From Strigamia acuminata (taxonomy: Eukaryota > Arthropoda > Chilopoda > Geophilomorpha > Linotaeniidae), in NCBI GenBank assembly GCA_949358305.1, contig OX442314.1, positions 35,151,608-35,211,607 of the forward strand: a DNA stretch of 60,000 nucleotides, given 5' to 3'. The notes beneath the pieces were generated by a model, which saw only the letters and a program-made list of their open reading frames with translations, ran no database searches and was not told where the DNA came from. Made by a program: the position numbers and the translations under genes. This document shows positions 1-60,000 of the stretch, piece by piece. Numbering within the stretch: position 1 is the stretch's first letter; each line of letters begins with the position of its first letter.

Positions 1-1885
1 TGCAGTCTGCGAGAGACGAGCACGAACAGAACCTGGAGATAGTAGCGCACGAAGGACGTCTTTATTACCGCACCACACGACCCGTGAAAACCGACGAGGA
101 ATTGTTGGTCTGGTACGGAACCGAAGTTGCCCGCGCGCTTGGAATTTCACCGCAATCCACGTTTCTATTCAAAGGTAATATTACTGAACAGAAACTGAGT
201 CTGAAACTATACCCGGAACGGGCTAACCGGTTAAGTTTGGTTCTAAAAGTAGCCACTGTGTCGCTATTTTCAATCAATACCCTCTTGTGGCGGATGGGTG
301 TATTTTTTACCTACTTTTCTATTGTTCATTTGTATCCATTACCATGTTTACATGTATACTCATCAGTTTTCCAGTTAAGTTAAAATTCGGATTTTATTTA
401 TCCGGATAACCGTGTGCATTTACATGACATTAGTTTTCTGGTAAACACGACATCGTGTGTAATTACCCAAAATGCATTTTGATTATCTAGAACAACAAAA
501 TGGTTGTCTATCTATTTCAGCCCCTAAACAAATCAAATTTAGCTCACGTAACTTTCTCCCAAAAGCAAGAAGCATTAAAATTTGTTATAAAACAAAAGAA
601 TATATCATTTTCGTTTATAATTGGTGCCATTTTTAATAAGGGGTACGAAATATTACGATCAGTACGGCCCTTTTACGCATGCACAGGTGTTTACATGTGG
701 TTTTCAATGCGCAAAACGCCAAAAATCTACCTCGTACAACTGGAATTTAGTTTTCTGAATCAGTTTTCCAGAAAAGTAATATTTGTATTTTCATTTATCT
801 AAATAACTGAGTACATGTAACATGGTAAGGGATGCAATGGCTGTGGACAGCTCAATAGCCAATGGGAGTTTGTCGTACGTTTTACGGAACAGAGATTAAA
901 ATAATTTAAAAAACCTTTCTATTCAATTTCGACAGGTGACGGCAAGTTCTCGTGCCCATTTTGCTCAGACGACTTCCTCTTTCCCAACGCCTGCGCTTCC
1001 CACGTGGCCTACAGATGCGAGCACAGACGTCACGCCATACCCGAAATGCGCCCTCGCTCGGCAAGTCCCAAAACCACCACCACGACCGCCCCGAAAAAGT
1101 TATCGCCGGCATCGAGCGTATTCACGATCGATTTCCTCAGCTGTTCCAGCCACTCGGAAGTGAGCAATAAGAAAAAGAACGGCACTAAAAGAAAGAACGA
1201 GTCGACCGAAGCCAAACGGGATCCAAAGCGCGACACGTCCGACGAAAACGATCCCTGCGGACCGGTGGCGCCGCCCGGTGACAACAGCGGGAACAAAGTG
1301 CTGCGCCAAGACCAATGGGGATCAGCGTTTAAAAAGGTGAACAAGAACGGAAACCAAAGGCCGTTGGTCGATGCAATTGGAACCCTCAAACCCCTTTATT
1401 CTCTGCCCTTGGGACTAAGTCTTCTACCGGCTGCCCCGTCGAGTTTGCCCAGTGCTTTTCTACCTACAAATAAATTCATGCACGAACCGTTTGTGAATGA
1501 CGTCATCAAAATGGCGGCTCCCTGTGTGAGTGTAGAGATGAGCGCTCCCGGCAGGCCGGGTTTGTACGCGGATGCCCACTACAAGTTACCGATGTATGGG
1601 AAGTCGTTTGCGCAGTCGCAGATGGATAAACTTGGCGCGCCGCCGGTAACGACGCTTATGCCGCCATCTTTGACCGCGTTGAGTTTTCCGGCGCAGAACT
1701 GGTGCGCGAAATGCAACGCTTCGTTTCGGATGACGAGTGACTTGGTTTATCACATGAGGTCGCACCACAAGAGGGAGATTGATCCGGCGAAAAAGAGACG
1801 GGACGAAAAACTCAAATGTAATATTTGTCACGAGAGTTTCAGGGAGAGGCATCATCTGACCAGGCACATGACTTCGCACGTGTGA
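1..1885 (+). CDS. PRDM8: PRDM8-like PR-domain zinc-finger protein, 3' part
   Basis: The 5' end lies outside the window. Exon A ends at 174 (AAAG|GTAATA) and exon B runs 936-1885 after ...CGACAG. The join keeps frame (phase 1). Exon A encodes the end of a PR/SET-type domain, with the motif EELLVWYGTEVARALGI. Exon B opens with a zinc finger (CPFC, then H and C/H ligands), passes through a basic Ser/Thr/Lys-rich linker, and ends with two C2H2 fingers, WCAKC...HMRSHH and CNIC...HLTRHMTSHV. From knowledge of the family, this C-terminal finger pair with its FRMTSDLVYHMRSHH core is the signature shared by PRDM8 and ZNF488, nuclear transcriptional repressors of neural development. The PR domain lies upstream as expected for PRDM8. 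Family assignment is strong. One-to-one orthology is an inference, since PRDM13 is the nearest alternative and lacks this C-terminal pair. Confidence 0.85.
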
Positions 1886-2901
1886 ATTTTGACTGGACTG
1901 TATGGCGAAGTGCTACAACTGCTCTTTTCGTCTGCTATTTTCAAGCATGGTTGTTGTCAAGTTATAATTATTTCTTCAAGTCGGCCCACCTTAGTGACGT
2001 TGTTTTGGCAACAAGAGAGAGGTTCTGCCAGGCATCTGGAAAGCCGAAACGTCATCACTTTTTGTGCTGACGTCATGGGGCGGAGCTAAGCTTCACGTTG
2101 CACACGCGTTTGCAACGTGTAATGGCGGGTCTAGACGTTGTGAAAACAACGGCAACGGGCGGGCAACGGAGCTTATTCTATAAGTTGCCGTTCCGATCCT
2201 ACGCCTGGCAGAAAGTTTTCTCAATGATGGAACCAACTTTAACCTGACCTAACCTGACCGAATTTGACCTAACCTGACCGAATTTGACCTAACCTGACCT
2301 ACTTTGACCTAACCTGACTTAACCTGACCTAACCACCGTTGCTGGAACAACTGTTCGCTGAAGTGAACATCTGGCTATTTTTTACATGGACAGTAGTTCA
2401 TTATTGTGATTGGCAAAATGTGTTATAAGTGTTTACTACTTGTTATTGTTGAAAGATGTAATTCATGGTTGCAATAAACAAGGTGCAAAGTCCAAATGCA
2501 ATTTTGTTATTTTAAAGTTGACAATTAGTTTTGTGAGTTTTCCTCTTTGAGATTTTTCCAATACATAGTTGTTTCCCCACCACCTCTTAAACCCCAGGCT
2601 GCTGCTCCAAACTACGCATGCAGATTTGATTCTGTTTGGTGGCAAAAACAACCGAACAGACAGCTGATGAACGGCCATATTAAATTCGACATCGTCAAAT
2701 TATTAGACAATTCTCGAATCACCGGTGTCGTAGTTTTAGGGCGCAATTTATTAAAATTTGTCAATAAATGTGGCAGTAAAAGGCCTGCCACCTGCACACA
2801 ACGTGCAATATTTCTTTGCAAAGTTGTGGGCAATGCCACGAATAAAAGCCAGTGAAGACATTCTGCGCCTCTCACTCATTAAGTGGTGTATCCTTTCCTC
2901 T
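1886..2901. other. 3' flank and intergenic spacer
   Basis: This is the presumed 3' UTR and spacer after the PRDM8-like gene. It holds a CCTAACC/CCTGACC minisatellite (2235-2334) and a short perfect-looking hairpin near 2094-2120 (ACGTTGC...GCAACGT). The open frames at 2460-2880 overlap on both strands and show no domain or splice structure. I see no gene here. Confidence 0.5.
2235..2334. repeat. Minisatellite of TTGACCTAACCTGACC type
   Basis: Imperfect head-to-tail copies of AACCTGACCT alternate with (A/C)TTTGACCT, with about ten 10-bp cores by eye. The CCTAACC core resembles a degenerate interstitial TTAGG-like telomeric repeat, the common arthropod telomere motif, but most copies read CCTGACC, so that origin is only a possibility. 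Confidence 0.7.
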
Positions 2902-3396
2902 CTAAGTTTGTCCTTGCGCTTTTTGGGGGGTTTGGAACTCCTGAGATGATGCCTTCGACCGCGGCTTCTGTGTCAATTCATGCAAGTGATCAGGCTCCTT
3001 CAGTAGCTTTTTGCGGCGAGCGCGCTTGACCACTTGAGTAAGTGCATTACGACTCGGACAACAGTTCTTCATACGACGACTTTCCATTTTCAGGGTTTGA
3101 TGTACAATTACGGATGGTTTTTCACTGGTCAGCGCTGCCCGATCCTTCACGGCCTGGGTAAGGTGTAAGACGCGTGTGCGGTCTGGATTCGGGAAGTGGC
3201 TGTGTTCAGATGCGGGCTGGATAGGGTGTGGTTGGATTATGTCGTTATTTGTTCTAATTCGTCCAGCACATGGCTTTTGAAATAAATCACACTTCCAATA
3301 AATCATGTCTTTTCTTCGCTTGTCAATGACATACGCAAAACCACCCAGACAAAGTTTCGGTTTTCCTCTGATGGTCTTTTCCATGGTGATTACCAT
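2902..3396 (-). CDS. FLYWCH-type zinc-finger protein
   Basis: One uninterrupted frame. I start at the ATG at 3394-3396. The frame is open up to 3522, so 42 more residues are possible. Residues ~6-60 read as a FLYWCH domain: a first F/L strand (GFAYVID), Y-W-x-C (MIYWKCD), a second Cys (KPCAGRI) and the closing H-x-H (SEHSHFP). The rest is basic and low in structure, with Lys/Arg clusters (RARRKKLLKEP) that could be a nuclear signal. FLYWCH domains bind DNA or protein and occur both in standalone regulators and next to MULE-type transposases. No transposase domain follows here, so it may be a small host gene or a relic of a mobile element. An ~34-bp sequence upstream is shared with the elongin C gene. 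Confidence 0.6.
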   Translation of the reverse strand: MVITMEKTIRGKPKLCLGGFAYVIDKRRKDMIYWKCDLFQKPCAGRIRTNNDIIQPHPIQPASEHSHFPNPDRTRVLHLTQAVKDRAALTSEKPSVIVHQTLKMESRRMKNCCPSRNALTQVVKRARRKKLLKEPDHLHELTQKPRSKASSQEFQTPQKAQGQT

Positions 3397-4495
3397 TGTG
3401 TGTACAGTGCTGTAGTTGCAGCTGTCTATGCTAAGTCTGCTGAAGCAGTTGGACTTATATATTCCGTGCAAGGCGTCACGTTGATGCGACGTGACTGTGT
3501 GCGGCGTAACGTTAATGCGCAATACGAGAAATCAATTTCGAAGAGTTGACCAATTCGAAGAAGTGATGGTAATAAAGTGTTGTATGCTTGAGACGATACA
3601 GAATGACTTGGGAAGTTGACAGTTAGTAATTTTGGGCCTAAAAATTCAATTTGGGGGTGTAAATGTGCAAATTTCTGCATAAAATTCCATTATTATGCCT
3701 ATAAAGTATGGTTTTGGGCCTAAAATTCAATTTTGGACCTCACTTATCATTCAATCTACGTACCTATGACTGTGATGTGTTTGATCGGGACAACAAAATA
3801 ATCGCCATTTGCAATGGGCGGAGCTAACAATATAGTGTTCTCAATTCTTATTGGCTGCGCTATATTTTAATTTAGTGTTGAAAACGATACACTAAAGATT
3901 TTTCCCTTACGATATGGTACTAAAATAGTGTAACATGGCACAATATAAGGGAAAAATGCATTCCGCAAACTCTCTATTGAGCGGGGGTCGAGGATAAACT
4001 GAGGGTACAAAATCTAAATGTTGAAATTAGTGCGTAGTGCGTAGGAAAAATCCGATTTTTGCCATATGATTTTAGCCGTGATTTAGCATGTGATTTTATG
4101 AAAATATACATTAAAAATAGCGCAGAGCTATTCGTTGCCTCAAGTGCAACCAATATCAAACCACCGTTCCAGATATTTCTTCGTTTTCTCCACTTCTACA
4201 ACCCAGTTGCACAACACTAAAAAGCGATGCACCAACGAAGCCGAGCAAAGAAGTGGCTAGTTGAGGCCCGATGAGTATTCGTTTCGAGCATGTGCATTTG
4301 TGGAAAGATGTCTCGAACCCAATGACGTAAATAACAAATACAATACATCAACTGTACTGTACATACGGTACGAAACGGTGTTTGTGTATGCAAGTATTTG
4401 AGAAAAAAAGAAACTAAATATTATTTAGAATTCGAGGTGATAATAAAAAGAAATATAGTTTATATATGGTAAATTTGTATTTAGTTTTTATCATT
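3397..4495. other. Intergenic, no gene seen
   Basis: AT-rich spacer between two minus-strand genes. It contains two copies of a TTTTGGGCCTAAAATTCA-like phrase (3631-3665 and 3711-3735) that resembles the minisatellite in a CARS2 intron, and the shared upstream motif at 3583-3617. No domain-bearing frame was found. Confidence 0.45.
3583..3617 (-). promoter_or_regulatory. Upstream motif shared with the elongin C gene (copy 1)
   Basis: About 34 bp around GATGACTTGGGAAGT (here GAATGACTTGGGAAGT) matches 4913-4947 with few mismatches and one gap. Both copies lie upstream of minus-strand genes: 187 bp before the chosen FLYWCH ATG (61 bp before the 3522 ATG), and 43 bp before the elongin C ATG. It could be a shared promoter or 5' UTR block, or a piece of a dispersed repeat. 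Confidence 0.35.
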
Positions 4496-4870
4496 TTAGC
4501 AGTCGAAGAAGTCGGCTGCCATGAGCATTTCGACACAAGTTGCGAGATTGTGTGACACCTCGAAGAAGTTGGGTGGTTGGATGCCGCTGCCTTGGTATCG
4601 AGCTTTGTAGCTCAAGTATTTGCAAACTGTTTCAAGCACTGGACCCGGAATTAACGGAAAAGTCGCATCGTTCGTTTCATTTTCAGCGTACGGGGTCGGG
4701 CCATTAAACATGGCCTTTAGGGTCCGGGAAAGATACGCGTGTTGGCGCTTGATTATAAATTCCTTTCCATCCGATGCAATTAATTTGACGTACATCGAGT
4801 CGGGTCCTTCGCAGCCTCCACAAACCATCTCACTTTTTGGATCGGTTGAATCCGCCATTTCGATTGCCAA
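4496..4870 (-). CDS. ELOC: Elongin C (transcription elongation factor B subunit)
   Basis: A single 124-aa frame with no intron. After a 14-residue N-terminal extension it follows elongin C throughout: CGGCEGPDSMYVKLIASDG, the FIIKRQHA strand, ENETNDATF, the VCKYLSYKARY helix and the family's terminal LLMAADFFDC-like end (here MLMAADFFDC). Elongin C is a Skp1/BTB-fold adaptor. With elongin B it links BC-box proteins (VHL, SOCS) to Cul2/Cul5 ubiquitin ligases, and it also forms the elongin elongation factor. The usual length is ~112-118 aa. The core differs from vertebrate elongin C at many positions (e.g. NGPTPYAENE, YQGSGIQPPN), which is high for so conserved a protein. An additional, possibly retrotransposed copy is therefore possible, although the frame is clean. 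Confidence 0.93.
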   Translation of the reverse strand: MAIEMADSTDPKSEMVCGGCEGPDSMYVKLIASDGKEFIIKRQHAYLSRTLKAMFNGPTPYAENETNDATFPLIPGPVLETVCKYLSYKARYQGSGIQPPNFFEVSHNLATCVEMLMAADFFDC

Positions 4871-4912
4871 TTAAATTTCACTAGATACGACTTCTCTAAT
4901 TGTAAGCAAGAG

Positions 4913-4947
4913 ATGCTGGAGACGTACAGGATGACTTGGGAAGTCGA
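4913..4947 (-). promoter_or_regulatory. Upstream motif shared with the FLYWCH gene (copy 2)
   Basis: Partner of 3583-3617. It carries ATGCTGGAGACG followed by GATGACTTGGGAAGTCGA, 43 bp upstream of the elongin C start. Its closeness to the ATG suggests 5' UTR or core promoter. This is an inference from sequence only. Confidence 0.35.
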
Positions 4948-5818
4948 ATTAATTTTATTGTGATAACATAGGGATTTATATACCCCAAATACACTGTAAC
5001 GTTTTATGGACGTTTTATACACTTGTTCGCAACGTTTAATGGACGTTAATAGGACGCAGGAAATGTTTGATGATTTAAAAAAAAAATACTTTTCACTAAA
5101 GTTGTATTTTGTTATTTGTTGACAATGATGTAATGATGTCATGTGTCATCCTTGATTGACATACTGTCAAGAAAAGCCTGCTAGGAATCACTCAAGATGG
5201 CGATTCCCTACAGCAAACATGTACATTATGTTTTTCCTTTTAATTAAAGAGTTTTGTTTTATTTTAAAAGCAACCGCATCTAATTCCAACCATTTCAGCA
5301 AAAACATCATTTTTGAGTGATTTCGCCGGAAAATTCGCGGCGTGCGAGCGGTTTGGACGTCGAATTCATCGTACCAGACAATATTTATCGATCCTGGATC
5401 AACAATTCATTGGTACAGGAACAAACAAGCGGAGATTAGTGCCCAAAGTTCTGCAAACTTGGGCCAAAATTGGTGAGAAATTGATTTTTCAAATTGTACA
5501 TAAGAATTTGATACTTTTCCTAAAAGGAACATCAAACCTAACCATTTTCGAAGCTCTTCGATTTTCGAAGCTCTTCGATTTGGAGAAGCTGTAAAATTGT
5601 CTAGGAACCAGACCAGAAAGCTAGATAATCGGAATTATTTGAAGAAAAGCGTAATTGTCAAAAACGCGCAATTTCGAGTGATTTTCTGCATCGTGGACTG
5701 TCATTTCAACCGGAATTAAGCCTGTTCAGTGCCCTCTATCATCCAATTGAGGACCATAATTGGTGAGTTGCATTTAGTAGCCATAAAACTCGAATTTGAT
5801 ACCTGTTTTTCTTCCAAA

Positions 5819-6544
5819 ATGTATAAAATGGCCACTGAAACTCCACCAATTCAAATTCCGAAGTTGACATCTGAAAATTACACAACTTGGTGTGTCGACA
5901 TGGAACTAGTGCTCACCGAGAAAGGATTATTCGGTTTTGTCGATGACACGGAAAAAGAAGACCCCAAAGCAGATGAAAAAGAGAAGAAAATCTTTGAAGC
6001 ACGTGCAAAGCGCGCACGAGCACTCATCTGCCTAGCCGTGTCGCAAAAACTGAAGCCAATCGCTATACCGTACAAGACAGCTAAAGAAACATGGGAGGCC
6101 TTAAAGAATGTCTTCCAGCCCACTTCATTAGCACGTATAGCACGCCTAAGAAGAGAATTTTTTGACTTAAAATTAGCTGAAAATGAGGAAATGGCAATTT
6201 TCCTGTCCAGAGTGGATGCCACAGCGCAACAACTCAAAGATATAGGATATACCGTGTCAGATGATCATAAAGGGTATCAATATCTTGACTTCCTTCCAAG
6301 TCAATATGATAATACGGTACATGCCATTTATTATTGGACGGATGCGGAGTTCACACCTGCAAATATTAAGTCTACATTGTTGGTTGAATTTGAACGTCAG
6401 AAATATAAACAGGCAAATGATCCGACATCAGGCAACACACGAGGACGTGGAGGTCGAGGACGTGGAGGTCGAGGACATGGAAGTCGAGGACGTGGTCAAT
6501 CAGGCAGTCGACCAAATCGCCAAAGACGACGAGCAGTCTTCTAA
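5819..6544 (+). pseudogene. copia gag (UBN2-type capsid protein)
   Basis: The frame is 241 codons from the ATG at 5819. The start KLTSENYTTWCVDMELVLTE and the later AKETWEALKNVF, LRREFFDLKL and LPSQYD phrases are typical of copia capsid (UBN2/DUF4219) proteins, which package the element RNA. The tail is a GRGGRGRG-type Arg/Gly stretch. The expected CCHC zinc knuckle is absent: the frame stops just after the Arg/Gly tail, so the knuckle was lost by truncation or lies beyond a break. The upstream frame back to 5729 has no family similarity. Confidence 0.85.
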
Positions 6545-6639
6545 GCGCGACACCCAATTTATTCTAAAAATTTGATTTAAATGCAAATAATGATTGTTCT
6601 AATATTAATTTATCTGTATTTCTCACATCAGTTCCAGAT

Positions 6640-7275
6640 GCAATGGGGACCTGGTTTTTGGACACAGGTGCATCTGATCATATAAGTTATGATCGCCAGT
6701 GTTTTGACAATTTTCAAGACATCGCACCTTTTAATTTGGAACTCGGAGAAGGTGTTTCCAGAGTATCTGGCAAAGGTCAAGTCAACCTAGTCAACCTAGT
6801 AACATTAAAAGATGTTTATTTTGCAAGTGGGTTTAATAAAAACCTAATAAGTGTGTCCAAAATTGATAAAACCAGGCATCACATTGCAATTTGGAATGGA
6901 GTTCTGAAAGTTTTCAAGAAAAATATTTCTGAATGTTATTATTAAGTGCTAATATGTCTGATGGCCTGTATCAGCTTAATGGTATAAGTAAATATAAATT
7001 TGATCCCTATTATTGCGATAATTTAACAAGTGTAAACGCAATTGAATCCGAGGGCAAAAATTCTAAATTTAACTTATGGCATAAACGATATGCACATTTT
7101 CATAACCAAGGTCTTTCAATTTTAGCCAAAGATGAAAATATGGAGTCGAATTGAATGCAGAGCCAACGAGTATGTGCTATTCTTGTAAGATAGCAAAGTC
7201 TACAAGATCATCATTCCCAAGGACTTCATGAATTGCGTCCAATGCACCTTTGGATTTATTGCATCTTGATGTCTG
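6640..7275 (+). pseudogene. copia protease to integrase zinc region, frameshifted
   Basis: The frame at 6643-6945 carries the aspartic protease motif WFLDTGASDHI and the downstream LKDVYFASGFNKNLISVSK phrase. A second frame, 6933-7154, continues with the GAG-pre-integrase domain (LWHKRYAH, where functional elements usually have WHRRLGH). After a stop, CYSCKIAKS and LDVW mark the start of the integrase. Two frame changes and a stop show that it is not functional. Confidence 0.8.
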
Positions 7276-7297
7276 GAGACCAAGCCAGGTTGAATCA

Positions 7298-8602
7298 TTA
7301 GGACATTCACGTCCGCCGTACATTCTCCGTAACCTACAACAGCGTGGCCGAAACGTTATTACTTATACCGACCTCGCATGTCATGCAACCCGATGGTCGC
7401 CGTGACACGCAGTCTGATTAGGGATGGCTCGAGTAGCCATCGCATTTGGGAAATGCACCATGAGTCACTACATCATACCCCTAGACAACAATAAAGATAA
7501 TAACCAAAACTAACTGTGTCTCCTGCATGAAAGCTGAAACAAACTAGTGTCTTAGCTGCACCGACTTAAACTCTAAATAAAGCAATATTCTTTTTCCATA
7601 CAGTCGAGCCTCGTTGTAACGAATCACAAGAGACCCAAAAAATCGGTTCGTTATAACGAAAGTTCTTTATATCAGAATTTTTCAACATGGTGTTCTATGA
7701 CCAACCAACCAACAAACCAATTTTAAAGTGTTTGTTAAATATACTGTACGCTGCATTTAGAATCACTCTGTTTCATGCTTTGATTCAAATGTTCTTGAAT
7801 TTATAAAATACAAGAGATACCTATACATAAACCTAACCTAGTATTGTGCTCCCCATTAACTATTCAAAACCCTCATCCCAGGCCCATCACATTAAGCCAC
7901 CATGTTCCTTTGACTCTATCAGGCTTGACTGTTCATATCATGAGAAAAAATAAATTCTTACCGGTTCATAAGGTATGTAATCTTGACTGTAGTTATTTCT
8001 TCTGCTAATCAATCCAGAGGCCAAGTTCTCCACACTGTTGCCATACATTGGCATGCCCTTTTACATCAAACTGATGTGGATTAGAACCCATTTGCATGCT
8101 GCAGTTATTGATGATTGTTGTTGGATTCACTTTTAGGATACAGGTTGGCAATCTGAAATGTCAGGGGAGAAGAAATTAGGTTTGTCATGTGAAACTCAAA
8201 ATGGCGTACTTACATCACATACTGTCCTATGGAAAAGGCTATCAGTCAACTTCGTCAACCTAACCCAGTGCCAGGGCTAAACTGGGAACAAATTTAGTAC
8301 AGGGAAATTATGAATAAGCCGGGAAATCTGGATAGGTCGGGCCAAGGAAAATGAAAAAGAAAAATCACAACGTCATGGACCACCGGGAAATTCCCAGTAT
8401 CTCGACAGACCAGTCCATTAAAAGTGTGGTCCTTGAGCAAGAGACTGGTGATCCGCAAATAAGTTTCGTGCAAACAAGGTACAAATAAGTCAGGCGTGGA
8501 ATTGATTAATTATAAACTTGAAAAACCCCATTTAATCTCGTTCAAAATCAGGCAAATTATGTTTTTGATTTAAAAAATATATATTTTTATTGAAATTAAT
8601 AT
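7298..8602. other. Spacer with one GC-richer stretch
   Basis: From 7298 to about 7420, after a possible acceptor (ATTAG|GACATT), the sequence turns GC-richer and is open in more than one frame. It is followed by AATAAA-like signals at 7489 and 7576, so it might be the last exon of an unseen plus-strand gene, but no family is recognisable. A pogo-like transposon end lies at 7601. The remainder is AT-rich, and I see no gene in it. Confidence 0.25.
7601..7690 (+). mobile_element. Single end of a pogo/Tigger-like element
   Basis: The sequence CAGTCGAGCCTCGTTGTAAC begins directly after a TA dinucleotide and is followed by GTTCGTTATAACGAAAG. This matches the general form of pogo/Tigger terminal repeats (CAGT...CTCGNTATAACGAA, TA target). 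I did not find the opposite end nearby, so this is a solo or truncated end. Confidence 0.55.
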
Positions 8603-8655
8603 CACCGTATTTTACCGATAAAGAGCCGCGGCTCTTATTCAAAGCTGCCACTTTT

Positions 8656-9256
8656 GGGGATGGACTAATCGTCAGCCGTCAGCCGGCAGCCCCCCATTTC
8701 CCAAAACCCCCAAAGCCTCCCAAACTCGGCTGTCGTCAGCCTTGGGTTGTCAGCAGCTCCCAAACTCGGCAGCCAGCAGCCCCCACCAAACTTGGCAGCC
8801 CCCCCAAACTCGGCAGCCCCCCCCAAACTCGGCAGCCCCCCCAAACTCGGCAGCCGTCAGCCTTGGGTTGCCAGCAGCCCCCACCAAACTTGGCAGCCCC
8901 CCCAAACTCGTCAGCCCCCCCCAAACTCCAGCCTTGACTTATCGGCAGCCCCCCCAAACTCGGCAGCCATCAGCCTTGGGTTGCCAGCAGCTCCCACCAA
9001 ACTTAGCAGCCCCCCCAAACTAGTCAGCCCCGAGTTTGGGGGGCTGCTGGCATCCCAAGGCTGTTGGCTGCCGAGTTTGGGGGGGCTGACGAGTTTGGGG
9101 GGGCTGCCGTGTTTGGGGGGGGGGGGGGCTGCCAAGTTTGGTGGGGGCTGCTGAGTGCTGACAATCCAAGGTTGACGGCAGCCGAGTTTGGGAAGCTTTA
9201 GGGGTTTTGGGAAATAGGGGGCTGACGGCTGACGGCTGACGCTTAGTCCATCTCCC
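8656..9256. mobile_element. Fold-back element with mirrored CCCCCAAACTCGGCAGCC arrays
   Basis: Begins GGGGATGGACTAATCGTCAG and ends with the inverse, GACGCTTAGTCCATCTCCC. The left half (to ~9027) is a tandem array of an 18-20-bp unit with CCCCCCAAACTCGGCAGCC, interrupted by a CAGCCTTGGGTTGCCAGCAG spacer. The right half is the same array in inverse orientation, so the element is one large GC-rich hairpin. The open frames across it are repeat artefacts. The same GGGGATGGACTAA ends bound a different interior in the 40-56 kb array. Confidence 0.8.
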
Positions 9257-9490
9257 ATTTGGGCCATCAATTACAATTTCGGTTTTGCATTTATTACATT
9301 TGTTTAATGTAACAAACGAAGTCTGAACGTCACGAACTAAGCATACGTTCATCATTCGTGAGCTTAAATACAAAAACAGTACCGTACTTTTGCACAAATA
9401 ACAACAACTGGAGACACACATGTGAAAGTTGGGGGTGAGGAACACCCCAAATACGGTATTCTTGGCGTTTCAAAGTTATAACTGCCAAAG

Positions 9491-9592
9491 AAATGAACGA
9501 AAACTTCCAAATTTCGAAGAAATGAACGAAAACTTCCAAATTTCGAAGAAAAAAACGAAAACTTCCAAATTTCGAAGAAATGAAATTCGAAG
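9491..9592 (+). repeat. 29-bp tandem repeat
   Basis: Three full units of AAATGAACGAAAACTTCCAA plus ATTTCGAAG, the third with AAAAAAA at its start, and then a partial fourth. It lies inside the right part of the 8603-9663 element. Confidence 0.8.
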
Positions 9593-9916
9593 AAGTGATG
9601 GAAGCCCTACTATTCGAGGGTGGCTACAATTCGAGGGTGACTCTTAATCGGTAAAATACAGTACTATATTTTTTATTTTCAAAAAGTGATTTCATTTTCC
9701 TGCTCATTTCTACATGTGTTCCAGATACGACCACCTGGCAACACTAAAATGACTCGTGTTTATTTTAGGCCTCAAATTACCTGTGAAAATTACACAATTG
9801 AAAACAGATACAGAAACTTAAGTTGTCTCACTTCTAAATCTGCATTAAAACTTTCAAACAAATTCCAAAACCACCACAAATCTCAAGTAAACAAAATCAA
9901 AACATGTAATACAGAG

Positions 9917-10059
9917 TAGACTTTGACCGATACCGATATCTGTATCGGCTATCGACATTTTAATTTTAATATCGGCGCAGGTATCGGTATCGGCCGATAT
10001 TCGGTTGCCGATTATCGGTATCGGCGATACTGCCAAATATCGATATCGGTCAAAGTCTA
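9917..10059. mobile_element. hAT-type miniature element with 8-bp target duplication
   Basis: 143 bp. Inverted ends TAGACTTTGACCGATA...TATCGGTCAAAGTCTA and an interior built from CGATA(T/C)CGGTATCGGC palindromic phrases. ATACAGAG flanks it on both sides (9909-9916 and 10060-10067). An 8-bp duplication with TAG...CTA ends is the hAT pattern. There is no coding capacity. Confidence 0.85.
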
Positions 10060-10426
10060 ATACAGAGTATACAATTTCTAAACAATCCCATCATCACCCA
10101 CAACCACTGACCGACATAACCTAGAATCAAATTTCACAACATTTCTGCTTTTCCCTCCACAACTTTTCCAACTCACTCCAAATAAAAAATAAATTAAAAA
10201 AAATAAACATTTTCTTTGCCACTCCCCACACATTTTCCTCATTTCGCCTTTTCATTACTCCACAACTGCGATGATAAACGACTCGATGATGTGTCAGAAC
10301 CTACCGCCAACACCTTTCCATCCGGCCAACATCTCGCACATGCGTACAACGTTGGGCGTAGTCAAACTTGCAGCCCGAACGTTCTAAAAACCTCCTTTTC
10401 ATCTCCCCACCGTCCCCAGCTCCACC

Positions 10427-11173
10427 ATGCCTAACCACAGTGTGACAGTCACTCGAACCATAACCTCATCGTCTTCCTCGGCCATATTCCTCAACGTGGG
10501 CTTCCTCAAAGACTTTTCCGGCATCATCAAATTACTCCAACTGGTATAAATATCCGCTATTTACATCAAATTTTAAACGCCAACTTTGGCGCCTTTAATT
10601 GGCCCGTTGCCAGCCGCACAACTCCCGTAACATTTAAATATTTATTAGGTCGTTGGCATCGTTTGCGTCGGCATTTCGGCGCACTATTCCACCTATTGGC
10701 ACGCCAAATACCCGTACAATTTCGATTTTCGTGTGGATCTCGTGTTTATTTTGGTCGCCGTCGCTTGTCTCATCACAACTTTTCTTTTGATATTCTCCAG
10801 CTTCATTTCTGCCACGACCGCTTCGGTTTTACCCAAAACCGCTTTCGTAAGTGTTTTTTTTTTTTTGCTCGCCGTGAATGGAGTTGTTATTTTTTTTTAA
10901 ATTTAGGAGTATGTTTACCATGGAATGGCATTTTTTCTTTACTTGATCGCGAGTGTTGCGTACGTGATAGAGCTGCAAAAGCGGAAAGATTACACGCAGG
11001 AAGTGGACCACGATGTCAAAATGGCAGCCGCGGTAAGCGGAAGTGGTGGTTTGAGTTTTTCGCTTTTTTTTCGTTTAATATCAATGTTTTTTTCTTTTTT
11101 TTTGTAGATTATGGGTTTGATTAACAGTTGTTTGTATCTCGTCTCTACAATTATAGCCTGTCGCCGAGATTAA
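10427..11173 (+). CDS. MARVEL-domain four-transmembrane protein
   Basis: Four exons: 10427-10543, 10649-10846, 10907-11032 and 11108-11173, all phase 0 with GT-AG borders, give 168 aa. Four hydrophobic segments are visible at about residues 29-51, 68-93, 107-127 and 148-164, with a Tyr-rich loop (HYSTYWHAKYPYNF) after the first and a charged loop (ELQKRKDYTQEVDHD) before the last. The third segment starts EYVYHGMAFFLYLIASVAYVI. This four-helix layout, size and exon phase fit the MARVEL family (MAL, plasmolipin, CMTM, fly Singles bar), membrane proteins in vesicle trafficking, junctions or cell fusion. The start is the first ATG in frame (CCACCATGCC, a good Kozak context). The subfamily is not certain. 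Confidence 0.82.
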
Positions 11174-11689
11174 GGTGGTTTTAGAGGAAATTTGAAGCGC
11201 AAACAGGTGGCTTATTTTTTATTTTTCGAAAATTTGAAGCTGCTTTTTTCATGTTTTCTTTGTGCCATTGGTTGAGAATGCTTATATTTCTAGCCATGTT
11301 CATTGATACGTTTGTTTTCTATAAGGGTAAAATTTATAAAAATTTATATATATAAAAAAACCCGATACTTTTTTAAATTTTTATTATGAGTAAAAGCTAT
11401 TTATTATAGATGTACTTAATAAAAATATTTTATAATCTGATGTTTGATTCCGCTTTAATTTGGGACATTTGTGGCGATGCAAAGCCCATTGGATCGAAAA
11501 CTTGAGCCACCAACTGTATCACCTGTCGTTTCGTTTCGTAATTATTTTCATTCGAGGGTCGTTTTAACATCTTCCAATTCGAGTGATAACTTTGGGATTC
11601 TGTTTATTTCTAAAATTTCACTACAGTCTAAAAAACAAACAAGAATAACTTAAACCTAAGTCCGTTTGTACAACTCATTTTCCTATTAT
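11174..11689. other. Spacer between convergent genes
   Basis: AT-rich 3' flanks of the MARVEL gene and NDUFS6, which converge here. AATAAA-like signals are present (e.g. near 11418). I see no gene. Confidence 0.5.
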
Positions 11690-12527
11690 TTAATGCTTTT
11701 CTTGGAAAAATCGCAATCCACAATAACCGCATGCATGGGCTCCTTCTGGATCCTGTGTATGAGTTAAGACATTACAAATCGGTCTTTTATTATAGACACC
11801 TTGCGATTCTTTAAGAAAAATGTAGGAAATTTCAAAACAACCCAAATATTCATAAAGGATGGTCCAGATTTTTGTACCATCCTGTAAAATTATTTCTTTT
11901 TTATATTTCAAATTCCAATGAAATTTCCGAATTCACGATTTCAAAAAATTAATTTTTCGTTTAGGAAATTGCGAAGTGTCTTAATTACTATTCGTTTACC
12001 AAATTTATGTAAACTTTTGGATGTCCTAACGCTCCACCGCCGCCATCACACCAAACTCCCCGCGAAGCTACTCCTTTTGGTGGAATCTCCGCGATTAAAT
12101 CAATCGCAAAACGTTCGTTAACCTGAATTAACAACACAAAGTAAATTGGATTAAAATAATGCCCATCCGGGCACCAAATTTCTAATTTTTCATACAAATG
12201 CAGTAACGAATTACAACGAATTTCAAACAAATTAATTTATTTTGATCCATAAATTGGTCATTTTATTACCTGTTTTGGCCTATTAACAAAACGTGCTAAA
12301 CGATAGTCGTCTTTCTGCCATTCCTGTGTACGGAAAATGAAAAAAAGATGTTCAATTTTGAGTTTTAAAGTTGGCAGAAATTTTAATTTGTTTTTCACCT
12401 GCCCTGTGTGGGTTTTTTTCTCTTCGGGTACCCAATCTTCTTTCGCAACAACTCGGCTATAAAATCGAGCGAAACAACAACTCGTCCGCTTCGACACATT
12501 TAATAATTTGAGAGCTGCCGATGCCAT
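11690..12527 (-). CDS. NDUFS6: NADH dehydrogenase [ubiquinone] iron-sulfur protein 6, mitochondrial
   Basis: Four exons (transcript order): 12527-12399, 12323-12270, 12122-12000 and 11752-11690, all phase 0 with GT-AG introns of 75, 147 and 247 bp, give 122 aa, close to the usual ~124. The first ~25 residues are a basic, Ser/Ala-rich mitochondrial targeting sequence. The conserved core includes [20 protein letters not shown], the zinc site C86...H95 ([18 protein letters not shown]) and the C110-x2-C113 pair in [13 protein letters not shown]6 is a zinc-binding accessory subunit of the peripheral arm of complex I, needed for late N-module assembly. An upstream in-frame ATG four codons earlier (12539) is possible. 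The ATG at 12527 fits the targeting peptide better. Confidence 0.96.
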
Positions 12528-12866
12528 ATTTTCGTTCAATGAGAATACACGATCGAAGCCTCGTTAAATACCAAGTAAAATGTGTCAAATCTCATTCGTT
12601 TATCATTTCCAAGGGCTAATTTTACCTATCCGCGCCACAAGTGCTCACAATCGAACAACGCCGCTCCATTCAGTAAGGACAACAGATGGCGCCAATGTTT
12701 TGATAGATTTTGAGAAAATCCTTTGGATAAATGTAATTTTGTGATGTCAATTTTATTTATTTTTCATTGGTTCGCTGTAATCGAGTGTTTTTATTGTAAA
12801 AATTCACGTTAATTATAATGTTTCTAACGTGTAGTAATTTAAAATTCTTTTATAAAACGGTTTAAA
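12528..12866. other. Spacer between NDUFS6 and CARS2
   Basis: 338 bp between two genes on the same strand. It contains CGCGCC and other GC-richer bases near 12630-12670, which may be the NDUFS6 promoter. No further gene. Confidence 0.4.
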
Positions 12867-15800
12867 TTATTCTATCGGTGTTGTTTGATTCCAGGAAGAA
12901 ACCTGTCCATGATCCTAGAAAATAAATATAAAAATGTCATAAACATTTAATTCGTGAATTAAGACTTTGATTTGGTTGATTACTTTGATTTCCACTCCGG
13001 CCGTTTTTAAATTGTTCCTGAAATCATCGCACAAGTCTAATAAATATCGTCTTTGCTGTTGAAGTTCCCGTCTGAGTTCTTTAGGCTCTGTAATAAATCA
13101 AATTCAATCTTCCAATTTAAATTATCTTAAAAAAAAACTACAAAACAAAATCAAAATCATTATACCATCATTCTTCGCAAGCGCAAAATTGCGAACCGAA
13201 TGACGGAATTCTACCGTTTCGTCCATAACGCTATTAAATTGAAACGAATTTTGATGACTTTCTTTAGCACTCGACTAAAAAACAATAAAATACACACAAT
13301 AAAATATACTTAAAAATACTTTTACAAAATATACCTTTTCCAATAAATTAAAACCTAATTTACTTAACACTTCGTCGATATAAACAGAAATGGCGGAAAT
13401 GGCAACCGGTGACCTCGAAGCAAACCTCAACTATGCAAAACAAAAAATACTTTAAACGTTCGGGCGTTTATTCGGAGTTTTAATTTACGTACGTGTGGCG
13501 AAAACATCTTATTCGTCGTCGTTACCAAATCCATAATGGAATCCACAGCTTTAACTGTATTGAAATTATCTTTTAAACACGTTGAAACTGTTTCTCGAGT
13601 GTCCGCTAACCTGTATTTAAACAAATAATTAACCAAACACATAAAATATATACAGGATGTATCAAAACATATACACGTTTAAATTAAATCTGTATTAATC
13701 ATTAGTTGTGGCCAGTGTTGTTTAATTACTGTTTCCCGTGTAGTTTTTCCCGCTCTTTCTCTCTGTGTTTAGTTTTTAACGATCCGAGCTTTCGTTCTCG
13801 AGTTATTTGCGCTTTTCGTCAATCCGCCATGTTTGATTGCACTGTGCACACACTTCCATCGAGAACGAAAGCTCGGATCGTCAAAAACTAAACATCAAAA
13901 GAAAGAGCGGGAAAAACTACACCAGAAACGTTTATTAAATGTGTATACATTTTTTGTGCACCCCGTGTATAGAAAAAATACTTTTCAAGCACTTGCGCTT
14001 CGTCCACATCGCCGTCAATCTGTCCGGCAATATAACACTTAACATTGTTTTGAAAAGAAATCAATTTATTACAAGTCGCCTCGGCCACGTCCATCATCGA
14101 ATCGCCGTATTCCACATCTAAATTAAACGAATTGATATTAAATCCACCATTTCCCGCCGAATTTTGATTAATTTTTACAATTTTGTAACGAACAGCGCAG
14201 ACAAAACATGCGGAATTTATCGGCCGAGTGCGTTTTCAAGAAGTCTTCAACCGTGATTGTATTTTTCAACGATTTCGACATTTTCTCGTTTTTAAAATGC
14301 AAATGGCCGCAGTGCATCCAGTAATTGGTCCACCGAGGCGATAAATTGTGCGCGCAGCACTGCGCTTCTTCGTTCTCGTGGTGGGGAAACTGAAGATCGA
14401 TTCCGCCAGAATGAATGTCCACTTGAGGACCAAAGATGTCGCTAAAAGGTTGCAGAAATTGGTCATTAAAAATGTATATTTCTTTCGTGGGTGGTAAACG
14501 AGCTCGCACTTTGCCATGGCCGAACATTCAATGTGCCAGCCGGGTCGACCGTTGCCCCACGGACTTGTCCAAAACGGTTCGTTCGATTTGACCGCTTTCC
14601 ACAACGCAAAATCGGCTTTGTGTAGTTTGTCCTTTAAGTCTCCTTGGAATGAAATGTAAGTTCAATAAACACGATGAAGTTTGCGCCAACACACCTGAAT
14701 GTTCTTCATTCAAGTCGAATTTCCGAAATTTTCCTTTACTGCCGAATTTTCGGACATCGAAGTACACAGACCCTAAAAACGACAAATAAATTTGTTGTTG
14801 AGCATAAAATTCAGAAATTTTGATATTTTTTGGGGCTAAAATTCAAATTTGGGAATTATTTTTGTTTAAAATTCAAATTTGGAAATTATTTTTGTTTAAA
14901 ATTCAAATTTTGGATTTTTTGCTGTCTAAAATTCAAATTTTGGATTTTTTGCTGTCTAAAATTCAAATTTTGGATTTTTTGCTGTCTAAAATTCAAATTT
15001 TGGATTTTTTGCTATCTAAAATTCAAATTTTGGATTTTTTGCTGTCTAAAATTCAAATTTTGGATTTTTTGCTGTCTAAAATTAAAATTTTGGATTTTTT
15101 GCTGTTTAAAATTAAAATTTTGGATTTTTTGCTGTTTAAAATTCAAATTTTGGATTTTTTGCTGTCTAAAATTCAAGATTTGAAGTTTCTATTGGTTTGA
15201 AATACAAATTTTTAATTTTTTTCTGTCTAAAATTCAAAATATGAAGTTTCTTTTGGTTTAAAATTCAAATTTTGGATTTTTTTCTGTCTAAAATTCAAAA
15301 TTTGAAGTTCCTTTTGGTTTAAAATTCAAATTTTCAATTTTCAAAAGGAAAAAACCAATTTTTTTAAAGTTTTAACCTCGTATCACCTTCGTTTGAGACA
15401 TACGCGAATCCGTTGTTTATAACCCTTTGAATAAATGCAATTATCTGCGGAATATAATCGGTAACTCGAGTCACAACAACCGGCCGTAAAACATTCAGTG
15501 CATCCATATCTTGAAAAAAATTCGATTCGTATTTCATCGTCAACTCCTGAAAAGATTTTCCTTCCTAAAAAAATAAAAAAAATAAATAATAAACACATTC
15601 ATTCCTAAAAAACATTTTTAAAAAACTAAAATTTGTTACGTCAAGCGCTCGCTTAATGATTTTATCATCAATATCTGTGACCGCCAATTGAAAAATCACA
15701 TCAAAATTGAAGAAATTCTGTAAAATTCGTCTGATGATGTCAAATTGCACGTAACAACTGTAAAAAAAAAGTATAAAATTATTTTTAAAAAATTAAAAAA

Positions 15801-16159
15801 TAGAATAAAATTAAAAATATAAAATTACTACGCATGTCCAATGTGTGCATCATCATAGACGGTCGGTCCGCAACTGTACCTGCGTAAATAAACGAGCCAT
15901 TGAATTAAAGAAACGTCATTTTTATTCTAAATTATTATTACCATTTGACGATGTTTTTGTGTTTTAATACGAGGGGAACTTTTCGTTTACAAACCGAGTC
16001 GTAGAGATCTATTCCCGTATTAAATCCTGATGGAATTTCGTGAGAAAAATTATTCAAATGCGGGAATAATTTATTTTCAGAAGTTGCAGATGACAAATAT
16101 CTCACAACATGCAGGAAATTCGCTGCACAAGGTCGCCGAACTATCAATCTCGGTATCAT
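12867..16159 (-). CDS. CARS2: Cysteinyl-tRNA synthetase, mitochondrial
   Basis: Thirteen exons in transcript order: 16159-15942, 15879-15832, 15757-15640, 15564-15387, 14772-14695, 14642-14510, 14441-14179, 14117-13982, 13610-13493, 13430-13335, 13274-13166, 13087-12984 and 12914-12867. All introns are GT-AG and phases agree, giving 548 aa (human CARS2 is ~564). The enzyme attaches cysteine to mitochondrial tRNA-Cys with ATP. Visible landmarks are a basic targeting N-terminus, the class I HIGH motif (HIGH 85-88 in [15 protein letters not shown]), zinc ligands C76, C253, H278 and E282 (PHHENE), [10 protein letters not shown], and KMSKS at 311-315. The C-terminus ends [17 protein letters not shown]. 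Exon 6 must end ...ATGGCAAA|GTGCGA to give SAMANDIFG. Most introns are 49-78 bp. The two long ones hold a 30-bp minisatellite (14773-15386) and a miniature transposon (13611-13981). Confidence 0.97.
13653..13967. mobile_element. Miniature inverted-repeat element filling a CARS2 intron
   Basis: Left end CAGGATGTATCAAAACATAT and right end (inverse) CACGGGGTGCACAAAAAATG are imperfect inverted repeats, each next to TA (13651-13652, 13968-13969). Inside are much better inverted arms: GTAGTTTTTCCCGCTCTTTC and AACGATCCGAGCTTTCGTTC pair with their inverses at 13848-13925. The TA duplication and CA ends suggest a Tc1/mariner-type non-autonomous element. It occupies 315 of the 371 intron bases and starts about 13 bp from the donor side. 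Confidence 0.7.
14825..15345. repeat. 30-bp minisatellite in a CARS2 intron
   Basis: Unit TAAAATTCAAATTTTGGATT + TTTTGCTGTC repeated head to tail with exact 30-bp spacing for about nine central copies, with diverged copies at both edges (AAGTTTCTTTTGG variants on the right). Since 30 is a multiple of 3, long open frames appear on the plus strand, which are not genes. The intron carrying it is 614 bp, against 50-80 bp for its neighbours. Confidence 0.92.
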
Positions 16160-16298
16160 CGTTGCTATTTCTTATTTACAACATTTGTGTCACGTCTCAA
16201 ACTTAAAGCGCTGTTAATATTTAGTTTAACACTTTGCTCCTAGATGTCGCGGCCTGATAGGAGCAACTGTTATTAACTGATGTAATTTTCAACCAATA

Positions 16299-16559
16299 GT
16301 GATGCTTTCCGTCGGCATAGCAACAGTGATGTGTTTTGTGTTGTTATCATTCCAGTTCGCGCTTTCAGCCGTTGTTTTCTATCGGTTCGATCATTTAGAT
16401 ATTCGCAATTTTCATTCGTTTTTCGGTTGTATTCGTGCAGAATTGTATCGATGTATCATCCAGGAGCTGGATTCAGGTTGGATTTTAAGTCGATGGTTGG
16501 AATTTTGGTTGATATTTCTTGGTTTGTTGACGTATAAGTGTGTTTGGAATCCATTTTAG
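16299..16559 (+). CDS. Possible small membrane protein, unrecognised
   Basis: 86 codons starting 140 bp from the CARS2 ATG on the opposite strand, so the two could share a bidirectional promoter. The frame begins with a strongly hydrophobic segment (residues ~3-27) and ends with another (FWLIFLGLLTY). A second overlapping frame from 16331 is also open, so chance is possible. I do not recognise a family. It could also be the first exon of a longer gene. Confidence 0.25.
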   Translation: MMLSVGIATVMCFVLLSFQFALSAVVFYRFDHLDIRNFHSFFGCIRAELYRCIIQELDSGWILSRWLEFWLIFLGLLTYKCVWNPF

Positions 16560-16665
16560 GCCTAATCTCAATTTGAAATGAAATATTTGTTAATGTGTAG
16601 GCTGAGAGTTTACAAATGGCTCAGAAAATAACTTGTTTTTGCTCTTGAATCTTGATTGGTGTATC

Positions 16666-16798
16666 TTATTTTTTAAAAAATTGAATATTTATTTGTAAAT
16701 CCGGTAGGAGCGGCTCGATCTTCCATTCCGTTGGCAAATCTTCCCATCGCCCATCGTCCAGCGTAGGTCGTCTCCGGATGCTTTTGGGATTGGATTTT
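16666..16798 (-). CDS. Possible terminal exon, unrecognised
   Basis: After an acceptor (TTTTTAG at 16799 on the minus strand) one frame reads SIRRRPTLDDGRWEDLPTEW and ends at 16666, with good acidic/aromatic composition and AATAAA-like sequence just downstream. No matching upstream exon or family was recognised, so this may be a fragment. Confidence 0.25.
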
Positions 16799-17291
16799 CT
16801 AAAAATTGTAGAAAAAAAAAATATTATTCTGGAGAAATTAATGTCTCTTTTTTGGGCCCAAAGAACAATTGCAATTGGCTTGCAGCATTTTTGGTGTGTT
16901 TTCGCAGCAAAAACCGCGTTTTTGGACTTTTGTGTCTTAAATTCCTCGAAAGCTTGCACTGTAGTCTATCACTGAAGCCAAAACATCTTCGTAGCACAAC
17001 ACAGGTTGTTAAAAAGGTGTTAAACTGCATGGAATAGTCGTTCTCAGGAAAATTGGTTTTCATTTCTGGTTTCAACACTCAGCCAGGCCGCCACTGAACA
17101 TTGATGTAAAAATGTGTAAAGTCCACCGTTTGCTTGCTTCACTCTCTTGTTGCTGTTGAGTTTTTAATGTAAGCATTTTTAGCCACAGTCTGTCTCCATT
17201 ATTTTGTATGTTTCTATCATAAGGCAAAGATTTGATCAAGGAGCGCTCCCGAATATCGTTACTTGCTTGAAGTTTGGTATAAAAAATAACC

Positions 17292-17520
17292 AATTCTCTA
17301 CCTTTTTGTGGCCATCCCCGGGTCATGCTAAAAGAGAGCTCTGGTTGAAATAATTTGGTATTTGTAGGACTGCACTCCTTATTTAAGTGTGTAGCATATG
17401 CCAATGTCATGAATTTCGCTGTTTGACTTTCATAATTTCACGTGGAAAACATTTAAGTTAATGGTTTCCTCATACGAAATTAATTGATGACTCTTGCTCC
17501 GTTCCTTTCCTTCCCTAATA
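17292..17520. repeat. Dispersed repeat, copy 1
   Basis: Two blocks match 34868-35432 in the same order: CTCTACC...GGTCA(T/A)GCT(A/G)AAAG followed by GTAGG(A/C)CTGCACTCC..GTGTAGCAT, and then TAATTGATGACTCTTG further on. A third, partial, tandem version occurs at 57425-57560. No coding content. Confidence 0.65.
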
Positions 17521-17867
17521 CAGACTTCTCAAGCATGGTATATCTTCCAGGCAAGATTTTTTAATACAAAACCTTTTCTTTGCCAAAATGGAGGTGAAAT
17601 ATTTTTTTTTGAATAACTGATGGAAATCAGTTCCATGCCCATCCTAACCCATCCTTACCTGTGCTACTGCATTCTCCAATTGCACATTCTAGGATTCAAA
17701 ATGCTTGAGTTTTATATACGCCTGCGCAATGAAATATGAGTTTATTTGAATAAACTCTCTAAATGGAATTGAATTTATATTTTTTCCCAAAAAATAGGTG
17801 AATTTTTTACATATGGAAGATCTGAAATACCCTGTACGTACTTTTTATTTGTTGCTCCAACTCAACA

Positions 17868-18075
17868 AATGGGGGTGTAGTTCTTAATCTCGTTCATGCT
17901 TTATGAAAGTGACTTATCTCTTCTGCGTCTACACATTTCTTCAACTTGGCCTCCTGTACGATTTTTTTCAATATTTTCCAATTTAGGCTCTTGTGGTTTA
18001 TTTCCTCAGCCTAACCTAGCTTAAAGGTTGCACTCTATCAAAAAATAGTCAACCTGGCAGCCGCATGGTTATGAT
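17868..18075. repeat. Local direct duplication, copy 1
   Basis: Pairs with 18484-18690: GGGGTGTAGTTCTTAATCTC, GCTTTATGAAAGTGACTTAT, TTGTGGTTTATTTCCTCAGC and CAGCCGCATGGTTA appear in both in the same order with scattered changes. The two copies lie about 610 bp apart. Confidence 0.8.
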
Positions 18076-18483
18076 CAGTGTTGTGTGCGTTACTGGAATA
18101 TGGTAACTAGTTACCGTTACCGTTACTTGGCAAAAAAAGTAACTAGTTAGTATCTTCGCTAATATCTTAGTACGTTCCTGTTGGAATTTCTGATTCGCCT
18201 CCGATATATTCAAGTTATGTGCCTTTTTCTTAAAGGCGCAGTAGATTTCTCTGCCATTGTAACCACTTGGCTGTACTGCTGACACCGCCCGGTCCAGGAG
18301 TTTCCGTTCCTCGGTTGCGTTTGATTGATCTTTCTGCCTTTACTCATATCGCTTTGTTTCCTTTATCTATAAATGGAAGTACTTGGTGAGAGGGATGCTA
18401 CAAATATTTTAACTAGAAAAGTTTTCAGATTTGGAAAATCCGAGCTTTTTGCTCGACATGTCTATTCCTTTAAGGCAAAAATG

Positions 18484-18690
18484 GAGGTGTAGTTCTTAAT
18501 CTCGTTTATGCTTTATGAAAGTTACTTATCTTTTTTGCTTCTACATTTCTTCAACTTGGCGTCCTGTATTTTCAATTTATGCACTTGTGGTTTATTTCCT
18601 CAGCCTAATCTAGCTTAAAGGTTGCACTTTATCTTTCGTGGTTTTCTAACCTAGTCAACCTGGCGCCGCATGGTTACGATGATCTCTACT
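18484..18690. repeat. Local direct duplication, copy 2
   Basis: Partner of 17868-18075, with a few small deletions (e.g. in the CCTGTACGATTTT stretch). Confidence 0.8.
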
Positions 18691-19112
18691 TTTGAGGTTA
18701 TTTTTTGTTAACATAGTTTTAACCCCTCTTCTGGCCATTGCCACTATTACTGGTCCTTATGGCGCGCTTTAAGAGTGTCAGACTGTTTGAAATATAAGCT
18801 TAGAAAACGTATTGCAGTATAGAAATAATACACGACTTTTAAATGCAGATACTGTGAGATGTACAATATATACAATGCAAATTTTAAAATGAAAAATCAA
18901 ACTCTTCTATTTTTACATAAAAAAATGCTTATCATTCAAATTAAAGGAGGAGAGAGCGGAGTCTGCTGAATGCTAGGTAGAGCATAACTCTTGCGAATTA
19001 CGTCTTTGGGCCATACTGCATACAGAGATACAGCACGAAGGACAATTCGTCAAACTTTATACCGTATATTTTTAGTACGGTACGGGTGATGTTAATAACA
19101 ACTCTTTATCTC

Positions 19113-19889
19113 CTATATAATCCTATATAATGGCTTGTGGTCAGTATAAATAACGAAATATCTCCCTTGGAAATACACGTTGAGCTTCTTAAATATTATT
19201 GCGAGTGCCTCCTTGTCTAAATGAGAGTAGTTTTGTTCGGCTGTGCTCAACGATCTGGACGCGTACGCCACAGGTTGCTCTGACCCTGGCGACAATGGAA
19301 TTTGCAGGTAGGCCTGGCTCAGATCCAGAGTCGAGAACCACCTTGCTTCACCTATCGAGGCCAACAACTCTGGTATTTTTGGAAGTGGATACGGATCCGG
19401 CTGGAGTAGTGGGTTTACCGTGCTGCGGTAATCTCCACAGAGGCGAATCGTGCCATCCTTCTTCTGGACATGTACTAGTGGCGTGGCCCACCGGGAAAAT
19501 TTAATCGGTTTAAATACTCCCTGCGTACTCAACCGATCCACTTCTTTGTCCACTGCCTGTCGCAAAGGTAGTGGCACCGGACGCGGTCTGTAGAAACGAG
19601 GGGTCGCATTGGGTTTCAACACCAACTCGACCGGTGTCCCAGTATAAGTTCCCAATTGCTCCGAAAATACTTTAGCATGTTGCTCAATTAATTCTCGCAG
19701 CTTCTTCTCAACAGTTAATGTGTTGACACTCACGCTTCGTATCGCATCTGTCAATAGTTTTTGTGGACAAATGTCAGGAGTAACAGTGAAGTTATCAATT
19801 GCTATGTTTTCCATTGGACTTTTATTTAGACTGCCCAATATTCTTATCTTAGGGTAACAGAAAAAGAACACGATTGATTTTTGTATCAA
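19113..19889 (-). pseudogene. Ty3/gypsy pol fragment with an in-frame internal deletion
   Basis: 258 codons. Residues ~60-200 are the N-terminal part of a gypsy reverse transcriptase: YTGTPVELVLK, FYRPRPVPLP, KKDGTIRLCGDYR, DPYPLPKIPELL, and LSQAYLQIPLS in the palm. After SPG it jumps directly to RNase H (PVAYASRSLSTAEQNYSHLDKE...YTDHKPLY), so the YxDD catalytic region, thumb and connection (~200 aa) are missing but the frame is kept. No stop lies inside. It is not a functional polymerase, and integrase and gag are absent. Confidence 0.88.
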
Positions 19890-20051
19890 TTAAATATTAG
19901 GATTTCACTTGACATTTACTCTTTAATTAACATAATACCCAAATTTTTTTCAATTTTTTTCAATTTATTTCATGCTGATTTTTAGTATTTGTTTACACGA
20001 CGATAACGAGGCTGTGCTGTTGCTGATGTGATGAATACTGCCCGTCCGAAT

Positions 20052-21644
20052 TTAAAGTGAAATAAACGTCATAACGATTATGTCGGATGAAGAAGCATCC
20101 ACCAGCTGGGCACGGGAAAGGGGGCACTCGTCCCGAGTGGACAGCATCCGTAGATCCGCCGGATAAGCCTCGTCCACTTCGGGCGAGTCGGAGTTTGTGT
20201 CAGCGAGGGGTGACCTGCTGAGCGCGTCCGCCTCGCGGAGGTGGCCGCCCGGACGATAAATAAGCTGGTAATCATAGGTGGCCAAAATAAGTGACCACCG
20301 TCGGGATGGGTTTATTGGGCCCCAAAATCCCCAAAAGCGGCTTATGGTCGGTACATATGGTAAAACTTGTGCCGGCCAGATAGGTGTGAAATTTTTTGAC
20401 CGCGAACAAGATGGCCGCCACCTCCTTGTCCAGTTGTGAGTAGTTGCGCTCATAGGCAACCGGTCTCTCCAAGCGGTCAGCCATTGCATGTGATAAGACT
20501 GCCCCCAGCCCATATGAGGAGGCGTCACACACAACAAAGATGGGTTTTTTAAATTAAAAAAAGTCAAAATCTCAGCTGAACTGAGAATATCTTTAATCGA
20601 TTGAAATGCTTGCTGTTGGGGCTCTGTCCACTGCCAAGCTTGCTCCTGCTTTAAAAGATTGTAAAGGGGGGAAGCTAAATGGGCCATGCGGGGAACGAAG
20701 GCCGCGTAAAACGTGACCATTCTCAAAAAAGATTTGAGAGTGGTCACGTCCCTTGGAGGGGGTAAAAGTTGAATGGCGCGGACCTTCGTGGGTGAGGGTG
20801 AAATTCCCCGTTTTGAGAGCACATGGCCCAAATATTGGACCTCCGGCAGTGCAAAACTGCACTTAGACAAACTCAATTTTAGGCCGGACGCCGACAACCT
20901 ATCAAAAACAACTTTGATTGTGAGGTAGTGTAGGTCCAGCATGGCGGTGCTGATCAAGATGTCGTCCTGGTAAACCAGGACTCCATCGAGGCCGCCTAAA
21001 AGGCCATCGACTATCCTCTGGAAAATTCCAGAGGACGGGGCGGTGCCAAATGGCAACCCGGTGACCGCCATGAGCTCTTTGTGGGTGTTGACGGCCACCA
21101 ACAGGGCCGATGCCCGAGTCAGCGGAATCTGTTGGTAGGCCTGGCGAAGGTCCAACAATGTGAAGAACCTAGCACCAGCCAGCCCGGCCAGCAGATCCGA
21201 TATCAAGGGCAAAGGATAGGGATCGTGCACAATGGCACGATTAACAGTGGCCCAGTAGTCCCCGCATAGTCGGAGTGTCCCATCAGCCTTGACCACTACT
21301 ACCAATGGAGTAGCCCCTTGGGAGTGGCTGATGGGGACAAAAATGCCTTGCTGGACCAAAACATCTATCGCCTTGTCCACCCCCGGTCTGCGAGCGAGGG
21401 GAACTGGACGTGGGCGATAGAAGATTGGGACGGCGTCCGGTTTCATACGCAATTCAACCGGGGGTCCGGTATATGTGCCAACCCCCATCTGAAAGACAGC
21501 AGGATATTGCCCGGCAATGAACTCCAAAATGGAACGAGCTGTGTGTCCACCTGGGCTAGGGACAGATGGCGATGAGGGGGTGGGGACGGGAACAGGCAGA
21601 ACTGCGGTTTGAAACGCTTGGACGGGGGAGACATGGGCACACAA
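20052..21644 (-). pseudogene. Ty3/gypsy pol: reverse transcriptase and RNase H, frameshifted
   Basis: The frame carries a full reverse transcriptase: YTGPPVELRMKPDAV, DGTLRLCGDYW, LLDLRQAYQQIPL, the active site VYQDDILIS, LSKCSFALPEVQYLGHVLSK, then the connection (WTEPQQQAFQSIK). RNase H then shifts frame: 20272-20532 holds CDASSYGLGAVLSHAM and YTDHKPLL-like ICTDHKPLLGIL in another frame, lacks the ASRTLS segment, and the first frame resumes with GGHLREADALSRS. Integrase is absent beyond 20052. This is a gypsy family different from the 26.5-kb element. Confidence 0.9.
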
Positions 21645-21884
21645 TTACTAGTGTTATGATCACAGTATGTGCGGTCAAGTAGGCCGAAACGCGCTATGAC
21701 GTCCCTTCCAATAATGGAGGGGCCGTCATCCCTAGTGACTATGTAGTTCACAACACCAGCACCAGGAGAACTTGCACGAGATTGAACAGGCACTTGATGC
21801 ACGGGAGCACCGTCAGAGGGCGCCGCCATATCGAGCCACTCTGGATCACGTGATGGATCTGTGTCCAAATAGTGCATTGGAGCA

Positions 21885-22622
21885 CTAGCCTGCTGTGGCG
21901 GTGGATGATGGAGTCTGCTGCCAGCCCGGGGCGTCCTGGCGGTACACTGCACTGCCTTGAGAGCCAGCTTGGAAGCCGATGGCGATCTTTGTGGCTCGTT
22001 CGAGGGTGAGACCGTCCTCGCCGAGGAGTTTCTGGCGAAGAGGCTCAATCCCAATGCCGCGGATGAGCTGGTCCAACATTAACTGCTGGACACAGGCTAG
22101 ATCAACGGCACCGCAGTGCTCCGCCATGCCGCGAAGAGTGGCGATGTACGCGGAGATGGATTCACCGTCGCGGCGCATCCGTGCGCCGAGCTTGAAACGC
22201 TGCACGACCGGCCTCGGCGCTGGTGCAAAATGTTCCCGCAGCTTGCTTGTGATGTCCTCAAATGTTTTGTCTTTAAGCTTCTCGGGATACAAAAGATTGT
22301 GAGCAAGGGAATATGTATTTGGCCCAACGATGGAAAGGAAGAAGGCACGTTTCTGGAGATCGGTGATGGCGTTCAACTCGATGAGCTGCTCCACTTGCTC
22401 CAGATATATGTTCCACTCCTCGACTGTTGTGCCGAGGATTGGAACCGGTTGCCCTAAGATCGGCGCTTGAATGACAGGAGGAGGCGCCACGGGAAGAATG
22501 GGCGCAATGGGAGGTGGAAGTGCCATTGCTAAGCTTAGAAGACCTTGCTGGTTGGGCTGATAAAGTGGGATGTTCTCCTTGTCGTCTGCTAGGCCCACTT
22601 GCATCAGACAGATGAAACGCAA
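21885..22622 (-). pseudogene. Ty3/gypsy gag (capsid) of the same element
   Basis: 245 codons with the retrotransposon gag pattern: a Pro-rich N-terminus, then WNIYLEQVEQL, LQKRAFFLSIVGPNTYSL, KLREHFAPAPRPVVQRFKLG, and GESISAYIATLRGMAEHCG. No CCHC knuckle follows in this frame. The region between gag and pol (21645-21884) holds the protease end (YIVTRDDGPSIIGRDVI...) in a shifted frame, but the catalytic D-S/T-G was not found. Confidence 0.85.
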
Positions 22623-22649
22623 AATCGAACGGAACCGGACAACTCACGA

Positions 22650-23545
22650 TTGTTCATGATTCTATTATTTTGTTGGACTTTAGCGTTTATTCCGGTTTTC
22701 ACGAGGTCCCTGCAGCGATACGCACGAGTGAGCGGCGAGACACTATGTTGTCAACCACTAGGACCAGTGCAGATGGTCAGCTGGATGCCAACTCGGACGA
22801 AAACAACAAAACTCGAACTTTTTCATCAGCTTGAATTTAAATCGGTTTCGCGTTGATTCGATTGTTTCGAGCTGCGGAAGGCGACGCACGCGGATGACAG
22901 GTGAAATTCAGTCTTGTCCACTTCTAGGCCCACAGTAGGCGACGCATCGAACACGAGTCTGGGCGGAAGTCACAAAACTCACAGTTTTTGTCTGTCGTTG
23001 TTGAATTTTCCTTTTTACACTGGTCCATTTTGAATCCTTGCAGCGGTGCAAACAGATGGAAAACAACGATGCTTTAGTCACTGGCTGGTTTCGCTTGGCT
23101 CGATCGAGCAAACGTCCACTCGAACACGATCGCGAAACTCGCGATTTCGCATGGTCAAAGTTCCAGGTTTTTCTTTTGATTTCACCTTTATTTTAAGAAT
23201 TCTCACAACCGTACGAGCAGACGACTGATAAAGATGTTTTTATCACCAGCCAGGCTCTCCCGAATGCAGTCGAACAAACTCACAGTCGAACTCGATCGCG
23301 AAACTCGCAATTTCCCATCGTCTGGCTCTTGGTTTTTAAATTTTCGTTTGCAGATGTGTCGCGGCGATGGGCAAGGGCGGCGCGATGGTCAGTTTCCGTT
23401 GCGGCCACCTGATTCCTCGCACCTGATGGCTGGGCACGCGGCCATTGCTGCCCGGTTGACTGAACGTGGAAAGCTGTGGCGGTGGATGATGGAGTCTGCT
23501 GCCAGCCCGGGGCGTCCTGGCGGTACACTGCACTATAGGGTCTCA
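22650..23545 (-). mobile_element. Rearranged 5' region of the gypsy element
   Basis: The last ~65 bp (23475-23537) repeat 21893-21955 of the gag end almost exactly (GCGGTGGATGATGGAGTCTG...), followed by ~120 bp likely to be the next part of gag. Between, the phrase CGATCGCGAAACTCGC occurs twice (near 23130 and 23297) with related sequence around 22960. This looks like overlapping, partly duplicated leader or LTR sequence. LTR borders could not be set. Confidence 0.5.
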
Positions 23546-23847
23546 AGGTATGTAATGTGTTTAAACAGCACTGGTCACTGAGAAGAATTACAATCTTAAC
23601 ATTTTCACTACTAATACACTATGAAAAATAAGTTACAAACGTTTAATTTGCCAGCAGCCATGGTGTCAAGGTGATGAAACTATAGTATGAATGTACCAGT
23701 TCCTCTTATACTGTATATCCTTATTGTGTTATTCTTGTTTCATGACAAAAACTGTACCAATTGTCGTAGAACATTGATTCATATACGAACTCATGAAATA
23801 TATATTTTTTTAATATACAAATATTTTATTTCTGTAGCGGTATCATA
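23546..23847. repeat. 3' flank of the lectin gene, duplicated at 32.5 kb
   Basis: AAGGTATGTAATGTGTT, GCCAGCAGCCATGGTG and GAATGTACCAGTTCCTCTTA occur here and at 32550-32725 in the same order and orientation, directly before the lectin's last exon in both places. Confidence 0.85.
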
Positions 23848-25078
23848 TTAGTTCTTAATTGGAATCGGAATGTATTCACAAAGAAAATGTAATCTTGCTT
23901 CATTACCATTATTGTCGTCACACAGGTGATCATCCCAACAAATGTTTCCACCATCCCAATTCATTATGTATATGCAATACCCATAGGTGCCTTGCTTGCT
24001 CGGTTGGCCTTTACACCAATTCGTGAAAGTGAATTTTTTTCCTGTACCTAACCAATAGAAGGCACTTCCGTTGAGAACTTCCTTGCCCGAAGTCCAGTAG
24101 CCGATTCTGTCTACATTTGAAATGTTGCTGTAACAATCTATAAATCAAACAATATTTTAGCAGTGCGAACTTACTGAATTTATTTTTGTTGTAAATATTG
24201 AGACTAATTCTCGACGATTCTGCAGCCGTGTCGACACTTATGGGATAAGCATCCAATTTCGCGCAGTATTTAATCGAGTCTACGAAAGTACCACTTTTAG
24301 CTGAAAAATGATAGCAGCCTTCATCTATTTTCTCGAAGTTCTCTGGACATTTGCTGCAACCACCGGCGTCACATTCAGATTGGGTTTGAACGCGTCCCAA
24401 TTTAGATTCACAAACATATCGAGGTGGAGTAAAAATATCCGATTGACCCCGGATACACCAGTAGTCAGCCAAACAAGCTTTCTGATCTGCGTTGATGAGA
24501 ACACAAGTTTCTCTATCGTAAGGGGAGTTTGGTTCAGTGGGACACCAATGACTATGAGTTGAATCGAAAGTTTGTCCTGTGGCGAGCCAATAAAATTTGC
24601 CTTTTCGACTTAAATCCTTACCACTGGTCCAAAATTGTTTATGGGCTGCCGAAAGTACAGTAAGGAAGATTTATTTATTTGCTTGTACTTTGTTTCGGAG
24701 AATTTGTATGGAAAATTTGCACAAAAAAAGTTTTTTTTTTTGTTTTACAAAAGAAGCAATCCTGATAAGTTTTAAGCAACATGTAAATAATCTTAATTTT
24801 TTAGCATGTTTTGTGCACAAATTCTACATTATTTTCTAGTTGAGGCTACTTACGAACATTTGATAGTTTGTTGTCAATGTAATCGTTGATAAGTTTTGAT
24901 TCGGATTCTGTCTGGATGCTCATAAGCTGCGTATTTAAGTGAGCACAATATGATATTGCGTTAAAATAAATGCCAGTCTCTTCTGTAAAAAGGTAACACG
25001 ATTCGCCAAGCTGTATGAAGTTATTGGGGCAATTACCGTCAACGACCGTATCTCCAAACATACAGCAAATGATGACTA
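23848..25078 (-). CDS. C-type lectin with two tandem CTLDs
   Basis: Three exons seen: 25078-24854, 24645-24175 and 24137-23848, phases consistent, ~327 residues. The first visible exon starts at an acceptor (TTTTTCAG|TAGTC) inside a hydrophobic signal peptide (VVIICCMFGDTVV), so the ATG exon lies further upstream and was not identified. CTLD1 has CPNNF...CYLF, WTSGKD, WCPTEPNSP (an EPN sugar-binding motif, mannose type in general knowledge of CTLDs) and C-terminal YVCE. CTLD2 begins CPENFEKIDEGCYHF within the same exon and has YWTSGKE, WCKGQPSKQG (QPS in place of EPN/QPD) and WDDHLC...FLCE. Secreted lectins of this type take part in invertebrate innate recognition. The loop substitution in CTLD2 makes its calcium-sugar binding doubtful. 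A broken copy of the last exon is at 33120-33382. Confidence 0.88.
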
Positions 25079-25154
25079 CTGAAAAATATATGCATATCAA
25101 TCAAGCGGAAGCGGTTAACCGGAAATATTGATCGTGTTTGAAATTCTTGTATTA

Positions 25155-25643
25155 ATAGGTTTCATTAAATGAGCGATTAGTGGATTACTTTGATTAGTCG
25201 ATTACTTGATGTGTCATGTGACTGGATTCAACCAATCCCGAGAATAATCATTTCATCAAATAAACAACTAAGCAACTATCGTAATCAAGTAATCATCCCA
25301 AACCATGATTTTCTGCTGACTTGGGCGGATTATAAGTGCTCTCTCCACTGAAACCAACATGGTGGCGCCAGACCCACTTTAACTACACAAGGTCATAATT
25401 TAACAAAGTCTGCTCAGTTTAGGTTAAACTGAACAGATAAAAGTTAGGTAGTTGCAATTATTATTTGTAGGAACTTCTTTTAAACAATTGCTACGTATTT
25501 AGGTTTAAAATTTAAACAATTCCGCCCATCGTAACAATAATCACATAATCAGATTTTTGTTGGGTCCTCAATAATTGACTGGTTATGATTATTGCAATAA
25601 TCAACTAATCACAATAATCACTCAATTAATGAAACCCCTTATT
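25155..25643. mobile_element. Inverted-repeat element of ~490 bp
   Basis: Left arm TAGGTTTCATTAAATGAGCG + ATTAGTGGATTAC.TTGATTAG, and right arm, inverted, TAAGGGGTTTCATTAATTGA + GTGATTATTGTGATTAG. The arms hold many AATCA/TGATT palindromic phrases. A TAG-type start suggests hAT, but no clean target duplication was found. No coding capacity. Confidence 0.55.
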
Positions 25644-26033
25644 GTGTAGATGTAAATGTCCAATCATCGTTTATTGCGTGTTTTTGGTTTAGCGCAACGA
25701 GCATTTACGTTAGTGGAGAAAAATCCAGATTTACATACTTGTAAAACATTGAAAATATAAAGGTAGATGAATTTTACACGTTTGGAAATTTCGGGTCACT
25801 AAAAGATTGCCCCACCCAACTTTAATACTTTACCATCGTTAGATCAGATGAATTGTCAGCACTTTTAGAAATATTTACTATAGTGATAGACTTTTTGTTC
25901 ACCCTGTATTTCCAATATAAAAAATTTACTACTCTCCATTTTGAAAATTTTAAATACACTAGCTCAATTTTTTTTTCATTTAAACTGTTTAATTTGGAAC
26001 TTATATTATTTTTAATTATTTAATTATTTTTAA

Positions 26034-26406
26034 GGTGTGCAGCGTTGCCAGCGTCTAGAGCTGCCAGCGTTTATATTTTCAGATTTGCTGGAATATTTTT
26101 TTTTTTTGCCAGCTTATCCTGTTTCAGCGTCGTATAATTTTTAATAAAAACGGAATATATTGCATCCAATGCCAGCCTTTTATTTGCCAGCGTTTCTAGC
26201 GCCAGCGTTTTGTGTGCCAGCGTTTTGTGTGCCAGCGTGTTGAATTCCCGCGTTTCCTGCACGTTACGTGCGCGTTACACGTCGCACTTCCCCCAGCTCC
26301 AAGACCAACTAACATCGCTTTCGAACCCCTTAATTACCGATCTCCAAGAACGCTACTCCGAACTAACTGCAACCGGATCCACCAAAAGCCATCTACCGCC
26401 CAAACT
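26034..26406 (+). repeat. Left terminal inverted repeat with GCCAGCG motifs
   Basis: Matches 31971-32329 in inverse orientation along its whole length with few differences (an extra GCCAGCGTTTTGTGT copy here, CGTCTAG for CATCTAG). Its inner ~120 bp encodes the start of the LRR frame. Confidence 0.9.
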
Positions 26407-26465
26407 CTTCATCAGCCCAGGCGCAAAATACCTAAATCTCCGCAAATTCCACCTACCAGTCGATC

Positions 26466-26470
26466 AACTC
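26466..26470. other. 5-bp target duplication (left), AACTC
   Basis: AACTC precedes the 5' LTR and recurs at 31272-31276 directly after the 3' LTR. Confidence 0.92.
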
Positions 26471-26643
26471 TGTGATATTGTGATATTATAGTGTAAATAT
26501 GAGCCACTAGATGGCAGTGTAATCGAGGCGACACCTGGCGCCCGGTGTTACCTTGTATGATTAATAAACCTGAGCGGTACACTTTGTATCATGTCATGCT
26601 ACTGAACAGATCTCCTTTATTATGCCTATTCCACGACACCACA
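26471..26643 (+). repeat. 5' LTR
   Basis: 173 bp, starts TGTG and ends CACA. It contains ATTAATAAACCTGAG, a likely polyadenylation signal. Confidence 0.93.
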
Positions 26644-26662
26644 TTGGCGACGAGGATAAAGA
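26644..26662 (+). promoter_or_regulatory. Putative primer-binding site
   Basis: TTGGCGACGAGGATAAA begins at the LTR edge. TGGCGACG is complementary to a CGTCGCCA tRNA 3' end, which is seen in tRNA-Ser-like primers. The exact tRNA is not determined. Confidence 0.55.
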
Positions 26663-26778
26663 AATAGAACTGAATCCGCTGATATCAACATTGGAAACTG
26701 CCATCAAGGAACATTGATTGTGTGAGTGTGTTGATAAACTGGTTAAACACCTGTATTTAGTGTTATTAGTGCGGAATA

Positions 26779-29700
26779 ATGGCGGGGAATTTGAGTCTGC
26801 CACCAGTCGGACATTTTGTTATTGCTGAGGGGGGCAATTTGGACCAACTCTGGAGGAAGTGGAGTAAGAGTTTCACGTATTTTCTGGTCGCATCTAAAAT
26901 TGTGGATAAAGACCAGAAATTAGCTACATTGCTGCATTTAGCTGGTCCTGCTGTGCAGGAAATATTCGAGACGTTTGAGGAGGACGACACGAAAACCTAC
27001 GATGCGGCAGTACTTGCGTTGGAAGCTTATTTCCACCCCCGGAAAAACCTTCGTTTTGAAAGGCACATATTTAGACAACAGTGCCAAGAAGATAAGGAGT
27101 CAATGGACAGCTACGTAACGCGGTTGAAAAATTTCGCGAAGACGTGCGAGTTTGCAACACTCGAAGAGGATTTGATTGTTGATCAAGTCCTTGAGAAAGG
27201 ACGCGATAAAGGATTGTGGAGACGACTTTTGCGTGAAACAACGGTAACTTTGAAGTCGTTGTTGACCATGGCGCGTTCGGCAGAAGCCAGTGAACAACAC
27301 GCGACCGCAATGGAGCGAGACAGCGTGGAGAAGCCGAAGGAAAGCACCGTGAGTTCGATTAATGAAAATAAACATTTTAAGAGTCGTGGAAACCGAAGGG
27401 GGCGTGGCACGTTCCGGAAGTTCAACTCGAAGCCACACAACGTGGACGACAGGCGAGAAAATAAGACCCAGGCGGCGAAAATGTGTTTCCGGTGCGGCCA
27501 CAATGACCATTTGGCCAGCGAGTGCACGATCGCGAAAAATAAAGAATGCGGGTTTTGCCATAAACTTGGCCATTTTTCAAAAGTTTGTAGGGCGAAAAAT
27601 GCTGACCGAGGACGTGGAAACAAGGACCGTGTGCGATACGTCGGAGTCAACGAATACGAACGTGAACACGACGGAAGTGACAGTGACTATTCGTGGTGCG
27701 TATCCGCAGGGAAGTCGACTAGTGACATTGTAGTACGGATTGAAAATCAAAAAGTAAATGTATTGATTGATTCCGGGTCGACGGTGAATCTGGTCGATCA
27801 GGGGACGTGGAACACGTTGAAAAGTAAGGGAATCAAATTAACTCCAACTAATACACGTTTATTTGCATACGGAGTGAACGAGCCATTGGTCGTAAGCGGA
27901 GAATTTCACGCGGAAGTGGGAACTGTGAAGAAGTCAGTCAACGCGAGGTTTTTGGTCGTCCCATCGGGAAAATTGCCATTATTGGGACGAGCAACGTCGA
28001 AACAACTCGGAATATTAAAATTGGAAGACGAGATAGTGAATGCGGTGGATGACAGCACGCTGTTTGACGAGACAGTCGGAAAACTCCGAGATGACTTAAG
28101 TAGTCGAATTAAAAAGTATAAAGAAGTATTTAATGGGATTGGCAGGTTGAAGGACTACGAACTCGAACTTCATGTCGACCCGTTGGTGAGACCAGTGGCG
28201 CAGATGGTGCGGAGAATACCGTTTCACATTCGCAAACAGGTGGATATGGAAATCGATAATCTACTGAAAGCAGACATCATCGAACCAGTCACCGGTGCCA
28301 CTGAGTGGGTTTCGCCGATGGTTCCGGTGCGAAAACCGGACGGAACAATCAGAATTTGCCTCGACATGCGCGCGGTGAATGAGGCCGTGAAGCGCAACCG
28401 CCACCCATTACCCACGATGGATGAGGTCCTAGACGAAATAGACGGGGCCGAAATGATAACAAAATTAGATTGCAGGTGGGGATACTTGCAAATTCCCTTG
28501 CAAGAAAATTCTAGGAAATATACAGTTTTCGTCACACACCGCGGACTTTTCCAGTATAAAAGACTATTTTTCGGGATCGCGAGTGCTCCAGAGGAGTATC
28601 AACGAATCGTCCAAAACATTTTGGCCGATTGCGAGGGAACGCGTAATAGTCTTGATGACATCGTCGTACATGGTCGGACGACGAAAGAACACGACAAAAG
28701 GCTAGAAAAGGTATTAGAAACTTTAATGCGTAACGGATTAACGTTAAATTTGAAAAAGTGTGCGTTTGGCGTGACGAGATTGACATTCTTGGGCCATATC
28801 ATCTCAAAGAAGGGCATTTCCGTGGCGGAACAAAAGGTTGAAGCGGTTCGAAACGCGACGGCCCCGAAGAACGAAACGGAAATTAGGAGCTTTCTGGGCC
28901 TGGTCAATTACTGCGCCAGATATATACCAAACTTTGCGACCATTGCAGAACCGTTGAGAGTCATGGCGAGAAAGGACGTCGTATTTAGTTGGAAAAAACC
29001 ACAGAACGATGCCTTCAACAAGCTAAAAGAGAGTTTGTGCAGCTCGGGAACGCTCGCCTTCTTCAAGAAGAACGTGGAGACGGAATTGATAGTCGACGCG
29101 TCGCCAGTCGGATTAGGGGCGGTCCTCGTGCAACGGCAAGTCGACGGTTTGAATCAGCCTATCGCATACGCCAGCAGGACGTTATCCGACGTGGAACGCC
29201 GATACTCCACCACGGAAAAAGAAGCTCTCGCAGTCGTTTGGGGCTGCGAGAGGTTCCGACTCTACTTGATTGGGATGCCATTCAAACTAATAACCGACCA
29301 CAAGGCATTGGAAATTATTTACTCGGTGAAGTCGAAGCCCAGCGCCCGGATCGAGAGGTGGGTGTTGAGGCTGCAACCGTACGAATTTACGATCAAACAT
29401 CGGCCAGGAAGTTCAAACATCGCGGATGCTCTCTCGAGACTACTTCCAGTTGGAGAAGGGAAGACGGTGATTGGAAAAACGGAAAAATACGTCCATTTCA
29501 TCCTTGAAAACGCCATCCCGAAAGCGATGACTTTGAAACACGTAGAAGTTGCTTCCAGGGCCGACGGTCAGATCTGCACAATCGCCACGAGTTTACGGGA
29601 CGCGACGAAGTTTACGCAAGAATTACAAAAATTCGAGCCGATTCGAAATGAATTAATGATGGCGGGAGACGTATTACTTCGCGGCACGAGAATCGTGATG

Positions 29701-30882
29701 CCGACGGCGTTGAGGAAAAAGGTCATTGAATTGGCACACAGGGGTCACCAGGGCGTCGTACGTACGAAACAACGCCTACGAGAGAAGGTCTGGTGGCCGG
29801 GCCTTGACCACGACGTCGAGCACGCCGTACGACAGTGCAGGGCTTGTCAATTTAACAGCAGCGCGACAGAGAAGCCGGAGCCGATAAAAAGTACCATTTT
29901 ACCAAAAGGGCCGTGGCGGGACTTAGCGCTGGACATCTGCGGGCCATTTAACGATGGACATTCGATCATTGTGCTGGTGGACTATTATTCCAGGTGGCCG
30001 GAAGCACGAATTTTAAAATCGACGAAAGCAGAAAAAATAATAAGTTGGCTACGCGGAACTTTCGAGTGTTGGGGACTTCCCGAGACGTTGACGTCCGACA
30101 ACGGGCCGCAGTTCGTTTCGGAGCAGTTTCGTGACTTTATGGACGAATGTGGAACGCAACACAGAAGGGTTACACCGTATTGGCCTCAGGCCAACGGTCA
30201 AGTCGAAAGATTAAACAAATCATTTGTAAAGGCGTTTCGTTCGGCGAAAATCGAAGGGGAAGATTGGAAGAAAACACTCGGAACTTTTCTAGAAGCGTAC
30301 AGAAGCACTCCACATAGGACTACAGGAGTGTCACCATACGAACTGATGACCACAAGAAAAATGAGGAATAAGATCCCACAGATAATGAAAGAACAACGAG
30401 GAAAACTACATCGGATCGTGAAGAATAAAGATGCGGAGGAAAAAGCGAAATCAAAACAATTTGCAGATCACAGCCGGAAAAGTAAAGAAAGTGAAATTCG
30501 GGTTGGAGATAGAGTTTTGGTTGCGAAATCAAGATTTCACAAGTTGGATTTGGCTTACGAACACGATCTAATGACAGTTAGCCGGAAAGACGGAAATTGC
30601 GTTTCGTTGAAAACGTCTGATGGACGAATTATTAAGAGAAATGTAACGAAAATAAGACGTTACATTCCACTGGACGAGGATATCGGGATTCGAGGAGAAG
30701 ACAACATCCAAATAGAGGCGGGACCCGAAGGACCACGAGCAGATACCCATTTGCAGCCTGGGTCACCACCGAGAGAGGCGTTACCAAGGGGCCGACCGTT
30801 GAATCGCCCAGCACCTGGACCATTACGGAGGTCCAAGCGGAACAGAAGACCTCCAGATTATTTGAAAATGTATGTGAGATGA
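26779..30882 (+). CDS. gypsy Gag-Pol polyprotein
   Basis: A single frame of 1367 aa with gag and pol fused without a frameshift. In order: capsid-like gag (1-~200), basic linker, two CCHC zinc knuckles (C236 and C257 starts, both C-x2-C-x4-H-x4-C), aspartic protease (D331 in IDSGS), reverse transcriptase (~480-680, active site SLDDI with Asp 626/627 where most gypsy elements have YxDD), RNase H (VDASPVGLGAV...TDHKALEI), integrase with HHCC zinc finger (H987 onward) and a DDE triad at D1052, D1107 and E1143 (spacing 54 and 35), then a basic C-terminal tail. All catalytic residues that I could locate are present. Products would copy and insert the element. The architecture resembles K02A2.6-type animal gypsy families. 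A related broken fragment lies at 59.3 kb. Confidence 0.95.
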   Translation: MAGNLSLPPVGHFVIAEGGNLDQLWRKWSKSFTYFLVASKIVDKDQKLATLLHLAGPAVQEIFETFEEDDTKTYDAAVLALEAYFHPRKNLRFERHIFRQQCQEDKESMDSYVTRLKNFAKTCEFATLEEDLIVDQVLEKGRDKGLWRRLLRETTVTLKSLLTMARSAEASEQHATAMERDSVEKPKESTVSSINENKHFKSRGNRRGRGTFRKFNSKPHNVDDRRENKTQAAKMCFRCGHNDHLASECTIAKNKECGFCHKLGHFSKVCRAKNADRGRGNKDRVRYVGVNEYEREHDGSDSDYSWCVSAGKSTSDIVVRIENQKVNVLIDSGSTVNLVDQGTWNTLKSKGIKLTPTNTRLFAYGVNEPLVVSGEFHAEVGTVKKSVNARFLVVPSGKLPLLGRATSKQLGILKLEDEIVNAVDDSTLFDETVGKLRDDLSSRIKKYKEVFNGIGRLKDYELELHVDPLVRPVAQMVRRIPFHIRKQVDMEIDNLLKADIIEPVTGATEWVSPMVPVRKPDGTIRICLDMRAVNEAVKRNRHPLPTMDEVLDEIDGAEMITKLDCRWGYLQIPLQENSRKYTVFVTHRGLFQYKRLFFGIASAPEEYQRIVQNILADCEGTRNSLDDIVVHGRTTKEHDKRLEKVLETLMRNGLTLNLKKCAFGVTRLTFLGHIISKKGISVAEQKVEAVRNATAPKNETEIRSFLGLVNYCARYIPNFATIAEPLRVMARKDVVFSWKKPQNDAFNKLKESLCSSGTLAFFKKNVETELIVDASPVGLGAVLVQRQVDGLNQPIAYASRTLSDVERRYSTTEKEALAVVWGCERFRLYLIGMPFKLITDHKALEIIYSVKSKPSARIERWVLRLQPYEFTIKHRPGSSNIADALSRLLPVGEGKTVIGKTEKYVHFILENAIPKAMTLKHVEVASRADGQICTIATSLRDATKFTQELQKFEPIRNELMMAGDVLLRGTRIVMPTALRKKVIELAHRGHQGVVRTKQRLREKVWWPGLDHDVEHAVRQCRACQFNSSATEKPEPIKSTILPKGPWRDLALDICGPFNDGHSIIVLVDYYSRWPEARILKSTKAEKIISWLRGTFECWGLPETLTSDNGPQFVSEQFRDFMDECGTQHRRVTPYWPQANGQVERLNKSFVKAFRSAKIEGEDWKKTLGTFLEAYRSTPHRTTGVSPYELMTTRKMRNKIPQIMKEQRGKLHRIVKNKDAEEKAKSKQFADHSRKSKESEIRVGDRVLVAKSRFHKLDLAYEHDLMTVSRKDGNCVSLKTSDGRIIKRNVTKIRRYIPLDEDIGIRGEDNIQIEAGPEGPRADTHLQPGSPPREALPRGRPLNRPAPGPLRRSKRNRRPPDYLKMYVR

Positions 30883-31082
30883 GCAAAATTTCAAATGGAT
30901 GTTGTTGCCAAATTAACTTTATTAATAAGTAACAAATGTGTTTGAAAAAAAAAGAGAAAGGGAAAGAGTTCAGGCCTGGACCAAAAAACATTGTTAAGGA
31001 ATAATACATATACATTGTAAGTTTTAATCATTTAATTTAATTTATTTATATTATTATGTTTGTACAAAATGTTGTTATAATT

Positions 31083-31098
31083 TGAAAAAAAAGAGTGA
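31083..31098 (+). promoter_or_regulatory. Polypurine tract
   Basis: GAAAAAAAAGAGTGA directly precedes the 3' LTR, the expected position of the plus-strand primer. Confidence 0.7.
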
Positions 31099-31271
31099 TG
31101 TGATATTGTGATATTATAGTGTAAATATGAGCCACTAGATGGCAGTGTAATCGAGGCGACACCTGGCGCCCGGTGTTACCTTGTATGATTAATAAACCTG
31201 AGCGGTACACTTTGTATCATGTCATGCTACTGAACAGATCTCCTTTATTATGCCTATTCCACGACACCACA
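31099..31271 (+). repeat. 3' LTR
   Basis: Identical by eye to 26471-26643. Confidence 0.93.
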
Positions 31272-31970
31272 AACTCGTCGACCAAATAGGCCGAATCTGT
31301 ACGAACCTAACCCAGGTAAAGTGGAAATTCTCTTCGAACGTTTCACCCCGATATTTAACAGCATTGTTAAGAAACCTGCCGCAAATCCGATCCCTCGACT
31401 TCAGCAACAATCGTTCCGACGACGGCGTTTTGGCCGCGATCGGCATCCACTGTCCCCGACTGCAATATCTGAAGCTAAGTCATTGCAAGAACGTCACCGA
31501 CGACGGCATCCAACTGCTGTGCGGCAAAAGCTCCGCCGCGCCGGGCGGCTCGAAGATCGAACGTCTGGACATATGGGACACGAGCGTCACGCCACATGGA
31601 GCGTTATTTGCTCTGCAAAGTCTCCTTTCCTTGAAGGAATTGGAATACGACTTGTGGGAAGACTTGTTTCAACTCCTAAAAGCCGAATACACTCACACGG
31701 AGCCAACTTACGCCTTGCAGCAATTGTTTTTGACTTTTTGGAACGAAAGCGACTAATTACCAAACCAGTTGAATTCACCTGAACGCTGAAATCAAAAAAT
31801 TCTGGCAAAATAAAATAATACTCCGTAATATTTTTAATTATTATTTTTAATTGTTTAATTTAATACACGCTAAGTAAAATTGACGCTGGCAACAATCAAA
31901 TAATACGAGTAATAATAATAAACTGACGCTACATCACGAGAAGCTGGCGAATTTACACGCTGGCACAACC

Positions 31971-32329
31971 AGTTTGGGCGGTAGATGGCTTTTGGTGGAT
32001 CCGGTTGCAGTTAGTTCGGAGTAGCGTTCTTGGAGATCGGTAATTAAGGGGTTCGAAAGCGATGTTAGTTGGTCTTGGAGCTGGGGGAAGTGCGACGTGT
32101 AACGCGCACGTAACGTGCAGGAAACGCGGGAATTCAACACGCTGGCACACAAAACGCTGGCGCTAGAAACGCTGGTAAATAAAAGGCTGGCATTGGATGC
32201 AATATATTCCGTTTTTATTAAAAATTATACGACGCTGAAACAGGATAAGCTGGCAAAAAAAAAAAAATATTCAAGCAAATCTGAAAATATAAACGCTGGC
32301 AGCTCTAGATGCTGGCAACGCTGCGCACC
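31971..32329 (-). repeat. Right terminal inverted repeat with CGCTGGC motifs
   Basis: Inverse copy of 26034-26406. Subterminal CGCTGGC motifs extend further inward to ~31880, where they have no counterpart next to the left arm. Confidence 0.9.
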
Positions 32330-33119
32330 GTTTACAGACCCTCAGATTAAATAAATTAATAAATTCTATTAGGAATCTGTGGTCTTTTCAGTAATACCAA
32401 TACGATGTAGAAATATAAACTTTCTATATTGCATCGACATCAGATCTTACTCATTGTCTGCCTGAAATAGTGCCGCTAAGCACAAACACAAAGTGACAAA
32501 GGACATCAATGAAAATATTTGGGGGCCTTGAACTTAAAAGGGTCTCAAGGTATGTAATGTGTTAAAACAGTACTGGTAACTAAGAAGAATTACAAACTTA
32601 GCATTTTCAAACTAATACCTTACAAAAAATAACTTACGCCAGTTTAATTTGCCAGCAGCCATGGTGCCAAAGTGAAGAAACTATAATATGAATGTACCAG
32701 TTCCTCTTATACATCCTTATTGTGTGATACTTATAAATGTAATGCTAGAAATATGTTTAAAGGCCACGCCAGTTAACTATTAAATGTTTTATTTCTTTCT
32801 TTGTTCTATGTGGCACAGAGTGAGTTGTGAGACGGTGATTTAGGCTCAACTTACACATGGCCAGAGTATAGTTTGAATTCATTTGTTGGGCTATTATTTC
32901 CACTGACATCCTGAATGCGATTCTAATTCCTAGATCCGTAATTAAATGAAATAATATTATCTCAGACAATATGTTATAAAATTAATTAGTGCATTAATTT
33001 AAAGGATACGGATGCACATAAACTGGCATTGTGTGGTACTATAGTAAGTGCAAGATTGATCATATACAAACCCATTACATTTTAATTTGTAAATATGATA
33101 TTTGTGAAGCGGTATCATG
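32330..33119. repeat. Duplicated lectin 3' flank with a ~375-bp insertion
   Basis: 32540-32735 matches 23535-23735. The stretch 32736-33105 has no counterpart at the lectin locus, after which similarity resumes. The first ~200 bp (32330-32539) is spacer with no gene seen. Confidence 0.7.
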
Positions 33120-33382
33120 TTAGTTCTTAATTGGAATCGGTCTGAATTCACAAAGAAAAAGGAATCTTGCTCCATTATCATTAGTGTGATCATCATGATC
33201 ACTTCAACAAATGTTTCCACCATCTCAATTCATTATGAAGATGCAATACCCTAGCGTGCCTTTATTGCTTTGTTCGTTTTTACACCAATTCTTGAACCAC
33301 CTGTTGTCATTTACGTCGCTAACTTCCTTGCCCGAAGTCCAGTAGCCGATTCTGTCTACATTTCAAGTGTTGCTGTAACAAT
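33120..33382 (-). pseudogene. C-type lectin last-exon pseudogene
   Basis: Corresponds to 23848-24137, including the same acceptor (TATAG then ATTGTTACAGCAAC) and the same end. Deletions remove part of the WDDHLC region, and a stop arises in the ...GYCIYI stretch (CCCTAG on the plus strand). The other lectin exons are not present downstream of 33.4 kb, so this is a partial duplicate. Confidence 0.85.
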
Positions 33383-33919
33383 CTATACATTAAACAATAT
33401 TTGGGGGCTTGACCCTCTTATTTCCCCTCTTTTGTTTTACGAATAAAGAGTAGTCGTTTAACATTTCTCAAGGTGTGTGCATCACCTTCTGCTTCCAAAT
33501 GATGTAACAATTTCTTCTTAGTCACTTACTTGTTAGTCTACTAGACGGCGTTGACTAAGTGAGAGTCGACTCAAGAACCTCTTCTCCTAATATCTAGTCT
33601 GGGCAAATAAAGAAACTGAAGCTGGTTTTGATATGAACAGATGTTTTATTTGAAACTGATATATTCGCTTACATACATAGGAATAGTCGTAGCCTGTTCT
33701 CATGTTGGTAAGTTATTCTTTACAGTTTATAAACTGTAGCTATAGCTACAACCATGAATAAGGACACGTATCCACATGTTCAGAGCGTTTTGCCACGTAA
33801 TATGCACACGTCCAACCGCTCTCTTCCTGTCTCATGTTTCTTGACCCCAAAACTCGACAGAATGTTTATTGAAATGACGCTAACCGCATTTTTATGTCAA
33901 CATACATGTATTTTCCATT
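33383..33919. other. Spacer, no gene seen
   Basis: Contains a second copy of the phrase ATATTTGGGGGCTTGA (near 33400; compare 32515). The open frame at 33754-33954 has no family similarity. Confidence 0.35.
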
Positions 33920-34249
33920 TTAGAAAAGTGAGCGATACACTCCATGTACAGTAATATTTTCAATTTTTACATTGTTGTTCGCACAATTGTTTATTGAGTT
34001 AGCAAATGTCAATTCTCTGGTCTGGTGTCTCGTGTCTCGTGTCTCGTGACTCGCTCGTACTGTTGTCGGCCATTGTTCACTTTGGTTCTTCTCGTTCTTG
34101 ACTTGTTCTTTACTCGTTCCTTCCTCATCGGTTTTAAAACTCCATTTTGAAGGATTTAAATTTCTAAATACGGGCGATTGGACGAATCTTCGTACACCAT
34201 TTATCCTTAAATTCACGTAAGGTTCATTTGTATGATCCATTTCTTGCAA
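33920..34249 (-). CDS. Possible hypothetical protein or first exon
   Basis: From the ATG at 34240 the frame reads a polar, Asn/Arg-rich start (NEPYVNLRINGVRRFVQSPV) for ~45 residues, after which it runs through a short GACAC(G/C)AGA tandem (34020-34045) and loses coding character. It may be a real short exon ending at a donor near 34105. No family recognised. Confidence 0.2.
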   Translation of the reverse strand: MQEMDHTNEPYVNLRINGVRRFVQSPVFRNLNPSKWSFKTDEEGTSKEQVKNEKNQSEQWPTTVRASHETRDTRHQTRELTFANSINNCANNNVKIENITVHGVYRSLF

Positions 34250-34404
34250 ATGTTAGTGCTGAATCTTAGGCCTAATGGAACGGAATGCAGACATTTTGGG
34301 TGCGGTTGCTTTTGTTTTGTAATTTCGCATTTTTATTTACTCCAGATAGTCTTTACTGGCATCTCGATCCATCTCATCTATATTTCGCTTCATCCTGATC
34401 AGCT

Positions 34405-34800
34405 TTGATGATCCACTTTTTCAAATTGTACGTTCTCCTTGATGAACTTTACGTTTTCCTCGCTAAAGTCGTCGGCGTTTTCGTTTTTTCCATCTTAAAA
34501 ATCGCCAAACTCATCTTCAAATTGGTCGTCTTCCTCGTTTCTTTTATAATCAAAATCGCCAACTTTTTCGTCTTTCTCGTCGGCGTTTCTATTTTCATCA
34601 TCGCCGTCCAAGTTTTCGCCATCATTGTACAACTTATTTATACGATGTGTCTACTATCTCCAAGAAGTTGTCGCCAAACACTCGCTTCCTTAGTCCACCC
34701 CTTCTTCGAAAATTGGGCAATTTCCGACCCAAACCTCGCTGAAAACTCTAGAAATTTTAACATCGCCATTCGAAATCTTGGAAATCCCAGAGATAATTAA
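34405..34800. other. Degenerate short-period repeat, open on both strands
   Basis: The stretch 34440-34640 is made of variants of CGTC(G/T)(G/T)CGTTTTC and ATC(A/T)AAATCGCCAACT. The plus strand gives a very hydrophobic frame, and the minus strand gives an acidic Asp/Glu/Asn-rich one. The minus reading (NADEKDEKVGDFDYK) looks more like protein, but it has stops within ~60 codons. I would not call a gene. Confidence 0.3.
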
Positions 34801-34867
34801 TTTTTCTTTAGAATTTTTGGAGTTTTGTTTACTTGATATTGTTATTTGAGTATGGGGGTGTAAAATC

Positions 34868-35432
34868 CAACTCTCTACCTCTAAGTGGTCACCCCTGGGT
34901 CAAGCTGAAAGAAAGCTCTGGTCATAATAGAGTTGGTATTGTAGGCCTGCACTCCATTTACTGTTTGGGTGTAGCATTTATTAATTGTTATGCAAATTTG
35001 ATGTCTGATCTGACTGCTTGGGTCCACTATTTTTTTCCTTTTTCCATATATTTTCTTATCTCCTGTTCTCTAATCTTGATTTTTGCAATCCTGCTGATTT
35101 GAAACAATCTCATTTGAATTTGGTTAGGTATACATATAGTAATTTGTAGTCACAGGCAGAAAATGAGTTGCCAAAAAATCTCCAAAACTGTCAACCCAAC
35201 ACAAACTACATATTGAATTGCTTAACCCCAATGCCTCTTTACTTTATCTTCAAATTTGTATATTTATCTACAACAACGAAAAGTCTAAAAGAAAAACCTC
35301 ATTGACTTGCTTACTGGTTTCCACTATAATAATTTCACTTACCGGTAATTGGCCATTTGTTCTTGTCTTTTCCTTATCTAAATGGTCACTTAATTGATGA
35401 CTCTTGGTTCCTTTCCTTTACTAATACTGCCC
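34868..35432. repeat. Dispersed repeat, copy 2
   Basis: Matches 17292-17520 (see there), with ~400 bp of different sequence between its two blocks. Confidence 0.65.
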
Positions 35433-35519
35433 TTGGTTCTTAAAACTCTAAATGTGTTCTTCAACTTTGTGGTCACTGGTTCTGCAATTGATTTACCTAT
35501 TAAGTTTATTCTTAATCTT

Positions 35520-36060
35520 AATCGTAATCTTCGCTATCGTCATCCTCGTGGGGATATTTGTCTTTTTCGTCCAAATTATGTAAAATTGGATAATATACTT
35601 GCCTTTGGTTTATTATCAAAGAAAGGAATGCAAACTCGGATTTGTTTCTAAATAGAGGCAGACTCGGAGACTCCAAAACCAAGCTGTACCTACTTTTTAT
35701 TTTGTGCTCTAATTCAAAAAATATCTTTTCATTAACTTTTGATTAGCCGGTTTGTTGTGTGTTGGTTTACAATGTGGCCACCAATCATAAAAATTAGGCC
35801 CTTTATGACTGACAACGCGTGAAACGCTCGTGGAGCAATATCCCTGTTTACTATGTGTAAATTGTACACTTTGAAATACTGTTGGCATTATAACCCCAAT
35901 TACAAAAAGGGTGTCGTGTGGTAGTTAAAGACTTGCTGTTGGCTTCAATACACCGACCTAAAAATAAAATATAAAATTAAAAATAAAGGAAAAAGAAAAA
36001 GTAAATTTTTTTCTTGCTGTTCCCTAACCATTTTTGAAAACTCTAGAAATATAACAAAAT
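35520..36060. repeat. Segmental duplicate of 38105-38640
   Basis: TCTTCGCTATCGTCATCCTC, GATTAGCCGGTTTGTTGTGT and ACGCGTGAAACGCTCGTGGA occur in both in the same order, ~95% alike by eye. On the minus strand this copy keeps the exon phrase FLSLIINQ and the acidic EDDDSEDY, but has TAG where the other copy reads TGG (Trp) in the upstream frame, so it is the decayed one. Confidence 0.88.
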
Positions 36061-36396
36061 CTAATTAAAATTAAAATTATTGGTTATTTAAGCTGGCATG
36101 TTGTTTGTTTACACGGCCACCAATTAAGTAGATAAAGTTTCTTATTGCAGCTATCCCATGGTATGCTCTCGGAGTGTCTCTGGTCACCGAGACATACCAT
36201 CTATTGGTTCGTTGGTCGTTTATTTCAGTGTAATTGGTGATGCCAGTGGTTAGGCATCAACTGCGGATTCGTTATCTGCATCTATTTTCCTTTAATAAAA
36301 AAATGTTTTCATACCAGGCGACTGCAGTGCATGATCATTTCTACTGCACCATCCTACTGGAAAAATCTTTCTAGAGTCGAATGGACAACATAGGTT
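36061..36396. other. Spacer, no gene seen
   Basis: AT-rich start, then a hairpin-forming stretch near 36155-36205 (ATGGTATG...CATACCAT). No coding signal. Confidence 0.35.
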
Positions 36397-36900
36397 TTAG
36401 AGGTGTCCCCAGTCATCAAAGAAAATATTACCGGTAATGTTTCTTCCTTTAACTGCGATGACCGTCACCGGACAAATTATTTGTTGATTTGTTTCGGGAA
36501 CTGCTTCCATCTTCATGCCTACTTTGAAATTATTTTCTTTTGGAGTGATGGGTTCCTGGAATTTAAAAATATTTGAATATTTGAATATTTTGAGGGATTT
36601 TTTTTTAAAAAAACTTTGTGGAAATAAATATTTAGGTTTCGCCGGGTTGCTATCGTTAATACAGATGTCTTTCTTTTTAATTTTAATTTTATTTCCTGCA
36701 GCTGAATAAACACTCTTGTTCTCCTTTTCCGCATGCCCTAAAACATGGATTTTGCCAGAGTCGACCAGTTTCCACATGTCGTCTGCACTATCGGTGCCGT
36801 CAATGTGCAACTGATGTAGCCGTGGTCCTTGTATGGCAACGACCGAGGCTACATGAGTGCGGCCATGTAAGCCCTGACCAGTTTTTCCAATTTCTTCCAA
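36397..36900 (-). pseudogene. MBT-repeat protein fragment
   Basis: Two MBT-repeat pieces in one frame: THVASVVAIQGPRLHQLHID + ...DMWKLVDSGKIHVLG (end of one repeat) and, after a likely acceptor (AATTCCAG at ~36555), FKVGMKMEAVPETNQQIICP + VTVIAVKGRNITGNIFFDDW (start of the next). MBT repeats read mono- and dimethyl-lysine on histones (SFMBT, L3MBTL). The frame stops right after FDDWGH, where a functional repeat would continue with the aromatic cage, and nothing recognisable precedes 36900. It is a truncated fragment, or two exons of a gene whose others are lost. Confidence 0.7.
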
Positions 36901-37630
36901 TTTTTACACGTAAAAATGGCTAAATGCGCCCAGTGCTGGGATTAAAACGGCAAATGTATCTCAGATTAAAAAATTTGTCAAATCTCACCGGTTTTATGCA
37001 AATTCAAATGCATCCAAAATTTATAAATATAGGATAATATAACACTAAAAATAATGTGTCATTGATTTAATCCCTAAACTGGTTTCACTCTGGGTTGAGC
37101 CAGACAGGTCAACTGGCTTGTTGGACGCCGACGGACCCCCGGATGTCGATGGTTGTTGTTAAACTTGAAGAGAAATAAATGTTCCTACAAATTTACCACA
37201 CAATTTCCAAAGTCCTTGGCTACAAATGATGTTTAAATTGAAGTTTCAAAATGGCGTCGGAGCAGTGAAGAAGCACAACCACACGTTTTACAAAGCAGAA
37301 GTACATTGATTTTATTCTATTCATAAAGGGAAAAGGAAATGCAAATCACGAGTTCGGAGAACCAATCACAAGCGTCCGCAAGGTAGGGGAATGACGTGTT
37401 CAGGTGGAGGAATGCAAACGGATTAAAAAGGATTAACAATTTAGGATTCCAATAAAATGAACAGGTCAAAACATACAAATGAGAATAAAAGACATATTAT
37501 AACAAATTGGCAAAATCACAAATTCAAATATCAAAATCTTAAATAAAAAATGGAAATACAAAGTAACAATATAAATTCAACAATACAAATAAAACTCGAA
37601 TAATAATTCACGCGTAAAATCATCCGATTT
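36901..37630. other. Spacer, no gene seen
   Basis: AT-rich. A GC-richer patch at 37115-37160 does not form a supported exon. Confidence 0.35.
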
Positions 37631-38250
37631 TCACAGTTGTTGCCGTCTCTTATGTGATGTGGCCATCTTCGGCTTTAATGCTATTGATTTTTCGGGAGAA
37701 CGACTCTTTGCATTAACGATGTAATATGTGTTATCGTCCCTTTTTCGGATCAAGCAGTTTTTTCGTCTTGTTCCGATCAACTTCTTTATTCTTGTAACAA
37801 ATTTTTCAGCGTCTTCGCTGATGTTATACAATGCTTTGAGGTTGGCAGCAATTTTTATGATGTCAACTTTTTTGTCGTCCAAATTCAAGAGTAGTTTGTG
37901 AACGTGATCAATCGTTATTTTAGCTGCATCATCTGCCGGGTTTAAAACCTTCATTAATTTGTTGTAAGGTCTAGACATTTTTATCTGAAAATATAGAATT
38001 ATTAGCAAATATTAATAAAATTTAAGGCGAGAACAGAACGTGATATATGCATTGTTTTGGTTTTAAAAGGCTTCTTTCTTCTTCTACCTTTGCAAATTTT
38101 TGGATTAGGTAATCTTCGCTATCGTCATCCTCGCCTGGATATTTGTCTTTGTCGTCCAAACTATGTAAAATTGGATAATATACTTGCCCTTGGTTTATTA
38201 TCAAAGAAAGGAATCCAAACTCAGATTTGTTTCTAAAAAGAGGCAGAATC
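37631..38250 (-). CDS. Unrecognised small gene, two visible exons
   Basis: Exon 1 candidate ~38213-38050 follows an acceptor (CTTTTTAG) and encodes FLSLIINQGQVYYPILHSLD, an acidic stretch (YPGEDDDSEDY) and KVEEERSLLKPK. Exon 2 (37631-~37990) follows ...ATTTTCAG and could also start translation at MSRPYNKLMK. It encodes ~115 basic residues with helical LLNLDDKKVDIIKIAANLKA, ending KRRQQL. I do not recognise the protein. The first exon is duplicated at 35.5 kb, and both copies keep codon character, which favours real coding sequence in the ancestor. Confidence 0.4.
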
Positions 38251-38640
38251 CAAAACCAAGCTGTACATACTTTTTATTTTGTGCTCCAATTCAAAAAATA
38301 TCTTTTCATTAACTTTTGATTAGCCGGTTTGTTGTGTGTTGGTTTCCAATGTGGCCACCAATCATAAAAACTAGGCCCTTTATGACTGACAACGCGTGAA
38401 ACGCTCGTGGAACAATATCCCTGTTTACTGTGTGTAAATTGTACACTTTGTAATACTGTTGGCATTATAACCCCCAATTACAAAAAGGGTGTCGAAGACT
38501 TGCTGTTGGTTTCAATAAATCGATCTAAAAATAAAATATAAAAATAAAATATAAAAATAAAAAATGAAAAATAAAAAGGCAATTTTTTTTTTGCTCTTTC
38601 CTAACCATTTTTGAAAACTCTAGAAATATAACAAAATTTA
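38105..38640. repeat. Segmental duplicate of 35520-36060
   Basis: The better preserved copy. The minus frame at 38274-38477 is fully open here (YDWWPHWKPTHNKPANQKL). See 35520-36060 for shared phrases. Confidence 0.88.
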
Positions 38641-38749
38641 TTTAAAACATTTCATTTGGAAAAATAAGTTGGTTAAATAAGTCATTCGCTCAAATCCGTC
38701 CGCTCTAATCCCATAGGCACCGGTAAATCACAAGCAGTGCCACAATCAC

Positions 38750-38936
38750 TCAGAGAACTTTGTACAAATTGTCACACGAATTTCGAATAAAGTTTATGAC
38801 GAAATGAAATAATGTTCTAAGCGTCTTAATGACCGCATTCGTCGGTGGCCGGCCAAGTTTTGCTACAAAAAAATTACTTTAATTTTTCTGTCTCGGTGTG
38901 AAATAAATATTTCTTACCTTTTGGTCCGGTAGCCAT
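38750..38936 (-). CDS. Possible 43-aa two-exon peptide
   Basis: ATG at 38934-38936, exon 38936-38918 (MATGPK, donor GTAAGA), a 55-bp intron, exon 38862-38750 after TTTGTAG, stop TGA. The frame is kept across the join. The product is basic, with LGRPPTNAVIKTLRTLFHFV. Good splice sites and Kozak context (AGAAATGG) support expression, but no family is recognised, and it may be the start of a longer gene running into 38.2-37.6 kb. Confidence 0.35.
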
Positions 38937-39599
38937 TTCTGGGCTTTCAAAAATTGTCTCGCAACAAAAGAGGTTAGTTTGTGCGACTCGTTTCAACGGC
39001 CATTTTTAGACGTCTTTGAAATGTCTTGCGCGAGGCATAATACTATTATGGTATTTTGTACCCGTAGGTGAGTATAGCGATGTCGAAGGGCCTAATCAGG
39101 GTTCTTAAGGCCCAGCAAAGAGTAAATGCATACGGTTGTAGATTTGGAAGTCGACTATTTAATAAACTAAAGCGAGCGAGGTTGCTAGGCTGAACTGCCT
39201 AACAGCTCATAATACAATGTTTGTAGGTATTGTTGTAAGAATGGGGGAAGAATAGAACTTGAGGAGATTGAGATGAGGGGCACAGGCTACACCATTATGT
39301 GCGTGTGCCAGCCCTTAGGTGTCCCAAGAGTGGAGAGTTCAGAAGAACTCAATCCGACTCCCTGGACATCGGAGACGTTCTACATAAGCTTATGTCTCGA
39401 TATTTCTCAGGTTGAGAGATTTGAAACAACTAGGGTATTGCTACCAAATATTTCTATGTGCTAATTATTTGCATAAGTGATACGGAGTAATTTTTTTCCG
39501 TCTGTTGAAATGCTTGGTCCTCCCATGATAAGTAGGGTCCTTCGTTAATGCTATTGCGGGCTGATTGTCACAATACAATAATCGGATTATGGAATTCTG
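38937..39599. other. Spacer, no gene seen
   Basis: No domain-bearing frame. The frame at 39273-39464 is not supported. Confidence 0.35.
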
Positions 39600-40199
39600 G
39601 CGCATTTAAGTCTTCCATAAAGTTCTTAATCTATCTAACTTCTTTTCCGAGCTCCACCGTCACCGAGAATTCGGCTTTACAAGTTGACATGCAAACCAAT
39701 TTCAACTTCTTAGTCTGCCAAGTGACCGCGGTGCCGCCCATCAGGTCACAAAACCAGCAAAAGATTTTACATCAAGACTGCATGCATTCCATGACGAGTC
39801 TGCGTACCCCACCAGGTCACTTCCATCGTCTTTGTAATGTAGGCGATAACCCTTCAGATACCGCAATATCTTTTTTGCAGCTATCCAATGACCCTGTCTG
39901 GGGTCAGGATAAGCAATGTCCGGGCGGGTGGCCTGAGCCAAATACAATAATGCGCCAATTAACTCTCAATGTGGTTTATCCGTAATCGATGGTCCCAGAG
40001 GCTAATCAGGTGCATCAAGCTTGTGAGACACGTCTAAAAGTGATTTAACTGTCCTAGCTTCAGAGAGTTCAAATCTCTCAACCAATTCGCCTATATATTT
40101 AGTCTGGTCCATCGTGATCTGAGTTTTAGAAAAGTTTTGGGTAATACGAATCCGCAGTGGAAGCGTGCTGGGCCCTTAACCCGTGTTGGTCGAATCTTG
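39600..40199 (-). mobile_element. copia 3' pol fragment (reverse transcriptase end and RNase H)
   Basis: On the minus strand ELIGALLYLAQATRPDIAY-like sequence leads into WIAAKKILRYLKG and DLVGYADSSWNACSLDVKSF + AGFV, which is copia RNase H (frame 39741-39947). The TRPD and HW segments are joined by a deletion. Upstream, RFELSEARTVKSLLDVSHK is also copia-like. Several stops. The giant array inserted at its edge. Confidence 0.82.
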
Positions 40200-40208
40200 G
40201 TAAATCCC
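40200..40208. other. 9-bp target duplication (left), GTAAATCCC
   Basis: GTAAATCCC is followed immediately by GGGTCACTAC. The same nine bases follow the right inverted repeat at 56497-56505. Confidence 0.93.
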
Positions 40209-42161
40209 GGGTCACTACAAAACATGGGGTACACCCCAATTGGGGTACCCCATGGGGTATACCCCAAAGTCCTGGAATGTGGAAAAGATAAATAAAAATT
40301 ACTAAAATAATTGAAATAAAAATTACAAAAAAAAAATTTAAATTACATACAAAAATATGACATTACATGTTAAAAATCACAAAAATCAATTTTTTGACTG
40401 ACAAATCACAGAAATTTATTTTTTGACTCACAAATCACAAAAATAAATTTTTTGACTCAAAATCTAAATGATTTTATTCAACAATAAATCTTTAAAAAAC
40501 ATTACAATTCCATATAAAAAAGCGATAAAATAGAGAAAAATCGATAAAAATTGGTAAAAATTGATAAAAATCGGTAAAAATCGATAAAAATGAAGAAAAA
40601 TCGATAAAAATCGGTAAAAATTGCTAAAAATCGGTAAAAATCGATAAAAATCGGTAAAAATCGATAAAAATCGGTAAAAATCGATAAAAATCGATAAAAA
40701 TCGATAAAAATCGGTAAAAATCGGTAAAAATCGATAAAAATCGGTAAAAATCGATAAAAACGATTTTTATCGATTTTTACCGTTTTTTACCGATTTCTAT
40801 CGATTTTTACCAATTTTTATCGATTTTTACCAATTTTTACCGATTTTTACCGATTTTTATCGATTTTTACCGATTTTTACCGTTTTTTCTCCATTTTTCT
40901 CGATTTTTACCGATTTTTCTCGATTTTTACCGATTTTTATATCGTTTCTTCTCCATTTTTATCGATTTTTTATACCGAATTGTAGTGTTTTTTAAAGATT
41001 TATTGTTGAATAAAATCATAGATTTTCAGTCAAAAAATTTATTTTTGTGATTTGTGAGTCAAAAAATAAATTTCTGTGATTTGTCAATCAAAAAATTGAT
41101 TTTTGGGATTTTTAACATGTAATGTCATATTTTTGTATGTAATTTAAATTTTTTTTTTGTAATTTTACAATTGTACCCTTCATATAGCTTGAAACCCAGA
41201 CACAAGTGATCAATAATAATTATCCCCATGGCCAATCACATCGCTCCATGCATCTTGGGCAATAGTATGGCGCCAAATTCGATTTTTGGACTGTTTAATC
41301 CGATGCGTGGAATTGTAGGACAAGAAAATTTGTTTTTACACGAAAAAGCATGTATTTCTCACCAATAAAATTTATTGCCACCTAAAAACTTTGTATTTAC
41401 ACCAAACTAATTTGTTTCCTTCTGAAATAATTTGTTTTTTCCAGAAATAATTTGTTTTTTCCAGAAATAATTTGTTTTTTCCAGAAATAATTTGTTTTTT
41501 CCCGAAATAATTTGTTTTTCCCGAAATAATTTGTTTTTGCCGAAATGATTTGTTTTTTCAAAACAATTTTTTTTCTGAAATAATTTTTATTTACACATTC
41601 TGTATTGATATTTCTTCTCATTGTGTACCCACAGCACTCTAGGTTTGCAGTCAACATCATTTTCTTTAATTAGAAAAGATTAATGTTGATGCACGTTTTA
41701 TGAGCAACTTTTATGTATGAAATAGCTTCCGTGTAGGCAAAATAATTACAAAGCCAAATTATTAGTGCTCAGAGCCTGCTCCAGGTCTAACAGCATCCAG
41801 TGCGACTTTTCTTAGTTTGATCCACATAAATACTCATGTTCTACTTATAACCTTGTCTTCGTTGCTTACCTAGAACTCTGAAACTTTTGAATATTGTCTC
41901 GTACATATTGTCGTGTCCATGTGTGTCTCCAAGTGGGGATGGACTAAACGTCATGTGTCAGGTCTGACACCTGGCACCCGACGCCTGACACATGACGTTT
42001 AGTTTTGGTGAAAAAGGAGATTCAGACGTCTGACGCCTGACAGTTAGTCCCAAATAAACAGGCGCCTGACACCTGATGCCTCACACCTGACGTTTAGTCC
42101 ATCCCCTCGAAGGGAAGTATTCTTTGTGTCCCGATCTGTCACGTCTAGGGTGTCCCAATAC
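40209..42161 (+). repeat. Array unit 1 (1953 bp, type A)
   Basis: Palindrome 40320-41167 with axis near 40762. The arms run from TTACAAAAAAAAAATTTAAA inward to (GATAAAAATCGGTAAAAATC)n. The 20-bp repeat AAATAATTTGTTTTTTCCAG is at ~41405-41580. The nested fold-back is at 41935-42106. Type A markers: ATCTAAATGATTTTATT in the left arm and ATTGTACCC after the palindrome. Same length as unit 3. Confidence 0.9.
41935..42106. mobile_element. Fold-back element nested in each unit's spacer (unit 1 copy)
   Basis: 172 bp. Starts GGGGATGGACTAAACGTCAT and ends GACGTTTAGTCCATCCCC. The interior is built of TGACACCTG / CAGGTGTCA phrases, so the left third alone (ACTAAACGTC...GACGTTTAGT) already folds. The same ends bound the unrelated interior at 8656-9256. 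It recurs in units 2-7 at the same position, so it was there before the array expanded. Confidence 0.85.
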
Positions 42162-44283
42162 GGGTCACTACAAAACATGGGGTACACCCCAATTGGGGTA
42201 CCCCATGGGGTATACCCCAAAGTCCTGGAATGTGGAAAAGATAAATAAAAATTACTAAAATAATTGAAATAAAAATTACAAAAAAAAAATTTAAATTACA
42301 TACAAAAATATGACATTACATGTTAAAAATCACAAAAATCAATTTTTTGACTGACAAATCACAGAAATTTATTTTTTGACTCACAAATCACAAAAATAAA
42401 TTTTTTTGATTCAAAATCTATGATTTTATTCAACAATAAATCTTTAAAAAACATTACAATTCCATATAAAAAAGCGATAAAATAGAGAAAAATCGATAAA
42501 AATTGGTAAAAATTGATAAAAATCGGTAAAAATCGATAAAAATGAAGAAAAATCGATAAAAATCGGTAAAAATGGAGAAAAAACGATAGAAATCGGTAAA
42601 AATCGATAAAAATCGGTAAAAATTGCTAAAAATCGGTAAAAATCGATAAAAATCGGTAAAAATCGATAAAAATCGGTAAAAATCGAGAAAAATGGAGAAA
42701 AAACGGTAAAAATCGGTAAAAATCGATAAAAATCGATAAAAATTGGTAAAAATCGATAAAAATCGGTAAAAATCGGTAAAAATCGATAAAAATCGGTAAA
42801 AATCGATAAAAACGATTTTTATCGATTTTTACCGTTTTTTACCGATTTCTATCGATTTTTACCAATTTTTATCGATTTTTACCGATTTTTACCGATTTTT
42901 ATCGATTTTTACCGATTTTTACCGTTTTTTCTCCATTTTTCTCGATTTTTACCGATTTTTCTCGATTTTTACCGATTTTTCTCGATTTTTACCGATTTTT
43001 ATATCGTTTCTTCTCCATTTTTATCGATTTTTTATACCGAATTGTAGTGTTTTTTAAAGGTTTATTGTTGAATAAAATCATAGATTTTCAGTCAAAAAAT
43101 TTATTTTTGTGATTTGTGAGTCAAAAAATAAATTTCTGTGATTTGTCAATCAAAAAATTGATTTTTGGGATTTTTAACATGTAATGTCATACTTTTGTAT
43201 GTAATTTAAATTTTTTTTTTGTAATTTTACAATTTTACCCTTCATATAGCTTGAAACCCAGACACAAGTGATCAATAATAATTATCCCCATGACCAATCA
43301 CATCGCTCCATGCATCTTGGGCAATAGTATGGCGCCAAATTCGATTTTTGGACTGTTTAATCCGATGCGTGGAATTGTAGGACAAGAAAATTTGTTTTTA
43401 CACGAAAAAGCATGTATTTCTCACCAATAAAATTTATTGCCACCTAAAAACTTTGTATTTACACCAAACTAATTTGTTTCCTTCTGAAATAATTTGTTTT
43501 TTCCAGAAATAATTTGTTTTTTCCAGAAATAATTTGTTTTTTCCAGAAATAATTTGTTTTTTCCAGAAATAATTTGTTTTTTCCAGAAATAATTTGTTTT
43601 TTCCAGAAATAATTTGTTTTTTCCCGAAATAATTTGTTTTTCCCGAAATAATTTGTTTTTGCCAAAATGATTTGTTTTTTCAAAACAATTTTTTTTCTGA
43701 AATAATTTTTATTTACACATTCTGTATTGATATTTCTTCTCATTGTGTACCCACAGCACTCTAGGTTTGCAGTCAACATCATTTTCTTTAATTAGAAAAG
43801 ATTAATGTTGATGCACGTTTTATGAGCAACTTTTATGTATGAAATAGCTTCCGTGTAGGCAAAATAATTACAAAGCCAAATTATTAGTGCTCAGAGCCTG
43901 CTCCAGGTCTAACAGCATCCAGTGCGACTTTTCTTAGTTTGATCCACATAAATACTCATGTTCTACTTATAACCTTGTCTTCGTTGCTTACCTAGAACTC
44001 TGAAACTTTTGAATATTGTCTCGTACATATTGTCGTGTCCATGTGTGTCTCCAAGTGGGGATGGACTAAACGTCATGTGTCAGGTCTGACACCTGGCACC
44101 CGACGCCTGACACATGACGTTTAGTTTTGGTGAAAAAGGAGATTCAGACGTCTGACGCCTGACAGTTAGTCCCAAATAAACAGGCGCCTGACACCTGATG
44201 CCTCACACCTGACGTTTAGTCCATCCCCTCGAAGGGAAGTATTCTTTGTGTCCCGATCTGTCACGTCTAGGGTGTCCCAATAC
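42162..44283 (+). repeat. Array unit 2 (2122 bp, type B)
   Basis: Axis near 42813. The left arm reads ATCTATGATTTTATT and includes GGAGAAAAAACGATAG variants absent from unit 1. ATTTTACCC and CCATGACCAATC follow the palindrome. Three more 20-bp repeats than unit 1. Confidence 0.9.
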
Positions 44284-46236
44284 GGGTCACTACAAAACAT
44301 GGGGTACACCCCAATTGGGGTACCCCATGGGGTATACCCCAAAGTCCTGGAATGTGGAAAAGATAAATAAAAATTACTAAAATAATTGAAATAAAAATTA
44401 CAAAAAAAAAATTTAAATTACATACAAAAATATGACATTACATGTTAAAAATCACAAAAATCAATTTTTTGACTGACAAATCACAGAAATTTATTTTTTG
44501 ACTCACAAATCACAAAAATAAATTTTTTGACTCAAAATCTAAATGATTTTATTCAACAATAAATCTTTAAAAAACATTACAATTCCATATAAAAAAGCGA
44601 TAAAATAGAGAAAAATCGATAAAAATTGGTAAAAATTGATAAAAATCGGTAAAAATCGATAAAAATGAAGAAAAATCGATAAAAATCGGTAAAAATTGCT
44701 AAAAATCGGTAAAAATCGATAAAAATCGGTAAAAATCGATAAAAATCGGTAAAAATCGATAAAAATCGATAAAAATCGATAAAAATCGGTAAAAATCGGT
44801 AAAAATCGATAAAAATCGGTAAAAATCGATAAAAACGATTTTTATCGATTTTTACCGTTTTTTACCGATTTCTATCGATTTTTACCAATTTTTATCGATT
44901 TTTACCATTTTTTACCGATTTTTACCGATTTTTATCGATTTTTACCGATTTTTACCGTTTTTTCTCCATTTTTCTCGATTTTTACCGATTTTTCTCGATT
45001 TTTACCGATTTTTATATCGTTTCTTCTCCATTTTTATCGATTTTTTATACCGAATTGTAGTGTTTTTTAAAGATTTATTGTTGAATAAAATCATAGATTT
45101 TCAGTCAAAAAATTTATTTTTGTGATTTGTGAGTCAAAAAATAAATTTCTGTGATTTGTCAATCAAAAAATTGATTTTTGGGATTTTTAACATGTAATGT
45201 CATATTTTTGTATGTAATTTAAATTTTTTTTTTGTAATTTTACAATTGTACCCTTCATATAGCTTGAAACCCAGACACAAGTGATCAATAATAATTATCC
45301 CCATGGCCAATCACATCGCTCCATGCATCTTGGGCAATAGTATGGCGCCAAATTCGATTTTTGGACTGTTTAATCCGATGCGTGGAATTGTAGGACAAGA
45401 AAATTTGTTTTTACACGAAAAAGCATGTATTTCTCACCAATAAAATTTATTGCCACCTAAAAACTTTGTATTTACACCAAACTAATTTGTTTCCTTCTGA
45501 AATAATTTGTTTTTTCCAGAAATAATTTGTTTTTTCCAGAAATAATTTGTTTTTTCCAGAAATAATTTGTTTTTTCCCGAAATAATTTGTTTTTCCCGAA
45601 ATAATTTGTTTTTGCCGAAATGATTTGTTTTTTCAAAACAATTTTTTTTCTGAAATAATTTTTATTTACACATTCTGTATTGATATTTCTTCTCATTGTG
45701 TACCCACAGCACTCTAGGTTTGCAGTCAACATCATTTTCTTTAATTAGAAAAGATTAATGTTGATGCACGTTTTATGAGCAACTTTTATGTATGAAATAG
45801 CTTCCGTGTAGGCAAAATAATTACAAAGCCAAATTATTAGTGCTCAGAGCCTGCTCCAGGTCTAACAGCATCCAGTGCGACTTTTCTTAGTTTGATCCAC
45901 ATAAATACTCATGTTCTACTTATAACCTTGTCTTCGTTGCTTACCTAGAACTCTGAAACTTTTGAATATTGTCTCGTACATATTGTCGTGTCCATGTGTG
46001 TCTCCAAGTGGGGATGGACTAAACGTCATGTGTCAGGTCTGACACCTGGCACCCGACGCCTGACACATGACGTTTAGTTTTGGTGAAAAAGGAGATTCAG
46101 ACGTCTGACGCCTGACAGTTAGTCCCAAATAAACAGGCGCCTGACACCTGATGCCTCACACCTGACGTTTAGTCCATCCCCTCGAAGGGAAGTATTCTTT
46201 GTGTCCCGATCTGTCACGTCTTGGGTGTCCCAATAC
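44284..46236 (+). repeat. Array unit 3 (1953 bp, type A)
   Basis: Near-identical to unit 1 in length and markers (axis near 44836), but its terminal spacer reads CACGTCTTGGG where unit 1 has CACGTCTAGGG. Confidence 0.9.
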
Positions 46237-48437
46237 GGGTCACTACAAAACATGGGGTACACCCCAATTGGGGTACCCCATGGGGTATACCCCAAAGTCC
46301 TGGAATGTGGAAAAGATAAATAAAAATTACTAAAATAATTGAAATAAAAATTACAAAAAAAAAATTTAAATTACATACAAAAATATGACATTACATGTTA
46401 AAAATCACAAAAATCAATTTTTTGACTGACAAATCACAGAAATTTATTTTTTGACTCACAAATCACAAAAATAAATTTTTTGACTCAAAATCTATGATTT
46501 TATTCAACAATAAATCTTTAAAAAACATTACAATTCCATATAAAAAAGCGATAAAATAGAGAAAAATCGATAAAAATTGGTAAAAATTGATAAAAATCGG
46601 TAAAAATCGATAAAAATGAAGAAAAATCGATAAAAATCGGTAAAAATGGAGAAAAAACGATAGAAATCGGTAAAAATCGATAAAAATCGGTAAAAATTGC
46701 TAAAAATCGGTAAAAATCGATAAAAATCGGTAAAAATCGTTAAAAATCGGTAAAAATCGAGAAAAATGGAGAAAAAACGGTAAAAATCGGTAAAAATCGA
46801 TAAAAATCGATAAAAATTGGTAAAAATCGATAAAAATCGGTAAAAATCGGTAAAAATCGATAAAAATCGGTAAAAATCGATAAAAACGATTTTTATCGAT
46901 TTTTACCGTTTTTTACCGATTTCTATCGATTTTTATCGATTTTTACCGATTTTTAGCAATTTTTACCGATTTTTATCGATTTTTACCGATTTCTATCGTT
47001 TTTTCTCCATTTTTACCGATTTTTATCGATTTTTCTTCATTTTTATCGATTTTTACCGATTTTTATCAATTTTTACCAATTTTTATCGATTTTTACCGTT
47101 TTTTCTCCATTTTTCTCGATTTTTACCGATTTTTCTCGATTTTTACCGATTTTTCTCGATTTTTACCGATTTTTATATCGTTTCTTCTCCATTTTTATCG
47201 ATTTTTTATACCGAATTGTAGTGTTTTTTAAAGATTTATTGTTGAATAAAATCATAGATTTTCAATCAAAAAATTTATTTTTGTGATTTGTGAGTCAAAA
47301 AATAAATTTCTGTGATTTGTCAATCAAAAAATTGATTTTTGGGATTTTTAACATGTAATGTCATACTTTTGTATGTAATTTAAATTTTTTTTTTGTAATT
47401 TTACAATTTTACCCTTCATATAGCTTGAAACCCAGACACAAGTGATCAATAATAATTATCCCCATGACCAATCACATCGCTCCATGCATCTTGGGCAATA
47501 GTATGGCGCCAAATTCGATTTTTGGACTGTTTAATCCGATGCGTGGAATTGTAGGACAAGAAAATTTGTTTTTACACGAAAAAGCATGTATTTCTCACCA
47601 ATAAAATTTATTGCCACCTAAAAACTTTGTATTTACACCAAACTAATTTGTTTCCTTCTGAAATAATTTGTTTTTTCCAGAAATAATTTGTTTTTTCCAG
47701 AAATAATTTGTTTTTTCCAGAAATAATTTGGTTTTTCCAGAAATAATTTGTTTTTTCCAGAAATAATTTGTTTTTTCCCGAAATAATTTGTTTTTCCCGA
47801 AATAATTTGTTTTTGCCAAAATGATTTGTTTTTTCAAAACAATTTTTTTTCTGAAATAATTTTTATTTACACATTCTGTATTGATATTTCTTCTCATTGT
47901 GTACCCACAGCACTCTAGGTTTGCAGTCAACATCATTTTCTTTAATTAGAAAAGATTAATGTTGATGCACGTTTTATGAGCAACTTTTATGTATGAAATA
48001 GCTTCCGTGTAGGCAAAATAATTACAAAGCCAAATTATTAGTGCTCAGAGCCTGCTCCAGGTCTAACAGCATCCAGTGCGACTTTTCTTAGTTTGATCCA
48101 CATAAATACTCATGTTCTACTTATAACCTTGTCTTCGTTGCTTACCTAGAACTCTGAAACTTTTGAATATTGTCTCGTACATATTGTCGTGTCCATGTGT
48201 GTCTCCAAGTGGGGATGGACTAAACGTCATGTGTCAGGTCTGACACCTGGCACCCGACGCCTGACACATGACGTTTAGTTTTGGTGAAAAGGGAGATTCA
48301 GACGTCTGACGCCTGACAGTTAGTCCCAAATAAACAGGCGCCTGACACCTGATGCCTCACACCTGACGTTTAGTCCATCCCCTCGAAGGGAAGTATTCTT
48401 TGTGTCCCGATCTGTCACGTCTAGGGTGTCCCAATAC
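46237..48437 (+). repeat. Array unit 4 (2201 bp, type B)
   Basis: Axis near 46888. Type B left arm, and the longer right arm now also contains the mirrored CGTTTTTTCTCCATTTTTAC segments, so the palindrome is more complete than in unit 2. One 20-bp repeat has TTTGGTTTTTCC. Confidence 0.9.
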
Positions 48438-50410
48438 GGGTCACTACAAAACATGGGGTACACCCCAATTGGGGTACCCCATGGGGTATACCCCAAAGTC
48501 CTGGAATGTGGAAAAGATAAATAAAAATTACTAAAATAATTGAAATAAAAATTACAAAAAAAAAATTTAAATTACATACAAAAATATGACATTACATGTT
48601 AAAAATCACAAAAATCAATTTTTTGACTGACAAATCACAGAAATTTATTTTTTGACTCACAAATCACAAAAATAAATTTTTTGACTCAAAATCTAAATGA
48701 TTTTATTCAACAATAAATCTTTAAAAAACATTACAATTCCATATAAAAAAGCGATAAAATAGAGAAAAATCGATAAAAATTGGTAAAAATTGATAAAAAT
48801 CGGTAAAAATCGATAAAAATGAAGAAAAATCGATAAAAATCGGTAAAAATTGCTAAAAATCGGTAAAAATCGATAAAAATCGGTAAAAATCGATAAAAAT
48901 CGGTAAAAATCGATAAAAATCGGTAAAAATCGATAAAAATCGATAAAAATCGATAAAAATCGGTAAAAATCGGTAAAAATCGATAAAAATCGGTAAAAAT
49001 CGATAAAAACGATTTTTATCGATTTTTACCGTTTTTTACCGATTTCTATCGATTTTTACCAATTTTTATCGATTTTTACCAATTTTTACCGATTTTTACC
49101 GATTTTTATCGATTTTTACCGATTTTTACCGTTTTTTCTCCATTTTTCTCGATTTTTACCGATTTTTCTCGATTTTTACCGATTTTTATATCGTTTCTTC
49201 TCCATTTTTATCGATTTTTTATACCGAATTGTAGTGTTTTTTAAAGATTTATTGTTGAATAAAATCATAGATTTTCAGTCAAAAAATTTATTTTTGTGAT
49301 TTGTGAGTCAAAAAATAAATTTCTGTGATTTGTCAATCAAAAAATTGATTTTTGGGATTTTTAACATGTAATGTCATACTTTTGTATGTAATTTAAATTT
49401 TTTTTTTGTAATTTTACAATTTTACCCTTCATATAGCTTGAAACCCAGACACAAGTGATCAATAATAATTATCCCCATGACCAATCACATCGCTCCATGC
49501 ATCTTGGGCAATAGTATGGCGCCAAATTCGATTTTTGGACTGTTTAATCCGATGCGTGGAATTGTAGGACAAGAAAATTTGTTTTTACACGAAAAAGCAT
49601 GTATTTCTCACCAATAAAATTTATTGCCACCTAAAAACTTTGTATTTACACCAAACTAATTTGTTTCCTTCTGAAATAATTTGTTTTTTCCAGAAATAAT
49701 TTGTTTTTTCCAGAAATAATTTGTTTTTTCCAGAAATAATTTGTTTTTTCCCGAAATAATTTGTTTTTCCCGAAATAATTTGTTTTTGCCGAAATGATTT
49801 GTTTTTTCAAAACAATTTTTTTTCTGAAATAATTTTTATTTACACATTCTGTATTGATATTTCTTCTCATTGTGTACCCACAGCACTCTAGGTTTGCAGT
49901 CAACATCATTTTCTTTAATTAGAAAAGATTAATGTTGATGCACGTTTTATGAGCAACTTTTATGTATGAAATAGCTTCCGTGTAGGCAAAATAATTACAA
50001 AGCCAAATTATTAGTGCTCAGAGCCTGCTCCAGGTCTAACAGCATCCAGTGCGACTTTTCTTAGTTTGATCCACATAAATACTCATGTTCTACTTATAAC
50101 CTTGTCTTCGTTGCTTACCTAGAACTCTGAAACTTTTGAATATTGTCTCGTACATATTGTCGTGTCCATGTGTGTCTCCAAGTGGGGATGGACTAAACGT
50201 CATGTGTCAGGTCTGACACCTGGCACCCGACGCCTGACACATGACGTTTAGTTTTGGTGAAAAAGGAGATTCAGACGTCTGACGCCTGACAGTTAGTCCC
50301 AAATAAACAGGCGCCTGACACCTGATGCCTCACACCTGACGTTTAGTCCATCCCCTCGAAGGGAAGTATTCTTTGTGTCCCGATCTGTCACGTCTAGGGT
50401 GTCCCAATAC
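48438..50410 (+). repeat. Array unit 5 (1973 bp, mosaic)
   Basis: Type A palindrome (axis near 49010) with one additional 20-bp arm repeat, but type B markers after it (ATTTTACCC, CCATGACCAATC). This mixture suggests gene conversion or unequal crossing-over. Confidence 0.88.
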
Positions 50411-52403
50411 GGGTCACTACAAAACATGGGGTACACCCCAATTGGGGTACCCCATGGGGTATACCCCAAAGTCCTGGAATGTGGAAAAGATAAATAAAAA
50501 TTACTAAAATAATTGAAATAAAAATTACAAAAAAAAAATTTAAATTACATACAAAAATATGACATTACATGTTAAAAATCACAAAAATCAATTTTTTGAC
50601 TGACAAATCACAGAAATTTATTTTTTGACTCACAAATCACAAAAATAAATTTTTTGACTCAAAATCTAAATGATTTTATTCAACAATAAATCTTTAAAAA
50701 ACATTACAATTCCATATAAAAAAGCGATAAAATAGAGAAAAATCGATAAAAATTGGTAAAAATTGATAAAAATCGGTAAAAATCGATAAAAATGAAGAAA
50801 AATCGATAAAAATCGGTAAAAATTGCTAAAAATCGGTAAAAATCGATAAAAATCGGTAAAAATCGATAAAAATCGGTAAAAATCGATAAAAATCGGTAAA
50901 AATCGATAAAAATCGATAAAAATCGATAAAAATCGGTAAAAATCGGTAAAAATCGATAAAAATCGGTAAAAATCGATAAAAACGATTTTTATCGATTTTT
51001 ACCGTTTTTTACCGATTTCTATCGATTTTTACCAATTTTTATCGATTTTTACCATTTTTTACCGATTTTTACCGATTTTTATCGATTTTTACCGATTTTT
51101 ACCGTTTTTTCTCCATTTTTCTCGATTTTTACCGATTTTTCTCGATTTTTACCGATTTTTATATCGTTTCTTCTCCATTTTTATCGATTTTTTATACCGA
51201 ATTGTAGTGTTTTTTAAAGATTTATTGTTGAATAAAATCATAGATTTTCAGTCAAAAAATTTATTTTTGTGATTTGTGAGTCAAAAAATAAATTTCTGTG
51301 ATTTGTCAATCAAAAAATTGATTTTTGGGATTTTTAACATGTAATGTCATATTTTTGTATGTAATTTAAATTTTTTTTTTGTAATTTTACAATTGTACCC
51401 TTCATATAGCTTGAAACCCAGACACAAGTGATCAATAATAATTATCCCCATGGCCAATCACATCGCTCCATGCATCTTGGGCAATAGTATGGCGCCAAAT
51501 TCGATTTTTGGACTGTTTAATCCGATGCGTGGAATTGTAGGACAAGAAAATTTGTTTTTACACGAAAAAGCATGTATTTCTCACCAATAAAATTTATTGC
51601 CACCTAAAAACTTTGTATTTACACCAAACTAATTTGTTTCCTTCTGAAATAATTTGTTTTTTCCAGAAATAATTTGTTTTTTCCAGAAATAATTTGTTTT
51701 TTCCAGAAATAATTTGTTTTTTCCAGAAATAATTTGTTTTTTCCCGAAATAATTTGTTTTTCCCGAAATAATTTGTTTTTGCCGAAATGATTTGTTTTTT
51801 CAAAACAATTTTTTTTCTGAAATAATTTTTATTTACACATTCTGTATTGATATTTCTTCTCATTGTGTACCCACAGCACTCTAGGTTTGCAGTCAACATC
51901 ATTTTCTTTAATTAGAAAAGATTAATGTTGATGCACGTTTTATGAGCAACTTTTATGTATGAAATAGCTTCCGTGTAGGCAAAATAATTACAAAGCCAAA
52001 TTATTAGTGCTCAGAGCCTGCTCCAGGTCTAACAGCATCCAGTGCGACTTTTCTTAGTTTGATCCACATAAATACTCATGTTCTACTTATAACCTTGTCT
52101 TCGTTGCTTACCTAGAACTCTGAAACTTTTGAATATTGTCTCGTACATATTGTCGTGTCCATGTGTGTCTCCAAGTGGGGATGGACTAAACGTCATGTGT
52201 CAGGTCTGACACCTGGCACCCGACGCCTGACACATGACGTTTAGTTTTGGTGAAAAAGGAGATTCAGACGTCTGACGCCTGACAGTTAGTCCCAAATAAA
52301 CAGGCGCCTGACACCTGATGCCTCACACCTGACGTTTAGTCCATCCCCTCGAAGGGAAGTATTCTTTGTGTCCCGATCTGTCACGTCTTGGGTGTCCCAA
52401 TAC
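50411..52403 (+). repeat. Array unit 6 (1993 bp, type A)
   Basis: Axis near 50983. Shares CACGTCTTGGG at its end with unit 3 and CCATTTTTTACC in the right arm with unit 3. Confidence 0.88.
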
Positions 52404-54866
52404 GGGTCACTACAAAACATGGGGTACACCCCAATTGGGGTACCCCATGGGGTATACCCCAAAGTCCTGGAATGTGGAAAAGATAAATAAAAATTACTAA
52501 AATAATTGAAATAAAAATTACAAAAAAAAAATTTAAATTACATACAAAAATATGACATTACATGTTAAAAATCACAAAAATCAATTTTTTGACTGACAAA
52601 TCACAGAAATTTATTTTTTGACTCACAAATCACAAAAATAAATTTTTTGACTCAAAATCTATGATTTTATTCAACAATAAATCTTTAAAAAACATTACAA
52701 TTCCATATAAAAAAGCGATAAAATAGAGAAAAATCGATAAAAATTGGTAAAAATTGATAAAAATCGGTAAAAATCGATAAAAATGAAGAAAAATCGATAA
52801 AAATCGGTAAAAATGGAGAAAAAACGATAGAAATCGGTAAAAATCGATAAAAATCGGTAAAAATTGCTAAAAATCGGTAAAAATCGATAAAAATTGGTAA
52901 AAATCGATAAAAATCGGTAAAAATCGAGAAAAATGGAGAAAAAACGGTAAAAATCGGTAAAAATCGATAAAAATCGGTAAAAATCGAGAAAAATGGAGAA
53001 AAAACGGTAAAAATCGGTAAAAATCGATAAAAATCGATAAAAATTGGTAAAAATCGATAAAAATCGGTAAAAATCGGTAAAAATCGATAAAAATCGGTAA
53101 AAATCGATAAAAACGATTTTTATCGATTTTTACCGTTTTTTACCGATTTCTATCGATTTTTATCGATTTTTACCGATTTTTAGCAATTTTTACCGATTTT
53201 TATCGATTTTTACCGATTTCTATCGTTTTTTCTCCATTTTTACCGATTTTTATCGATTTTTCTTCATTTTTATCGATTTTTACCGATTTTTATCAATTTT
53301 TACCAATTTTTATCGATTTTTACCGTTTTTTCTCCATTTTTATCGATTTTTACCGATTTTTCTCGATTTTTACCGATTTTTCTCGATTTTTACCGATTTT
53401 TATATCGTTTCTTCTCCATTTTTATCGATTTTTTATACCGAATTGTAGTGTTTTTTAAAGATTTATTGTTGAATAAAATCATAGATTTTCAATCAAAAAA
53501 TTTATTTTTGGGATTTTTAACATGTAATGTCATACTTTTGTATGTAATTTAAATTTTTTTTTTGTAATTTTACAATTTTACCCTTCATATAGCTTGAAAC
53601 CCAGACACAAGTGATCAATAATAATTATCCCCATGGCCAATCACATCGCTCCATGCATCTTGGGCAATAGTATGGCGCCAAATTCGATTTTTGGACTGTT
53701 TAATCCGATGCGTGGAATTGTAGGACAAGAAAATTTGTTTTTACACGAAAAAGCATGTATTTCTCACCAATAAAATTTATTGCCACCTAAAAACTTTGTA
53801 TTTACACCAAACTAATTTGTTTTCTTCTGAAATAATTTGTTTTTTCCAGAAATAATTTGTTTTTTCCAGAAATAATTTGTTTTTTCCAGAAATAATTTGT
53901 TTTTTCCAGAAATAATTTGTTTTTTCCAGAAATAATTTGTTTTTTCCAGAAATAATTTGTTTTTTCCAGAAATAATTTGTTTTTTCCCGAAATAATTTGT
54001 TTTTTCCAGAAATAATTTGTTTTTTCCCGAAATAATTTGTTTTTTCCAGAAATAATTTGTTTTTTCCAGAAATAATTTGTTTTTTCCAGAAATAATTTGT
54101 TTTTTCCAGAAATAATTTGTTTTTTCCAGAAATAATTTGTTTTTTCCAGAAATAATTTGTTTTTTCCAGAAATAATTTGTTTTTTCCAGAAATAATTTGT
54201 TTTTTCCCGAAATAATTTGTTTTTCCCGAAATAATTTGTTTTTGCCGAAATGATTTGTTTTTTCAAAACAATTTTTTTTCTGAAATAATTTTTATTTACA
54301 CATTCTGTATTGATATTTCTTCTCATTGTGTACCCACAGCACTCTAGGTTTGCAGTCAACATCATTTTCTTTAATTAGAAAAGATTAATGTTGATGCACG
54401 TTTTATGAGCAACTTTTATGTATGAAATAGCTTCCGTGTAGGCAAAATAATTACAAAGCCAAATTATTAGTGCTCAGAGCCTGCTCCAGGTCTAACAGCA
54501 TCCAGTGCGACTTTTCTTAGTTTGATCCACATAAATACTCATGTTCTACTTATAACCTTGTCTTCGTTGCTTACCTAGAACTCTGAAACTTTTGAATATT
54601 GTCTCGTACATATTGTCGTGTTCATGTGTGTCTCCAAGTGGGGATGGACTAAACGTCATGTTTCAGGTCTGACACCTGGCACCCGACGCCTGACACATGA
54701 CGTTTAGTTTTGGTGAAAAGGGAGATTCAGACGTCTGACGCCTGACAGTTAGTCCCAAATAAACAGGCGCCTGACACCTGATGCCTCACACCTGACGTTT
54801 AGTCCATCCCCTCGAAGGGAAGTATTCTTTGTGTCCCGATCTGTCACGTCTTGGGTGTCCCAATAC
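52404..54866 (+). repeat. Array unit 7 (2463 bp, type B, expanded)
   Basis: Axis near 53113. Type B left arm with a duplicated GAGAAAAATGGAGAAAAAAC block. The right arm lacks ~67 bp (the GTGATTTGTGAGTCAAAAAA stretch). The 20-bp repeat is expanded to roughly 20 copies (53820-54240), which accounts for much of the added length. Confidence 0.9.
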
Positions 54867-56496
54867 GGGTCACTACAAAACATGGGGTACACCCCAATTG
54901 GGGTACCCCATGGGGTATACCCCAAAGTCCTGGAATGTGGAAAAGATAAATAAAAATTACTAAAATAATTGAAATAAAAATTACAAAAAAAAAATTTAAA
55001 TTACATACAAAAATATGACATTACATGTTAAAAATCACAAAAATCAATTTTTTGACTGACAAATCACAGAAATTTATTTTTTGACTCACAAATCACAAAA
55101 ATAAATTTTTTGACTCAAAATCTAAATGATTTTATTCAACAATAAATCTTTAAAAAACATTACAATTCCATATAAAAAAGCGATAAAATAGAGAAAAATC
55201 GATAAAAATTGGTAAAAATTGATAAAAATCGGTAAAAATCGATAAAAATGAAGAAAAATCGATAAAAATCGGTAAAAATGGAGAAAAAACGATAGAAATC
55301 GGTAAAAATCGATAAAAATCGGTAAAAATTGCTAAAAATCGGTAAAAATCGATAAAAATCGGTAAAAATCGATAAAAATCGGTAAAAATCGATAAAAATC
55401 GGTAAAAATCGATAAAAATCGATAAAAATCGATAAAAATCGGTAAAAATCGGTAAAAATCGATAAAAATCGGTAAAAATCGATAAAAACGATTTTTATCG
55501 ATTTTTACCGTTTTTTACCGATTTCTATCGATTTTTACCAATTTTTATCGATTTTTACCGATTTTTACCGATTTTTATCGATTTTTACCGATTTTTACCG
55601 TTTTTTCTCCATTTTTCTAGATTTTTACCGATTTTTCTCGATTTTTACCGATTTTTATATCGTTTCTTCTCCATTTTTATCGATTTTTTATACCGAATTG
55701 TAGTGTTTTTTAAAGATTTATTGTTGAATAAAATCATAGATTTTCAGTCAAAAAATTTATTTTTGTGATTTGTGAGTCAAAAAATAAATTTCTGTGATTT
55801 GTCAATCAAAAAATTGATTTTTGGGATTTTTAACATGTAATGTCATACTTTTGTATGTAATTTAAATTTTTTTTTTGTAATTTTACAATTTTACCCTTCA
55901 TATAGCTTGAAACCCAGACACAAGTGATCAATAATAATTATCCCCATGGCCAATCACATCGCTCCATGCATCTTGGGCAATAGTATGGCGCCAAATTCGA
56001 TTTTTGGACTGTTTAATCCGATGCGTGGAATTGTAGGACAAGAAAATTTGTTTTTACACGAAAAAGCATGTATTTCTCACCAATAAAATTTATTGCCACC
56101 TAAAAACTTTGTATTTACACCAAACTAATTTGTTTCCTTCTGAAATAATTTGTTTTTTTCCAGAAATAATTTGTTTTTTCCCGCAATAATTTGTTTTTCC
56201 CGAAATAATTTCTTTTTTCCGAAATAATTTCTTTTTCCCGAAATAATTTGTTTTTTCCCGAAATAATTTGTTTTTTCCCGAAATAATTTGTTTTTTCCCG
56301 AAATAATTTGTTTTTCCCGAAATGATTTGTTTTTTCAAAACAATTTTTTTTCTGAAATAATTTTTATTTACACATTCTGTATTGATATTTCTTCTCATTG
56401 TGTACCCACAGCACTCTATTGGAGATCTGCCTGCGGTCTGGGGTATACCCCATGGGGTACCCCAATTGGGATGTACCCTGTGTTTTGTAGTGACCC
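54867..56496 (+). repeat. Array unit 8 (1630 bp, terminal, carries right inverted repeat)
   Basis: Type A-like palindrome (axis near 55490) with one B-type GGAGAAAAAACGATAG block. The 20-bp repeats are diverged (AATTTC, CCCGAAATAATTTCTTTTT). It departs from the others after CACAGCACTCTA (56418): the 520-bp spacer is absent, replaced by ~20 bp and then the right inverted repeat 56439-56496. Confidence 0.9.
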
Positions 56497-56505
56497 GTAA
56501 ATCCC
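56497..56505. other. 9-bp target duplication (right), GTAAATCCC
   Basis: Exact match to 40200-40208, directly after GTAGTGACCC. Confidence 0.93.
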
Positions 56506-57424
56506 TTACGGGAAGAACGAACACAATTCTACATGTCAGCTGCAACCGAACATCAAACAAGAATGATTTAATTCCAACAATAATTTAGTCACACAACATA
56601 GATAAATAACTATACATTGTAATGCCGCGCAGATACAAAGTGTGAGATTTGACTAAAGTTGTCATTTTTTCTTTTAAGTTTTAATTTTATCTCTGAAAAT
56701 TTCGTTAAATTTTACTATGGAAAATTGATGATCTTGTTTTGTTAAAATTCAATATTATTCGTACAGTTAGAATGTATTTATTTTCAAAAAATAATTTTTT
56801 TTTCTTCAATTTTGAAAATGGCCAACTTTTACATGACACAATCGTCATTTGATCAGGTCGTGACGTTTTAAATCTTCAGCATCGAAGATTCGTTCTATAC
56901 TCGTAAATTATTGTCCGTGTTTAAAAATGTAGACCCCGTAGAATAAATTGTGTCTTTGTTCTGCTCGCCACGTTTGCTTCGTCTCCGGTTTCGTTCGTTG
57001 ATGGCGATATTTGAACTAGATTTTCAGTTCGAATTTGATTGTTCTCTGTTGAAATTATCTGCTACTTCAACGTGCATTTAAGTATTTTGTAAGTTTTCGT
57101 TTATTTCATTCCGATCGAAATGTTTCGGGTTAAATTTCCATTTTCTCGGATCCGCGTTGAAGGCCTATTCTTTTAATATTTCGTCAAATTGTCATATTTT
57201 TATTTATTATTTCATCCTGGTGATAAGATATAACATCATCTCTTTGATGAAATGTTCAAATTCCAAAGGCCCGCCAACTTGAGTCGTTCGAACCCCACGT
57301 CAGCTCCGTCAATTTTCTGTTCGATTTGTTTTGTTTTTTCATTTTTCTTTCTTCTCAGAATTTTTGCACTTTATATTGTAAACCCACATTTTCGACTTGA
57401 AAGTGGCTTTTACCCGATTTTGTT
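56506..57424. other. Right flank of the array, no gene seen
   Basis: The first ~70 bp may continue the copia remnant seen left of the array. The rest is AT-rich, with no supported exon. Confidence 0.35.
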
Positions 57425-57560
57425 CTGTAAGCCTGCATTCGTATGTGGTTGTGGGATTTTCTACGCGCTTGTATTGTAGGCCCGCATTCGTGAATGTGTG
57501 CGGCATTTACATGATTTTGTATTGTGAGACTGCATTCCTACATGAATGTTGCATTTACAT
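57425..57560. repeat. Three imperfect ~50-bp repeats
   Basis: TTGTA(A/T)TGT(A/G)GGCC(T/C)GCATTCGT-like units, each followed by a GTG...GCATTTACAT stretch, repeat three times. The unit resembles the TGTAGGCCTGCACTCC...GTAGCATTTA part of the dispersed repeat at 17.3 and 34.9 kb. Confidence 0.6.
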
Positions 57561-57585
57561 TTTCTCGCGCTTGTTAATCACATCG

Positions 57586-57830
57586 TCAGTTCTCTGTGTT
57601 CGAAAGTGGTCGTTTGGGACTCACAAATTTATTTTGAGGCCTTCTGCTTTTATTTTTCCACATTTTCTGTGTATTTGCTTCCTCATTAGACGCATCCACT
57701 TGCAACATCGTTTCCCCATCCCTCCTAAAATTACCCAACCATTCACTCGATTTTAATTCGTTTTTAATCGACTTGACTGCCACTTGTTGCTCCCCTGTCC
57801 AAAAGAATCTCACATCTTTACGTGATGCAA
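57586..57830 (-). pseudogene. gypsy RT-RNase H linker fragment
   Basis: From 57813 the minus frame reads FFWTGEQQVAVKSIKNELKS and then ETMLQVDAS, the connection-to-RNase H boundary of gypsy pol (F-W-T-x-E-Q-Q and the D-A-S of RNase H). It then loses similarity. Only ~45 residues remain. Confidence 0.7.
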
Positions 57831-58074
57831 ATGGAAATCTGCATTCGCCTTGCTCGTCAACAAATTGAATGGAAATCTTTTTTTAAAATCTTAGTGGTGG
57901 AATTTTGTTTGCACCCTTGACAAAAGCCAGCAAATCCACAAATTCAACACAGCACCCTTTTCTCTAAAGAAAATTACCGGTTAGTTGTATAACTCCTTGA
58001 GTTTATCTCTGGTGATGCGGCATGTCAGTTGAACAAAAAGAGGGAGAAATAGCTTTCAATGATTTTTAATAGAA
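57831..58074. other. Spacer, no gene seen
   Basis: No supported feature. Confidence 0.3.
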
Positions 58075-58605
58075 CTATAAGTTTGAGTCTATCAGGTTCA
58101 ACCCCTTTTTAAAAGCTTTAATTTCAGTCGGTCCTAAATATTTAAAGCAAAAATATTTTAAACTATTAATATACAAAGCATTAATGTAATTATCTGTAGT
58201 ACACAGTATATACTGTGTACTCTCTGTGTATATCATAAGATATCCATTTAGAAAGCACCATCCACCTTCATTACTGATGAATTCTTTCAGTTCCTCATTG
58301 TTTAAATTAAGCTGAAAAGTGAATTTAAAGAAAGTTTTAAGCCAAATTGACCAATAAGTTTTAACAATGCATTAACTTACAAATTTTAGTTTCTTCCTAG
58401 CCACAATGCATCATTTGACGTTATGATAATGTTTTCAGGATTTAGATCTGGCTCAAACATTATTTTATATAACATCAAATTAAATGACACTAAGCCAGGG
58501 CCACCCCACCCTCAACCATAGACATTGCAACCATTTTTTCAGCCAAGACATACAAATTTGTATCTTTAGAATTTGCAAGCTGGACAATAATGTTGCCCTT
58601 ATCAT
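58075..58605 (-). pseudogene. HECT-like domain exons, frameshifted
   Basis: Exon 58605-~58385 follows TTTTTTAG and reads DKGNIIVQLANSKDTNLYVL + AEKMVAMSMVEGG. It then needs a frame change to continue FNLMLYKIMFEPDLNPENII and WLGR. A second exon, 58311-58075, after ACTTTTCAG is open for 78 codons (LNNEELKEFISNEGGW...). The order GKxxAMSxxxGG, an L-Y-K-x-(M/L)-F segment and an N-x-EEL-x-F step resembles the N-lobe of HECT ubiquitin ligases of the G2E3 type. Similarity was judged by eye only. At least one frameshift argues for a pseudogene. Confidence 0.4.
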
Positions 58606-58627
58606 CTAAAAAAAACTTCTGATTCTG

Positions 58628-59008
58628 TTAAATTGATATGAAGGAGTAGGAGTCAGCAAGGAATGACAAGTGTTCATAGTAAATGCACTTTTCTTTTTTT
58701 TTACCACTTTCTCCAGATTTTTTTATCTTTAAAAACTCCTCCTTGGTGAATCTGTTCCGTAGGACCTTTCATCTCGCTTGAACTTGAAGGGCTAAAATTC
58801 AAAAATGGATTTTTAATGTTTTATTTCCAATAGTGCAAACAATTTTGTACTTACCTGGTGATCCTATAGCTTGCCCAATTTCTTTGAAAGCATTTTCCTT
58901 TATGACCTTTTGTTTATATTCAGCCATTCCAGTATTCCATAACACTGGATGGCATTTTACTAGTGCGATTAAATTCTCATCTGTGTTCTGCATTTTCTCA
59001 TAAGTCAA
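58628..59008 (-). pseudogene. MADF-domain protein with TGA at a conserved Trp
   Basis: Exon 1, 59008-58855 (ATG at 59008, or at 58993), encodes ENLIALVKCHPVLWNTGMAE + YKQKVIKENAFKEIGQAIG, the first two helices of a MADF (Myb/SANT-like) DNA-binding domain. Donor CCAG|GTAAGT. Exon 2, 58791-58628, after TTTTAG joins in phase and reads LQVQAR-stop-KVLRNRFTKEEFLKI, the third helix, ending in KCIYYEHLSFLADS, again MADF-like. TGA at 58769-58771 sits exactly where the family has Trp (K/R-W-K-x-L-R). A single TGG-to-TGA change would explain it. The domain is otherwise complete, so decay is recent or the base is an error. MADF proteins are arthropod-rich transcription regulators. Confidence 0.75.
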
Positions 59009-59199
59009 AATGAGGAAATTCTTTTTGAGTCTTATTTAATCTCGCGTTGTCTCACGAGATTCAAGTCATTTCTCATTGGTTGGAAGTAAGCTTGCTGCTC
59101 TGCGTTACTTCCTACTTCAAAACAAATTTGAAGTAGCTTTTGCCTACTTTACTGCTAAAACAATCCAACAATGCAATGCGCAGCAACATTGCGTTGCTG

Positions 59200-59535
59200 T
59201 TACTTCCTAGTGTGAACACAAGTGTGAAGCAACCTTAAAACGCTAGTTTTCACACTGGGGCCGGAGTGAGTCCAAATCAAGAAATCAACTCCTACCTTTC
59301 CATGCCTCTCCAAAACGTCCAAAACCTTTTCCAGTCTGTTGTCGTGTTCCACCACGGTCTTCCCATGAACGACTATGTCGTCCAAGCTATTCTTGGTGCC
59401 CTCACACTCTTCGAGGATCGTCTGCACTATCTGTTGATATTCCTCGGGCGCCGAAGCAATCCCGAAGAACAAACGCTTGTCACAAAGACCATATACTTCC
59501 TCGACTCTTCACGTAGAGGAATTTGCAGGTACCGT
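59200..59535 (-). pseudogene. gypsy reverse transcriptase fragment, related to the 26.5-kb element
   Basis: LQIPLREESRKYMVFVT (a frame ending near 59480), then FFGIASAPEEYQQIVQTILE + ECEGTKNSLDDIVVHGKTVV in another frame. The SLDDIVVHG active-site variant is the one in the intact element at 26.5 kb, so both belong to one family or close sisters. It is cut at both ends and frameshifted. Confidence 0.88.
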
Positions 59536-60000
59536 AAAGCGGGGTGACTTTGTGCCACTTTTTGTTGCAGATTTCAATAACAATCCTAGGAATAATCATA
59601 TTGTTATGAAAATTTAATGTAAGGTATATATTTGTATGTGCTAAACAATGGCAAGTTTAAAAAAAATTATAGTTATTACATTTTAAAAAAAAAAAAAAAA
59701 ATTAATCCAGCTGACCAATTTCACACCTGCTTGGGGTGACTTTGGCCATCAATTGGAACACCATTAAAATCCAATGATAATGTTTAATCAGATAATAATT
59801 ATAATAATAATTATAATAAGATTTTATCAGAAAACATTTAAAAATCATTTTGTCACATTCTAAAGTTTTTCTGACATTTTTTATGTTCAGTCTATAAATT
59901 CATGTGATCATGACTTAATTATAAGAACATTAGAAATTTATTTCTTACAAAAAATTAAAACAACAAAAAAAACTGCATTAAAAATGTCATAAATAATCAC
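59536..60000. other. Edge of a dispersed repeat, then AT-rich sequence
   Basis: ACCGTAAAGCGGGGTGACTT starts right where the gypsy fragment ends, and CTTGGGGTGACTTTGGCCAT recurs ~195 bp later. The GGGGTGACTTTG phrase probably marks a transposon subterminal repeat. A poly-A stretch and simple AT sequence follow. Confidence 0.45.

What the first reader, a model, noticed from the sequence alone, without database searches (positions are those of the whole stretch)
40200..56505. A 16.3-kb tandem array that is bounded like one transposon
The array's outermost bases are a 58-bp inverted repeat pair (GGGTCACTACAAAACA...), and both sides carry an exact 9-bp duplication, GTAAATCCC. Each of the eight units starts with the left repeat, but only the last ends with the right repeat, and internal junctions have no GTAAATCCC. 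Satellite arrays normally lack target duplications. Either an amplified array transposed as a whole, or a single inserted element expanded internally while keeping its outer ends. Satellite birth inside a mobile element, and a possible composite that can move, would both be noteworthy.
Basis: partly seen in the sequence, partly recalled or inferred. Interest (0 to 1): 0.92.

Follow-up and report, generated by a model that had tools for sequence, protein, structure and literature searches.

The report
Transposon array carrying donor-site DNA
A hairpin-rich jumping element was duplicated in tandem together with a piece of the DNA beside it, and the multi-copy block then appears to have jumped as one unit to other chromosomes, which shows one way in which tandem-repeat arrays can be born and spread.

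Summary
In detail: eight units, 40209-56496, bounded by 58-bp inverted repeats and an exact 9-bp duplication GTAAATCCC. The key is the internal junction: units 1-7 end in a 521-bp spacer that unit 8 lacks. In this genome the full spacer was found only in three arrays (contigs C1, C3, C10), each bounded by the same ends and its own perfect 9-bp duplication, plus one diverged copy that is the outer left flank of the C10 array. So C10 is the likely birthplace: a tandem duplication there copied flank plus left end, and composites using the first left and last right end moved to C1 and C3. Uninterrupted paralogous target sites exist: four for C3, three weaker ones for C1. A second donor-to-target case (C5 to C3:15.9 Mb), a fresh duplication in place (C4) and a mirror-image case (C37) show recurrence. 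At least two units moved; whether all eight did is unresolved. The element is foldback-like, Mutator-like by duplication length; its transposase was not found. New variant of a known kind.

The parts
40200..40208 (.). left copy of the 9-bp target duplication GTAAATCCC
56497..56505 (.). right copy of the 9-bp target duplication GTAAATCCC
40209..40266 (+). outer left terminal inverted repeat, 58 bp
56439..56496 (-). outer right terminal inverted repeat, 58 bp, 55 of 58 identical to the left one
40209..42161 (+). unit 1: left end, foldback core, 521-bp spacer
42162..44283 (+). unit 2
44284..46236 (+). unit 3
46237..48437 (+). unit 4
48438..50410 (+). unit 5
50411..52403 (+). unit 6
52404..54866 (+). 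unit 7 (long 20-bp minisatellite, about 24 copies)
54867..56496 (+). unit 8, terminal unit: core plus right end, no spacer; minisatellite type shared with the last units of the C3 and C10 arrays
41641..42161 (+). captured host spacer in unit 1 (same spacer at 43763-44283, 45716-46236, 47917-48437, 49890-50410, 51883-52403, 54346-54866)
40318..41166 (+). long hairpin (foldback) of unit 1, arms of 10-bp repeats; the other units have the same facing arms
41408..41586 (+). 20-bp minisatellite in the right part of unit 1

Best explanation
This is a composite transposon made of tandem copies of a non-coding foldback element joined by captured host DNA. (1) A foldback element sat at C10:6.80 Mb, flanked by the duplication CTCGATACG [shown]. 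(2) Faulty repair or replication, probably at the element's long hairpin, joined a point inside the element (79 bp from its right end) to a point 521 bp outside its left end, giving flank-L-core|flank-L-core-R [structure shown, repair route inferred]. (3) A transposase acting in trans used the first left end and the last right end as one pair and moved the oligomer to C1 (this window) and C3, each time making a fresh 9-bp duplication [ends, duplications and paralogous empty sites shown; transposase and direction of travel inferred]. (4) Unit number then changed in each array by unequal exchange and conversion [inferred]. The same steps are seen elsewhere: C5 to C3:15.9 Mb (moved), C4 and C37 (still in place).
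For: Spacer at full length only in the three arrays and, diverged, as the outer left flank of the C10 array (36 full copies at 99-100%, one split copy, one 89% outer copy; 40 of 82 candidates scored). C10 flank against spacer: 21 substitutions in 502 and 4 indels. Perfect duplications at all three arrays. Terminal units share a minisatellite type that none of the 34 internal units typed (of 36) has. Empty sites: four paralogs for C3 (one read directly), three weaker for C1. Independent cases: the inner junction of the C3:15.9 Mb composite holds 224 bp (1 mismatch) of the flank of the C5 element, with that donor's own duplication; C4 repeats 352 bp of left flank without a mismatch; C37 repeats 187 bp of right flank four times. 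Hairpin z-score -42.6.
Against: The C10 flank differs from the spacers by 4.2% plus indels while spacers differ little between arrays, so the duplication is older than the spread or the arrays were homogenised first; a lost closer source cannot be excluded. C5 today shows a single forward end in the listing, so the dimer is not seen at that donor. The transposase was not found. The empty sites are paralogous, not allelic. Only one assembly, no reads; unit numbers could be wrong.
Confidence: 0.85

Rival explanations
1. The whole amplified array (many units, 16-34 kb) transposed as such, with little growth afterwards.
For: Variants shared between arrays: the 2-bp indel and linked mid sites in C1 and C10, the F/G minisatellite end in C1 and C10 and an arm type in C1 units 2, 4, 7 and C3 unit 1. 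All three arrays are large (8, 17 and 14 units).
Against: Unit order does not correspond between arrays and arrays are differentiated (unit C1_07 left out: p 0.017, 0.003, 0.0005). A dimer of unlike units plus unequal exchange could give these shared variants except F/G, which is a CpG site.
Confidence: 0.3
2. A single monomer inserted here and expanded in place.
For: The outer duplication and outer ends would look the same.
Against: The internal spacers match the C10 flank and are shared with the C3 and C10 arrays at 99-100%.
Confidence: 0.03
3. An extrachromosomal circle of L-core-spacer units formed from C10, was amplified by rolling circle and integrated.
For: Circles of this kind would give head-to-tail arrays; reviews discuss rolling-circle routes (PMC9659126, PMC12628747, passages seen).
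Against: A circle cut from internal units has no right end, yet every array ends in a terminal unit of the same type and has a 9-bp duplication.
Confidence: 0.06
4. Double or serial insertion of elements into one another's target duplication, or an assembly artefact.
For: Double insertion is a reported route to tandem dimers (PMC12628747, passages seen; the original paper is not held).
Against: Double insertion leaves whole elements separated by the target duplication; here units 1-7 lack the right end and the target 9-mer is absent inside. Three arrays with different flanks, duplications and unit variants on three contigs argue against artefact.
Confidence: 0.02

Closest known systems
Pack-TIRs and the FoSTeST model, incl. 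Ssk-FB4 in Drosophila (PMC8277862; abstract, passages and section 9 seen)
   Same: A foldback element with 9-10 bp duplications captures host DNA and the chimera then moves to sites with distinct duplications; one Ssk-FB4 copy is tandemly duplicated.
   Different: There a gene from elsewhere is captured; here it is the element's own flank, the element end itself is repeated, and the product is an array of up to 17 units.
Tetris foldback transposon of Drosophila virilis (PMC4079207; abstract and passages seen)
   Same: Foldback element with 8-10 bp duplications linked to satellite-like arrays.
   Different: There the repeats inside the terminal inverted repeats (TIR-220) form the arrays; here the unit is element plus captured flank, bounded by element ends and a target duplication.
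KolobokP multimers (PMC9587614; passages seen)
   Same: Tandem multimers of a DNA transposon flanked by target duplications.
   Different: TTAA duplications, long terminal direct repeats and coding interior; units share one element copy between them, with no host spacer.
Tandem Helitron arrays with several 5' ends and one 3' end (review PMC12628747, passages seen)
   Same: Many copies of one end, a single copy of the other.
   Different: Explained there by rolling-circle replication; here there are inverted-repeat ends and 9-bp duplications.
Tandem dimers by double insertion, hobo in Drosophila (via review PMC12628747, passages seen) and coral CMITE arrays (PMC2872659, abstract and passages seen)
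   Same: Tandem copies of DNA transposons, in CMITE also with similar sequence between copies.
   Different: No target-duplication-bounded composite with a traced donor flank is described in the passages seen.
Maize macrotransposons and composite insertions by alternative transposition (PMC4270019, PMC9910405; search listings only)
   Same: Ends of different element copies used together to move the DNA between them.
   Different: Plant hAT elements; no repeat-array formation seen in the listings.
Rehavkus and Phantom groups of Mutator-like elements (PMC6446971; passages seen)
   Same: 9-bp (8-10 bp for Phantom) duplications; a minisatellite before the 3' inverted repeat (Rehavkus) or after the transposase frame (aphid Phantom), compare the 20-bp repeats here.
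   Different: Those groups are defined by their transposase; none was found here.

Membership tests
foldback (FB-like) element | long inverted repeats able to form a large hairpin, built of short tandem repeats | tested here: met
   10-bp repeats in two facing arms; -375.8 kcal/mol, 20 shuffles mean -102.6
foldback (FB-like) element | 8-10 bp target duplication | tested here: met
   9 bp at the three large arrays and 8 independent other loci; not at L054, 7 of 9 at C37
Mutator-like superfamily | mobilised by a MULE-type transposase that recognises these ends | tested here: inconclusive
   118 PF10551 matches in the genome and 34 FLYWCH matches; compared by eye, none lies between a listed pair of these ends; one large pair holds a retroelement in the 2.4 kb read
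Rehavkus | PHD-finger transposase | not tested
   no coding copy in hand; only the 9-bp duplication and minisatellite agree
Pack-TIR | non-TE DNA enclosed by element ends, with a parental copy elsewhere and its own duplication | tested here: met
   spacer between element copies; parent at C10; second case parent at C5
satellite DNA | long head-to-tail arrays | tested here: met
   8, 17 and 14 units
satellite DNA | abundant and heterochromatic | tested here: not met
   only 37 spacer copies in three arrays were found, so not abundant; chromatin state not testable here
Helitron tandem array | no target duplication and no inverted-repeat ends (recalled) | tested here: not met
   searches show both
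KolobokP multimer | TTAA 4-bp duplication and terminal direct repeats | tested here: not met
   9-bp non-TTAA duplications

The most novel reading that the evidence does not exclude
Foldback elements in this genome run a recurrent two-step engine: hairpin-induced tandem duplication that swallows flanking host DNA, followed by transposition of the multi-unit block (three units or more) as one composite, so that repeat arrays are born mobile and are seeded, already tandem, onto other chromosomes.
Probability: 0.5. Interest if true: 0.8.

Novelty: new variant of a known kind. Interest (0 to 1): 0.68.

Why it matters
How tandem arrays arise from transposons, and how one array type reaches several chromosomes, is mostly inferred from endpoints. 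Here one genome seems to hold the stages side by side: a fresh flank-capturing duplication (C4), a mirror-image array in place (C37), a dimer that moved from a known donor (C5), and an older donor (C10) with two daughter arrays, one of them with paralogous empty sites at 82-94% identity. The captured flank works as a postmark that names the donor, so the process can be counted in other genomes by searching for repeated inner ends joined to foreign flank.

Tried and rejected
Transposase hunt: compared by eye, none of the MULE or FLYWCH matches lies between a listed pair of ends; 2.4 kb from the middle of the 9.65-kb pair on C1 held a reverse-transcriptase-like frame (judged by eye; no family search was run on it). 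The mobilising enzyme stays unknown.

Whole-array movement was tested by unit variants. A first distance table was misleading (within C1 6.14, between 5.74 and 6.05), because unit C1_07 carries an odd, probably converted stretch; without it C1 units are closer to each other. I therefore claim only two or more moved units.

Double insertion, a Helitron-type rolling circle, and a monomer grown in place were considered and rejected (see rivals). The organism was not identified. The double-insertion paper PMC5932611 is not held and is cited through reviews. In the searches made I saw no listed title that describes a target-duplication-bounded tandem array with donor-flank spacers; the lists were capped and most papers were not opened, so this does not show that none exists.

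Full report
Observation. The array is as described. GTAAATCCC flanks it at 40200-40208 and 56497-56505 and is nowhere else in the window; the 16-base end occurs eight times forward and once reversed. All eight units share the core, but units 1-7 break off at CACAGCACTCT and continue into a 521-bp spacer that runs straight into the next left end, while unit 8 goes on for 79 bp to the right end. Each core holds two facing arms of 10-bp repeats and a 20-bp minisatellite. The left 982 bp of unit 1, as single-stranded DNA, fold at -375.8 kcal/mol against a mean of -102.6 for 20 shuffles (z -42.6). This is a non-coding foldback element: the longest stop-free stretches in the array are read from the repeats.

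Genome. The window lies in an unnamed assembly of 237.5 Mb in 157 contigs. The exact 16-base end occurs 128 times (70 forward, 58 reverse); the listing stops on contig C8. In that listing I count 16 simple facing pairs under 5 kb besides loci with extra ends. The spacer search scored 40 of 82 candidates and gave 36 full-length copies at 99-100% (7 on C1, 15 on C3, 14 on C10), one copy on C3 split in two by an insertion, one copy at 89% just outside the C10 array, and short weaker matches, among them on C6. These counts are lower bounds.

Three bounded arrays. C3:12290412-12343678 has 17 units, left end first and right end last, with TCCTCGCCG on both sides; about 19 kb of it is a later insertion with gag- and pol-like frames (judged by eye). 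The C10 array (minus strand, 6803003 down to 6772006) has 14 left ends in array orientation and one inverted, a right end at its far edge, and CTCGATACG on both sides. With C1 this makes three arrays with the same outer ends and three different perfect 9-bp duplications.

Birthplace. The flank outside the left end of the C10 array is the spacer sequence, with 21 substitutions in 502 aligned bases and indels of 15, 12, 7 and 7 bp. It ends with the C10 duplication, which the far side of that array repeats, while array spacers end in a variant with two substitutions that lacks the last G. The simplest history is a tandem duplication at C10 that joined a point inside the element to a point 521 bp upstream of it. 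Among 35 unbroken internal spacers only 11 sites vary, so the duplication is older than the spread, or the arrays were homogenised before it; a closer source that has been lost cannot be excluded.

Movement. The last units of the three arrays share a minisatellite type (tokens K, E, M, D, N) whose tokens K, M and N appear in none of the 34 internal units that could be typed (of 36; C3_09 and C3_13 were not parsed), so the right-hand terminal unit travelled too. For the C3 site the joined flanks match four uninterrupted places nearby (94, 94, 87 and 82%); one of them, read directly, is continuous across the site with a single 9-mer that agrees at 7 of 9. For the C1 site there are three weaker uninterrupted matches (79% over query 176-292, 78% over the same, 70% over 145-313). 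These are paralogous, not allelic, empty sites.

How many units moved. More than one kind of unit seems to have moved: a 2-bp indel and two linked sites vary within both C1 and C10, minisatellite ends F and G occur in both C1 and C10, and one arm type is shared by C1 units 2, 4, 7 and C3 unit 1. A dimer of unlike units plus unequal exchange could give these except F/G, which differs at a CpG site and could be recurrent. Against wholesale movement: arrays are differentiated (unit C1_07 left out; within C1, C3, C10 3.33, 3.15, 3.55 differences; between C1-C10, C1-C3, C3-C10 4.38, 4.80, 5.76; permutation p 0.017, 0.003, 0.0005), and unit order does not correspond. With C1_07 kept, C1 units were as different from each other (6.14) as from other arrays (5.74, 6.05). 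So at least two units moved, three or more is favoured, all eight is not shown.

Recurrence. C3:15912838-15916845 has two left ends and one right end with the outer duplication TGAGGTACG. Its inner junction carries 224 bp, with one mismatch, of the left flank of the element at C5:4338798, including that donor's own duplication CGTTCATTC, which is on both sides at C5. C4:10574708-10579124 has two left ends, 352 bp of left flank repeated without a mismatch, and a 6-bp microhomology (GATTTT) at the join. C37:11549-23704 is the mirror image: one left end and four right ends, each right end followed by the same 187 bp, with a 7-of-9 duplication (only its ends were read). So flank capture is seen at four loci (C10, C5-derived, C4, C37), and composites appear to have left two of them.

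Mechanism. Any tandem duplication that starts outside one end and stops inside the element makes a block whose first left and last right ends are intact. Hairpin-stalled replication or gap repair with end joining would give this; [quoted passage not shown] The repair route is inference. A trans-acting transposase is also inferred; the 9-bp duplication fits Mutator-like elements (PMC6446971, passages), but no coding copy was found.

Known or new. Multimers bounded by target duplications (KolobokP), arrays with many copies of one end (Helitrons), foldback-derived satellites (Tetris) and host-DNA capture by a foldback element (Ssk-FB4) are each in print. The combination, with donor, daughters and empty sites in one genome, was not among the titles listed in the searches made. 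I file it as a new variant of a known kind.

Noticed in passing
C3:12322741-12341919 (in L042-L044): The C3 array is interrupted, inside one spacer, by an insertion of about 19 kb with long gag- and pol-like open frames (judged by eye); described only.
   Followed up: partly
window 26034-32329: A 1370-aa frame with reverse transcriptase, RNase H and integrase domains, with 173-bp direct repeats, lies between inverted repeats of up to 222 bp that hold 15-bp TGCCAGCGTTT minisatellites: a retroelement nested in, or carried by, another minisatellite-ended element.
   Followed up: partly
C10:6772006-6775295 (L045, L046): The right-hand end of the C10 array holds an inverted spacer and an inverted left end, as if the last unit had been rearranged at its hairpins.
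   Followed up: partly
L003, C1:2972153-2972228: A 76-bp element made of little but the two end repeats, with a perfect 9-bp duplication AGTTGTGAC.
   Followed up: no
L054, C3:35396805-35398197: Flanks of this element are reverse complements of each other instead of a direct duplication, so element and flank form a palindrome.
   Followed up: no
L057 and L058, C1:44.05 and 44.10 Mb: Two element copies share the same duplication CGATTTAGG, which points to a segmental duplication in a stretch rich in this family.
   Followed up: no
L001, L050, L055, L057, L058: In these five dispersed elements the unique part matching unit 8 from about 1026 lies in the opposite orientation relative to the left arm, so the arrayed core is an inverted-middle variant.
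   Followed up: no
window 14805-15341: A separate tandem array of a 30-bp AT-rich unit, about 17.7 copies.
   Followed up: no
window 2905-3531 (-), 5720-6541 (+), 19116-22643 (-): FLYWCH domain frame, copia-type gag frame and pieces of a reverse transcriptase: the window is rich in mobile elements.
   Followed up: no
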